Below are positions 1-64,000 of a stretch of DNA of 64,000 bases, in pieces; position 1 is the first letter of the stretch; every line of letters begins with the position of its first letter. The notes beneath the pieces were generated by a model. It did no database searches and was not told the DNA's origin. It saw only the letters and a list, made by a program, of their open reading frames with translations. The position numbers and the translations under genes are program-made. The DNA comes from Lunularia cruciata (taxonomy: Eukaryota; Streptophyta; Marchantiopsida; Lunulariales; Lunulariaceae): positions 56,686,841 through 56,750,840 of the forward strand of contig OX419762.1 in NCBI GenBank assembly GCA_948567375.1, read 5' to 3'.

Positions 1-2342
1 CGATGCCATGTTACATACTCAAATTTTAGACTATTTGGCTCCCCAACATATTGATTGATCAGCTAAATAACAGGAATATTGCACAAGGCAGACGATCAAT
101 ATGAATATAAAAGCCACTTTCAGAGAAAAGCCATATTTTCCACTAAGGTTAAATTTCACTCTATGCTTCCATCTCAATTGCAAGTGTATCTCCACAAATG
201 AGATGAAAGGCGACCGCGCAGGAAAAACGAAAGATGGAAAGACCCCACAAATGTACTTTTGTACTTAGCTACTCGATCATCAATCTTTGCTATCTGTACA
301 TCCCACTTGTGTCCTGCCGGGATATCCTATCTAAACAACCCTCTTGTATCCTGCCTGCCCGAACGTAAACCTGCAAATTTCGGTGCCTGCTGTCGTTCAA
401 GGAGTCGTGGTTTGGTTCGCTTGTATTGTACATTACTGTAGATGTCGCATGTTTCTTGTACCACTTCGACACGGACAGTGTAGATTTTGACCGCCAATAG
501 CCCAGTACCAGATAGTCCCGACTGGATAAAGGAGGAGTTTATCCGTCCGTTTTGACAGATTCGAGTCATACCTGGGTTTCCAAGGTATTGTCTTAACAGT
601 CCCCGTCAGGGTCGCCCAAATTCCCCCACATCTGCATCGTCAGAACTAGCTTACCCTGACATCCCACCGAGTAAGCAGGTCAACCTGCAAACGAGTCGGT
701 ACTGTGGACATTGACATCCGCTCCACTACTGTAGAGACGCATCGACTCGTGCTATTGCGAGGAGGCTACAACCATTACCGGTGGTAGTGCATTAAGTGAA
801 TGACGTTAAGAATAGTTCCGCGGTTGGCTGACCGGTAACGGATGACCGAAGTCTTTCAAAGTAAACGTTCCCGGGAGGGCAGGGTGAAGTCGCAGTGACC
901 CTGACGGGGACCGATGAAGTTAGCATTCGCCGTATTCTCATGAACCGAGTTAGGACGAAGAGGGAGCAAGAGGAGACTGAGTTGAATCCCTGGGGACAGG
1001 GTACAGTACGCCATACGCTATCCGGATCGCTTTTCGGGAGGATCCGAGATCATCATAGCAGTCATTCGTCCGTTGTGCTGTTGCGTTGTGTGAGTTGGCT
1101 AATGTGGCGAGCTAGTATGGACCCAAACTCTGAATAGAGGTGGATCTGCTCTTGCCCTGGGAAGAAGAGGGGAACCGGATGGGATGCATTGGTTTGATTT
1201 ACAAATCGTTTATGGATCGATCGGTGGGTCATCCCAGCGCAGGGGTTGATTGATTTCCTAATATCTGGCTGTTTCTCGCGCCTTCTGTCTGTCTGTCTGG
1301 CTTTGCCTGCCTGCCTCTCTGTTATCGAAGATCGAACGGGATGTGAGCGAAATCAGGTGAGGTCAGGAGGTCGGGTTTGGTTGGGTAGAGTAGAGTAGAG
1401 TAGAGCGACCGAGCAAAGAAGGAAAGAGGCGGAAATAGCGTATGCAGGCAGAGCTTTGGGCCCTAAGCAAGGTCGTTGTAGGTGGTGTTGATGTTGACGT
1501 AGGAACTCGGTGTCTGCAAAACTAGCAGGAAAGAACGAGAGGCGAGAGGGGTGTTGAGGTGAGGGTTAGGCGAGGGATTGAGTCTCAGGCTGGGAGGGAA
1601 GAGAGTGATCGCTGCGTCGTGGAGAGAAAGGAAAGAAGAGAAATACAGAGATATAGCCTACGGAAGCGAGTAGAGGAGCAACCTGAAGTAGAAGGCACGG
1701 AAGCCACGATACCGAGGTGTATAGAGGACGAAGTAATGGAGGATCCTGACCCTGTTCGGGACTGCCCTCGACGGCATTTTTATGAGCCAAAGAACAAGGC
1801 ATGGACGCTTCAGCTTTCGTGGTTGCCGTCTTGTCAGTCAAGAGCGTTTGATTGGAGTCTAGGTTCCGGGTAGGTCAGGAATTATTGTACAGAGCTCTTG
1901 TCGAAAATATCCTTACCTGGGACTTTTTGCTTTGCAATTTACGGAAGAGACCTCTACATGCCCTTACTACATGCAGCATACAATCCTTCGGACCTCAAGA
2001 CTCTTTAAATGCTGGCTTGTCTTGTTTAGGTTTCGATCCTAGTTGCCGTGCTCACCTATTGATTTGACACCTTGAGATTATCTTAAGGGATGTACTCTAC
2101 CAGAGTTGTGAACATGATTTCAAGATTATGTTTCGTCCAGTATAATGGTTGTGAGGTCTTAGCCTTCGTCCCACAGCCAAATTCTGATTAGTTTGGACAG
2201 AACTTGGCATGGTCTTGTGTACCGCTTATGTCAGAGGCCTCTTGTGTTTATGCTTCTTGTCTCAAGCTGAGCCGTAACTTGTTTTTTGTAACTAAAATAT
2301 AATATACCTGCTGTCAGCTCACTTAAAGGCGAGCGTAAATGT
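1..2342. other. Upstream region of the F-box/Kelch gene; no convincing gene
   Basis: No open frame here resembles a known protein. A short GTAGA-type microsatellite lies near 1383-1404 and a CTGTCTGTCTGG stretch near 1286-1300. The open frame at 1559-1873 begins at GTG and cannot be joined in phase, through the donors I can see near 1862-1870, to the possible acceptor at 2417. The region probably holds the promoter and 5' untranslated part of the downstream gene, possibly with a non-coding first exon. That is inference. Confidence 0.4.
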
Positions 2343-5240
2343 ATGAACTTAGCATGTCAATGCAATTTCAGACTTCAATTTCGGATAACGTCTAAGACCA
2401 GTCTGTTTGTCGCACAGGTTCCGAGGTGTCGGTTGTGGACCGTATCCGACAGGCAAGAAAGGATCGAAGATACCGAAGAAGAGGAAGAGAAGGGGATCGG
2501 CTTGCTTGGGGCTGACCAAATACTAGCCATCATTCAGCATTTGCCCATACAGGCTGTGATAGCATTTGGCATGACTTGCAAACGTTATAAGGCCATTGCG
2601 GAGACGGACGCACTATGGCAATACATCTGCAGGCGCGAATGGGGTAGTCGAGCTGTTGAAGCATGGCCTGAACCGGGTCGACACAAGGTCGGATGGAAGG
2701 GACTGTATAGGCAGATGCTTGTGTTGGGTGCGGCTGCTTGGCAACGAGTTCAACAAAGCTCCGTGGCACCCGCCCCACGAGCTTCTCACACCATGAATGT
2801 TGTCAACGGGAAGATAATCATTTTTGGTGGTGGCTGTGATGGGGGTAAGTTGGTCATCTGATATACGCTGCTTGATCATGCAACCTGTTTGTTGTCAGTG
2901 ACAAGGAGCTTGATATCCCTTAAGTTGCTCGCCGATCAGTACATTTTGCATTCATTTCATCATCACCCGATGCATGCCACATTTTTCAGTGACATGTTTG
3001 CGTAAGAAGTTGACAATCAGATTTTTTGAAGACAATACACCCCTCCAGAAGTTTTGGACATGCTGTTTCTACCCTGATCCAGGACTTGAGACGAGTTCAC
3101 TCACTTGGCATTCGCTTGGTTTTGATAACGATGGTGTTGCTCACAATAACGATGGTGTTGATAACGATGGTGTTGCTTCATTCTGAGTAGATAGATGTTG
3201 TCTGTGAGGGGTTTTCCTTCACTACCTCGAAGTTTATGCTGTTGATCCTATGTCCTCTGTTTTCTCTCCTGTCTCATCTTCGTTTCAAATGGGTCAAACT
3301 TTCTGTTACCAAGTATGGTTTCTGTTTCTTTTAAAGCTGGATAATCCCCAGAGTCAAGGCAGCTCTGGTAAGGCAGGTCTTAGGGTTCCCTGCGGACTAT
3401 GCGGTCCATTTTCTTGTATATCTTTGCAACCTTCTAGCTTCGTTTCTGACTCACATGATCCAATTGATCAAACACGGTGGTCCGTTATTTTTCCTTACCC
3501 ATTTTCATTCTCACGTCATCAGTAGTGGGCAAACCAAAGACCGTCGATTACAATATTAAAAGCTGTGCTAGTGAGTTCAGATGGTGATTCTCTCTCGTTT
3601 GGCTTCGCGTTGTCTATTGGTCCAAGTTGTGACGATGATAATTGACCTTAGTGAGCAGACTCGTCTGCTCGGTGTCCTGTCGGACGGCCATTGCCGGTCA
3701 GGAGTTCTGGGCGATATCCTGGTTGCTCAGGATTGGTGATGCCTTCTTGTCCCACTTTTCTTGTTTGTTAGAATTTCTTGCGTTGATGTGGACCTTCATT
3801 GAGGTGAGTTAATATCAAGGTATCCTTTTGTCTGTAGACGTCTTTACTCCATGTCCAGTTCAGCAGACACGTCAATAGCCTGCTTATTTACAGCTTGCAG
3901 GGTGGAAAATAACACTCCATCTTGTTTTTGCATGGTGCTTTTAGCCTTGGATGTCGAAAGCTAAAGACACGTTAGGGTAGTACAGAAGCTAGTCTTCGAG
4001 TTGAGACCTTTCTTTTGTGCCTCACCTTCGCCTTACTCGGTTCGACCGTGCAATTGTGTGTTGAACTTTCGAAGTACCTCACTTGCTCCTTAGATGTTCA
4101 CAAGGTGCAGTTGTAGTCGCTTTTCACTCACCGCCGACTAAGAACACCCTTTCATCACCTCCTTTGTAGTCACATCCAGGTACTCTTGACCACTAGACGA
4201 ATGCTCTTTGTGCTTTTGACTAATTAGCTGGTGATTATGTTACAGGTCGGCACCTGGATGATACATGGCTCACTTCTATCCCGGAGCACCCCTGTGATGC
4301 AGTCTCGTGGCAGCAAGCGTGTGTCGGTTCACCTTCTGGACGTTTTCAGCAAAGCTGCACTGCAGTCGGAGACGATCTTGTTCTCTTTGGAGGCATAAAT
4401 GACAGAGGAATGAGACTCAGTGACACTTATATCAATACTGGCGTGTATGTGACAGGCGATGGAGATAGACTCCCATCTCCGTGGGTTCCAGTCGAGGTTA
4501 CTGCAGCCCCTCCTCCTCGAGGAGCTCATGCAGGCTGTTATGCCGGGGACACGAAGGTTGTAGTGTTTGGAGGTATTGCAGCTGACGGAACCAGGCTTGG
4601 TGATACTTGGATATTAGATCTGGCAGTGACACCACTCAGCTGGCAAGAGGTTGTCACTCCAGTTTCTCCCCAGCCAAGGTCTGGTCACACTCTCACGTGG
4701 GTTGGTGGTAAGCGGATGGTTCTGTTTGGTGGGCGTGGAGCAAATTTTGAGGTTATGAATGATGTGTGGATGCTAGACTTGGAGGAAAGTCTTCCTTCAT
4801 GGGTGGAGCTGCAGGGCTGCGTACATCCTGGGAGTGATCATCCGTCTCCGCGTGCGGGTCACTCAGCCACTCTAGTTTTCGGAGGACGGGTCCTCATTTT
4901 TGGTGGAGAAGATTCCAAGAGGGCTAGGAAAGGAGATATCTGGGTACTGGATCCAAGTATGGCTCTTCAACCTACCAACAACACTTCCTTTCTTGGGGGT
5001 TTCTCTCGGAACAGAAGTTCTGGTAACTCAAGTTCCTATAGGTATTCCCGACGTCTTTGGAAGAAGCTGAAGCAGTGGGGCAGACCTCCAAGTAAACGTT
5101 CATTTCATGGAGCTTGCGCAGTAGATTCGGGGCATGTGGTTCTTGTATTTGGGGGCATGGTCGACGGTGAACTGAATCCAACTGGTGGACCTGGACTCGG
5201 ATTTGACTCCGAGCTTCACAGGCTGCAGTTGGTGCCGTGA
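2343..5240 (+). CDS. F-box/Kelch-repeat protein, two coding exons
   Basis: Predicted substrate-recognition subunit of an SCF E3 ubiquitin ligase: the F-box would bind a SKP1-like adaptor and the Kelch propeller the target. Exons are 2343-2844 and 4246-5240, joined in phase 1 across a GTAAGT...ACAG intron; the junction codon restores GGGCDGG-RHLDDTW. The product is about 498 residues. The F-box lies near residues 54-97 (LLGADQILAIIQHLP, MTCKRYK, LWQYICRREWG). Repeated LFGG / DTW / PRSGHT Kelch signatures follow to the C-terminus, which ends in a GGMVDGELNP block. Architecture and length match Arabidopsis At1g51550 (recalled, not searched). The start is the first in-frame ATG; an acceptor-like CGCACAG ends at 2417, so a different upstream first exon is possible. 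The target is unknown. Confidence 0.88.
3122..3177 (+). repeat. Short intronic tandem repeat
   Basis: Three copies of a unit containing AACGATGGTGTTG, separated by GATA or CTCACAAT variants, lie inside the single intron of the F-box/Kelch gene. It is a small local minisatellite with no evident function. Confidence 0.7.
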
Positions 5241-6142
5241 CCAAGGATTGATTCATCATACCGATGGTCATTGTTTTGAGAATTGGAATTTGGATCATGC
5301 CTATGGTCAGGTGATAGAAAGCGGTATCTCATCTGATGTCGGAAGGTTCGGTCTTACTTGGCTGTCGTTCAGGCTGTGATGTAAGCACGTGGAGGAAACA
5401 GTGGGCGTCCAACAGCAAAATTTGGTATGACGCAGGAATTGAACATATGATAGGCAGCATTCACCTAGTCCTGCATGTGAATATACTAATAAGACGTCAG
5501 CTTATTAGACTTCTACAGGCAATGTGTAAGATAGTGCCTTTGAATTGCATTAATCAAGGCAGAAAAGAAGGTATTAGATACAGCTCTATGTATCAGAGCT
5601 GTAGCATGAGATTGGCTTTTGCATAAGTTGATCAAAGGGTGGCCATCAAATTTATAGGAATGCATCTTCTTGAGATGGCCACATATCATCTGTATATAGA
5701 ACACGCATCAAATTCTACTTTGATGATCAGATGTCATCCTCTTGTACATTCCAACTTTAGACATACTCTAGTGGAATGGTAACGGGCTACTTGGCATTAT
5801 TCACATACCCAGATTGTTTTTTCATAAAGCCACTGTGGAATACTAACATATCTGATACAGCTCTAATACATGGTAGCATTTCCTCAGCCTAGCAGTGTTC
5901 GAAATTTGAGACAAATGTGGTGAATGGATGACAGCAGTTAATCTCTGGAGGACATGATAAGTTAGCGTAAGAAATTTTAGTCTTGATAGTTCAAGTGCTC
6001 TCTTTTAGCGGAAGATTTTAAGCTGTTTTGAGAAGAAATCCTCTTTGATCTTGATGTCGAAATTTCCACGAATGCTGAATAAGCTTGTTTTAGTCTCCAG
6101 GCGAATCATGTCTACAGCAACTAAGGCAAATTCTCACCATAA

Positions 6143-6475
6143 TCAGGTATAGTGAACACATGAGACGCAAAGTTCAAAAAGGAACGTGAAACGTATCTCC
6201 AGGCGCATTCTACGCTGAACTTGGACATCTGGCAAGCGGATTTTCAACGACGAGACCTCTAGGTGATTGATGCCACGGCTTAAGCGGAAGAGAAAGTTTC
6301 CGGGCGGTCCGGAGATTGTTACACCGTCACCTGCCTTCTCAACCCATAGATTGTGAAAGCTCTCAGATGCGACAGCATGGGTCCTCAGACCATGATCAGC
6401 GTTATTGGCTTCGTTGAGATTGTGATATCGGGAAAGTCGATAACACTGCTCATGTACAAGTAGCTCTGTCTGCAC
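6143..6475 (-). CDS. Unidentified open frame, possible exon or gene relic
   Basis: A 110-codon frame opening at GTG, so probably an exon fragment or relic rather than a whole gene. The middle part, with AVASESFHNLWVEKAG and TISGPPGNFLFRLSRG, has a protein-like composition with no low complexity. I do not recognise the family. The tail after about residue 92 looks less protein-like. No good splice partner was found. Confidence 0.2.
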   Translation of the reverse strand: MQTELLVHEQCYRLSRYHNLNEANNADHGLRTHAVASESFHNLWVEKAGDGVTISGPPGNFLFRLSRGINHLEVSSLKIRLPDVQVQRRMRLEIRFTFLFELCVSCVHYT

Positions 6476-8597
6476 TTTCTAAGACTTGAGGGTAAACACA
6501 AAGGTCAACTTCCATCGAGTTGCCGGGATTTAGTGTGCAGATGTCGTCCGCCGACGTCGTGTATCTTGAAGTTCCCATTTTTCATCCATTGTGTTACGAT
6601 TTGACGTGAGGATAAATGAAGTTTCTTTTTCTTCCCAGTAAGTTTCTGTTTACTATTATTACTGTGTAAACACGGTACGTTGGGACTCTAGGAACTCGTG
6701 TCCTGCAACGGCACCGTACAAGGGCACCGTACAACATCATCATATTCCTCTCATGATTAAACCTTGATTTTTATGATGTTTCTGTCGGCTAAAGCTTCTA
6801 AAGATGAATGCCCGTGACAGTTGTACCCGGCCCTTTACATCTGACCTCCTCTCTTTCTTTACGTCCAAAAGTCCTCTATTTAGAAGTTGTCAAAAGGAAA
6901 TGTCCAAATTGCCAACGGTAGGGGCAAGGTGTAGCGTAGAAAGCCGTCCCCACAAAACTAGAGAAGAAACTGCTGTACTACTGTGGCTTGAAGTTTTGGG
7001 AAACTTGCAAAAGCGGAAACGAGGTGAGCCACAAGTTGTTCTCAACTTAACTGACACAAAAGTTTTCTTTACTCCACTCTAAAAGATGTATCTTTGCCTA
7101 CAAAGTCTTATTCTAAGTAGTTTGGGGTAGAGTTCTGATGTGCATTCTCCTTGCTTATCAGTCACAAAAATGCAGTAGTTTAACAAATGAGCTCTTATGT
7201 TCACGTTATCCAGCAAAATTCTGGTTTCCACTCTTCTTGTGTTCCACTATTTGAGTCGTTTCAGTGCAGTTTCGACATGAAGTGATTCTCATGTCGTCCT
7301 AATGCGCTTTGCGCGCATACTTCAATACTCTCCCTGCATGGCCTTTTGTCATCATCTAGCTCAACCTTTCAACCACATACGTTCATCTAATTGATGGAGT
7401 CATACTGTCCCACTCCCTAAATTAAGATACTGATGTGCAGAATACAAAACCCACAGTATTCATAATGCACATATGCTGGGGCTGTGAGACAGTCAAATAC
7501 CTTCAAGTATTGAGGTTTTTAACCCACTTTAATAAATGTCTCTCATGAAAATGGACAATAACCTCTAAGGTAAATGCCAGGCCACTTTGGTCTCTCTCCT
7601 TTCCAAAGGTCTGACAGTCAAGTACTTTGGCGTATCTCCTCCTGGAGGTACCATACTGTTCTACTATAACGTACTGTTATGCTGTGATATTGTTTAAGTG
7701 ATCATAATAGTAACTTTTATTTTTGAGGAAACTGCCAAGTTCTTAGGTAATTATAATGTACTGTGATTAGTTTCTTCTTGGTAAACACCACAGTGCCATG
7801 GCTTATTTGAGATTGACGTGTTTAGACACGAAAGCCCAATCTCCACATAAAATTTTAGTTCATGAACGTTTACTTAACTATGATAATTAATAGCTGCAGA
7901 ATTTTTTTAAGTTTAATACCTTTTGAACTATTCCGATTTTAGAAAACTAGAATGATGTGAAAATTCTTTTATATTTAGTAAATTATTATCTATACTGCTC
8001 AACTTTGGATATGCTTGAGGTAGTATGAAGAAAATATAATAGCCTACCGCATAATGTACTTCTGTTTTATTTGATAAAAAAGAGAAACCCTCAATAGCTT
8101 CACGTAGGATTTATGCAGTGCACCAGTAAAGTGTATTAAAATCTTGAATGCTAATTTTTCTTACATGGAAAGTTCTAAGTTTTGTATGATGAAAGAAATG
8201 ATGTTACCTTGATTTAAAAATCAAGTTTCATTATTTTCTTCAATATGTACGTCATACTTATTTAAATAAAACATTAATAAATATATGTTAATAGAGGAGA
8301 ATATGTTACCTTGATAATCAGACTCGAATGATTATCGTTGCTTGTATTAGAAAAGGTAGTGAGTTTGTTTTTCTAGTGTCATTCTGTTCACTAATCTCGT
8401 TTTAACAAAGTAAGAAGTTGATATATATTGCAATCAATCTTTTCCTTCTTCTACTTCTCATTTGCACCTGAGGTGATCTGATGCAATCCAACCAGCTTTG
8501 AGCTATTTCATAGTTTTTAGAGTTTGAATTTAGATTCAAGAAGGCTTTACAAGTTGAGTTTGAATTAAAGAAGGCTTGTACTTACGTCAAGTGAGTA

Positions 8598-8820
8598 TAT
8601 TTTATAGGTTATATGTGAAGTACAATGAATCAAGATTAGTGGAATAGGCCTACATGGAAGTATTGAGATTCTATTTATATGGCTCCACTTCCTCCCTTAT
8701 CTATTTTCTATATTTTATAGGTTATATGTGAAGTAAGTGAATCAAAATTAGGTAGAATATGCCTACATGGAAGTATCGAGAATTTATTTATATGGCTCCA
8801 CTTCCTCCCTTATCTCTTTT
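8598..8820 (+). repeat. Tandem duplication, 113-bp period, two copies
   Basis: Unit 1 (8598-8710) and unit 2 (from 8711) both open with TATTTTATAGGTTATATGTG and both contain GCCTACATGGAAGTAT and GGCTCCACTTCCTCCCTTAT. The copies differ by scattered substitutions and small indels, so the duplication is not very recent. Confidence 0.85.
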
Positions 8821-10120
8821 GTAGGCCTATTTATACATACCATGGGTAGATGGAATGATTGCAAGAACATAGAATTTTGCAATGATTGCAAGAGTATAAG
8901 AATTTCAAGACCTTTTCATCTATCTATTATGACTTTCCTTTTCCATATTTTCTAATTAGATTGAAGTTTTTTGGAGTAGTGTTTATTTCTTAAGATAATT
9001 CAATTTGTTCTTTGCACATTGACTTAAGGGACGCTTTGTATTTACACATTGTTAATTGGTTTTGATCACCAAATTTTCCTAATTCATAGCTATATTTGCT
9101 CAAGTTCACCTAGATGGAATCTTTTTTATCCTATCCTTAACCTTTTACCCTTACCACTGGAGTACCTTCCATGGAGGATTATAAACTTCTTAACATTGCA
9201 AAGTGTAATCTCCCCACCATGGTCCCTCCTATATACATTTCATTCTCTTTCTATCAAAGCTCCAATAACTTATCACACCCTTAGATCATATCCCGTCAAT
9301 CCATACAGATATTGATCATCCATCCATGTAGTCTTGTTTGGATTATCCTTAGGTTTATAGGCTTTGGATAACTTAACATGAGATGAAAATGCTTATGGAT
9401 AAGAATATGGATTGTATCTCCGTAATCTTTTGGATCCTTTATGTACACCAACCATTTCTATTTAAGGCTTACCAGATTTAATTGTTGGTTACATTCTCTT
9501 TATCTGATCTAGGCTTTCCTTCCTAGGTTACCTAGACCACTTATGTATATAAGGATCTCTATATCTATTTTTCACTTGCTAAACTATACATTTTCCATAT
9601 TACTATAAGCCATTCTTTTGGATGACCTATGGGAGAGGTTGGATGACTAATGAATACAATCTTTCCCATTAATCTTTCCATTTATGATGTAACTTACCTT
9701 CTTTTGAAATGAACCCTATTCTCACTAGTTCATGGAAGCATATCAAGACATCAAGAGATTGCGTCTCAAATTCATAGGTAATATGTAAGAAATGGTCATA
9801 TTATGGATGAGTAAACCATACAAGTTCAAGAAAGTACTAATAGGCTTGTTAAGTCTTTAATATCCCATGCACTACCTCCAAAGTATTGTCACTTCTATCA
9901 CTCCTTGATTGTAAAAGACCAAGAAGAGAAATAGGAGAATGGAAGATCAAAGTGGAAGATGATGTTAGGACACTTGAATGAGGGAAACTCCAAATGCATA
10001 GCATGAGCTTGGGATTTGGTATTTATAGAGTGCATACAAGGCTCTTGAGAAGCTTCCTAAAATCCACCTTCTTGGAGTGCAAGCCAAGAAAGTCACCACT
10101 TGGCATGCACATTACCCAAT

Positions 10121-10607
10121 ACAGTAACCTCCCGGTTAAGTACACATCCATTTAAGTACGCATCCCCGTTAAGTGCGCATATTCTTGTTGAAAATTTAGG
10201 GTTCAATGTTTATAAGTTTTACACGTCATTAATCATCATTTGATGCAAATTTTGAAGTTTTCTGCATTTAGCTTTGATGGCAACCTCGTAGCCCTTGCTT
10301 TGGAATATTTCACATAATTCTTTGAAGGTTCCCTCAACTTCCGTTTGAACTTCAGAGTAGAGCAGCTTGTCCTCAATATAGAGGACCCATTTATAAAGAG
10401 ATTTGATATCCTAAAATATGATTCCAATCTCTAAACTTGCATTCAACCCAAGGAGAAGGGTCATCAGTATCATCCACCGCTTGCCCTTCAACATGCTCTT
10501 TGAGCGCAAGTAATTTGGGACAGAGTAATCTGAAGTACGCACCTACCGGTTAAGTACGCACATACCCTCCAAGTTCAAGTTGCGTACTTAAGTAGAGGGC
10601 TACTGTA
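10121..10607. mobile_element. Degraded Tc1/mariner-pogo-like DNA transposon with TA target duplication
   Basis: The ends are imperfect inverted repeats. The left end reads TACAGTAACCTCCCGGTTAA and the right end, on the minus strand, reads TACAGTAGCCCTCTACTTAA. Both carry extra subterminal TTAAGTACGCA-type boxes (10135-10180; 10535-10590). Both termini abut TA, the duplication expected for Tc1/mariner/pogo elements. The element is about 485 bp, so it is a non-autonomous deletion derivative. The interior on the minus strand has short protein-like pieces in different frames, for example DDTDDPSPW and KLLYSEVQTEVEGTF, consistent with a broken transposase or captured sequence. Family assignment rests on end structure only. 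Confidence 0.6.
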
Positions 10608-10762
10608 CTTGGAAGGTGTCAAGTAGCTTCCTAGATGCTTTTAGAATATTCTTTTAACTCTTGGTTAATTTTTCTTATTTGCTACTTCCTTAGTCTTGAC
10701 TAACTTATTTGTAAATGCATATTGTTACATATTATCCCACCACTAGTTGGTAATGTCCTCGT

Positions 10763-10800
10763 CATCATGGAAGCTTCAAACTCTTGAAGCTTCCATGATG
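10763..10800. repeat. Perfect 17-bp inverted repeat, 4-nt loop
   Basis: CATCATGGAAGCTTCAA (10763-10779) is followed after ACTC by its exact reverse complement (10784-10800). A third related GAAGCTTGAAGCTC block follows at about 10802-10828. It lies at the 3' edge of the chromovirus remnant. Confidence 0.8.
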
Positions 10801-10839
10801 AGAAGCTTGAAGCTCTTGAAGCTTCCATATCTTGTGTAT

Positions 10840-12000
10840 TCTAGAGATGAGAAAGAGGTTCCCAAGTGGTATCATGACGGGGATACCCTTTCCAAAGGAC
10901 CTTGTACTCAATATGTTGTTGGTGGACATGTTAAATATGACAACATGCAAGGATATGATCAACTTCATACTCCTCATGATCATTGACATGCACAAAAGGA
11001 GAAGGGGGTTGGATATGAGAGGAAAAGGAAGATGGATTAGAACCAAAGGGTTTCAACTTGGAAATGTGAAATATAGGGTGGATTCATATATGAGAAGGCA
11101 ATGCAAGTTGATAAGCAATAATAGAAATGATTTGGGTGACATCAACTAGACCTATCCAATTAGGAGCAAGTTTATGGACTTGGGTATGAAGTAGGAGGGG
11201 TAAGTTGATAGAAGAAAGCATGACCATATTATCAAGTTGAAAAGTGAGATCACTATGATGTTTGTATGCATTGCTTTTGACAATTTGGAGCAACAAAGAG
11301 ATGGAATTTGACTTGTTGTAGGGATTGGGATATTATGGTCAAGAAGGTGAAAGTATGAGGGACATGAGATGGAAGAGGAGCAAGAAGTCTTGAACAAGTG
11401 TATCTTGGCCAAAATTAAGGAAGAAAGGAGAGAATCTAGTGCTTGCATGTTAGGAATTATTGTAGGAAAACTCAATAATTGCAAGACACTCATCCCAATT
11501 GGCATGGTGAATGTTGACAAAGGCACAAAGCATATCCTCCAAGGTGCAATTTGTATAATTTGTCCATCAATTTGAGGATGATTGGCCATGAACAAAGCAA
11601 ACTTGGTGCTGAGTATCTAGAAGAGTGTTTGCAAATTTTTTTATGGTGAAACAAAGATCACGGTCAGAGATGAGTACAAAAGGAATCCCATGATGCTTGA
11701 AGAAATTATTGAAGTAGATATGGGTCAATGTTAGAGCATCCAATGTATCAAAGGTTGGTACCAAATGGATTTGCTTACTAAGCTTATCCACAAACACCAC
11801 AATTGTTGTGTGACCTTGTTTTGTCTTGGTCAAGGATGTGATGAGATCTAAGCTCACATGTTCCCATCGGGCAAATGGGATGAGAAGTTTTTGTAGGAGT
11901 TCACTAGGTTTTTGGTTGTTGGCCTTGTTTAGTTGGCAACTCCCACAAGATTAGACAAACTTGAAACATCTCATGCCATGTTGGGCACCCACCATTGGCA
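10840..12000 (-). pseudogene. Decayed Ty3/gypsy chromovirus fragment: integrase to chromodomain
   Basis: Reading on the minus strand from about 12000, the pieces of a chromoviral pol end appear in order. First come relics of the integrase zinc finger (CFKFV, a stop, then SCGSCQ). The integrase core follows at 11567-11857 (SLDLITSLTKTKQGHT, VFVDKLSKQIHLVP, FVLISDRDLCFT). Next is a GPY/F-type module at about 11084-11180 (KLAPNWIGLVDV, YQLALPSHI), continued after a frameshift by HPIFHISKLKPFGSN. Last is a chromodomain at about 10840-10985 (EYEVDHILACCH, IEYKVLWKGYP, TTWEPLSHL). Stops and frameshifts separate the blocks and no LTRs were found, so it is an old relic. Confidence 0.75.
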
Positions 12001-12104
12001 TTGTAGGGTACCCAAGGTCTTATCCATAACTGAACTACCAAGGTGGGACAAGTGATGTGGGAGTAGGCCGAGATGTAATGGCTATTGTTTGCTGGCTGGC
12101 AACA

Positions 12105-12640
12105 TCAATACCATGAAAGGCACATCTTGCGTTCTTTGTTTGTAGGCTTCTTCTTTCTCCAAGTCAACTTTAGTAGATTCCTTGCACTTTGACTTGCTTT
12201 TTGAGCATAATTTAGGAGTAAAAGCAATAGGCACACCATTAATGACAATAGACGGGTTGGCAAGGTAAATGGGTTGGCAAGGTAAGGATTAGGCAAAAAT
12301 GCATTAATATTAACTATGTTGTTGGGGAAAAATTCAACAATTACTGTACTCTTGATAAATCTTGCTCAATCTACTGAACTTAAATGTAGGACAAGATGAG
12401 TTCCGCACTAGCATAAGAAGCATGTCTTGCCTTCTTTTGTTGCAAGCTTCTTTGTTCTCTAAGTTAATGGCTATAGGTTCTTTACTCTTTGACTTGTTTT
12501 ATGCATAATGGAAGCGTAAAGACAAAGTGCACATCACCAATGGATAGAAAAGGAGTGGCAAAGTAGGGATGAAGCAAATATGAATAAATGTTAGCTATGT
12601 TGCCAAGAAAAAACAATAGAATTTATTGCCTTTTTGAGAA
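12105..12640. repeat. Diverged direct duplication, about 250 bp per copy
   Basis: About 12110-12345 and 12405-12640 share the same order of words: CTTGC..TTCTTT, GCAAGCTTCTT/GTAGGCTTCTT, CTTTGACTTG, GCATAAT, then a block with CACCA..AATG and GGCAA. The copies are well diverged. Neither shows a clear protein. They may be the remaining upstream part of the adjoining chromovirus relic. Confidence 0.45.
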
Positions 12641-12738
12641 GACCTTTCTCAATTTTCAGACTATGTTGTAGGACAAATGAGCTTGGCAAGGTACCCACAA
12701 ATTTCTTTACAAATGATGACAAAAAAAGAAGAAAAGAG

Positions 12739-12917
12739 TGTCGTGCGTATATACATTGCTACACAACATACATCACTGTCAACATCATACACTATAAAAG
12801 CACAACTCACACATAAGTCATACATAGACTCTAAAGTGCCACAATCGCCCCCCTAGCTGGCGGTTAGGTCCCTCTAACTCCAGATAGCCATCTACTCTAA
12901 GTATATGGTATACCCTC
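12739..12917. repeat. 179-bp block X, copy 1, at the left end of element A
   Basis: Starts TGTCGTGCGTATATAC and ends GGTATACCCTC. It is nearly identical, with the same length, to 13368-13546. It contains the purine run AGGGGGGCG on the minus strand, which resembles a polypurine tract, followed by TGTGGC. It also has a plus-strand TATAAAA at about 12793. Confidence 0.85.
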
Positions 12918-13365
12918 AATCAGATTGCTTAACATTCTCAACTCAACTCAACTCAGATCAGTACTTGATCTGTCACTCTATAAACTGCCAACAACTGGGC
13001 ACTGATTACAGTCAAGCCACACCCACTCAAGCATAGAGAATCCAGGTGACGCTCGCCGGCCTCTGTCCACCATAGCCAGGAACTCGAAGGCTCAACATCA
13101 GAGAAGTGAGCTCTCTGGAGCTCACTTCAAAACTATACCCCCTGGACTCGAGCTAGCCCTGAAACCCTAACGGTCCCGCTGACGGCACACTCGACGGTGC
13201 AAACGGTGCAAAGTGACGGTGGGCCCCACCGTGAAGTCAGTACCCCGAACACAAAATCTAACCGTCGGAAAGTAGTCCCTGAGAAACAGCTAGAATAACT
13301 CTAACTACCATCACTGGAACTCCAGTGTCCGAGCATCTAGATGCGGAACTACAAATGGCGTGACA
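12918..13365. repeat. Left copy of the about 450-bp terminal repeat L of element A
   Basis: It matches 30089-30539 almost base for base from AATCAGATTGCTTAACATTC to ACAAATGGCGTGACA. The left copy lacks the first TGT. It is flanked on both sides by the 179-bp block X. In the minus orientation this is the 3' end of the element. Confidence 0.88.
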
Positions 13366-13367
13366 GC

Positions 13368-13546
13368 TGTCGTGCGTATATACATCGCTACACAACATAC
13401 ATCGCTGTCAACATCATACACTATAAAAGCACAACTCACACATAAGTCATACATAGACTCTAAAGTGCCACAATCGCCCCCCTAGCTGGCGGTTAGGTCC
13501 CTCTAACTCCAGATAGCCATCTACTCTAAGTATATGGTATACCCTC
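13368..13546. repeat. 179-bp block X, copy 2, just inside the left terminal repeat
   Basis: It is the second copy of 12739-12917, separated from the L repeat by the dinucleotide GC. On the minus strand the junction reads ACGACA-GC-TGTCACG, which resembles the joined ends of two LTRs with 2 extra bases. It is followed by about 95 bp and then the polyprotein stop. Confidence 0.85.
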
Positions 13547-13641
13547 TAATGGGCAAAGATCAGGAGGCCGGGTGCTATGGAGCCCCATCGTTAGTCGCCT
13601 GTCTGCAATCTATACCATATAAAGAATGAACTAGCTATAGG

Positions 13642-16020
13642 TCAAGTACATCTAGGACATAACCACTGTCCCTGAGGAACCACCGTGAGGGGAGGAGTCA
13701 TACATGCCATATGCCATCCTCTCGAACAGCTATCACACACTAACATAGTAGCAGCTCCACCAGAAGAGCCACATAACATACACCTCAAGCCTGCACGTAC
13801 AAGTGCCAAGCTTGGGTCCATAGTACCATCAATGTTTGGAAGGTGGCATGGCGCACAATTGCGCACATGATCCTTCCAAACAACACCATCACGTCCTTCT
13901 AACACAAGGACTCCAGATGGTAAAACCTCGCGCACTCTCAAGATAGTGCGGCCTGTAGAAACATCAAGTGTCGTCGGTGCTGTCTGCTGTAGATATACAT
14001 AGTCGCCTAGATGAAATCGACGGATCGAGGGTCTATAACCTCCTCCTTGAATGGTAGCATAGCGTAAAGTATCTCTATGTTGAGCAATCGCCAAGTTCTC
14101 GAAGGCCATCGGCATCACTCTCTGAAAGATCTTTGCCCGCTGAGAACATGCGCTCATCCATACATCAGGGTCATCCAAGTCCAAAACTACAGTAGCATCT
14201 CGACGAATGGCTGCAGGTAAATCTGGATCTCGTCCATAGAGTAGAAAGTATGGAGAGAAGGATGCTAAGGAGGCTTGCCGGCTGAACCGATAGCCCATGG
14301 CCAACCAAGGTAACTGGAGATCCCAATCTCCCGAGTGGCCTCTCTGCAAACCATACTTTCGCAATCCTCTCTTCACCGTCTGAACCACTCTCTCTGCTAA
14401 GCCATCTGCCTCAGGGTGATCTCGGGATGTAGTACGATGATCAATCAAAGCCTTGTCACACAAGACCTGAAACTCTCCCAAGAACTCTGTACCCTGATCA
14501 GTCAAAACCTCAGCTGGTGCACCAAAATGACTAAGAACTCGATCTAGGAACGAGTAAGCTGTCCCTTCACTAGACTTGTCAGGAAGTGCCACCAACTCAA
14601 TCCACTTGGAGAAGTGCTCCACCATCACCAAAACATACCGATGATGTCTCACAGTCAGCGGTAAAGGTCCGGCAAAGTCCAAACTCCAACGGTAACCCAA
14701 TCCCATGATAGGTAATGGGTGTAACTGTGGCGTAGGAGCATTAAATGATGCTCTAACTCGGTCACAAACCACACATCTGGCAACAAACTGCTGTACCTCG
14801 GTCTGCATACCGCGCCACCAATAATGACTCTGGAGTAAGCTATATGTACGCTTTACTCCAAAATGTCCTAGCTCCTCATGAGCATGACGGACCAACTGTG
14901 GTCTCTGTGATGGAAGTGGTACTACTCGCACTCTACCATCCTCCCATACACGCAAAAGGTGTCTACCCTCCAATCTGAACCGTCTGGCCCGCTGAAGAAC
15001 ACGGTCTCTCTCCTTGGCCCCAACTGTGCCACCCACAACACCAGTGCGAAGATAGTCCATCACTAAGACATCATCATGAATGTCTCGCTGAACTGTACCA
15101 ATATCTTCACTCTCTGGATCTGTGACCTCAATAACTCCTCCTGTATGCGCTGAGAGAGATACCACCAAAGTCTCTGCAAATATACACAGAAAGGCCGATG
15201 CATGCCAACCTGGCACCATCTCCTCATCTGTCTCACCATGCCAACGTGCTCCGGTCTGATCCTGCTGGCTGGGACATGGGTTTCTACTCAACCCATCTGC
15301 ATCACGGTTCACCACTCCAGGTCTGTGAACAACCGTGAAATCATACTCCTGTAAAATCAGAGCCCATCGTGCAAGCTTCCCTGAAAGCTTGTCGGACTCC
15401 ATCAACCACTTCAGCGGCTGATGATCAGTGATGAGAGTGAAGGGGTTACCAAATAGGTAACATCGGAAATGTGCTACTGCCCAAACTGCTGCCAAGCACT
15501 CTCCCTCATATGAACTATACTTTGCCTCCGCTGAATTGTTGGAGCGACTAGCATAGGCCACCACAAACTCCTTCTCCTCATCATCATGCTGGGTGAGCAC
15601 CGCTCCAAGCCCCAACATACTCCAATCAGTGTGAACCTGAAATGGTCGTCCCCTGATCGGTCTCCTCAAAATAGGAGCAGATGTCAACCTCTCCTTGAGC
15701 TCTACAAAAGCTCTCTCCTGCTCATCTCCCCAACACCACTCCTGTGTAAGCTTGGTCAGCTTCGTCAAGGCCTTGGCAATGGCACTAAATCCTCTAACAT
15801 AGCAGCAATAGAAGTTTGCCAACCCAAGGAATGCTCGCACTCTGCTCACATCCGTAGGCCAAGGAATACGTGCAATAGCCTCCACCTTGGTCTGCTGAAC
15901 ACCAAGTCCTCCGGGGTAGATAGTGTGACCCAAATACTCAACCTGCTCATGGAAGAACCTACACTTCCCAGGATGTAATTTGAGTCCATGAGATCTCAAC
16001 CTCTCAAACACCTCCAACAA
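13642..16020 (-). pseudogene. Element A: RT C-terminal part, RNase H, integrase and PHD finger
   Basis: A 792-codon open stretch that continues the RT frame after the TAG at 16021-16023. It begins with the RT thumb (LKLHPGKCRFF, VEYLGHTIYPGG). RNase H follows (VHTDWSMLGLGAVL, YEGECLAAVWAV, ITDHQPLKWL). The integrase HHCC finger follows (HEELGHFGVKRTY to CVVCDR). The catalytic core is next (WSLDFAGP, VLTDQGTEFLG, ADGLAERVVQ), with 34 residues between the second Asp and the Glu. A GPY/F-like tail follows, and then a C4HC3 PHD finger in place of the usual chromodomain. No frameshift occurs over these 2.4 kb. It would insert the cDNA into chromatin in the nucleus. The element is inactive because the upstream frame is broken. 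Confidence 0.9.
13645..13782 (-). other. PHD zinc finger at the C-terminus of element A's polyprotein
   Basis: Residues 747-791 of the preceding frame give C-X2-C-X11-C-X2-C-X4-H-X2-C-X14-C-X2-C, the C4HC3 PHD pattern (CMLC, CDSCSRGWH, MAC, QGQWLCPRC). The Trp two residues before the last Cys pair is typical of PHD fingers. PHD fingers commonly read histone H3 tails, so the inferred role is to tether integrase to chromatin, as the chromodomain does in chromoviruses. The specific histone mark cannot be read from the sequence. Confidence 0.85.
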
Positions 16021-16023
16021 CTA

Positions 16024-16755
16024 TCTCTCATGCTCCTCCACAGTAGTGCTATACACCAAAATGTCATCAATATAGCACCAAGCAAAATCCAGTCCAGCTA
16101 GGATCCTATCCATGACCCTCTGGAACTCAGCAGGAGCATTCTTCAACCCAAATGGTAAGAATCTCCACTGATATAACACATCCTTGCTGTGAGGATCAAT
16201 AGCCCAAAATGCTGTCTTGGACTTATCTTCCTCCCTGATCGGCAACTGATGATATCCCGCTCGAAGATCCAAAGTACTGAAGACCTTTGCATGCCCAATC
16301 GCATCAAAAATCTCCTCCGGTGTAGGCATGGCATACCGATCAGCCCTGGTCTGTCGGTTGATAGGACAGTAATCTCCACACATCCGCCTATCTGTATAGT
16401 TGCCATGCATATCCTTCTTGGCTGGCATCACTGTCGTTGATGCATACTCTCCATGTGAAATCTCCACCAAATTAGCCTCAAAAAGGTCACTACTCCGGCT
16501 CTGAATCAATGTCCTCTCCATCTCACTATATCGATAAGGACGTCGGAAAACAAGTGTGTCGCTAGTCAGCTCAATCCGTATACCAGGTCCCTTCAGAGCA
16601 CCCAAATCCTTCATACTGAAGGCAAAACAACTCGTGTGACTCCTCAAGAACCTCCAAACCCTCCGTCTTTCCTCTCCAGTAAGCTTGGATCCAAGATCTG
16701 GCTCCCAAGTATCCTCTGTAACTGTAGTAGGAGTGGAAGACGTACTGACTGGCTG
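16024..16755 (-). pseudogene. Element A: reverse transcriptase catalytic region
   Basis: Open between the TAG stops at 16756-16758 and 16021-16023, in the same frame as the flanking segments. Fingers and palm motifs are present: YASTTVMPAKKD, RRMCGDYCPINRQT, STLDLRAGYHQLPI, WRFLPFGLKNAPAEFQ and the catalytic CYIDDILVYS. The sequence agrees with Ty3/gypsy RT. The stop at 16021 falls directly after HER, between palm and thumb, so an ordinary translation would lose thumb, RNase H and integrase. Confidence 0.92.
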
Positions 16756-16758
16756 CTA

Positions 16759-17437
16759 TACTGGGCCCTTGGGAGCAATGGTGTCATGCTCCCGACCACT
16801 AGAGGTCCCAACCTCTGTGTGAAAAACTCCCTCCACTCTGGCTGCAAGCTCCATACGTCCTCTGGCTGCATCCCATGTGGACCAAGGGTGTAATCCAAGT
16901 AGCCCACGCTCACCTGGATGGACTCCAAGTAGACCACTCTCCCTAGTAGCTACTGGATGTGTCCCAAGAATACCATGTCCACTCGGTCCATCGCCCCCAG
17001 CATGTGCCTGAATCGTCTCGATAGGCATAGGGCTCACAAGTGTCCGAGTGGTGATGCCTATCAAGCGCATCCTACGCTGCTCTGCCAAACCAAGGCTCAC
17101 AATCCAGGTCAAACAGTTCAGGTCCATAGCCTGACCTAACACCTGACGCCTGGATGCCTCTGACACTGCTGGAACAACGGTAATACCGGTGCAAAAACCC
17201 ATCGCCCGCTCTCTCTCATCAGCATTGGGCTCCACCAACTGCTGTAACTGTGAGTCCCAAACAAGTCCAGGTCCTCCCTCTCGAAAAGCATGAGAGCATG
17301 GGAAACTCATGAGTGTGGGAAATGCAGCTCTAGGCTGTCCAACTAGGTTCACCACTGCCATGGGTGACCTATCAGCCACTAACACTGTCTGAGACTGACG
17401 CCCAACATCCAAGATATCATCAACAAGAATGTGGTCC
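16759..17437 (-). pseudogene. Element A: C-terminal part of the C5-cytosine DNA methyltransferase, plus linker to RT
   Basis: This segment continues the methyltransferase frame across the element B insertion: the frame is exact once 7,806 nt are removed. It carries the late C5-MTase motifs: FPTLMSFPCSHAF, a D/E-rich stretch with ERERAMGF (motif IX-like, compare ER.FGFP in DNMT3-type enzymes), and RRQVLGQAMDLNCLTW (motif X-like). A glycine/histidine-rich linker with repeated GLLGVHP/GLLGLHP follows and leads towards the RT. The segment ends at a TAG at 16756-16758. The piece of the target-recognition region next to 17437 is separated from its N-terminal partner by element B. Confidence 0.82.
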
Positions 17438-18116
17438 TGTAACACCCATTTGTGCATGTGTGTGGTATTGTGATATTTAGCTTGGTATTACAAGTACTTA
17501 AGAGATATTATTTATATAGAGATAAAGGATGGTTCTATATTAGTCATGGTTAGCTAAAGTTAGTCATAGCTAAGATAGATGGGACCTTACTTTAGAGGAA
17601 GTAGAAAAGATGAGCACCACTATTTTGGATTTTAGTGTGTTGACTTGGTATTATTCCTAGGTGTTTGGCTTTGGGGAAAGAGTTGAGAACTCTTGGGCCC
17701 GCAAGCCTTTTTGTTTTGGATTCTTCTTTAGTCCAAGGATAGCCCATGTGAAGGAATCCTTGCTTTAGTGGTTGGGTCAAGATAAGGGGAATATGCCCAT
17801 GTGAATGGATATTCCTTTCTACTTTTTGACTTTACTTGACTTTTAGTCTAGTAACTTGAGTTACTACGGTAATTAGTAACTTTGGTACGTAACTATTTCA
17901 CAAGTATATAAACAAGGAGTGAGGAGGTACTCATCATCCTTTCATTTGCAACTATCTCTCTCTCATTGAGTTCTCTAGTGAGCAATGTCTTGAGTCTTGG
18001 AGTGTTAGCCTTGGAGGAGTATGATGGAGTTGGGGTTCCTTGCCTTCTTAGTCCATGGTGCGCTACCATAATAGCCATCAGAGGTTCATCCTGAGTGAGA
18101 GACAGGCCGGCTCACA
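17438..18116 (+). repeat. Left (5') LTR of element B
   Basis: 679 bp, from TGTAACACCC to GGCTCACA, matching 24561-25239 at every position I compared. It contains a TATATAAA box at 17905. The transcription start and polyadenylation sites are not identified. Confidence 0.95.
17905..17912 (+). promoter_or_regulatory. TATA box in the left LTR of element B
   Basis: TATATAAA in the sense orientation, about 212 bp before the LTR end. The same box is at 25028-25035 in the right LTR. It is the likely core promoter of element B. Confidence 0.6.
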
Positions 18117-18140
18117 TTTTTGGTTCCGTTGCCGGGACCT
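18117..18140 (+). other. Primer-binding site of element B
   Basis: Immediately after the left LTR: a short T run, then TTGGTTCCGTTGCCGGGA. It resembles the PBS seen in plant Tat/Athila-type gypsy elements (TTGGCGCCGTTGCCGGGG). It would pair with the CCA end of a host tRNA; I cannot identify which tRNA with certainty. Confidence 0.7.
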
Positions 18141-18952
18141 CTCTAGAAGGCAAGATAATGTTCCGCGTCCAATTCTACATTAGGCAGAAGGAGGCTATGA
18201 GAGCTCACTTGGAGAGAACATTAGGAGAGGAGAGGGCTGAACTTATGTTAGAGAACCAAGATCCATTTGTATACCCTGTAGTTCATTATGATGTCTTTGA
18301 GGTGATTTTGTACATCTTGTACACATGAGAGGAATTGGAGAGATTGTGTGAGGTGGATTGCAGATTTTGGGGATTAAGGTGATTTTGGGCAAAATCTCAA
18401 GTTTGAGATCTGGACTTGAGATTTCTACACATGATAGCTTGGGTTATCTTTCAGTTAGCACACTTGAAATTATTGAGAGAGCTTCTATGCGCACTGGGCT
18501 AGAATTTTTGAAAGTTGATAGGGTAAAGTGCTCCCGCAACTGCATGCTCTCTGGAAAATTGTACAGAGTCTGCCATTTCTTCAATTTTTAGTGAATTGTC
18601 CTGAAAATTTCCAAGAAAATTCAGTGCATTGTAGCCTACCTGCTGCCACAAAAATTAGAGAGAGATCATTTTTGCGCAGTGCGTTATGAGTTTTTGAAGT
18701 GAGGGGGGTGGTTTTCAGACCAAATCTGAAATATGGGTGCTGAATAGAAAGGTGTCTAGGCCAAATCGCTCGATGAAAAAATCTAAAATTTTGCAGGGAG
18801 GGACGCCCTAGAGTTGTGATCAAGTGTGGAAAATTTCAGAGGATTGTGACATATTCGTTGGGAGATTTGAGTGACATTGTGAGGAAGGGTCAATTTTGCA
18901 GAGTGGAGATCTCATGCATGAGAAGTTTGAGATCAACAAAAAGCATGTTTGA

Positions 18953-19450
18953 GTGTTTAGATTCATCTTTGGGAACATGGAGGGTCATCAAGAGTGGAAA
19001 TTGAGATTATGCAAGGTTCCCCAAGGGTTTGAGGTGATTGTAGGGGTGGATTTGAGGAAAAGAGAGTTTACAATAGAATTTGAAGAGAGTGTTGAGAGGA
19101 TCCAAAAACCTACACCACTTGGAGGAAAGAGTGAGTCTAAGTGCTTTCTATGTGGAGAGAAGGGACATAAGGCAAGTTCATGTCCATTAACCTTTGAGAG
19201 CAAGAGATTGAGGGAAAGGAGAGGCTTACTTGACTTGGGTTTGCATGTTGGACCTTCTTCACCAAGATTGGGAGGGAGAAGATCTAAGACCAAGGAGTTG
19301 TGTGAGGTTTGTGGAGTTGAAGGACTTCCAAAAGGACATGAGTGTAGTGGAGTAAAAGCACTTTTGGAAACTTTGGTGAAGGATCTTGGAGAGAGTCTTA
19401 GTACAGCTACAGAAATACTACCACCTTCATCAGCTAGTTCTCAAGATTAG
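18953..19450 (+). CDS. Element B: extra open frame upstream of gag, with zinc-knuckle motifs
   Basis: The open stretch begins at a GTG; the first ATG is at 18977, giving about 157 residues. It contains a canonical CX2CX4HX4C knuckle (CFLCGEKGHKASSCP) and a second cysteine cluster (CEVCGVEGLPKGHEC). The N-terminal half (VPQGFEVIVGVDLRKREFT) is unassigned. It ends 235 bp before the gag-pol ATG and lies in a different frame. Additional 5' open frames occur in Ogre/Tat-type elements, so this could be a real accessory product. It could also be a relic of a duplicated gag or captured sequence. Confidence 0.5.
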   Translation: MFRFIFGNMEGHQEWKLRLCKVPQGFEVIVGVDLRKREFTIEFEESVERIQKPTPLGGKSESKCFLCGEKGHKASSCPLTFESKRLRERRGLLDLGLHVGPSSPRLGGRRSKTKELCEVCGVEGLPKGHECSGVKALLETLVKDLGESLSTATEILPPSSASSQD

Positions 19451-19685
19451 TGATGGAGATAATCTTTCAACTTATGGATAAACTATCCATGAGAGTTAGA
19501 TTAATATGCACTCTAGGATTTGATGTTGCTATAGAAATCTTGGAGCAACCTGAACCTTTTGTGTTCCCTAGAGTGGATTATTCTCAGATGGTGTTAGTCA
19601 TGTATATACTCTATTAGTAATAGAGTGAGAGAAAAGAAAAGAGAAAAAAAAAATTAAGAGAAAAGAAAGATAGTGAGGGGTTAAG

Positions 19686-22600
19686 ATGGGGAAACTTCCG
19701 GTTTTCTTTGGCAAGGATGGAGAAGATGTGGAGGCCTTTGTGAGAGACTTCAAGAGAGCTTGCATAGGAAACAATGAGAGGAGGAAGAATGAGTGGGCCT
19801 CATTATTACCAGATTTCTTTGAGGATGCAGCACTTACATGGTATGAGTCAGAATACCAAAAGAGAGAGAGGAGAGAGGGGGAAGAGGAGTCTTGGGAGAC
19901 TTTGACTTCAGCACTCATTGAGAACTTTCTTCCTGATGAGAGTTATGAGAGATTGATGAGTGAGGTTACATTTCTCAAGCAAGGAGATGGAGAGAAAGTG
20001 AGGGTCTATGTGGAAAGAGTGGAAAAGTTGGAGTCCAGATTTCGCATAGTGTTGAGGAAGGGTGGGGATGATGTGGAGACTACAATGATTGGCATAGGGG
20101 CCATGCTCACCAAGAATTTTGTGGGAGGATTGAGACCACAAATTAGAAGCAAGGTGAGATATGAGAAACCTTCTTCCAAGGTTGAAGCTATCAAGATCGC
20201 AATTCGTATGGAGGAGAGTTTGGAAGGGGATGAGAGTGATTTGGTGGTGAAGGAGGTTGTGCATCCTCCTCAAGGCTACAAGTATGGTGGAACTTCAGAT
20301 ACTTTGGTGACAAGGGTTGCACCACAAGTAGTAGTTGCTCCAATTCTTGCACCTCCACCAAAAGATCCACTCCAAACCATCACAGAACAACTTGCGGATC
20401 TCAAGATCAATGTGGTGCAACTATGGGAGAAGAGAGAGGTGGATCAGAATGTAAGGAGAGGACCTAGGAGTTATGGAAACTATCCATATAGAGGAGGCCA
20501 ACCAGCCAACAATTTCAATGATAGAAATTGTTTTGGTTGTGGAGGAAGAGGCCATATCCAAAGGAATTGCCCAAATTCCACTTACCATGGAGGAAGGGGT
20601 TATGAGGGAGCCAATAGAGGGAAAGAGGGAGGTAGTGAAACCCAAGTGGCTCCTAATCCCAACAAAGGTAAGGGGATAGCATCCATAGATGTGGTTGAGA
20701 GCAAGTATGAGAAGGGAGAGTGCTCAAACTCCAAGGGTCTTAATTTGGAGCTTTTGGCACAAGAGAAGAAGAGAGCTCGTTTTGCAGAGGATGTTCACTC
20801 TTCTCAAGGATTTACTTCAAGCAAGGATACTCCTATGTCTACTAGGAGCACTCGCACCTCAACACCATCAACAACAAAGACTCCAAGGAAGAAGTTGGGG
20901 ATGGAGGACTTCTTGATCTCAAAGCAACAATGGAACTACAATGTGTTGGAGGATGTTGGTAGTCACAAGGCTAACATCACAGTGGGCCAATTAATTGCTT
21001 TGAACCCTACCTTGAGAAAGGAGCTTAGAGGTGGTTTGAGTTCTACAAGGAGCAAAAAGAAGAAGAAGGCAAAAGTTCCAGTATCAATGGGGGTGGTGGA
21101 TGCCAAGCCAGCACCATGGGAGGCTTGTGAATATGCCTCCAAGATTGATGTGAGAGTGAATGGTCACAACATCAAGGATGCATTGGTTGATGGAGGATCA
21201 GCAGTGAATGCCATGTCAGAAAGGTTGATGAAGAAGTTGGGTATGATACCCTCAAGACCTTCAACATTTGTGGTGAGCATGGCAAACAAGCAACAAGTTC
21301 GACCAGTAGGGGTGATGGATAAGGTGGTAGTTTCAGTTATGGGAGTTCAAAATCTCATGACTTTCCAAGTCTTGAAGGATTCAAGCTATGACTTACTTCT
21401 TGGGAGGCCATGGTTGAGAGCAGCACGCACAACTGATCGATGGCACAAAGGGTACTTGAGGATTGGGCCATCAAACCATAGAGTCACTGTCCCTGTGACT
21501 AACACCACCAACACTTCACATTCAGATACCCCATCTTCTAATTATTGGGAATCAGATTCTGAAGAAGGAGCTTCAGGTGTGGACACAAGCATGGAAGAGG
21601 AGACTTCCACGGAGGAAGATGAATCTGAATCTGATTCAGATGTGTATCCCTTGTGTGCTATGGATTTTGCACCTAAGCCAGAGGTTTTGAAGGACCCAGA
21701 TAAATCACCATTGACACTTGAGGAGGTAGAGAGAAGGTTATCTACCCTCAAGTATGGCCCAAATGTTACCAAGGAGGAGAAGGTGAGATTTGAGGAGATT
21801 TTCCGCAAGTTCATCCATGTGTTTGCTTTTAGTTACAAGGATTTGAAGGAAGTCACCTTGGAGGAGCACAAGATAGAGGTGGAGTCACATGCAAGACCAA
21901 TCCGCCAAAAGCAACGTCGCATTAGCCCACCAATATCTTTGGTTGTGAAGGAGGAGATTGATAAGCTCAAGGAGGCTGGATTTATCTTTGAGGTGGAGAA
22001 TTCAGAATGGGTGTCTCCAATTGTCATTGTGAAGAAAAAGAATGGCAAGCTTCGGGTATGTGTGGATTACAAGAAGCTTAATGCTGTTACCAAGAAGGAC
22101 TACTACCCATTGCCATTCATTGATGAGATCTTGGAGGAGGTTGCAGGTCATGAGAGGTACAGTTTTGGAGATGGTTATAGTGGATATAACCAAATAAAGA
22201 TTGCACCAGAGCATCAACAACTCACCACATTCACCACACCTTGGGGAACTTACGCTTTCAAGGTCATGCCTTTTGGGCTTTGCAATGCTCCAGCCACATT
22301 CCAACGGTTCATGAACAAGGTATTTGAACCTTTCATTGGGAAATTTGTGAGAGATTTCATTGATGACTTTTGTGTCTATGGGAGCAAGGAGGAGCACTTT
22401 GAGCACCTAATCAAAGTCTTGCAACGCTTGGATGAGGCAAATGCATCACTCAACCCAGAGAAGTGCATTTTTGGATGTGAAGAAGGTCTACTTTTGGGGC
22501 ACATCATCTCCAAGGATGGAATAGCAGTTGATCCTGAGAAGGTGAGGAAAATCTCAGACCTTCCATTCCCTTCAAGCTTGACAAAGTTACGCCAATTCTT

Positions 22601-24170
22601 GGGAATGGTTGGGTACTATAGGAGGTTCATCTTCTCATTTTCCAACAAGGCTTATGCATTGACCATCTACATGAAGAAGGGTGTAGATTACATGGTGATT
22701 TTGGAAGACAAGGAGGCTCTCAAAGCTTTTGAGGAGCTCAAGCAATCCCTTGTTGTAGCTCCAATTCTTGCTAAACCTGATTGGAGTAAGCCTTTCATCC
22801 TCTACACTGATGCTTCTAATGTAGCTATAGGATGCACTCTTAGTCAATTAGACCAAGATGGGCATGATCATCCAATAGCTTATGCTAGTAGGCAGATGGT
22901 TTCAGCAGAGAAGAACTACTCTGTCACAGAGAGAGAAGGGTTGGCAGTGATCTTTGGTCTCAAGAAGTTTAGACACTACTTGATTGGAGGGAAAGCCACA
23001 ATTGTCACGGATCACAAGGCTTTGAAGTACATCTTCAACAAGCCTAATGTTGAAGGGAGACTAGCAAGGTGGATGATACTCTTGTCTGAGTATGACTACA
23101 CAATTGAGGATAGGCCAGGAAAGAAACATGCAAATGCTGATTTGTTATCTAGAGCCTATGATCATGATGGAGATGAGCCAGTAGATGATTCCTTCCCGGA
23201 TGAGGAGCTCATGACAATCTCAGTCACTCAAGAGATTCCAATGGAGTACAAGGAGATTGTGGATTTTGTGACAAGAGGTAACTATCCAGAAGGGATGCAT
23301 GCTAGGGAGAGGAAGGCCCTTGCAGCAAGATCTAGACCTTACACAATGGTGGAGGATATTCTTTTTCACCAAGGAGCAGATGGTCTACTTCGAAGAGCAG
23401 TGGGTAAGGAAGAGTCTATCCTACTCATAAAGGAGTTTCATGAAGGTTTAGTATGTGGAGGACACTTTGCAGGAAAGGTGACTGCTTTCAAGATTCTAGA
23501 TGCAGGTTACCATTGGAGAGGGATTTTCAAGGATTGTCTTGATTATTGCAAAACTTGTCATGTTTGTCAAGCTTTTGCTAGAAAGTCTACATCCACTCCA
23601 CCACTTAGATCAATTCCATTGCTAGGACCTTTTGAGAAGTGGGGAATTGATTTTGTAGGACCTCTCAATAGAACCCCAAGGAACAATCGGTACATTGTGG
23701 TAGTTACTGATTACCTTACCAAGTGGGTTGAGGCTAGACCATTGAGGGACAAGAATGAAGATGAAGTGGGTAGATTTCTTTATGAACGCATTATCACTAG
23801 GTTTGGATGCCCTTTGGAGTTGGTTTCTGATAGAGGAGGAGAGTTTACAGGAAGCATTACTACAGCCATGCTACGACATTTCTCTATCACACATAGAGTA
23901 ACTACATCCTATAAGCCAAATTCCAATGGCTTGGCAGAGAGAACCAATCAGACCTTGTGCATGATGTTGGCCAAAGATGCAGAAATGGAGGGGGCTAAAC
24001 ATCATTGGGACAAGAGGATTCATGCAGTTTTGTGGGAGTATAGGACAACCATGAAGACTTCCACTGGATATTCTCCATTCCAATTGGTGTATGGTATTGA
24101 GTCTACCTTACCTATTCACTTTGATCTTCCTACCTTCCAAAGCATTCATAGGAGATTGAAGAAAGCATAA
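19686..24170 (+). CDS. Element B gag-pol polyprotein
   Basis: 1,494 codons from ATG to TAA. Gag lies in the first about 250 residues (FVRDFKRACIGNN, LTWYESEYQ, FLPDESYERL). The CCHC knuckle is near residue 282 (CFGCGGRGHIQRNCP). The protease is near residue 500 with a DGGSA active-site triad in place of the common DTG/DSG. RT runs about 780-950 (RVCVDYKKLN, MPFGLCNAPATFQRF, catalytic FIDDF in place of YIDD/YVDD). RNase H is near 1040 (ILYTDASNVAIGC, TDHKALKYIF). The integrase HHCC finger (HEGLVCGGH, CKTCHVCQ) precedes a DD35E core (WGIDFVGP, LVSDRGGEFTG, NGLAERTNQ). The TAA at 24168-24170 cuts off the GPY/F tail, which stays open in the same frame downstream. Confidence 0.93.
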   Translation: MGKLPVFFGKDGEDVEAFVRDFKRACIGNNERRKNEWASLLPDFFEDAALTWYESEYQKRERREGEEESWETLTSALIENFLPDESYERLMSEVTFLKQGDGEKVRVYVERVEKLESRFRIVLRKGGDDVETTMIGIGAMLTKNFVGGLRPQIRSKVRYEKPSSKVEAIKIAIRMEESLEGDESDLVVKEVVHPPQGYKYGGTSDTLVTRVAPQVVVAPILAPPPKDPLQTITEQLADLKINVVQLWEKREVDQNVRRGPRSYGNYPYRGGQPANNFNDRNCFGCGGRGHIQRNCPNSTYHGGRGYEGANRGKEGGSETQVAPNPNKGKGIASIDVVESKYEKGECSNSKGLNLELLAQEKKRARFAEDVHSSQGFTSSKDTPMSTRSTRTSTPSTTKTPRKKLGMEDFLISKQQWNYNVLEDVGSHKANITVGQLIALNPTLRKELRGGLSSTRSKKKKKAKVPVSMGVVDAKPAPWEACEYASKIDVRVNGHNIKDALVDGGSAVNAMSERLMKKLGMIPSRPSTFVVSMANKQQVRPVGVMDKVVVSVMGVQNLMTFQVLKDSSYDLLLGRPWLRAARTTDRWHKGYLRIGPSNHRVTVPVTNTTNTSHSDTPSSNYWESDSEEGASGVDTSMEEETSTEEDESESDSDVYPLCAMDFAPKPEVLKDPDKSPLTLEEVERRLSTLKYGPNVTKEEKVRFEEIFRKFIHVFAFSYKDLKEVTLEEHKIEVESHARPIRQKQRRISPPISLVVKEEIDKLKEAGFIFEVENSEWVSPIVIVKKKNGKLRVCVDYKKLNAVTKKDYYPLPFIDEILEEVAGHERYSFGDGYSGYNQIKIAPEHQQLTTFTTPWGTYAFKVMPFGLCNAPATFQRFMNKVFEPFIGKFVRDFIDDFCVYGSKEEHFEHLIKVLQRLDEANASLNPEKCIFGCEEGLLLGHIISKDGIAVDPEKVRKISDLPFPSSLTKLRQFLGMVGYYRRFIFSFSNKAYALTIYMKKGVDYMVILEDKEALKAFEELKQSLVVAPILAKPDWSKPFILYTDASNVAIGCTLSQLDQDGHDHPIAYASRQMVSAEKNYSVTEREGLAVIFGLKKFRHYLIGGKATIVTDHKALKYIFNKPNVEGRLARWMILLSEYDYTIEDRPGKKHANADLLSRAYDHDGDEPVDDSFPDEELMTISVTQEIPMEYKEIVDFVTRGNYPEGMHARERKALAARSRPYTMVEDILFHQGADGLLRRAVGKEESILLIKEFHEGLVCGGHFAGKVTAFKILDAGYHWRGIFKDCLDYCKTCHVCQAFARKSTSTPPLRSIPLLGPFEKWGIDFVGPLNRTPRNNRYIVVVTDYLTKWVEARPLRDKNEDEVGRFLYERIITRFGCPLELVSDRGGEFTGSITTAMLRHFSITHRVTTSYKPNSNGLAERTNQTLCMMLAKDAEMEGAKHHWDKRIHAVLWEYRTTMKTSTGYSPFQLVYGIESTLPIHFDLPTFQSIHRRLKKA

Positions 24171-24512
24171 GGAAGTGATGCAGGGAAGTCAAGGAAGGAT
24201 CAACTCATGGAGTTGGAAGAGGCAAGAGCAGTTGCTATGGTTCGAGTGGAGCAAGCCCAAAGGAAACAAAAGGAGAGCTATGACAAGAGGCAAGGCAAGA
24301 AGAAGGTGGAGCCTTTCAAAGAAGGTGATTGGGTAATGTTGTTTGATTCCATTCGATTCAAGAGAGTGCAAAAGAAGTTTTTGCCTAAGTACTTTGGACC
24401 TTTCATAGTAGAGAAGGTGTGGGGCAATTACACCTATGATCTCAAGGAGTTGGGAGGAAGACACTTTGATAGGATTAACCATGATAAGTTGAAGATGTAC
24501 CATAGAAGGTAG
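24171..24512 (+). CDS. Element B: integrase C-terminal tail beyond an in-frame stop
   Basis: Same frame as gag-pol, open from the TAA at 24168-24170 to the TAG at 24510-24512. It holds the expected integrase C-terminal domain (SYDKRQGKKKVEPF, KEGDWVMLFD, KYFGPFIVEKVW, DRINHDKLKMYHRR). A single nonsense change therefore separates it from the core. Whether element B is functional depends on that one codon. Confidence 0.8.
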   Translation, partial: GSDAGKSRKDQLMELEEARAVAMVRVEQAQRKQKESYDKRQGKKKVEPFKEGDWVMLFDSIRFKRVQKKFLPKYFGPFIVEKVWGNYTYDLKELGGRHFDRINHDKLKMYHRR

Positions 24513-24548
24513 AGAGACCTTCACTTTGAGGACAAAGTGAAAACTTAG

Positions 24549-24560
24549 TCCGGGGGTAAA
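24549..24560 (+). other. Polypurine tract of element B
   Basis: GTCCGGGGGTAAA lies immediately before the right LTR. It is the expected place for plus-strand priming. It is short and interrupted by a T. Confidence 0.55.
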
Positions 24561-25239
24561 TGTAACACCCATTTGTGCATGTGTGTGGTATTGTGATATT
24601 TAGCTTGGTATTACAAGTACTTAAGAGATATTATTTATATAGAGATAAAGGATGGTTCTATATTAGTCATGGTTAGCTAAAGTTAGTCATAGCTAAGATA
24701 GATGGGACCTTACTTTAGAGGAAGTAGAAAAGATGAGCACCACTATTTTGGATTTTAGTGTGTTGACTTGGTATTATTCCTAGGTGTTTGGCTTTGGGGA
24801 AAGAGTTGAGAACTCTTGGGCCCGCAAGCCTTTTTGTTTTGGATTCTTCTTTAGTCCAAGGATAGCCCATGTGAAGGAATCCTTGCTTTAGTGGTTGGGT
24901 CAAGATAAGGGGAATATGCCCATGTGAATGGATATTCCTTTCTACTTTTTGACTTTACTTGACTTTTAGTCTAGTAACTTGAGTTACTACGGTAATTAGT
25001 AACTTTGGTACGTAACTATTTCACAAGTATATAAACAAGGAGTGAGGAGGTACTCATCATCCTTTCATTTGCAACTATCTCTCTCTCATTGAGTTCTCTA
25101 GTGAGCAATGTCTTGAGTCTTGGAGTGTTAGCCTTGGAGGAGTATGATGGAGTTGGGGTTCCTTGCCTTCTTAGTCCATGGTGCGCTACCATAATAGCCA
25201 TCAGAGGTTCATCCTGAGTGAGAGACAGGCCGGCTCACA
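24561..25239 (+). repeat. Right (3') LTR of element B
   Basis: 679-bp partner of 17438-18116, at an exact offset of 7,123 bp along its length. It is followed by the target copy GTCC. Confidence 0.95.
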
Positions 25240-25243
25240 GTCC

Positions 25244-26247
25244 AGTCACTGAATCCCATCATAAGCACGCTGTAGAACCTCTATGGGTAAGAGGTTTGTC
25301 CACCAAAGACGAAGACGATGAGCCCGTGATCCCACTCTGGCTGCATCTAACAATACAGCAGGTCCCATCCATGAATGGACCTGATGTGTACTCGCCACCA
25401 CTCTAGTGCGAGAATCACCCATCAATGGAACGTTCTCCAAAAGGTAAGCTGGAGAAACAGACTGATGAACCTGGAGATGTCGTAGTATCCGTAACATCTC
25501 CCAAAACACACCAGAACGAGGATCCTGAAGACCCAAACCGCGGCCTGCACGTGTATGTCCCAGACATGGCCATCCAGAAATCACCAAGTGAACAGGCCCA
25601 TGTCTCTCTAGGTCATGCGCCCCTAGTAAGGAAATGTCTCCTGGTAAGGCCTTCTGGTAACCTCTGACTGCTGACATCGGTAATAACTCCGGATACCGAT
25701 AGGCCAAGTGTGCCACATGATGTAGAGAGATGTGCCTAGCAGTCTCATCTCTCTCTACATACAAGTACCTCTGTACTCGGATACCCGCCTGTAATACCGC
25801 AGCTAGTCCGGTGCTGATCCCACCAAACAACTCCAATAGGCATATCCCCTCTACTGGATACTGCCAAGCAATGAGTGTGGTATCCAGAGGTGTCAAAGCA
25901 ATCGCCTCTGGAGGCTCATCCTCACACTCATCCCCTGATGGTACGAAGGCTCCACTCCAAGCCTGCTGCACCAACTGATCTGCATGCTGCTGCAATGCCT
26001 CCTCTGAACTCCACAATGGAACATCCAAGGTGGATGGAACAATCCCACTCGTACTCCATAGCCGAGTGATCTCCTCTGGTATTGGAGTATCCTCTGCATG
26101 GGCGTTCCCCTCCAACAAGTCACCAGGCCAAGTAACTGCACCGCTGAAAGCCAAAACTGATGCTGCCATGGTCCCGGACTGTAGTGAGCCAAGACTGCCA
26201 CTACTGAAGCGTATTGGTAGGCGACATACCCGTCCCTCACCAGACTG
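25244..26247 (-). pseudogene. Element A: N-terminal catalytic part of the C5-cytosine DNA methyltransferase
   Basis: Transfers a methyl group from S-adenosylmethionine to C5 of cytosine in DNA. Counting from the internal ATG at 26169, motifs appear in the usual order. Motif I (SAM binding) is LLELFGGISTGL at about 111-122, followed by an acidic YLYVERDE. Motif IV is ISGWPCLGHTRAGRG with the catalytic Cys at about 202. Then come QDPRSGVFWEMLRIL, motif VI LLENVPLMGDSR at about 243-254, and motif VIII VGSRAHRLRLWWTNL at about 279-293. It lies directly after the protease in the same frame. A TGA at 26248-26250 separates the two. Another TGA at 25246-25248 lies just before the insertion point. The closest family style is DNMT3/DRM rather than the bacterial PCQ type. 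Confidence 0.87.
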
Positions 26248-26250
26248 TCA

Positions 26251-28188
26251 ACCAGGTCTATAAGAGGCTGTCTCCTCCCAATAGTCAATACTGAAACCCA
26301 TAGGGTATAACACTGCTCCCCCAACTAGCACATCATAGGACTCAGCTATCGTCGCAATAGCCTGAGCTCTCACCACCGAGCTATCAGTCGGATGACCAGG
26401 CTGAACCTGGACAACAAGCTCTCCACGTGTGATGTACTGTGTCGAACCACCACCAAGAGATGTCTGGATCTGAAATGGACACCTCTCCACATCGGTCTTC
26501 CGTAACTCCAGACCAACAACTGCAGCCTTCCCCAACATAAGGGGCTGCGCACCAGAGTCTAACAAGACTCTCTGTGGTGTATAGACCTTCCCTGAAGGTC
26601 CTACCAAACGAAAGATCCCCCTCTGGTTATCCAATAGGACAACACCAGGTGTAAACCGCGCTCTCTCAAAGGCCGGTCTAGCTGGCAACTCCTCCAGTCT
26701 AGCCGCTGCTGCTTGCCATAAACCACTGGTCGCTGAACGGATCCCATGCTCCTCAACCAAGTCAGCTCCACTACCAACCACCTCTGCTCTAGTAGTAGGA
26801 ACTGCACCATCCCTACTCTCACACAACGTGGCAGCCAACCGGAACACTGGGGCTGGGTCCACTCCCAATGTAAACATGTCACTGGCTGAAAATAAAGGAT
26901 GCCGCATAATCAGCTGAGCCGCCCCCAACATCATGCTAGACTCAATCTGTGTAGTAGCAGGTGGCTGACTAGCAAGTACTCCATCAAGTACTCCATCACC
27001 ACCTACCACACCTGCACTGGGACGTTTAGGAACCATGGATGTCGTCTGCAATGCCTCAGATAACGTGAAAGATTGGGGAAGTCTGACCTGTCTCCCAACC
27101 TCTCCTCTCTGTGGGTCCAACTCCACTGATGCTCCTCTAGGCTCTAGAGCACGTACTGCACTCCTAGTCACTGCTGCAGATGCATCCACCTGTGCTGCTC
27201 CGCACATGAAGTCCAAAGCATCTCTATCACCAGCATATGAGGTGGAAGCCTCAGCACCCGAATCTGATCTCCTATGAGCAATAGCCATACTAGCCAATCT
27301 CTGCTCCAACTGCTCAATCCGAGTAGCCATAGCTGTGTCAGAAGTAAGGGTAGGTACTGCACCCCTACTAGGTGTAGATCCTCTACCACCACCTCTACCA
27401 CCTCGTCCTCCATGAACTGGAGCTCCTCTACTACCTGCCATAGCAGCCCTACCACTCCGTAACTCCGGGTGTAGGTCAAAACACCGGTCACTAGTATGAC
27501 CAAATCTATGGCAGTGCTCACACTGCCTCTGTGCTGGCTGTGATGCACCAGAGGTATCAGGTCTGCTGCCCTGAGTACACTCTCTCCTATGGTGAGGTCC
27601 ACCACAAGTCCAACAAGCAACACCACCACTCACTGGCTGCTGTTGCCCCAAAAATGAGGGTAAGGGTCTAACTCCACTAGGCCCTCCACTCGCTCCATAG
27701 GATCTGGGCTGTCCACCCTGTCCTCGAAAACCAACTGGACGTGGTGCACTCTGCTGCACTCTAGAAGAAGTCACAACCGTGGATGAGGTCTCTCTACCAA
27801 ATCCAGATGTCACCACTCTCTCCTCCACCATGTTGAGCTCAATACGCTCAGCCAAACCAAAGACTACTGCCAAAGTGGGCGAAGTAGCCTGCAACAACGT
27901 AGCATCACGAACTCTACGTCGCAACTCCCTGTCCAGTATCCCATACCAAAACTGGACTGCCTGGGCCTCAGTAACTCCCTGAGTGAAACTGATCAGCCGC
28001 CTCATGCGAGTGTATGCCTCGCGTAGGCTCTCTCCAACCTTCCGCTGGAACTCCTGCAAGCTCCTCAACTTGTCAGTCCGCACTCCCTGGTAGTTCTGCC
28101 TCAAACGTAGGAAGAACTCAACCATGGGGTTAAACCCCGGTACCACACCACCTCCTGCAGCGGTACCTCCACTCGTAGTAGCACTATC
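26251..28188 (-). pseudogene. Element A: gag core, zinc knuckles and aspartic protease
   Basis: Open between the stops at 28189-28191 (TGA) and 26248-26250 (TGA). The gag core is near the start (FNPMVEFFLRLRQNY, LREAYTRMRRLISF, VQFWYGILDRELR). Two knuckles follow: CWTCGGPHHRREC, a CX2CX3HX4C variant, and CEHCHRFGHTSDRC, canonical. The protease sits at the C-terminal end, with active site LLDSGAQPLMLG and a second half containing YDVLVGGAVLYPMG. Long Ser/Gly/Arg-rich linkers separate the domains. It would form the capsid-like particle and process the polyprotein. Confidence 0.88.
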
Positions 28189-28191
28189 TCA

Positions 28192-28848
28192 AGCTAGTGC
28201 ACCTCCACTAGCTCCACCAACACTACTCGAGCTAGAACTCGTAGGTACAGCCGACCTACTCCTGGCCACCGAACCTGAAGTGATGGAGACATAGTGTGGA
28301 GACCAATACTGTCTCCATAACTCAATCTCCTCCAAATGAGCTCTCCTGAACTCATGGTAGTCGTCCATCGGTGGACCCTCCAAGTGCTAAAACAACCCCT
28401 TCCATGCCATGAAGGGTGTGAACAAAGTCGGGTTCCGCATCTACTGCAGATCACACCAACTATCGAACTCCTGGATGAAGTCATCCAACTCAATGGTACC
28501 CACTGTACCAGAGTAACGCCTAGGGCCTTTGGAGGCCCCATAAATCTCGTCCATGTCCCACAACAACGGTGCGGACACACCCAGTGCACTCTCAACTGAA
28601 TCAGCTCCTATGTCGAACTCCAACTCAGAGTCAATCTCTTCCCTCACTGGGACCTGAGATACAGGCTGATACCGAGCACCACTCCGAGTAAACCCACTGC
28701 GTACTGCAGGGTTAACTCCTCTGGAATCTCCAAAGAACTCCGTCGTGACAAAGTAACCACACCAACAAACCCGAACCACCAACTGCAACAGCAAGTCGCA
28801 ACCGCAAGTGCCCCACCAAGTGCCAACACCACCGCGTGCCAACACCAA
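28192..28848 (-). pseudogene. Element A: N-terminal gag region with two in-frame stops
   Basis: It continues the gag frame upstream. TAG codons at 28441-28443 and 28387-28389 break it. Protein-like blocks remain between them: WDMDEIYGASKGPRRY, ELDDFIQEFDSW, MDDYHEFRRAHLEEIE. The stretch before about residue 50 of this segment is Gly/Trp/Cys-rich and may be untranslated leader. A certain start codon cannot be assigned. Confidence 0.7.
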
Positions 28849-30088
28849 CTAAAACACCACCCACTAATGTAACTCTAACCGAGATAACTACACTAGGGGA
28901 AGGGCAACCTGTAACCTGCCATCATAACACGCACTCTCACGGTCTGCAGGTCATCACTTCCTGCCTCACCGGAGAGAAACAAAGGTAGTCTGACTGGTCA
29001 TCACTCCAGCCTCACCACCGAGAGCACACCAGAGCACCAACGCTCAAAAGTCAAGGCACCTCACACAAACGTGGTGCACAAACAGGAAGCAAAGAATGGA
29101 GGGGATCCAATCACAAGAAATCTAAACGAAAACCCTCCATCTCATAACACAACACGGGACTGACTCTGCCACCATTTGGCATTTGACATAAGAGTAGTTC
29201 GTATCTAAGTCCTAAGCTACCAGGATCACCAAGAATGGGATCAAACTGCCTCTCCTAGCCAAAGCTACATGTGTATAGATAACAGTGGTACAGTCACTAT
29301 GACAACAAGTGAGGGTGGACCAGTTGGCTAGGGCACCAGTCTAGGAACAAGAGATCTAGGGGTCAAACCCTGTTGCGCACAATCTAGCAAGAAAGGCAGA
29401 TTTTGCCAACCAATGACCAAGATCTACACTAAACTAACTAGCCTCACGCCAGCAAGCTGGCTTGCTGGCCCTTCTAGGCCTTCGTAGCCTCTCATAGCCC
29501 ACAGCCCTATGCCTCGAAGCCTCTAAACGCCGAAATTCAGCCAAATGAGGCCTTTCTTGTTGCCACTTCGAACCTCCTCCAAAATTGGTGAAACTTCTCC
29601 AAATCTGCGAAACTCCTCCAAACTAGCGAAAGTTCTCCAAATCTGGCCAAACAGCGAAACTCCTCCAATTCTGGCCCAAAATCTGACGTAAACCCTAAAG
29701 ATGGATGTCCGCCAAATCCCCCGCTAACTTTCCACTCGAGCCAAATTGACAAAACGGGTTTTTCCAAATCACAATTTCATGAGAAGAGCTTTCCAACTCC
29801 ACCTTCAATTTCACTTTCTGAGCCCAACTCGCAGCAAATTGGTCCTGCCTTCACCTCTTGAGCTCAAAATCACAACACTGCTCGAAAATTGCTCCTTCTT
29901 TGCTCGAAATTTGGCCAGCGCTTCCGCACACCGTCCGCCTAACTGCCAGATTTGCATCAACTACACGAGCTTCTGCACACTAGGGAAACACAGAACCTGA
30001 ATCAAGCTACCACGATCCACCGAGCTTGGAGATACCACCAACACTCAACGTTCCTGCACCCGATTTCCCCCTGACTTCACTTCTCTGA
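28849..30088 (-). other. Element A: 5' leader, or inner part of a longer 5' LTR
   Basis: No gene. On the minus strand 29174-29161 reads TGGTGGCAGAGTCA. That resembles the tRNA-iMet primer site TGGTATCAGAGC at 9 of the first 11 positions and is preceded by GCCAAA. If this is the PBS, the 5' LTR would extend from 30539 to about 29177 and the L repeat would be only its outer third. There are short repeated AACTCCTCCAAA-type words at about 29565-29670. Confidence 0.4.
29161..29174 (-). other. Candidate primer-binding site of element A
   Basis: TGGTGGCAGAGTCA on the minus strand, TGG-initial and similar to the common iMet PBS. It is not adjacent to the inner edge of the L repeat (30089). Either the LTR is longer than L or the site is fortuitous. 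Confidence 0.3.
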
Positions 30089-30539
30089 TGTAATCAGATT
30101 GCTTAACATTCTCAACTCAACTCAACTCAGATCAGTACTTGATCTGTCACTCTATAAACTGCCAACAACTGGGCACTGATTACAGTCAAGCCACACCCAC
30201 TCAAGCATAGAGAATCCAGGTGACGCTCGCCGGCCTCTGTCCACCATAGCCAGGAACTCGAAGGCTCAACATCAGAGAAGTGAGCTCTCTGGAGCTCACT
30301 TTGAAACTATACCCCCTGGACTCGAGCTAGCCCTGAAACCCTAACGGTCCCGCTGACGGCACACTCGACGGTGCAAACGGTGCAAAGTGACGGTGGGCCC
30401 CACCGTGAAGTCAGTACCCCGAACACGAAATCTAACCGTTGGAAAGTAGTCCCTGAGAAACAGCTAGAATAACTCTAACTACCATCACTGGAACTCCAGT
30501 GTCCGAGCATCTAGATGCGGAACTACAAATGGCGTGACA
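30089..30539. repeat. Right copy of terminal repeat L of element A
   Basis: 451 bp with TG...CA ends, in direct orientation to 12918-13365. In the minus orientation it is the 5' terminus, starting TGTCACGCC. It lacks the adjoining 179-bp block X that flanks the left copy. Confidence 0.88.
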
Positions 30540-31207
30540 AGAGTCAGTTTTACGAAAATGGAAAAAAGTTCAGAAGATTGACTAACATAGACCTAAAACA
30601 AAAGAATTAGGTGAATTAGCAAATAAACCCCTTTTATTCCTAAAGTATGGACCCATAAGGCTCTCGCCTTTACAAGCAAGAACGCCCAAAGTCTATCACT
30701 CTAGAAAGGGGTAAATCGCAAGTAAGGACGCGGTGCCTTTATAGATGTGGAGAGTATGAGTGCCGGATGCAATGCAAAGTTGGGTAGTGTTTTTGCTATA
30801 ACACTTTCTTGTTGGCATTGCTTGCCGTTAGGAGAAGTTGTTGTGACAATCAAAAAAATGGGCTAGATTTTCAAGTAATCTATGAGAGATGCACATTTTA
30901 TTTATTTTTCATGGTGTTGGCAGATAATAATATCCACTACCACATAGATCATAAACCAATAGAGGAAAAAATATTTTCACTAATAGAGCAAAGATAGTTT
31001 TTCTGAGATAAATTTTCTTGTAATTTAAGAAAATGTTAGGAAGGTGAATCAAAAATATAACATCAAGATGAATGAGAAAAGTAATAAAAAGTATGAAATA
31101 TGAAAGCAGAAAGACATTGAGAATAGTAAGAAGCAGAGAAATAACATTAGAGGAGGGCGGAGAACGAGAAAGGTTGTTGAGGGAAAGTGCAGGTAATGAG
31201 TGGATGC

Positions 31208-31325
31208 CTTGCAAGAGAAAAAGGCAATCGCACAGAGAACACAAATGATGGGAAGACCCAATCAAGCTTGCAAGAGAAAAAGGCAATCGCACAGAGAACG
31301 CAGATGATGGGAAGACCCAATCAAG
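31208..31325 (+). repeat. Tandem duplication, 59-bp period, two copies
   Basis: Both units start CTTGCAAGAGAAAAAGGCAA and end GGGAAGACCCAATCAAG. They differ at about two positions, so the duplication is recent. Confidence 0.92.
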
Positions 31326-31336
31326 CTTCATAAGGG

Positions 31337-31666
31337 AGAGATGAAAAAGATAAAATGGGGGCTAGTTCCAATAAACTCTATATGAGAAATTTGCACTACT
31401 GCATCTGAAATATCTGAGCTATGCAAATCATACGGTCTACAAACAATTGGAGCATCCGAAGAAGCATCACCTAGTGCAATTACTCTCCTATGGTTTGCAT
31501 CAGAGATGAAAAAGATAAAATGGGGGCTAGTTCCAATAAACTCTATATGAGAAATTTGCACTACTGCATCTGAAATATCTGAGCTATGCAAATCATACGG
31601 TCTACAAACAATTGGAGCATCCAAAGAAGCATCACCTAGTGCAATTACTCTCCTATGGTTTGCATC
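31337..31666 (-). repeat. Tandem duplication, 165-bp period, reading frame kept open
   Basis: Two 165-bp units (31337-31501 and 31502-31666) that are almost identical. Because 165 is 55 codons, the minus strand reads through both copies without a stop as two 55-residue repeats (ANHRRVIALGDAS, CRPYDLHSSDISDAV, FIGTSPHFIFFIS). I do not recognise the protein. It may be a duplicated exon or gene fragment. The single Leu/Ser difference falls in LGDASLDA versus LGDASSDA. Confidence 0.85.
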
Positions 31667-32240
31667 AGCCACCGTACTATGTAGAGCTTCAGCTTTTGTA
31701 GAACAATAAGTTCTCTACACGGAATACAATAAAAAATAGCATAGAAAAGCGTGACATAGAAGACCTTTGTTATCTCATGCATATTTAAGTATTGGAAGCA
31801 AAAGTCGTTTTCCGAATGAGGATCAAAATTCCGCTTAGGAGCAAACCAAACACCAAATCGTATATGGACGTGAAGTTAGGAAACATATAAAAAATTCATA
31901 CAAATTTATTCTCCAATGAAGAATAAAACGACCTGATTCATAATTATTTGTTTACCCCTGATTGATTAGCTAGTTTAGTGCAAATGAACTTGACACCATT
32001 ATTGAATAAAAGCATTACCATCAACATGTGCACATCATATGTCAAAATGTAAAACTTGTATGATTCATCTTGTTACGGTCTAGATCCATCAAGTGATAAT
32101 AGTTTCTCATTTTGGAGATAGTATACAGGATGAACAAAATTGACATATTTAGATTGCTTGTGCATGTATATATATAGGTATACAAGAATAGAAGCCGTCA
32201 TGAGAATGGGAACGGGTTATCCAAAATGGTATATATATAT

Positions 32241-33075
32241 ATGAGAGCAGAAGCCATTCTGGGAATGGGTTATCCAGAACTCATGAGGTGTACATATCCA
32301 ATAAACAACATGTAATTGAATCACAATGCTAGAGTAGTATTAAAGCGTGAATGTAAAAATGCATCGAAAGTGCAAAGGCATAAGTGCAAGAAATTGAGAA
32401 TACCGTACTACGAATGGCCAGTAAAGAACGTGAACTCAAGAGCAGCAATGCAAATGTGAGCATGGGATAGAAAGCTTGATGTAAGAGTTTGCCAGTAAAA
32501 AATGAAACCGAGAGTAGCAATGCAACAGACAGCGAGAGGCATAGGAAACATGCTGTGTGCTGTAAGAGCCCGCTAGGATGCAGTGAGTGGATGAAGCAAG
32601 ATGAATAAGAAACTTGCTGTAAAAGCACACCAGGATGCAATGCGTGGATGGAGATGAAGAACTTGGGATGGAGTTGGGGAGGAACACGGTTAAACACTAG
32701 AGGTCGAGGCAAGAAGCAGTCAGAGATCAAAGGGGAAAGGACTAGGGAGTGAAACAGTAGGGGAATGGAGGAGTGGAACCCAACAAGAATTCTCAAAGGA
32801 TGTGGCTGCAGAAACAGGTCTAGATGTAAGAGTGTAACTAGAGCAAAGCATAAGAGGACATGATATATAAAGTATATCACACCCAACGCTATGGACACTG
32901 GAGTCCGAAGACGCTAAACAACTGAAGGAAGCAGAAGGCGGCCATAGTAAACCTTCACAATAACACCAACAACTTCATCAGTGCCTCACATAGTGCCAAA
33001 GTAATTGAACAAATGTCAGTACCCCTCGTCTTGAGTTTTTGCTCGAAAACTCATGAGTGCCAAAGCAAACTCGGT
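32241..33075 (+). repeat. Dispersed repeat family R, copy R1
   Basis: The left part carries GAGAGCAGAAGCCATTCTGG and GGTTATCCAGAACTCATGAG. The right part carries CTTCATCAGTGCCTCACA, GTACCCCTCGTCTTGAG and GCTCGAAAACTCATGAGTGC. The same landmarks recur at 36.2-37.5, 43.6-44.1, 57.7-58.4 and 58.8-59.4 kb. There is no protein. A partial left end also lies at about 32185-32230. Confidence 0.75.
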
Positions 33076-33889
33076 TGCTTCCAACAATGCCACTTGAAGT
33101 AATAAACAACCATCGTTCAGCAGTGTTACACAAAATAATAAACTGCTAGGAGAAGGTTATAGAAATGGAAGACTACAAAAATGAACAAATGGAGCTTAAA
33201 GTCCCAAAAGAGCAGAAACCGGACGTATGCAGAATGTATGCATGAATGAAATAGTGAACTAAGGAAAGAAGAAAATAAGATTAAAAGCAGGAGAGTGTGA
33301 GTGATTCAAGACATCCCTAGAAAATGCTTGCAAGGCAAAGTCTATTGGGGTTAGCAGCAAATAAATCTAGAGAGTGAACCACAAAGAACCCTGGAGGAGT
33401 TAGTAAGAAGACAAAGGAATGAGCCAAGTTAGAAGAGTGTCAACCGGAGAGCTAGAGAGTAGAGAATAAGGCAGAACGGACAGGCATGAAAAGGTGGAAC
33501 TAATGAGGGAGAACGCATTATGAGCTAAGCAAGAACTATAACCTAAACGAGCAAAAAGAAAAGGAGAGGGGAGAGGGTTTCCGAGGGAAGGATGGCCTTG
33601 GGTGCTCAAAGAGGCCTCGAGAACTGTGAAGGAAGGGAGAGCCATAGGGCAAGATGGTCACACATGGGAGATAGTGCCACGTGTCAGCCAAACAATAGCA
33701 GGGGTATTCAGTTTGAATGAGCAGTTTAAAGACTTGAAACAGAAATGTTGTGGAAACTAACTCCAGGAGGAATCCACTATAACTCAGTAGACTGGATAGA
33801 GTATACCAAGACTAACTCCAGGAGGGAAGGATGCACTATAACTCAATAGGCTAGATAGAGTATACAAATACATATCATGGTAGCTATGC

Positions 33890-34170
33890 TACTTATTACT
33901 CTACTTGTAATATCAATATATCCTAATCAACCGGAGAGAATAGATATACCAAAACACTAAGTAATGTAAGGAGTGTAAGAAACAAGTTGTAATTGAAGAC
34001 CAGCAACTCAAAAATAAACCATTCAGGGGGAATTGAAAATGACACTGTTCAGAACACATACAAGGGAACCACGAAGCAAAACAACAGATGTGAGTTGGGG
34101 CAAAAGAGAAGAGAGTTGATAGTCACATATTTGAGAATGAGCGATGCATCAAACATGAGACATGTATATA
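33890..34170 (+). repeat. Dispersed repeat family R, internal segment R7
   Basis: Shares TATCAATATATCCT-ATCAAC, GTAATTGAAGACC, and GAACCA(C/T)GAAGCAAAACAAC with 43775-44035, with scattered differences. It corresponds to the middle of the family. Confidence 0.65.
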
Positions 34171-34439
34171 TGTATATGAGAACAAAAATTATTCTGACCA
34201 ATGACTAAATAAACAGTCAAGAATAAGTACTGATCACCAATATGGTAAACAAGCCTATAGTGAAAACTAATGGTGGGCTCAAACTAGAGCTCCCCGCCTG
34301 GCAGAAAGAACTGATCTTAAATCTCTATAGATACTAAGCCCATGAAAACCATGGATATCTTTTTCCCTTCGTAAGACAAAGCAAAATTTTTTTTGGATCA
34401 TATGAAGAGGGTAATGTTCAGAGATAAAGCTATTTATAA

Positions 34440-35661
34440 ATTTACTACAAGCTGAAAGGAATGGCTTTTTGGAATTACATCCTTTGATATCTAACACACT
34501 CTGAGTTTATAATCCCTAATTTACATTTAGAGGAAATGTTGGAAAGAACGTGAGGGAGCGAGATTGTCTTGATGTGAGCAAAGTGAGGTAGCTCTTTCTT
34601 ATCATAGATAAGAGACAAAGATATTGAATTCATCTTGTAATGTGGGGTAATGTGACAATCGAGATAATCACAATGAGTGCCAAAATGAGTTTGAACTAGC
34701 TCACAAGAAAGTTTGGGATACGTCTACCCTCCTCTAGCAGCATCCTCCATATACATGAAATCCTTGAAATGATCAAGTCTCGAGCCAACCACCGGAAGAT
34801 CATCAACGTATCTTTGAACTTGGGACAAGTCGTGCAAAAATGCAACATCATTGGCATCTAGTAGTCTGCGGATGAAATCAAGTTCATAGGTGAAGAGGTA
34901 TAGGTTAGCCACAAAGATAGCACAAGGTGTCTCCATAGGAATCCCTATCTCTTGACGGAAGAGCTGATTCCCAAAAGTGATGTAGAGGTTATCAAAAAGA
35001 AATAGCATCCAACAGATGAGAATTTCCTCATCAACAGCCATGAATTTGAGGTGTTTTGCCGATTGAGAGATATTGTTTCTGTTTTTAAGCCATCTATATT
35101 TGAAGTCAAGTGTAGAGGTCTCTACTAGTAACATAGTTTCACTATTCATAGTGAACCTATAATGGAAGATAGATCTGATGAGAGTAGACAACCTCGTTTT
35201 GAGATCATGAAGATGGATCCTTGTATAAAGGGTGGTGAAATCAAAACTTTGAAAAAGAACTTTTTCCAAGGTGGCAAGAGTCTGCTGTGAACCAGAGTCT
35301 ATGGGAGAAGAGGATCTAATCTTGCACAGTCTTTGCACCTGCTCTAGTAAAACAGGAACACCAGAAGAGTAGTCCAAGATCCAGCTAGAGTCTACCATCA
35401 GCCCCACACGCAAGAATTCATTCCTCCCGAGAGCTCGTTTGCAGAAGGTAGCAGTGCTTTGAAGAATGAGCTTAACCAGCGAGAAAGTTCAGATAAAGAA
35501 GTAGAGTAGCTTGCAGCAATGAACCTAGGAACAATGGGAGACTTATGGAATTTCCAAGCACAACAAAAGTAAGGGAGAATCTCGGAATCTCGGAATGGTG
35601 TATACATATATTCACACGTGGATGAACTTCCCTTCCCCTTGAGACTTTTCGAGAGATACAC
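34440..35661 (-). pseudogene. Penelope-like (PLE-type) reverse transcriptase remnant
   Basis: Three minus-strand frames form one RT. 35661-35398 has the pre-palm block (ILPYFCCAWKFHKSP, PRFIAASYSTSLSELSRW). After a frameshift, 35413-34724 has motif A SFDFTTLYTRI, motif B EIGIPMETPCAIFVANLYLF and the catalytic RYVDDL near residues 201-206. After another shift, about 34720-34500 has the tail typical of these RTs (CDYLDCHITPHYK, LIYDKKELPHFAHIK, LPHVLSNISSKCKLG). SFD-TTLYT plus GIPM-T-C-A-FVANLYL plus the KLHK-like block fit Penelope-like elements; a distant LINE-type RT is the alternative. No endonuclease domain or ends were found. It is broken by frameshifts and stops. Confidence 0.65.
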
Positions 35662-36160
35662 TCATTTTTCAGTCATCTTTTTTGTTTCTCTATTCACATT
35701 CATCTTCCGCCTCTTCCTGTTGCCCCGAAACCTTACTCTCTAAAATCCCCTTCCTCCTTTCGTCCCTTCCTGTTCCCCTTTTCCCCTCTTAGGATGATTG
35801 CCTTCCTTTCAGTTTTCGTTGCTGCTCGTTCTATTTAACTCTGTGTTTTTTTGACCCCCCTTTCTAGGGCAAAGGACATGCTATTTCCTAGTGGCGTTGG
35901 ATGCGTTGGAGAAGTGAATTCCTCGAGTGCTTCTACTAGTTGTTATTTGCTTTCTATACTAACATCTGTTTGTTTTCAGGTTTTAACTAGGTATGTCTCA
36001 AGTCCCTTTCTTATTCCTGCTCAAGTTTTCATTTTCTTCAAGAGGATTTTGATTTCTTTACATTACTTAGCCTTTCAGATTCTTAATGTTGCTGCACTTT
36101 GTTTGGACTTGAAGATTCACTCGTTACAGCCTTTCCCCTTACCCTGCGCAGCACACTTGG
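35662..36160. other. Intergenic, pyrimidine-rich on the plus strand; nothing recognised
   Basis: T/C-rich sequence with the plus-strand open frame 35851-36225 (124 codons). That frame has no motif and overlaps the next repeat copy. Confidence 0.35.
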
Positions 36161-36164
36161 AAGC

Positions 36165-36945
36165 AATAGAGTTTGCCTTGGCACTCATGAGTTTTCGAGC
36201 AAAAACTCGATATGAGGGGTACTGACTCTATCTCAACTACTTCGGCACTGATGAAGTCGCATGTGTTTTCATGGAGACGTACTATGGCCGTCTTTTGCTT
36301 CCCTTGGTGGTTTGGTTTCTCTGGACTCAGGCATCCATAGCACTTGCTGTGATATATCGATATCCAATCCTTGGATGCTTTGCTCATCTTCCCTCATTCC
36401 TTGAGCGATTTCTACTTCCAATGCTCTTTCTCTTACACCTTCCATGATTTTTGTTTCCTGACTTAGATCTTCCTTGCCCCACGATATATTCTACTTCCAG
36501 TGCTCTTTCTCCTACACCTTCCATGATTGTCGTTTCCTGACTCCAATCTTCCTTGACCCATGATATTTACAGATTACTTCTTGTCTCTTGACACCAATTT
36601 TTCTCCATCCATTTAAGTTGGCCGTTTATTCCTGATGTATCTTTTCTCTACTGACGTGGGAGGGCATCCGCTTCTTTGATGGCTGCCTCTCAATATGCAT
36701 ATTGCTATCTACTGGTTTCTCAATGACATTTACTTCACCTTTCATTTGCTGATATTTCTTCTCTATATATGCAATTGTTCCAATAGGTTTCCTTCTATTA
36801 TGCCATTGCTGTAGGTTACCTTCGATGCATTCTAATTTAGGGATTTCATACTACTCTAGCATTACGTACCATGTAAATCTTGTTTAATCTTGTGCACCTC
36901 ATGAGTTCTGGATAACCCATTCCCCGGCCCGCATCTCTATATATA
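36165..36945 (-). repeat. Dispersed repeat family R, copy R2 (inverted)
   Basis: Reverse-complement copy. It starts at the family's right end (GGCACTCATGAGTTTTCGAG, ATGAGGGGTACTGACTC) and ends at its left end (CCTCATGAGTTCTGGATAAC). An internal pair of CTTCCATGATT/GTCGTTTCCTGACT blocks is duplicated at about 36440-36545. Confidence 0.75.
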
Positions 36946-36954
36946 TATATCGAG

Positions 36955-37475
36955 TGTGAGAGCAGAATCCGTCACGTGGAAACCATTAGATAGCAACTCG
37001 CATATTTGAGATGCAGCCTGCAAAGAAACGGAGACAGTCCTCCCACATAAGTAGAAATATAAATACAACAGGAAGAAACAGACAGCTGAAAAGGATGGAG
37101 ATGAACTGGTGGCAAGAGACAAGTAATAGTCTGCAAATATCGCGGGTCAAGGAAGAGCTGAGTCAAGAAACGAAAATCGGAGAAGGTGGATGAGACAGAG
37201 CACTGGAAGTATAAATTGCTCAGAGAATGGGGGAAGATGAGCAAAGTATCCGAGGACTTGGATATCAATATATCACAGCAAGCGCTATGGACGCCTGAGT
37301 CTAGAGAAGCCAAACAGCTAAGGGAAGCAGAAGACGACCATAGTACATCTCCATGAAAACACATGTGACTTCATCAGTGCCTCGCGCAGTGCCAAAGTAG
37401 CTGAGCTAGAGTCATTACCCCTCATACTGAGTTTCTGCTCGAAAACTCATGAGTGCCAAGGCACTCATGTATATA
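36955..37475 (+). repeat. Dispersed repeat family R, copy R3, arranged head-to-head with R2
   Basis: It starts GTGAGAGCAGAATCCGTCAC and ends GCTCGAAAACTCATGAGTGC. R2 and R3 form an imperfect large inverted pair around the TATATATATA tract at about 36941-36951. At the right end CATGAGTGCC-AA-GGCACTCATG forms a 10-bp hairpin. Confidence 0.72.
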
Positions 37476-37479
37476 TATA

Positions 37480-38532
37480 TGAATATGAATGATCCCTTTC
37501 AACTGGAAATTGGGTGGGAAATCTCCTCCCTTGAAAGTTTATACTCTTTAAAGCACATTTCAAATTCCTCCATGTTTAATTCTATCAGACTATATGGTTG
37601 GAGCTTCTCCAACCACACAGCGCTAATGGCTTCCCCAAACAGCTATAATCCGGCACAAAACTGTAAAAATAAAGTGGTCAAAAAAGTTGTCTCTAGCTAA
37701 TATTCAGAATTCAGAGCAAAGGCGACCGCTAATGTTCCATAACATAGAAGAGGCACTCATTTATATGATCACTCCATTGTGTATTCACTTATAGCATTCA
37801 CTGCATGTATATTGGATATATTGGATACAGTGCTTAATGATGATGTTGAGGCGGAATTCTCAAGCCAGTTGCAGGAAAAACCAGACATTCTCATAAGGGC
37901 TTGATTCAAGCCCGATGAACAACCATTTATAAACAACCCGAGATTGCGTTGTTTATAAACGAGACGTGCACAGAAACATTCATGTATTTACTGATTCATC
38001 AAGGAGTTGCAGCCACTTTTGCCTGAATGCAATTCAATTTAGCTACTACGTCATCTGTACTTGAGGCTGTTGGCTGGAAGAATTGACCTAAACTACCAAG
38101 AGATTTGCAATACATGGTCGGACGCGAGTTCTATAAGGAATTTGTGACGTACTTTACTGAGCTTCTGAGCGTCCCACTCTTAAAGGGGTAAGACTGCGTG
38201 AGCAACCTTAGTCATCGCGCTCCTGCCTGATTGACCTGACCTGCACGTTAACATGTTTTGGCTCTCAGAAGAAGAGACAGGAGGTTTTATTCAGTTCTCT
38301 CCTCTTCATGTTGGTCATCACCGTAGACCAGGCAGTAACAAACGTAAGAAAGCGTATCTACAGAAAAACTAAATATGCGTATCAATCTTTGTTTGAGAGC
38401 TGCCTTAATCACCATAATGGTTCTCGTTCGCTGATAGCCTGACGATTCTCGCCTTTACCAATAACCTGCAAGCCATGGGTGCTTCAGATCGGTTCGTAAA
38501 GAGAGTGACCCTCCTCATCTAAGTCTGTCTCG
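37480..38532. other. Intergenic region downstream of the antiporter gene
   Basis: No gene recognised. It probably contains the 3' UTR and polyadenylation region of the KEA gene (minus strand). Confidence 0.35.
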
Positions 38533-41500
38533 TCAAGAATGTACGGGCAACAACTCTTTCAAAACCAGCCAGTCTTGCTGGCCTTTGCTGATTGAATTAA
38601 CTTGTCGAGGTATCAAACCTACCTCACTCTCAGCGGGAAACCAGTGCATAACAGTTCCAAGTTGCATGATAATTGGTACAGCTTTGAAAAGTAGAGGCGT
38701 GGTCACCTGCTTGGCAGTAAAACATCCAACATCAATATAAGAGCATTTTGGTGAATTAAAATGTATAATTTCTTTAGAAGAAATTATACATTTTTACAAA
38801 ATCTCCACTAATTCTACTCAGACTATGTTGAACATCCCATTGTCATTAGGTCCAATGAAACAAGTCAAGCACTCAAATGTCTGGAAAAGGGAATTTTGGT
38901 ATATACCAGACTGAGAGCGGTGGTGCCCAACAGTAGCAAATACAGCTTATTCTGAACATATCAGCGCACGCAAAGTCAGTAAGACTTATTCCAACTTGGT
39001 GCATCAAGTCAAATTCAGCTCATTGGACAAGTGATTATCGATATCAAACACCTCTAGGGTGAATCTGCTCTTCATCTAATTTCACTTAGCTACAAAGCTA
39101 TAATATGTCACAGGAACACTAAGCAATTGTCTCGAGGTATGGAGACCGACCCAGCGAAACTGAAGCATAAGTGATAGGAAACAATGACTAGATTACCTGG
39201 ACAAGGTGTAAGTTTGACGCTCGGCTGAGCAACACGAATGCAAACTCACCAATCTGAGCCAGGGACATGCCAACCTGAAAGGATCAAATGAGATTCATTA
39301 GCACACTTCAGAGATTCCCAAATTTTAGAATCTCTCTTTCCTCTCCACTCGTTCACTCAGAGTAACTTGTAGTTAAACAGGGCTGGCGGAAGGAAGTGAA
39401 AACTTACAAAAAATGCAGTCTTCATGCTGTAACCGAAGCCCCTGACGACGGAGGTGACAACAATTGTCTTCGCAGTGATAACAAGAATCAACGAAGCAAG
39501 AAGAATATCCATGTGAGTCCATAAGAATTGGACATTTATGAGCATCCCTATGCTTGAGAGGAAGAGCGCAGAAAATAAGTTCCGAATCGGTTCCACCTGT
39601 TATTCACTTTTTGATTAGTTGGATAATACGGTAGATTTCGATAATAAAACCAATTGCGTGTTACAACACTCCGAACTCAAAGCTGTTGATCTACACTGCT
39701 TCAGAGGAGGAATGAGACTAGAAAGCAACAGAGTCCCAGATATGAGACGAACCTGTTCGAGTGTGTGCTGCGCATAATCTGTCGAGGATATCATCACTCC
39801 AGCAACAAATGCACCAAGCTCAAGACTGAGCCCCGACTTATCGCTGCACTGAAATGTTACGTGGCCATATTAGGCCCTGTAAAAGAAGACTAAGAGCTTG
39901 AAACAGTTTCAACCTGAGCATGTCTCATGTGGTAAAGATGCGATTACAATAAACGGGGAATCTTGATTGCGCCTTACCCATGCTACTAAAAGGCAAAAGG
40001 CTACTGCTCCTAGTTGATATAGTTCATTTGTCTGCATATCAAGAAGATACAGGGTGTTAGATATTGATGCAAAAATCCGCTGACAGTTCACTTTCACTCA
40101 ATCCAGACAGCTGCCAGAAAGAGAAAAGATGGATCCCAAAATGACGTGGCTGAGACAGAAATCTTAGAGTAACCATACAAAACAAAACACACACAAAACG
40201 TAAATGGATCACCCAGGACTACAGCAAGGAAGAACATTCCTTTCCCAAACCAACTTAACTAAGAAAACGCTCGACCTTCTCGGGCAATAAAGAAGCGATT
40301 GAGTTTTACCTGTACGGAAAGTTTCATCATCAACTTGAAATACTGAGGAACAAACGATCGGGACAGTAACACAGCAATAGTGATGAAAGCTCCTAACACA
40401 ATGAGCCTGCAGATTGGACATATGAAACTATCAAACAAGGCTCCACATTGCTGGGGTTTATACGTAGACCCCTCTTCAACCTTTGCATATATCAGTGTTG
40501 AGACCCTAAACAACGCACTTTCTAGAGAAAGTACGGGTAAGACTTTCTCCGCCTAGGTGACGAAACAGAAGCGTTTTAGCTTTCCCCTTGTGCAGCCAAA
40601 TCTCACCAGACACCAAATCCGTCTCATCCTTTCTGAAAGTAACCGATAGTACTAATCTGATTTTGTCTTTCGAGTTCAACAAGAAAACTTACTCTCTCGT
40701 CATGGAAAATATACCCTGTAGAACTCCATTCTCCCCTCCAAGTACTGGAAGGAGAGCAAAGAGCAAACCCACAGCACAATCCTGCAATATTCCACCCGAC
40801 AATTGTGTAAGCCTGGTTTTCTTCATTTATAAGTCCTTTCAGCTCAATATCCTTGACATTGCATAGCCAGAAAGGCTGTACTTTAAACAGCTGACTACAG
40901 ACCTTCAGGCTGCAGCAATAACTTTGAGCATATAACTGGCCATTTGGACACGCAACAGAGGCAATTTAGTCTTCACTATCCTGTGAGCTCTAATCTTCTT
41001 CTTCCATGAATCTAACGTAGAATCATCTCTAGAGTAGCCAAGCTCAAGTGTAATACAATTGATAGACTGCACCACACTATAAACCAACATATGTCAAGAG
41101 CAGACTTCCTGCAATGGGAATCCATTGCCGGTAGTCCAAATCACTCTTCAGAACTACCCTCCTACTCAAGGAGACTGCCTGGACGAGCATACGGAAAGCC
41201 AGCAAACCCACGGAAGAAAGTCGAAGTGCTTGATGGAAAACAGTATAAAATATTGCACCTGAAGGATGAGTGTGCCGACAGTAATCTGGCCATGAATGGA
41301 ATTGACAGTACTCTTATCCCCAATAAACTTCAAGACCTGCATAACAGATACACGAATTATGTCTTTTTCCGTGCTTAAACCTGCTAAATTTTCTCGAACC
41401 TGTGCCCAGTGCTAATCCAATCCTTGTCGACGAACCTTCTTGCGTTCCACTTGATCTCCCGTGGTCAATTTAGCGCTCATAATCAGGAAGGAAGTTTCGA

Positions 41501-44500
41501 AATCACAAAAAGATTGTGATAATAATGCTTTACTAGCAATCTCAGTCTAGCTTAGTATGAGAGCATCACAGGACTCTTCTAGCTGGCACATATGTACACT
41601 ATTAGGCAAGAGTTAGAAATGATATTAACATTCTAGCAAAAGGTTAAGTATGTAATGGGTAAGATAATGGAGGAAAATTACTACTGCTGTTGAAGACATC
41701 GACAAGAATGCACCTACGAATACACCCTCAGACAGCTTAGCTCCACATAGCTGCACACAACCAGAGGCTCAACGTAAATTACTCCTACTCCGCTCAACGT
41801 AGTTTACTCCGAAATTATCAAGCCCTTAGGAAATTCAAACTTCCTACCAAATGTCGATAATATACAGTGAAACCGGCAAGTACTTTCAATATTTCTAGTT
41901 GCTTACGTACAATACATGTTCAATGGTATGCGGAGGAAGCTTGTGGATAACCTGCTCAAAGAACAGGTTATCCACACCCACTGATGACATCACCACAGTA
42001 TCTAAGAATAGAACCAGGTGCAATATAAGACGTATTACGTATAGTCAAAAAGAAATCATAAGATAGAAATATTACCACTGCGGTTATGCCGCACAGTCCC
42101 ATGAAGAGGAGAATTTGCAGAAGTCCACCAAAGATTGCGACAGATTGAACAACCCGTAACTGCAAAAGGAAGGAACGGTGATAAGTTACCGTCCGTGGAC
42201 AATCAGCATTTAAGTGAGACAAAATCTTCCCAGTTGCACTTGTGAAAGAAGTAGAAATCCAAAATTTATTGGAAGGAAGCAACACAAAGAGGATACATAC
42301 ATGTTACGGCTACTTGGACACTTGGACTAATTCATATCGTGACCAAAAAAGGACGTTAGTGGACCAGGGGTGAAGTACGGGTCTAGATTCTCTTCTTTGT
42401 TTGGTACCTTTGCCATAGAAAACTCCAAGCCAAGAGCAAATAGCAGGAATACCACACCAAATTGAGCTAATGTCTCCACCTGTAAATCAGGGATATCAAA
42501 CGTAATCAGAGAGCAGTAGTAGTCAACTAAAAGGTTCAAAAAGCTATTCAGGAAGTTCCTGGTGGAGCCTCGTCCTTGGCAACATGACAGCAATCTGTAT
42601 TCTGTTGGTTCGGCAAAGAGAAACAGCAATATACGACATCATCCACATACATTTTACACCATGGATTCCTCTTAGTCCACCGGTTCCTTTACAATAAAGG
42701 CTATTCGTGAGTACCTGAACCAGCTCGCTGACAAAACTGAAGCCTCCAGGGCCAATAGCAGATCCAGCTAACAAGTACCCAGTAATAACCTGTCATATTG
42801 CCAGAGCAATTAAACGGGGAAGGAAGGAACGAAGAAATATCGTAGAAAGGAAGAGTGGGATATGGCAACTGGCAGCGGAAAATGCCAAGACAGCTATTTA
42901 CAGGCGTAACCAATGTTCATATCTTGCTTATATGGGACTACCAAGCTACCACGCTCTTCCTGAAAACAGGCTCAAGACCATCCAACTATAAAAGCGTCTA
43001 GTGGAGAACTCACAGGTTGACCAAGCGCGGCAAAAATGATACCACCCACAGCGGCTGACACAATAACTACCACCAGGTCCGATATAAATCTGCACGATAA
43101 GAAACGTGATTAGTATGGGCACTTCCCTACTGTGCACTAAAAGGAAGATCATCTCCTTCGCTCGCTTGCTCTCGTCGACTGACAATATGGAACACTAATC
43201 ACAACTCAACACCAAAGTTGGACACGTTATTGTCATTCATCATGAACCATAACGTAAACGATAAGTGTATGTTATGTAGTATAACTACAGATAATGAAAT
43301 TCCATCTTGCGAAACCTAGAACAAGTTCCTTCAACAAGACCATCCTTACCTCAAATCTTGCTGAAGAACCATGTACCCAGATCTCGGATTTGACATAACG
43401 AACACATTATCCTGCAACCTCAACAACAATTATCTTCCAAATCTGGTAAAAGTATTGGATGTGGACCAACCCTATCATAAAAAGGACAACACGGATATAT
43501 ACCCCATAAACAAAGTTGAGAAACTAGAATAGTTTTTGAGAAGAAAGACTAAAGTGTACACTTAGTCCGTTAGCTCTTTCCGTCTCTTCAAGTTCTTTAG
43601 CAATATGTATTCAGACATGAGAGTAGAAGCCGTTCTAAAAACGGGGGGTCCGGAACTCATTCCGAGCAAATGGTGCGCATATGAAATGTAAACATGATCT
43701 GTGCAAATCGAGATGAGAAATGAAACCCTAACGAAGGTAAAGAATCTAACAGGTTAAATGCGAGGTTAAGCACAACCGAAATATCAATATATCCTGATCA
43801 ACAGCAGTAGAGAACAGATATACATCATGTAATCGATCAGCGCTAAGTAAAGCATGTAGTGAAATAGACAACCTGTAATTGAAGACCCACGAGTCAAAAC
43901 TAAACCAATCAAGAGAACTGAGATTGGCAGACTGGACAGAAAACATGTATAGGAACCATGAAGCAAAACAACAAATGTGAGTTTGGGCAAAGGGGAAGAG
44001 AGTGGATGGTCCCTAGGCTGAGAAGGAGCGAAGCGTCAAAGGACTGGATAGAGTATATCACAGCACGCGCTATGGATGCTTGACATCCACATGAAGTTCT
44101 TTAGCAATATGTATGCGCAACATCCACATGAAGCATCGTTGTAGCGAAGAATTTCTTCCATTTACCTTCTTGTCTATAAGAGTAGGTAACTCCTCAGAAC
44201 CACTTTCATCGGACTTGATGAGATCCCCAAGTTGAAAAGATTTCGATTTTTCACTGGAAACAAACAAGCATCACTCTTGCTTTAAACAAAGTGTTTTTGA
44301 CCTCATCAGCAGTCCATGAGAAAAAGCTGTAGCAAACTGATCCTTAAAAAGCTTAAGCACAGAGTGACCTGAGAAACGCAAAAGAAGTTCTTTAGTGCTT
44401 TTCACTACACAAATTGTCTCGTGCCTGGTTGTACTGAAACTAATTTACGAATCTGCATGATTGGAACCAAATGGACGACATCACAAGAATGATACAAACT

Positions 44501-45857
44501 TCAATGGTCTAGTTCTCGTACAGCGAGGATCCCAGACTCTGAGATGAACTAGACAGATTCTAGTTTGATTTCCCGTAGCAGTCCACAAGTCTCCTCATAC
44601 TCCAATATCAAAATGAGCATTAGCGGCGGCGCGGGTTCTTTGTTATATAGTAGACTCCAGAAAATGTTCTACAATGTGAAGAAGGACCGCTATCAATGAG
44701 ACTAGACGTAGTTTGGCACCATAAGTTTCAACAAGGCACGAATAGGGGGTGAAGAGAAAACGTACTGCTCCTCTTCTGTCTCGTTCTTTTTGGGTTTGTC
44801 ATGCGTTACTCTCGCTACGGTCTCCAACACAGCCTACAGGATAAAAGATACAACGTATGTCAAGTACTTTGGACGTGCTTATTCAACATTCAACGACCAT
44901 AAAAGGTGCACCTTTCACTGAACAACTCTGCAATAGGCCAAAAGGGTAATGGCCAGGAAATACGTGCTAACATTCTTAACCCTGAGTCTGAAAAAAATGA
45001 ACATAAGGTGATCACCTGCTGATCAGCAACACTGCTATTAAAACTGCTCCCAACTTCTCCCTCGGTACCTGCAATACACAGAAACAAAACGATTACAATA
45101 TCCAGTTGCACCCTACACACGTGAATGAAAATTCCAGTGAAATGCACGTATTATGCCTTTTCGGCCGTAATGTTCTCATCTCGTACCCAAGGTTTATCCT
45201 TCCTATAAGAAGAGCCATAAACCCCACCGGATAAGCCCACTAATTACACAGGCGGGAGGGGGATAACAAGGTGACATACATATCAAGGCATCAATCTCCA
45301 ACCTCCAAAGGAACATGAACATTCCCTGCTCAAAGACCTTCATCCTCAAACCTCTACATCTCCAGTAATGTGATCAAATAGGCTGAAGGTGCAGCACACA
45401 TTTTAAAATCACCGGTAAAGTCTACCAACTTGGTTTGAGTACATTGTACACTGAGGCAATTTGTTACAGTATGTCTAGGTGTTATTATGTATCCCTCGAG
45501 TTGACCACCGGACAACTGTTACAATCCTCAAGACCTTAGGTTTACGATTACCGAGGTCCACAGTCTCGGGGCAGTCAACTAACCTTCTTGCGGATCTTTG
45601 TCAGGAAATTCCTTGTCTAAAACTCGTTCGAAGACCTCTGCAATACTGTTCTCCTTGGCAGCTTTCGGTGGCTCCCCCTGAGTCCCATTTCTATCAAGGG
45701 GTCGATCACCAAGGTCAAAATTCTCCAACCCTTGAGCCCAAGAAAGATTCGGCAGCAGCAGAAAATCAGTTCCCACCACCATAAGCAACCAAATTACCAA
45801 CCCCATTGACCATCCTCCACTCCTTCTCAACTTGCGCATTTCAACCCCGCAATCCAT
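38533..45857 (-). CDS. KEA: K+ efflux antiporter, KEA4/5/6-type (CPA2 family), 19 coding exons
   Basis: Predicted K+/H+ antiporter of an endomembrane compartment. CDS exons (high to low): 45857-45584, 45068-45016, 44833-44766, 44253-44166, 43411-43350, 43089-43014, 42789-42715, 42479-42408, 42159-42076, 41750-41682, 41336-41259, 40781-40693, 40406-40310, 40031-39978, 39848-39753, 39596-39408, 39274-39197, 38951-38907, 38706-38533. All joins are GT-AG and keep phase; the total is 1,821 nt, 606 residues. An N-terminal signal-like hydrophobic stretch (GLVIWLLMVVGTDFLLL) leads to an acidic region with ADQQAVLETVARV. The CPA2 core follows (ISDLVVVIV, GYLLAGSAIGPGG, FGVVFLLFALGLEFS, FLSMSSTAVV, LILQDCAVGLLFALLP, SLELGAFVAGVMIS, LFLSSIGMLI, SLAQIGEFAFVLLSRAS). 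There is no C-terminal KTN domain, as in plant KEA4-6. The last exon assumes the donor-like GTAGGT at 38622 is not used. Confidence 0.9.
38758..38794. repeat. Perfect 17-bp foldback in a KEA intron
   Basis: AAAATGTATAATTTCTT-type arm at 38758-38774, spacer TAG, then its exact reverse complement at 38778-38794. It lies between exons 18 and 19 of the antiporter. Confidence 0.85.
41942..41976. repeat. Perfect 13-bp foldback in a KEA intron
   Basis: TGTGGATAACCTG (41942-41954), 9-nt loop CTCAAAGAA, then CAGGTTATCCACA (41964-41976). It lies between exons 9 and 10. Confidence 0.85.
43616..44095 (+). repeat. Dispersed repeat family R, copy R4, inside a KEA intron
   Basis: Begins ATGAGAGTAGAAGCCGTTCT with a GGAACTCATTCCGAG block. 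It continues through the middle segment shared with 33890-34170 and ends near GAGTATATCACAGCACGCGC. It lies in the intron between exons 4 and 5, antisense to the gene. The right end of the family is missing. Confidence 0.7.
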
Positions 45858-48637
45858 CGAGAGCACGCTTCTATACCTTACACGACGAGCGCCGTGCCGG
45901 CCAATGCTGTCCCGTAGGTCAATTCAAGGACCTCAAAACGCATCGGCGAGTGTCCAAACACTGTTTGAAATTAAACGACCGGCCATCACTCTCAGCGTAA
46001 TCGGCCATGTTCCAGTAACAGCAGCGGCATCTCCATTCCCTGCCTCCGTCGTTTTCGCTTCTCATCCTTCTCGCCAATTCCTGTGATCTAAGTTTTGCAC
46101 CTTGCACCTAACCCTTGATTTCTCAACCCCTAATTTAGCTCACGTTCGTGCATCCAAACCACTCCGTCGTCCTCCGCCGATCAATCAGCCCTCCCTGTCT
46201 TCCCGATCTCTACTACTCAATTCCTGCATATACTCCGCCAATTGACCGCCTCAATTGTCCAAGAAGTTCCAAACCCTCGCAACAACGACTGGACATTTGA
46301 CATGCGCCAGCCGGGAGCGAGAACGGAAACACCTCTGTGCTGCTGCTGCGGGACACCCAACAACAGATCCATGTTTCTCTCCCCACCGCACTCGACAACC
46401 TCCACACAGCCGTTTGTTCGCTCCGCTCAAATTTCAGACCTCACCAACAGTGTGATTCCTTTTCTCCGGAATTGGATGCAGGGTCCCCCAATAACTCACT
46501 CAATGGTTCTCTCTCTCTCTACTCTTTCTCTTCTACGCTTCCACCGCACGAGCCCAGAAATTCAATTACTTCAAAATTTACATGACAGTTCATGTTAATG
46601 TACGCGCGCATCTACCTTCATGTCACCTGTACTTACTTTCGGTTGGTATCGTCCAACCTTTGACCGGCTACCGACAACAGAAGCGACAACAGGATAACTT
46701 CTCTCTTTTATATGCATGAGGTACAGTAATTCGATTTACCGGCGCAGATTAACACATTCATTCCCCGCTAAGTTGATTTAACGGTGAATTTGCATTTTGC
46801 CATCTGACCATCAAATTAAGGGCTCCATTTGTTACTCTCTCCAGTGTTATTCCAGCACACGGTAATCACTGTAGTTTACTTTACTCCTAATGTGTGGTAA
46901 TAAGATCAATTGGTCTTTTCTAGTTTCATAGAGTACTTGAGGAAGAAAACAGTAGAGTACCTGCCTCAACTACATTTCTACTTTTTCGCGACTTGAGACT
47001 GTAGGATGCCTTCCATGTTTAAATAAGTCGGGTCCTGTCTCGTTAAATTTATAAAGTTGACAAAGGCAAAAGAAATACCAAGCTAGAAGAACCTATTTCA
47101 TTGATAAACTAGCCGTGCAGTCACTCTAGTTCTTACTTGTCCAAATTGATTACAATTGCAATTCCTGCTTTGATGAACATAGTCCATCTCTTCTACATGT
47201 TCCGTTTGTGGTTGGTTGGCATAAATAGACATAACATAGTCCAGCATATTCTTCTCGATATGTCAAGGTGAGCTCATCACATCTAGTGATACTCCGACGT
47301 GATACCTTTTTTAAGGAGTGCTATAAGAACATTTTAACAACAGTAGATTCTAACCAGGGGAGATTACAAGAGCAGGGTAATTATGTATCGTAATCAAGGC
47401 CCTTGAGCTACTACGTTCATGTCCTATTGTAGTAGTCTTAGTTAGCTAAGTTGGTGAGAGCGCAAGCCACTTGTCAGCACAAGGTTGCTCGACCACGTCC
47501 ACGAGGCTTTGGTAAAGGCTCTTTATGAAATGCATCAATTGGTCGTGGTTCAAGTTTTTGAAGTGGCTTAGGTATTGGATGATGCAGGTACACGAATTGC
47601 GAGTATTGGGGTTTTGAGTACAAGTTCTTATGAAAGGGGAAGTGTGTGGATGATGTGTGTACGATAGGAGAAGCTGAGTTTGATAGAAGAAAGAAAGTCC
47701 TCGAAATTGCAGGTTGAGATGTCGTGCAGTTTATTTTCCAAATTTGAGGACTGAGTAAAGTCTCCTCACAGTGACCTAAAATGGTTCCATGTTCAATCAT
47801 AGACTCAGGATTGAACAATATGGTGACCGAGAATTGTCCCAAATTAAATTCATTCTGGAAGGTATCCGGTCCAATAAGTGGCAGGTGGGGTCGGATAGGT
47901 ACTTTTCGGTGAGTGATGCTGAATTGAAGGAAAAGCCAGAGTACTTTAACTCTATTTTATTTCCAGTTCACTTTGATCCATGTTGGGCACGGATCTCCAA
48001 AATGCTCGGTGTTTTAGTACTCTGTTGAGACACTTATTGCAACCGACGTATCGATTCCAAATGTTTTACCGATTTATTGGTCTAGAAGGCATCTAAGAGT
48101 GGCCGAATAAAGAAGGGACAGAAAGAGTACTGTACACTTTGTGGCTTTATATGATATTTCTCGTGTGTTTGAAAGCTAAATTGGCATCCATACCACGTAC
48201 TACGATGTATGATGCTTTCAGAAGTACACGAGGACTTCCTGCTCATAATGACAGAGACCACGTACTGGGATCTTTGCTTTGCAATATTCTATCTAGAATT
48301 TTGTTTCATGGGAGCTGTGTGTGATAGTCCGGAGAGAGAGAAGAGTTTGAGAAATGAGCCGGTCTTTACTCTGGTGCTGCAATGTGCGTGAATCTGAATC
48401 TTGCCAAGCTCATGTTCCAAAAATGCGCTTGTAGTTCCATGTTGCTGGAGCAACGACACGACGGAGAATGCCATCTATCTGCTTGGACCACTACCCACAT
48501 GGTGAAATCCCTTCTTAAAAGGGAAGAACTTTTATGCATGTTGCCAGCTCGAGCCAACTTATTGACTCGATTCATGCGCCAAGGATGTTGTTTCTGTTAA
48601 CTCCTACTTACATAAGTACTCTATCTACTTCCTTGGA
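45858..48637. other. Intergenic: KEA promoter side and downstream of phosphomevalonate kinase
   Basis: About 2.8 kb without a recognised gene. The part next to 45857 should hold the antiporter promoter and 5' UTR. Several short overlapping frames at 45.8-46.6 kb are low-complexity and appear on both strands. A minus-strand 122-codon frame at 47474-47842 is Pro/Ser/His-rich and matches nothing I know. Confidence 0.4.
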
Positions 48638-51600
48638 TTAGTTTATACTCATAGCATGCAATTCTGATTCTACATCATCCGTGCGTGGGTCGCTTGATTC
48701 CAAACTCACTCCCTGTGGATCCTCTGTGATTGGAAGACTCAACACGCCTTTGCTACTCCAGGCTTCTTCGACGTTAGTCCGAGAGACTTCGCCCAATGTT
48801 ATTGCAAAGACCGCATCAAAACCTCCAGCACCTGGCACTCCGGCAAAAAGTACACCGTTCATGCGAATGGTGTCGTCTAGGAGCTCCGTTTGAATGGGCG
48901 GCTCGAGCTGAAAGGCCAGATAATCACAGTCATTAGGGATCCACTTTTGTGTACAAGAATGCATTATGAGTTGTGTGAGGATTGAGGATATCATCTGCCG
49001 CAATAAAAAGACTTAAAAGGACCAAGTGAAATTTGCAGATTCCGTTTCTCGGAATATGATATACTACAGAACACTCACTGGAACTCCTGCTGCGTGGCCC
49101 ATCTCGCGCATTAGAGAGCGTACGGTTTCGAAGGCACTTCTTGTTTCCAGTAATGCTTTTAGCGTTTCTTTTCCATCTTCATTTGACTTGCACGCTGCTT
49201 CCCACTGCAAAACGTCGCGGATTTGAAAGGTCAGTTTGTACACAAGGAGAAAAGCAGGAAACTGGTTCATGAGATAGGAGCATCCAAGCGATACTACAAC
49301 ACAGCAAGACAGTATGCAAACAAGAAGAAGTGATGTCGATTTCGCTGGAAGGGATTCTAGTAGTTCCGACTTAAAAGCAGTATGTTACTGTAGACATAAC
49401 TTCTTCCATATTTGAGCAAGAGTTGAAGTGCGCAAAGGTGGTACCTGTCCCACTGGACGAGAGCTGCAAAGGTTGAGTACAGATCTGTAAGCATCCTCGT
49501 TTGATTCTGCCAAAGAGTTGAGGCTTTTCAATCCCGCTTCAACTCTGAGGTTCGCCTCCGCGAGTCCAGACCAGACTCTGTCTACCTGTTCTGAGCCTTG
49601 TTTGCGCCACTTCAGTACTGCACCAACAAGTGATGGTGTATGTGATCCACCATAGCCAGGCTCTCCAATGATCTACCATTGCCAACGGCAGTCAAAAGAT
49701 CTCTCATTAAGTTGATCACGGATCAGAAGTGAATTGACATTATGCAGACAGGATCCTGATGGTAGAAGGTGGCAAGCACTTCAGTCCAATAATCTCTTCG
49801 GATCTATATATAACGTGCGAACGAACAGCAGTGATAAACAAAGCGGATATAGACAAGTATGACCAGGCAAGGAACATACCAGCGACAGACGAGGAGGAAG
49901 ACCATAATCTGTTCGTTCACCATCCCATTGTTCCTGCATCAGTTTCTTCATTTTCTCCACAAAAGTTTGACGCCCGCTGCCTTCCTGCAAAAGATCAACA
50001 TAAGTCAAAAGGAAAAGAGTGGGAGAGAAGAACTCTGATTCAACAAGCCAAGAAGGGAATGCGGAAACAGTTCACTATTAGAGACAACACAAAATAAGAT
50101 CACATCTTGATCTTCTGTTGTTAGAGTTCCCTTCTAGTTAAGGCTCGAGAGCCTCAAACGTTGAAAGAGGCATTTCATGGGTGCACAGGTATACGAGATA
50201 GCTAGATATACACCGAAAGTTTGTGAGTTGTATTTGCTTTTAGACAAATACTCTGCAGATGTGAGTTGCAGTAATACAAAGCGAGATGTAAAAAGGTTGT
50301 CAGTTTGAAGGTCTCAACCCGCAAGTGGTTACAGTTATCAAGAGTTGATAATAAGCTTAAATCTCACTAGCCTCTCTATTACGGGCAGATACTGGCTTCA
50401 CTGCATCGGAATCCACGAACCTGTGATGCAAGAATATTTGGTGAAAATCTTATGTAGCGTTGGCTCCCATAAACAGCTGCACTAATATCAAAACCACTTC
50501 CAATCTTCCCCTGTGCAGCACAATGAGCAGCTTGCGATACAGCATGAATCAGATCCAAATTTTGTCGTAGCTTCACATCGTCCTTCTTTGGACTTCCATG
50601 AACTGGCAGCTTCACATCACTCAGATACTGGAGAACCGAACCAACAACTGCAGCAGTCATAGCTGCTGAAGAGCCAAGACCTGTCTTTGCCACCTCTGGC
50701 AGAACATTCGCGTCATCGCTAACCACCTCTTTGGGGTTCCTTGTGATGGGCGAAAACTCAGGGAGGGATATCAGAGTTTCGACTGTCAGGGGGAGCTGTT
50801 TGGCTTCAATCTGCAAATAAGTAGAAAGTTGTTAACATATGATAGACGTGCTGCCTAGACAATTCGAACAGCTGGGACAAAACCGAAGATGTTAAGGAGG
50901 TATTTTACCTGTTTCCTGAAGGAATAAAACGAATTATGTCCTAGAATGGTGATCTCCAAACCTGCCACAGTCAAGTAAAGAGTCAGGGACAAATATTCAC
51001 AGCACATCTCTAATCACAAAGGGCAAGTATGCATCTTAACATTAGGTGAGGAGCTTGACAACTGGTTTTCTTTCACAACATGTCTACAGGACGATCTTGC
51101 TTTCGAGCTGCGTAAACTGAGAAACTAACAGTGATCAGGTGATAGGGAATCCTGGTCTGGGTTTCAACCTTGAAGAAGGATCGGATTTATTGAGCCAGCA
51201 CCCGTACTTGCAGCTCTTGCTGCTGCCACAGACACAGCCATGCTGACCGCATTCTCCACGAAAGGATTGCCTCCTTCACTGCACAATGGAAGTAAAGGAA
51301 GGCTCCTCACCATCTGAGAGCTTGCGTGGTATCATCATACACAATCTTGTAACAATTGCGGCGATACACCACACATAACCTTGGTGATTTTGTTGCTAAT
51401 TCAAAGCAAACCCCAATCTTGTGAACAAAAGTTGGAAGGATAACATGTCATCAATGTCCTTGATACATCAACCCATGTGCAATTCGACTTCCTGATACAC
51501 CAAATCTATGCAAGGCAGATTTCAGCTGCTACCCGTGCAGCCTCAGTGGCATCTATAGCAGCTCTTACAGGACATATAGGCATGTCAAAACATACCTAGG

Positions 51601-52540
51601 TGCTACGTTCTTGAGACTGTAATCTCTGAGAGAAAGCTTGTAGTTTGTTTCCTTGAACAGCTGGGGCGACAAGACTTTTACGTCTGACCACGCCTACACG
51701 AAAAGAGATTGAACTTAGAAACTCTGACACAACCGCACAATTTGAGCCAACAGTGGCATATCTTATCATATGACATATCCAATGTTTGAAATTCTCTAAA
51801 CTCAAGTTATGGAGCTACCTATAAACAAGCGCAATAGCTGTCCAATTCCTACTCACTAACATTCAGAAACCGAACCTCAAATTGAGAACCACTAATTCAT
51901 CTCAGAACTGAATCAGGAAATAGAGAAACAGATGGCTGTTCATCTAATCCAATTGCACGAATCCTTGATGAGGGCACATGAATACCCCTTCGTCCAACGC
52001 GGTCGACCAATCGGTTTCACCACATCGGTCTTGACGACACCGATGTGGTGAAATCTTACTGATGATTCGTCGTTAATATTCGAGGAAAAATTTATGCGAA
52101 AGCAGAGTTGAACAAGATCCAATAATTCTCAGGACACAGACCTGAACCAGGAATCAGTGACCACAATCACAGTTCACACACAGAGAAACTTACCCATGAC
52201 CAGCTATCCGCAGCAGGAGCTTCATGTATAGGTTTTACGATGGCGTAGAAACGTGCAGATGTGGAAAGCACAAGCCCAATGTTTGGCTGCTCAAGAACCA
52301 GGTAGCCACCGGTAATCAAAACCTTGCCGGGTGCAGACACCACCCTGTATGAGAACCCACATTTTCAATCCCACGGCATCAATAGTCGGTTCGCTCTGCC
52401 ACCCACTTTAAACAAATTTTTGAACCCATTATCCGGCTGATACTCAAAGAAGTTCAGATTCGACACTAGCCCAAGATTACATCAAACACACCCAAAAGAG
52501 TTTTTCCAGCTTGGATCCTTCAGCTGACTTACACAGCCAT
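48638..52540 (-). CDS. PMK: 5-phosphomevalonate kinase (EC 2.7.4.2), 10 coding exons
   Basis: Phosphorylates mevalonate 5-phosphate to the diphosphate with ATP, in the mevalonate route to isoprenoids. Exons (high to low): 52540-52533, 52344-52194, 51693-51596, 51278-51169, 50961-50909, 50810-50421, 49984-49880, 49672-49445, 49204-49079, 48907-48638. All phases agree; 1,539 nt, 512 residues, close to the about 505 of Arabidopsis PMK. GHMP-kinase features in order: SAPGKVLITGGYLVLEQPN at the N-terminus; NPFVENAV and LEITILGHNSFYSFR; the ATP-binding VAKTGLGSSAAMTAAVV; AQGKIGSGFDISAAVYGSQR; GEPGYGGSHTPSLVGAV; and the C-terminal FAGVPGAGGFDAVFAITLG. The first coding exon is 8 nt (ATGGCTGT), and joining restores MAVVVSAPGK. 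The terminal exon also carries ITEDPQGVSLESSDPR, as in plant enzymes. Confidence 0.95.
52015..52053. repeat. Perfect 15-bp foldback in a phosphomevalonate kinase intron
   Basis: TTTCACCACATCGGT (52015-52029), 9-nt loop CTTGACGAC, then ACCGATGTGGTGAAA (52039-52053). It lies between exons 2 and 3. Confidence 0.88.
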
Positions 52541-53670
52541 TGTCAGCGATCAGTAGGAGCTGAAGCCGGATGGATCGAAGAAGCGACGTCTAGGAGAAAC
52601 CCGCCTCCGAATGGTCTTTGGTCTTCATATCTGTACGGTATGGTCCATAATGCACAAAAGGACAAATCAAACAGTTAAAGATGCTCCGTCAACATGTGCG
52701 TGTAACTACCAGTTCTGCAAGTCTAAAATCTTTAGAGAGTTCGGTGCTTGAATGTCAGCATAATTGGAGGAAAGAGTAAGTCAGTCCTCGTCAATATTAT
52801 GACCAACTTCCATCGAATTCTTTACGGGCGGGTCGGTCTGTCGGTGTAGTTCGTCCGTAAGTACCCCAGTTCCCCTACTGTTGGAGAAAGTTCTTCCATA
52901 GATTGGCGTCACTTTCTCACTTTGAGCAATTAATACAAGGAAGCTCTGGTGCAGTTAGTGTGGCCAGTGTTAGTAACTCTCTCCAATTTCCAACACATGC
53001 AGTTGGAGGATCGGCACTGGCTAGAGAGGCCTTTGCTTGATCTGGTCATGGAAATGTCAGGGGGCACTAGAATGATTCATCCCTCTGTTTTCTTCACATT
53101 ATTGGTGCATGCTCATCTTGAACATTCTATTATTGTTAGCCTGTTGCATGAATTTAGAATCAAGGTCTGAACGGGTGGTCGAAATTTGCCCCTGAGTGGT
53201 CCCATATAGACATTTCAGGGTACCAGTCAAGCGAAATGATCCTACTTCTTTTATCAGCCTTCCATTTTTTCCAACAGTCATAAAAAACTCCAGTAGAGAG
53301 CTGCAGTAAACTTTATACAGTCGGTTCATCGCACTCCCTACTAGAAGAGCTGATAAGGCTCATACCAAAAGAATTGGAGCCTAGAAGACCCCGAAATCTC
53401 TCTCACAACTCTGGAAGAAGCTGGATCGGATTGTTAGTGTCGGTGTCGAAGAAGCAGTTGCAGTTCTTGAACTAGTCTCGTTCCGTTGGATCAGTTTGTG
53501 GATGGTAGAAAACTTGTTAGGTTCTGCGAAACTAAACTCTGTAAGCTCTCCCCTGAGTCTCGCTTGACAGAACTGGACTGATCTGCTGCACTCCTAAATT
53601 TAGTTTCAAAGAAAAGTCAATCCAAGTGTTCCGGACAGGAGCATGCAACTTTTCTTCGAGGCTATGAGAT

Positions 53671-53949
53671 TTAGGAAGGAGGAAGCTTACGAGTGTTGGC
53701 AGCAGGAGAGACTAGGCAGCTGGGGATCGGTGTCGACTTCTTCTCGTAGCATGTGGTCAAGGCCTCTCCACAAGGGCAGCTCTTGAAACAAGGGCAATTG
53801 AGAAAAATTGCTTCTTTCAGACTCGGTAACAAGTCGATACACCTGGCTAGTTGTGGACAACTCTCACATAGATAGCATTTTATGGATGCTGTCCTGAGAC
53901 GGTTTGACCTGAACGCACATTTCTTGAACGATGACGTTGTGGAAAGCAA
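53671..53949 (-). CDS. Cysteine-rich open frame of unknown function
   Basis: A 92-codon frame with 11 cysteines, most of them in KCYLCESCPQLARC and NCPCFKSCPCGEAL. There is no signal peptide at the frame start. Upstream codons in a different frame do not supply one convincingly. It may be a real small Cys-rich exon or a chance frame. I do not recognise a family. Confidence 0.18.
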   Translation of the reverse strand: MLSTTSSFKKCAFRSNRLRTASIKCYLCESCPQLARCIDLLPSLKEAIFLNCPCFKSCPCGEALTTCYEKKSTPIPSCLVSPAANTRKLPPS

Positions 53950-54285
53950 CTGATCCGCTCCATCAAAAAGTAGAAAGCAACAAAATCTGGAAAGGTCTTT
54001 CGGAGTGCATAGATGAAGCTGCTGGGCGTTTCATCATCACCATCCCGATATGGTGCATATATCTCGAGTTTTCTCGACCTCAAGTAAAAGGTTGCGTCTG
54101 ATGAGAACCTGTTAAGTCAGTGCCTAAGGATACTACCAAGGTGTGGGTACTCTACTGTAACTTGCGAACTCGATTCTGGAAGTTATGGAGATGGCAGCTA
54201 GCCTGTCCCCAGAGCAGAATTGTATTGCTTCTGTGTTCTGTTAATATCTTGAATTTGTCGAGAAGACGGTAACAGGGTGAAGTAG

Positions 54286-54576
54286 GTGACCGTCAAGTTG
54301 TTGCGAGAGGCTCCTCGGGTTCTCATTGAAGGTTGGTTCACAATGTTTCCTATGGCAATAGTGGCTATCATGATCCCAGTCGTACTCCTGAGTCAAGGTG
54401 GAGGTGAAGGATCCATCGATGTTGGAAATTCCATGCTCTTCCCCTTACTGTTCAGCTTCGGATTGATATACATCTCGCTGATGATCGGTATGTTTCTGAC
54501 GGTGATGGGACCGTTCTTATTCATGGGCCTGGCAGTGCTCTGTCTTGGAGGATTTTCCACAGGTGGAAAATGGTGA
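54286..54576 (+). CDS. Hydrophobic open frame, possible membrane-protein exon
   Basis: The open stretch begins right after a TAG that could be a splice acceptor; otherwise it starts at GTG. It has about 96 residues with two to three hydrophobic segments (FTMFPMAIVAIMIPVVLL, LFPLLFSFGLIYISLMIG, FLTVMGPFLFMGLAVLCLG). It ends in FSTGGKW and a stop. It may be the last exon of a membrane-protein gene whose upstream exons I could not place. Confidence 0.22.
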   Translation: MTVKLLREAPRVLIEGWFTMFPMAIVAIMIPVVLLSQGGGEGSIDVGNSMLFPLLFSFGLIYISLMIGMFLTVMGPFLFMGLAVLCLGGFSTGGKW

Positions 54577-56264
54577 TTTCACCATGCTTTTCGCAGCGTG
54601 CAGTGTAAACTAGTCAGGGCCTGACAAACATGATTGGGACTTCAATTATGTCTATCTCAGGGTATTGATCGAACAGTCTTGCCGAGGCCGTTTATTAATG
54701 GAGGTAGAAAGAGAATTCGAAAGCTGTGTTAAGATATGTAGTTGATACCTTGATCGGGCTTTTAGCACTTTGCATGAAATGTGGAGTCCTGCATTCTATA
54801 CAAGTTCTGTTCTAAGAACGCAAGTTGGTCCCGGGTACTTACTCGTTCAATAAGCAGAATTGCTAAACTAGTCTCCCAGACGTACAGCTTCTTAAGTAGC
54901 CTGTACCTATCATAGAAGAGGCAGGCCCACACGTATATACCACAGCAGAAAGGATTGCTTGTGAGCACAATATCCACACTATGGTTTCAATGCAAAGTTT
55001 TCTATAAGAAGGAGACTCAAATTTGCTAAGTTTACGTGGTTGTTTCCTCGGGCTCTTGCTTTACCTACCCTGCCACTTCACTTTAGATTGAAATGGAAGG
55101 CTATGTATCTCCAAAATGAGATGGACTGCACTCTCTGAAATTTGCCTTTCCATAATCTGGATGAAGGCGACAAAGCATATTGAATCAAGAGTCATTTTGG
55201 CTGATAGGATAAGATCTTAGCTAAGGAAGGACACTAGGTAACATGGCAGTTCTGAATTGCCTTCAACTAAGGCGCCCCGTGAGTATATACTCAGTTTTCC
55301 TCTGATTTCGTTGAGACATTGAGTGGCCTACAGTTGTGTCCACTTCCTTCACAGGACCTGGACTCCCAGAGTACCCTTGTCAATTCATTCGACAGACGAA
55401 TCTAATCACTTGTTTATGGTCAATATACTTTACCCGGTTGACTCACCAGAGTGCAGACGAGATAGGGTATCATGCGTACATCTATCTCACTTTCGTAAGA
55501 TGATAACAGTCCCTCGTGGCATGATAGTGTTTCAATGTCGAAACCTTACGAGAAGTGAATATAAAGTATAGTTGCAAGGTCCGCATGAGATCTGTGATTG
55601 CTGGTTAGACCAATATGGCGTGCTTAAACCTTTCGTAAAACATCTTTCGTCTCCAGTTGTGAGATGCAGGAAAGAAAGAAACCAAATTTGGTACAAATTG
55701 CCAGAGCCCGTGGATCGAAAGTTTCAAGTCCGTTATACTCGTATGTATGGGTTTCCCAATATCAACCACAGATGTAGTACATAATCCACAACAGTAAGGT
55801 ATGACATGTGTCCGTTTACATCCGATTTCTATTAAAAAAAATTGATCGTTACTCAAAACATGATGATTATGATCTGGCACAAATTTAGCGACAACGTCCC
55901 TCAACTACTCCCCTATAAACAGAACGGCACACTAGTTCTAAATAGGGAGCTGAGGGCTAAGTTCGCAGCTTGCTGAGTAAACATACGGGGTTGATATGCA
56001 CAAGGGACATCGATTCTTGCTATGTTACATGGCGGGATAACGGCTAAGATAATCCTAACCTGAATGCTATGCAGTTGCTGGTCGATCGCGTACTCTCTAA
56101 GGTGGAGCAACTCTAGCGACATCATTTAGTAGAAACGATATATCGGAGCTTTCCTCAATGCTGAGATGAAACCCTAAGAAAGGAAAGCTACTTAAAAGGG
56201 GCTGATGTATTTGTGTTAGAAGTCCTTACCGATAAAACAGCTTTGTCCCCCACTACCCTTGGCT

Positions 56265-59200
56265 TTACTTTCCTTCCGTACTTACAAGCTTATAAGCTGA
56301 AGACCGTGTGAAACGGTATCTATGGAACAAAAGGCCGGAAAAGAACGCGACTATACTCAGTAATGTCACCACTCCCGTGTAGATGATCGATGTCCAGAAG
56401 AAACATTTACCCTGTGGATATGCAAAGGGTACCCAAGGCCAGGAACAACCCTTACGATAGGCAAACGTTTTCAATCGAGAGGGGGATTCAATCGCCTTAC
56501 TGTAAAGCACTTGAGAGTCGATTCTTGTCATATCACGATCATCAAGTCGCTTCCATGTTGATATATTACAACTGTCTGTCAAGTGCCCCAGGTCATCATG
56601 ATTTAGGCTAGCAATAATAACCCGGGCTCGCCTAGGAACACCTTTCCTACCATACGCGTGATAGCCACTTCCTCCTCCATAGCATAGGTTCACACCCATC
56701 AACTTTCCGCAATAGTCGTTCAAGTGATCATGTCCAACAAAGGTAGCCTTAACATCTCCACTTTCGAGTAGAGTGGTGAAGAAACCAGAGTTGATAGGTG
56801 GAGAATACACATCTTCCAACTGGCGACCTACAATATGATCCCGGTAGAGAACGGTATCATACTCCGGAATTGGAATGTGGAAAAAAGCCAATGCCGGTGA
56901 ATTTGGTGACGCAGACTGTAATAGAAACATTTCACAAGCAAGTTTAGAATAAAAATGAGGAGGTGAACCGAGAAAGGAAACTTTAAGAGCGGTTGATGAT
57001 ATCCCGCCTTGACTTCCGTACTCGACAGGGATAGAACATAGTACTAGTAGGGAACAGCCCTCGGACACTAGCAAAATGTTGCTAGCCTTTCTAGCAAAAA
57101 GTTGCTGAAGGCATTAGACAGAAAAAGACATAGAATGTACAGGCATCAACAAGGGCTATTCTTCGGCTCAGCCATGTACTAATAACAACTTCTTGCATAA
57201 AAGAAGGGGAGTGAACAGACCCGAAGCTGAGCCGAGAGGTTGGAAAACCATGTTTGTTGACTTCTTCTGATCCAGTCGTATCCTCTTACTCCGTGCATTT
57301 TAGAGTTATCTCCGCTATCCAGGAAGTAAAGATTGAGTAAACTTGTACTTTGCATCTCTGTTTCAGAAGGGCCAAGTACTGACAAATAATAGTTCCCCCA
57401 TCCATAAACTCCTTCGGCTGGAGGATTCAATTTTTTCGCCAAGGAGTTCTCCATCTGAGATATATACTCCATCAGTTGGGGCCGGCGAAGATTCGAATCC
57501 ACGTCATGGTTGCCGAGGATTGCAGCCCAGGGAATTTTTGCTTCTATAGCAGGTCTAAACGCTGCGTTCATAGAAACTTTAGCATCTGTAGCTGCCCAGT
57601 CAATGTTATCACCTGAAACAACAGGAACGACGTCTATCAGATTTACTTCATTTGTTTAGAAAAAATTATACTCCTCTCTGTCAAGGAGAACTCTGACTAG
57701 ATTGTTTTCATCCACCTTTAGGCCATCATCTCCATATTTGAGAAATGGAAATAGAAGCCGTCCGAAGAACGGGGGATCCAGATCCCACTAAGTAGGGAAC
57801 ACGACAACGTGCATGTGACGTCCATATGAAATGCAAGTAGAATTGAAGTGAATCTAAGTAATAAAATACATAACCAAAAAGTAAGCGGAAGTGATAGAAA
57901 GGAACAAACAGAAATTGATTCATCTCATAAGTAGCACCTGCAGTGAACTAATAAACATCATAGAAGAAGAATAAAGAGATAACAACAGCAACAGATTAAG
58001 ATCTGAAATTGAAAGCGGAGGAGGCGCATCGAGCGAGTAGGAAAGTCCAATCGGAACAACAAGAATAAATATAGAGCGAATAGGTAAAAAAACATAGCTT
58101 GAGTGGAAGAGGGGTGGAGTGGAGCGAAGTGGGAGAGAAATGGAGGTATCTTGGCTGGGCTGGAGTGAACCGTGAGAGAACTGGATAATGTATATCGCAC
58201 CAAGCTCTATGAACGCATGAGTCAATGAAGGAAGCAGAAAGACGGTCATAGTAAACCTGCACGAAAGCACTAACAACTTCATCAGTGCCAAACGCAGTGC
58301 CGAAGTAATTAGGCGAATGCCAGTAGCCCTTGTACCAAGTTTCTGTTCGAAAGCTCATTGTGCCAACGCAAACTCGGTTACTACCAAAAGTGCCGCTCAG
58401 GAATGGTCGGCTGAAACCAGCAGCCCTGGGAGAAGTAGCTTTAAGGCAGAAAGAATAAAAGGTGACCTGATGGAAAGATGAAATGATGCGAAGATAATGG
58501 TCACAGAAGATGCACAAGTGGAAGCATGCCCAAAGAAAAGATAGGAGACGCATCTTGGCAATACCAGCAAAATCACCGATTGAAAGCAGAGGCAAAACAT
58601 AGAGACGAGTACGAAGAACCGAGAAATAGCCGAAGAGGAGAGCGAGAGAATGAGAGGGGTCGTGTGTGAGAGGTCCGTTTGAGTAAGAGGGGCAAGTACT
58701 AGTGGGTCCCGTGCAGGAAAGAATAATCTCCGCTTTCTACGGAAAAGGAAAAAATAACTACAGAATGGTGGGACTTCGAGGGCTGTTGCACTAAGTCATC
58801 TCCATATTTGAGAAACGGGAGCAGAAGCCACTCGAAGAACGGGGGATCCAGTACCCACTAAGTATGGAATCGAGAACGTGCACATGAAGTGCATATGAAA
58901 TGCAGGCATGAACGTGTGCAAATCGTAATGAATTGCATCTAAGGAAATGGAATTTAAGTGAATCTAACATCACGACGATCAGCAGAAATCAAGACATAAT
59001 TGATACATTTGATAAGTAGCACCTACAGAGAGCTACTATAGATCATGTAATAACAACCAAGACACAACAGATTAAGCATCTGAAATTGAAAGCGGGGGAG
59101 AACCACCAAACAGAGAAAGGAGCAAAAGACAGAGCTTTAGTTGAGGATTGGGTGGAGTGGAGCGAAGCGGGAGAGGACTGAATAGTGTATTTCGCAGTAT

Positions 59201-60788
59201 GCTCTATGAACTCATGAGTTGTAAAACACTAAACACTGAAGGAAGCAGACAGGCGGTCAAAAGTAAGCCTTCACGAAAGCACTAACGATTTCATCAGTGC
59301 CTAACGCAGTTCTGGCGAATGCCAGTACCCCTTGTACCGAGTTTCTGTTCAAAAGCTTATGAGTCATCACCATATTGTGCAAACATGCAAACAACTGCGA
59401 ACCGTTCCAGTGGCTCAAGATGACCAAGCTGACTGACGAACAGACAAAGTCTAAATTCCACACATGGTTTAGATCAGTAAGGATGACATGATCCTACTTG
59501 ATGTTACTGAAACTGTCAGCAATGGAGCCTGATCAGACGTCCAGATCCTCACGCTTGCAGTCTTGTGATAGCCCTATGGCCCGAGTTGCTACTTTGATGG
59601 TAGCCCTCAACCAACAAAAGTTACAATTGACTGCCGATGTTGGGATCGTCAGTTCTTGGATACGACCACTCCTCTCTGAATCAGAAAAAGTTCCTTTCCG
59701 GGAAGGGTAGTACATTTTCAATGGGTACTACATTGGGAGGCACTTATGCAACTTTGTAACATCGGAATTGATTAGAGTATTGGACCATATTACCGTTCAA
59801 ATTGAGGCCAACAAATCTCTCCTGATTGTATTCATCCTCTTCTCATCTTGTAAAGTAGCTGTTCAAGAGTGATTTGGGCTACTAAGTAGAAGGTCTGGAC
59901 TAGTTTCCTTAGATGAGGGATGGTCGATCGCCAGTGGTCCACACGAACCTGAAACTTTTAGCTTAATATTCTGCAGCATGAGGAGATACGCTTATCCTTT
60001 ATCGATGCTTTGCGAAGACGATGTTTACAATGTGCATTGATTTTCTGTACTTGGTTCCCTGAGAGAATGGCACTCCCGGTGTCTCAGTGGACAAGGAATC
60101 CTCGAAGACGGTACGAGATGCTTAGGATGTCCTCTTACTCTGCTTATGTTTAGTCCAAAAAGAATTTCCATCGAATATCGTCACTCAGCCTTTGTTATCC
60201 CAGTTTCCACATACAAGACACATGAAGAATATAAAGGACTAGTACCTGTAAACACTATCAAATCCGGCTTTTCTGTTTCGATCATCCGGAGAACGAACAC
60301 CGTGGTATTGAGATCGGAGCAGGTTGCCATCACTCCAGCCTCCACATCTTCGCAAGCAGTGGTGGCTCCATTCCCATAATGCATGTCGGCAATCTGAAAT
60401 ATGTCGTAAGTCCGGACCATCAACATTCACTCCACAAGCAAATTCTCAAACATCACATGCCAGCATAAATGCGCAAGTTAATGATAACTGTAATCAAACG
60501 GCCAGACCAAACTGCACTTTGCAGCAAACCCTGTTTTCACCAGATAATTACAACAGTCCTGATTGCCAATTTCTGAATGAATCAGGGCCAGGTGCGGCAG
60601 ATCAGAACATATCTAGCATAAACAGTTGGTTATTGACGCAAGCTTCACTAGAAACTTACCTGAAGGATTTTGAATGTGCCTTCGGCGTTGAATCGAAGCA
60701 CCGCGTCCGGTGCTCCCCGTGCCAGAAGACTTGATCGAAATATCCATAACCAAATCACAAGAAATTTTAATTCAAGCTGCATACCCAT
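56265..60788 (-). CDS. Purple acid phosphatase / metallophosphoesterase, PAP28/29-like, with C-terminal membrane segment
   Basis: Secreted or membrane-tethered phosphoesterase with a dinuclear metal centre. Exons (high to low): 60788-60660, 60393-60246, 57612-57221, 56915-56265. Phases agree; 1,320 nt, 439 residues. An N-terminal signal peptide (LKFLVIWLWIF...LLARG) precedes RFNAEGTFKILQIADMHYG. Metal-binding motifs in order: D-M-H in ADMHYG, GDN in FTGDNIDW, GNHD in AAILGNHDVDS, FHIP in FFHIPIPEY, GHDH in FVGHDHLNDYCG. These match the short plant PAP16/28/29 group, which has a single catalytic domain. Unlike the about 390-residue Arabidopsis members, it has a C-terminal hydrophobic helix (FFWTSIIYTGVVTLLSIVAFF, shown to 20: see residues about 395-425) followed by HRYR, suggesting a type I membrane protein. 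Intron 2 (2.6 kb) holds two repeat copies. Confidence 0.92.
57737..58385 (+). repeat. Dispersed repeat family R, copy R5, in a phosphatase intron
   Basis: Starts TTTGAGAAATGGAAATAGAA with CCGAAGAACGGGGGATCCAG. It ends with the family right-end words CTTCATCAGTGCCAAACGCA and GTTCGAAAGCTCATTGTGCC. It is antisense to the host gene. Confidence 0.75.
58805..59375 (+). repeat. Dispersed repeat family R, copy R6, in the same phosphatase intron
   Basis: Starts TTTGAGAAACGGGAGCAGAA with CGAAGAACGGGGGATCCAG. It ends with TTTCATCAGTGCCTAACGCA, GTACCCCTTGTACCGAG and AAAAGCTTATGAGTC. It lies in direct orientation to R5, about 400 bp further on, and is more similar to R5 than to R1-R4. Confidence 0.75.
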
Positions 60789-61740
60789 CTAAAAGCTACT
60801 CAAACTTCGAAAACAGTAATTCAAAGGACTCTCGATCTGGTTACACAAACCCTTCGTTTCTTCCCTCCCTCCCTCCCTCCCCTCTCTGCTTCCCTTGCTC
60901 TCCTGCTACTGAGCTCTTCGAATGCGGTCGACTCAGATGCTCTTAGATACTTACTTGAACGGGCCCCATTTTCAACTTCGTACTTGACTGGACCAATAAC
61001 TCTACGATCTACGTCCAGAGGGTCCAACCCAAGGGTCTTAATGATCTGAGGAGTGTGTCTAAGCAAACCAGTTCACTCGTGTACCGGAGTACTTGCACTG
61101 TGGGGAGGATGCGATTTCTGAAAGGAGGACTCCTTTCCCGGGAACTTGTTGGTGTTATTCTGGGTTCGTAACGGTTTGTTTGTAGTCCCCTCATATTCGA
61201 GAGCCGAATATTCCTTTTTTTCATCAACACTCTTGAGTACCACGGTCTCCAGTTTTATCGGGACAACCTTCACGGGTAGCACAAACTCATCGAAGCTACC
61301 GATACATGTTGCAGTTACTGCAGGGTGTCCCCAAACACAGTGGCGGTCCTTCGGTAAATTATCCTCCTTCAAATGGCCAGTACAGTACCGGGAACCAGGC
61401 ACTCTTTGATGCCGGGTGAGAATATTCGTTCCGGCTCATGATTCTTGGTCTTTACCCAATCTGCCGGGAAATAGCCTCTGGGTACCGTGAATTCACAAAA
61501 CTTACCGGGAAATGTTACAGTATATTCCCGGCTTCGTCAAGCATACAGTGGTGAGATTCATTATCCGTCCGTCCTTGGAATGGAATTCTTGTGAGTACAC
61601 GTGAATGGAGAGAACGAGAGACGGACGTCTACCATCGGTAACGTGGATGGTGCTGGTCCAGTTTCAGGAGCTATCTTCAGCGGCAGTACTTTGGAGAATT
61701 AGAATCCTCCGGAGAAGGGGGAGGTGAGGGATCAGTGGAG
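60789..61740. promoter_or_regulatory. Divergent promoter region between the acid phosphatase and PPR genes
   Basis: 952 bp separate the two start codons, so both promoters and 5' UTRs lie here. It contains a CCCTCCCTCCCTCCC tract at about 60865-60880. I saw no convincing TATA box at a defined distance. The open frames at 61073-61402 (minus) and 61146-61409 (plus) lack motifs. Confidence 0.5.
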
Positions 61741-64000
61741 ATGGTAGTGCTTCAGATTTCAACTCCAGGGTGCAGCACCTGGGGATCGAATTGCACTAAG
61801 GGGGCAGCAGGTCGAGCTGCAGCAATGTCAACGTCCGTTTCGTTTCCAGGTCTGTTCGGTCCTCGATGCTTGAATTTAATGGTGGAGAAGAAGACCGGGA
61901 ATTGGAGCTCAGACAGTGGAGGAATTTGTCGAGACTTTGCCCTTTTGAAAATTGTGAGAGTTGGTGATGTTGGCAAGGGGTACCGATTTTGTAATGTGAG
62001 GGCCCAGCGGAGTCGGTTTTTCAAGAAGTACAAGGATGCGTCACAGGAGACTGTGCAAATGGTTGTGAAAGTGCTGTGTAAAAGCGATGAGTCTGCGGAG
62101 GTGACGCTCAATAAGCACGGGCGATGGCTGAAACCTCCTGACTGGTTCAATATACTTGACGGAATTGGGAAGCGTCGGAAATGGCAGCTTGCACTTGAGG
62201 TCAGTGAAATTGAGAAGTTTTAGTTCTGCATTTAAATTCTCGCAAGTGTGGATTATCAACGTACTGTATCGCTTTTATTAAATATGAGAAGCACATAACG
62301 GTAGCTTCTAGAGTATATCACTCTCTCTTTCTTTCCTATATTTAACGTATGGAATGCTATGGTGCCTCGGAAGGTGGTTGCAATGGATGTAATTTACTTC
62401 AAGGTTGCATTTCTACAAACAGAAACAAATTGTACACGGGTGAAACACGGGTAATCACGGATTTCATTGTTGGCGGGCTACACTATAGCTTAGATTTACT
62501 CTGTAGTTCCTTTTCCTCGGATTTATGGTACAGAGGCAACAGACAGATTCAGTCACTTGCAGATGAGTTACGACGTTTCTCGAATTAACAGATCAGGACT
62601 TCTGTGTCAAGGTTGCGCAATACATTTGTAGAATTCAAGTGGATCCTGACTACTGAATTCAGATATAAGCTCCTTCTTGCGCTTGACTTTTCATGGCCTC
62701 CGGCTAGTCTGTAGAACTTCTAAACAGTTGCGGCGGCGTTACTTGCACTAGTTTGTGCATGATTTCAACATCTTCTGATTAAGACTAGGTCAGCAATTTT
62801 TGAATCCTAGAAGATATTCTCGCATGGTATATTCAGAGAAGGTCGCAAAGTGTTGCGCACATTTTTTCGACAGCAAGTGTTTAGTGAGACTTCCGCAGTC
62901 AATGATCTACTATTTGTCATCTACTATTGAGTGGTTCAGTCAGTATGACAGCATTTCTTTAGATGATCCAAATTCATGGTATGCTATAAAATGGTTCATT
63001 ATACTCATGCTCACATCTTGTGGATGACAGGTTTTTAGGTGGATTCAGATGCAAAAGTGGTATAAACCAGACAATGGTTACTACTCCAAGCTCATCTCAA
63101 TTATGGGGAAGGAGCGTCAGTATCGTCTCGCTATGTGGTTGTTTGCGGAGATGAAGAAGCACGGTTGTCGTCCGGACACCTCCTTATACAACTCTGTAAT
63201 GGGAGTGTACCTGCGCAGTGATGACAAGGAGAAGGGGTTTGAGAAAGCAGTCGGTTTACTGGAAGAAATGAAAGGGAAGCGTTCGTGTCTGCCAAATGTT
63301 GTAACATATAACATAGTCATCAGAGCTGCTGCTCAGCTAGGTCAAGGTCAGAAAGTGGACGCTTTCTTCAAAGAGATGTTCGATCGAGACTTAACCCCGG
63401 ATTCGTACACGTACAACGGTCTCATAGATGCGTATGGGAAAGCGGGAGAGATTGTGAAAATGGAGGAGGTTTTCAAGAAAATGAGGGAGGATAGTCTGAA
63501 GCCAGATATTGTAACCTTCAATACTATGATAGATTCATATGGCAAGGCTGAGGAGTTTGCGAAAATGGAGGCAGTTCTGTCAAGCATGTCTCTACCCAGG
63601 AGAGGACCAATTCTACATCCAGGCGTTAAGACTTACAACTCTATGATTACAAATTATGGGAATGCAGGTATGTGGGAGAAGTCTGAATGGATCTTCCAGG
63701 AGATGCAGAAAGCGGAAGTCACTCCCTCGTTTATAACTTACGAAGCACTAATAGGTGCTTATGGCAAGTCAGGCCTGTTTATCAAAATGAAGGAGGTAGT
63801 GAATACGATGAAGATGTGGGGTTTGAAACCTGAATCTTGTACGTTGAATCGGATGGTTGAATCCTACTGCTTCAACGATTTGCCAGATGAGGCAGAGTCT
63901 CTTCTGAGGAATTCCGAGGAGTCAGTTGGTGTGTATCCTACGTCCTTCTCTCATGGCATACTTATTCGTTATTATAAAAAGGTAGGTAAGGTGGCAAGGA
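61741..64000 (+). CDS. Pentatricopeptide repeat protein, PPR5/EMB2453-like, cut by the window end
   Basis: P-class PPR protein, predicted to bind organellar RNA. Exon 1 is 61741-62199 (153 codons, phase 0, donor GAG-GTCAGT). Exon 2 starts at 63031 after GATGACAG and stays open to the window end. The N-terminus is Ser/Arg-rich with few acidic residues, consistent with a plastid transit peptide. Exon 2 opens FRWIQMQKWYKPDNGYYSKL. Helical 35-residue repeats follow, each with PD/PN..TYN-type starts (RPDTSLYNSVM, LPNVVTYNIVI, TPDSYTYNGLIDAYGKAG, KPDIVTFNTMIDSYGK, VKTYNSMITNYGNAG, TPSFITYEALIGAYGKSG). The wording matches Arabidopsis At4g39620 and maize PPR5, which stabilises the plastid trnG-UCC precursor (recalled). 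The C-terminus is not in the window. Confidence 0.9.

Follow-up and report, generated by a model that had tools for sequence, protein, structure and literature searches.

Retrotransposons that carry a DNMT3-type methyltransferase have been described before. In Symbiodinium, DNMT3 was captured by a DIRS element (SymbioDIRS-Dnmt3), while in one green alga, Klebsormidium nitens, a Ty3/gypsy element named KnitGypsy-Dnmt3 carries such an enzyme under purifying selection, on repeats that are described as DIRS-like in spite of its Gypsy domains (PMC5890265). A sequence-only reading of the DNA studied here had pointed to these dinoflagellate and Klebsormidium precedents correctly. It had also cited de novo CG activity, which was shown for the Symbiodinium DIRS enzymes; with the Gypsy enzyme of Klebsormidium, no methylation was obtained in yeast, a result that its authors judge inconclusive (PMC5890265). 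The idea that the enzyme methylates the element's own cDNA appears in the discussion of the same 2018 paper, for DIRS (PMC5890265). Finally, the Tf1/Sushi and Tcn1 chromoviruses are described as self-priming their reverse transcription (PMC6317226).

The window, i.e. the whole stretch of 64,000 nucleotides that was analysed, comes from Lunularia cruciata, a host identity supported by the plastid gene matK. At 12739-30539, on its minus strand, lies a Ty3/gypsy element that encodes a DNMT3-type cytosine methyltransferase. The kind is already known from the one alga Klebsormidium, through KnitGypsy-Dnmt3. What is added here is a range over bryophytes and Closterium, the readthrough layout, a PHD finger, two lineages told apart by methyltransferase position, and the repeat anatomy; the layout and apparent copying route of the Lunularia version look new. 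Coordinates below are those of the window, and the features of the element lie on the minus strand unless stated otherwise.

A high-copy family and its relatives

The domain order of the element is that of Ty3/gypsy, namely: reverse transcriptase (RT), RNase H and an integrase with a zinc-binding domain and an rve core, with the motifs YIDD and DFAGP and the DDE residues D753/E788. In a Pfam scan of the two ORFs rve was found, but neither a tyrosine recombinase nor, at E up to 0.1, a chromodomain; a PHD finger follows the integrase. Two identical full LTRs at the borders, by which Ty3/gypsy elements are also judged, are absent from this one, whose LTRs would be present in permuted form.

From 13,139 first-look candidates in the L. 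cruciata genome, 121 scored matches were obtained, including the window's own; the other 120 share 95-98% identity, and the element order is kept in 9 of the 10 copies read. The family is high-copy and young and has amplified strongly, in a genome that is reported to have been enlarged through Ty3/Gypsy bursts (PMC9985172). The sequence-only reading had cautioned that a methyltransferase gene might have landed by chance in one ordinary element. That caution is the only point in favour of a chance insertion, the probability of which we regard as negligible; it is rejected on the 120 further matches within one genome, and relatives of the family in Marchantia, Sphagnum, Closterium and environmental data also speak against it.

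In an RT tree of 28 proteins the relatives form two groups, one of which is marked by a methyltransferase upstream of RT. The host lineage and the position of the enzyme, both put forward earlier as possible novelties, stand as additions. Two proteins of Marchantia polymorpha, Mp_4g09160 and Mp_8g17980, are 66% and 65% identical, respectively, over the searched ORF1 region. They belong to another host, are annotated as hypothetical and were compared by protein alone; Mp_4g09160 in full is a gag-protease-methyltransferase protein that ends before RT.

The methyltransferase and the conserved UAG

ORF1 encodes gag, aspartic protease and methyltransferase in 1428 codons, a length taken from an open copy, while ORF2, read open in a different copy, encodes RT, RNase H, integrase and the PHD finger in 1037 codons. 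In the window, the first part of ORF1 (25244-28848, its 5′ limit matched to the 1428-codon ORF of the open copy) contains gag CCHC knuckles near 27615 and 27522, the protease DSG near 26565 and the start of the methyltransferase, and is interrupted by five stops. One of the window's stops, at 26248-26250, was considered as functional and rejected, since the open copy lacks it. The N-terminal piece of the methyltransferase (25244-25860), with motifs I, IV, VI and VIII, is separated from the C-terminal piece (17062-17437), with the stretches AMGF and LGQAMDLN, the outer limits of both being taken from the profile envelope in the open copy. Between them lies a nested Ty3/gypsy element on the plus strand (17438-25239), with 100% identical LTRs (17438-18116 and 24561-25239), a gag-pol ORF (19677-24170) and GTCC on either flank (17434-17437 and 25240-25243). 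With its stops and this insertion within the methyltransferase, the window copy is dead.

The second part of ORF1 (16759-17436) runs up to the last codon before an in-frame TAG (16756-16758), which is conserved and followed by CAGCCA. ORF2 then begins with RT (16024-16755; RVT_1, 2.7e-19) and, after a decay stop (16021-16023) that is not in the open ORF2 read, continues with the end of RT, RNase H, the integrase and the PHD finger (13645-16020, the finger at about 13648-13782). The UAG between the ORFs is present in all 27 parsed copies of the 30 given, and in 26 of the 27 it stands in the context UAG-CAR-YYA, the definition of the type I readthrough motif (PMC11166343). The central proposal of the sequence-only reading, a Ty3/gypsy element whose C5-methyltransferase lies after its protease and before RT, is borne out. 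A single frame of about 2,467 codons, fused from gag to integrase, is rejected: the methyltransferase ends at this conserved UAG and shares an ORF with Gag and protease. On this evidence the enzyme is the last domain of ORF1, with Gag-protease, before a UAG of leaky type, and it is probably made together with the shell protein of the particle. Readthrough would yield the ORF2 products and may set a Gag-like dose of methyltransferase per particle, with RT and integrase lower.

The published description places the methyltransferase of KnitGypsy-Dnmt3 in the Pol ORF (PMC5890265), in contrast to its position with gag-protease before the UAG in Lunularia, and the main text of that paper makes no mention of a PHD finger or readthrough for the Klebsormidium element. 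Both elements are nonetheless DNMT3-bearing Gypsy elements with DIRS-like repeats.

The best match of the enzyme among solved structures, by sequence and by fold, is DNMT3A. In the PDB profile search the E-values were 1.7e-14 for DNMT3A, 9.4e-6 for HaeIII, 2.6e-5 for 4onj, which we take to be a DRM, and 0.02 for DRM2, in keeping with the earlier assignment to the C5-methyltransferases. Judged by its sequence, the enzyme resembles DNMT3 more than it does DRM, DNMT2 or bacterial enzymes. The catalytic fold and motif order are those of mammalian DNMT3A/3B, although identity to these is about 25%, and the alignment gives PCQ in motif IV where the mammalian enzymes have PCN. The Pfam scan of the element's ORFs revealed no further DNMT3 domains.

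Terminal repeats and the predicted copying route

The repeats of the element take the split form A1...B1-GC-A2-B2. In the window, the 5′ terminal repeat A1 (30092-30539; 448 bp, starting TGTCACG) is matched at the other end by B1 (13368-13546; 179 bp), a GC linker (13366-13367), A2 (12918-13365; 448 bp, four mismatches to A1) and B2 (12739-12917), which is the 3′ end of the element and finishes in CGCACGACA. B2 measures 179 bp here, whereas almost every other copy read has 107 bp. The arrangement, with A1 at the 5′ end and B1-GC-A2-B2 at the 3′ end, recurs in 17 of 20 further copies, and ordinary LTRs as element borders are rejected by it. The window copy is flanked by a 5-bp target-site duplication, AAGAG (left, 12734-12738; right, 30540-30544), while duplications of 4 bp were found in 14 of 15 copies and, in another set, 6 of 7. 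L063/L083 has the form A1-internal-B1, with the target-site duplication ACTT, and could be either a one-LTR form or the outcome of B1xB2 recombination.

Within A1 lies a predicted self-primer, TCACTTCTCTGATGT (30269-30283; A positions 257-271), the exact reverse complement of a predicted primer binding site of 15 nt immediately after A1 (30077-30091); the match is 15 of 15 nt, at the very position where the binding site of a Tf1-type self-primer would be expected. Complementarity of at least 12 nt arose in 3 of 2000 plain shuffles. A hairpin-forming stretch, judged by eye, stands just before the predicted self-primer. Priming by a tRNA was rejected: no CCA complement was seen by eye at the A1 border, where the self-complement is found. 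B1 contains a polypurine tract, AGGGGGGCG (13475-13483; B 64-72), adjoining the U3 start ATTGTGG (13474; B 73). The U5|U3 junction predicted from primer and polypurine tract is present in 14 of the 16 copies parsed out of 20 given, and is 1 nt longer in the other two. Finally, B1-GC-A2 forms a palindrome, GACAGCTGTC, the predicted integrase site. Taken together, these features suggest self-primed LTRs with integration ends inside the LTR.

Under the proposed route, Tf1-like, self-primed reverse transcription would make ordinary LTRs of 557 bp (B from position 73, GC, A), joining of the two LTR ends would create the A2|B2 junction, and the joined form would be opened by the DDE integrase at the internal palindrome B-GC-A beside the leader, A1...B2 being inserted. 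Searches of open-access papers turned up no such copy-out, joint, paste-in route for LTR retrotransposons. Self-priming, predicted here, would be shared with Tf1/Sushi and Tcn1 (PMC6317226), from which the Lunularia element differs in having no chromodomain found, a methyltransferase and PHD finger, and integration ends inside the LTR.

The layout A1-B1A2B2 is that of DIRS/PAT elements, which use a tyrosine recombinase. Split direct repeats are thus common to the Lunularia element and DIRS/PAT, including SymbioDIRS-Dnmt3, and the Klebsormidium element is described likewise (PMC5890265, Fig. 4 legend). The repeats might accordingly be inherited separately and act as an internal splint in circle formation, as in DIRS/PAT replication. 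Against this reading stand the DDE integrase in place of a tyrosine recombinase, the 4-bp target duplications, and the polypurine tract and predicted self-primer exactly at the LTR borders. Non-hotspot variants co-occur in A1 and A2 (18 copies) and in B1 and B2 (24 copies). Mean A1-A2 differences are 5.3 within copies vs. 7.9-8.1 between them (0.61 vs. 0.76-0.89 without C/T and G/A), and B1-B2 differences 1.04 vs. 1.24-1.31. A1 and A2, and likewise B1 and B2, are modestly closer within copies than between. This leaves some room for separate inheritance of A1 and A2, as does the finding that a 9-bp repeat and several C/T columns differ between the A1 and A2 of one copy. The case for separate inheritance of A1 and A2 is nevertheless weakened. 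A genome-wide search that allowed one mismatch found the window's odd A2|B2 junction a single time, as expected if each insertion forms its own.

One result goes the other way. The joined form, with its two LTRs, would offer two equivalent B-GC-A sites, and roughly half of all insertions ought then to be permuted. None of the 24 copies with a readable A1 start is, and of the three places in the genome that match a permuted-type pattern exactly, two fall in one tandem LTR array and the third is a chance flank. This lack counts against the joined-form route, which leaves it unexplained, and it agrees with DIRS/PAT-like replication, which predicts no permuted copies. On balance we consider DIRS/PAT-like replication very unlikely, and retain self-primed LTRs that are joined and reopened as the preferred reading.

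Decay, selection and the role of the enzyme

Across 27 copies, C-to-T type changes per site amount to 0.0281 at CG, 0.0279 at CHG and 0.0047 at CHH. The CG and CHG decay indicates probable host methylation of the copies; since host methylation alone accounts for it, the decay is no test of cDNA marking. In support of selection, dN/dS is 0.25 over 553 codons in one stop-free pair; it is 0.34-1.14 for other pairs, which are decayed or short stretches, all values being uncorrected for deamination. Nonsynonymous/synonymous counts, which also point to selection, are 41/32 among shared variants vs. 108/43 among singletons (p=0.025).

As in the sequence-only reading, the proposed target of the enzyme is the cDNA of the element itself, which it would methylate, most probably at CG, before or at integration. 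The PHD finger may help to select chromatin, and the host would then methylate the inserted copies at CG and CHG. The enzyme might instead aid host silencing of existing copies, lessening harm, with no action on new cDNA. The CG and CHG signature of the decaying copies is compatible with such self-restraint, and slowed retrotransposition is among the options in the 2018 discussion (PMC5890265), but the family has amplified strongly in a genome whose size is reported to have grown through Ty3/Gypsy bursts (PMC9985172), decay at CHG is what host-type enzymes would leave, and the position with Gag would place the enzyme in the particle; we hold self-restraint to be unlikely. It is quite unlikely that the domain is kept for DNA or RNA binding, particle structure or RNA modification, with the cDNA left unmethylated, for which the inconclusive yeast result with the Klebsormidium enzyme (PMC5890265) and the lack of the motif IV form [PE]C[QVN] in 4 of 48 related domains can be cited.

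The whole account, in which an ORF1-borne DNMT3, UAG readthrough, self-primed LTRs that are joined and opened by the integrase, cDNA marking and later host methylation all come together, seems to us somewhat more probable than its negation. A broader version is put forward tentatively, as possible rather than probable: a long-lived streptophyte Gypsy lineage would deliver a de novo methyltransferase at Gag-like dose via a leaky UAG, methylate its cDNA in the particle, and have its joined, self-primed LTRs opened by a DDE integrase at an encoded palindrome.

Cytosine methylation is one of the main plant defences against transposons, yet here a transposon carrying the writer has flourished. The anatomy of the repeats suggests, in concrete terms, how a Gypsy element may come to resemble DIRS, namely through ordinary LTRs opened inside, and the two groups defined by methyltransferase position allow the history of capture to be traced. 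A multi-copy, recent liverwort family with relatives in Marchantia polymorpha provides a system for testing why a retrotransposon keeps a DNMT, the question raised in 2018.

The outer element and its copies in the genome

The outer Ty3/gypsy element lies at positions 12739-30539 on the minus strand and is flanked by a 5-bp target duplication, AAGAG (12734-12738 and 30540-30544). A nested Ty3/gypsy element sits within its methyltransferase (17438-25239, plus strand) with GTCC flanks, identical LTRs (679/679) and a gag-pol ORF of 1497 codons; this insert is very young, and a Pfam scan of it finds neither a methyltransferase nor a PHD finger. Because of the insert, together with five stops in ORF1 (gag-protease-methyltransferase) and one in ORF2 (RT-RNase H-integrase-PHD finger), the outer copy in the window is dead. 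The single 2,467-codon frame proposed in the sequence-only reading is thus not upheld, as it runs across the decay stops, the nested insert and a conserved stop between the ORFs. Beside the outer element, at 31208-31668, are two short duplications in tandem, with spacings of 59 bp and 165 bp. A Kelch-repeat ORF (4224-5240, plus strand) and a PPR-repeat ORF (63028-63999, plus strand) are probably host genes.

The assembly containing the window comprises 566 Mb in 74 contigs, including a plastid contig with rbcL, trnR-CCG, accD (named by eye) and matK. As a 454-residue query, the matK protein shows 100% identity to Lunularia cruciata across 81% of its length, against 74-80% for the matches listed next. 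An excerpt of PMC9985172 describes a 580-Mb Lunularia assembly expanded through Ty3/Gypsy bursts. Using the first methyltransferase piece as a whole-genome query, we obtained 121 scored matches from 13,139 first-look candidates, a lower bound from a search biased to close copies. All 121 span essentially the full 333 residues; identity is 100% for the window's own match and 95-98% for the rest. The methyltransferase position recognized in the sequence-only reading recurs elsewhere in the genome: besides the 120 further matches, nine of ten copies, each read over 15 kb, keep the order of gag, both methyltransferase pieces and the PHD finger. The exception, locus L025, has no match to gag or to terminal repeat A.

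The conserved UAG and the decay of copies

Copy by copy, ORF1 is open in some copies over 1428 codons (1361 from the first ATG) and ORF2 in some over 1037 codons. The Lunularia ORF1 protease has no Pfam match and was named by its DSG motif and by a Pfam match on a relative, P0023. An in-frame TAG separates the two ORFs in all 27 parsed copies (30 given), and L049, one of the three unparsed copies, has a stop at the same place. The context is UAG CAR YYA in 26 of the 27, which an excerpt of PMC11166343 gives as a type I readthrough motif. The Marchantia ORF1 homologue, Mp_4g09160, likewise stops before RT, and therefore the split probably predates Lunularia. If readthrough works, Gag, protease and the methyltransferase would be produced together, with RT, integrase and the PHD finger following at a lower dose; we infer that UAG readthrough would set this difference.

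Among the 27 copies, with changes to stops excluded, changes private to a single copy are near neutral (108 nonsynonymous, 43 synonymous; expected ratio 2.4-2.5), whereas those common to several copies number 41 and 32 (Fisher p=0.025 against singletons). dN/dS is 0.25 across 553 codons for one more distant, stop-free copy and 0.34-1.14 for decayed or partial copies. C-to-T type changes per site amount to 0.0281 at CG (79/2808), 0.0279 at CHG (155/5562) and 0.0047 at CHH (75/15822), a pattern characteristic of copies that carry CG and CHG methylation, which is uninformative on the target of the element's own methyltransferase.

Terminal repeats and a proposed route of integration

The usual layout of the two terminal repeats, A and B, is A1(448)-internal-B1(179)-GC-A2(448)-B2(107), with small length changes. 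This split arrangement is that of DIRS/PAT elements, a likeness earlier remarked for the Klebsormidium element (PMC5890265, in excerpt). The B1-GC-A2-B2 arrangement is present in 17 of 20 further copies; of the others, one stops at B1 and two have no 3'-end match. The start of A1 is visible in 17 of the 20. The target site duplication (TSD) is 4 bp in 14 of 15 two-ended copies (the script picked the wrong B in the fifteenth), and again in 6 of 7 copies of a second set. The window copy is atypical, with a 5-bp TSD and a 179-bp B2 as opposed to 4 bp and 107 bp in the others read.

A polypurine tract, AGGGGGGCG, lies immediately upstream of B position 73, which is the start of B2 in copies other than the window's. 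In addition, the 15 nt adjoining the 3' side of A1 match the reverse complement of A 257-271 at every position; complements of at least 12 nt arose in 3 of 2000 plain shuffles. On sequence grounds, these two features would be the borders of a predicted self-primed 557-bp LTR, B(73-179)-GC-A. The predicted U5/U3 joint, CTGATT/ATTGTGG, is identical to the A2/B2 junction of 14 copies among the 16 parsed (20 given); the other two carry one extra A, as would be expected from a 1-nt shift in primer cleavage. The window's junction occurs once in the genome at up to 1 mismatch.

When a copy carries a non-hotspot variant in A (at column 101, 443 or 450, or an insertion of 9 bp), both A1 and A2 have it, with one exception; those in B (positions 121, 122 and 141) are likewise present in both B1 and B2, as would be expected of products of one template. 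Differences within a copy are only modestly below those between copies (A, 5.3 vs. 7.9-8.1; B, 1.04 vs. 1.24-1.31) because C/T hotspots and a 9-bp repeat, TTTGCACCG, vary independently. Even a single copy can differ in the number of these repeats (A alignment columns 153-170) between its A1 and its A2.

Taken together, the repeat borders, junctions and paired variants describe the form that would result if two LTR ends were joined, forming the A2/B2 junction, and the joint form then opened at CGACA-GC-TGTCACG, losing the GC. The copy L063/L083 is A1-internal-B1 with TSD ACTT and without A2-B2, fitting either a one-LTR form or B1xB2 recombination, and the 3' end of another (L096, 950-2799) is a tandem array of LTR units, three in all (B1-GC-A, B-GC-A, B-GC-A, B). 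It should be noted that the two B-GC-A sites of a joined form are equal, which leads one to expect permutation in half of the insertions; of the 24 copies whose A1 start is readable, none is permuted. Genome-wide, the permuted-type pattern has three exact matches: two fall within the L096 array, and the third is a flank that matches by chance. This lack of permuted copies requires some asymmetry, or a pathway that does not pass through a free circle; the 5-bp TSD of the window is likewise unusual.

Relatives and proposed capture of the methyltransferase

The ORF1 search gave 32 matches among 8000 scored, from Marchantia polymorpha (up to 66%), Sphagnum fallax (47%) and environmental proteins. 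Of 1449 ORF2 matches, the best 120 include Riccia sorocarpa (82% across half the query), Calypogeia fissa (78%), Marchantia (up to 77%), Klebsormidium and Closterium, and many of these proteins have a PHD finger. A methyltransferase profile is positive in 57 of 272 proteins (120 of the 272 being matK), a few matches being weak or partial. P0094, a related RT-RNase H-integrase-PHD protein of Klebsormidium nitens, yields no methyltransferase by profile or Pfam.

Of 28 proteins that have both RT and the methyltransferase, 14 have the methyltransferase ahead of RT, and in the other 14 it is placed between RNase H and integrase or farther downstream. An unrooted quick RT tree of these proteins splits the position groups by one change (SH-aLRT 99); in the methyltransferase tree there are two position changes and many open forks. 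Distances for the two domains correlate (r=0.66, 378 pairs). Our reading is an old capture inherited within each group, whether through one capture followed by a move or through two captures. In P0026 and P0034, two environmental polyproteins, the methyltransferase stands between RNase H and integrase, and each carries an extra C-terminal DPWAGTxTI stretch, possibly a second methyltransferase; in P0026 its weak D12-adenine-methyltransferase likeness (E=0.16) fails the cut-off.

This type of element is already known, as KnitGypsy-Dnmt3 of K. nitens. To it, the present family adds a methyltransferase ahead of a leaky-type UAG, a PHD finger, a wide range across bryophytes and Closterium, and a predicted self-primed, internally opened LTR anatomy.
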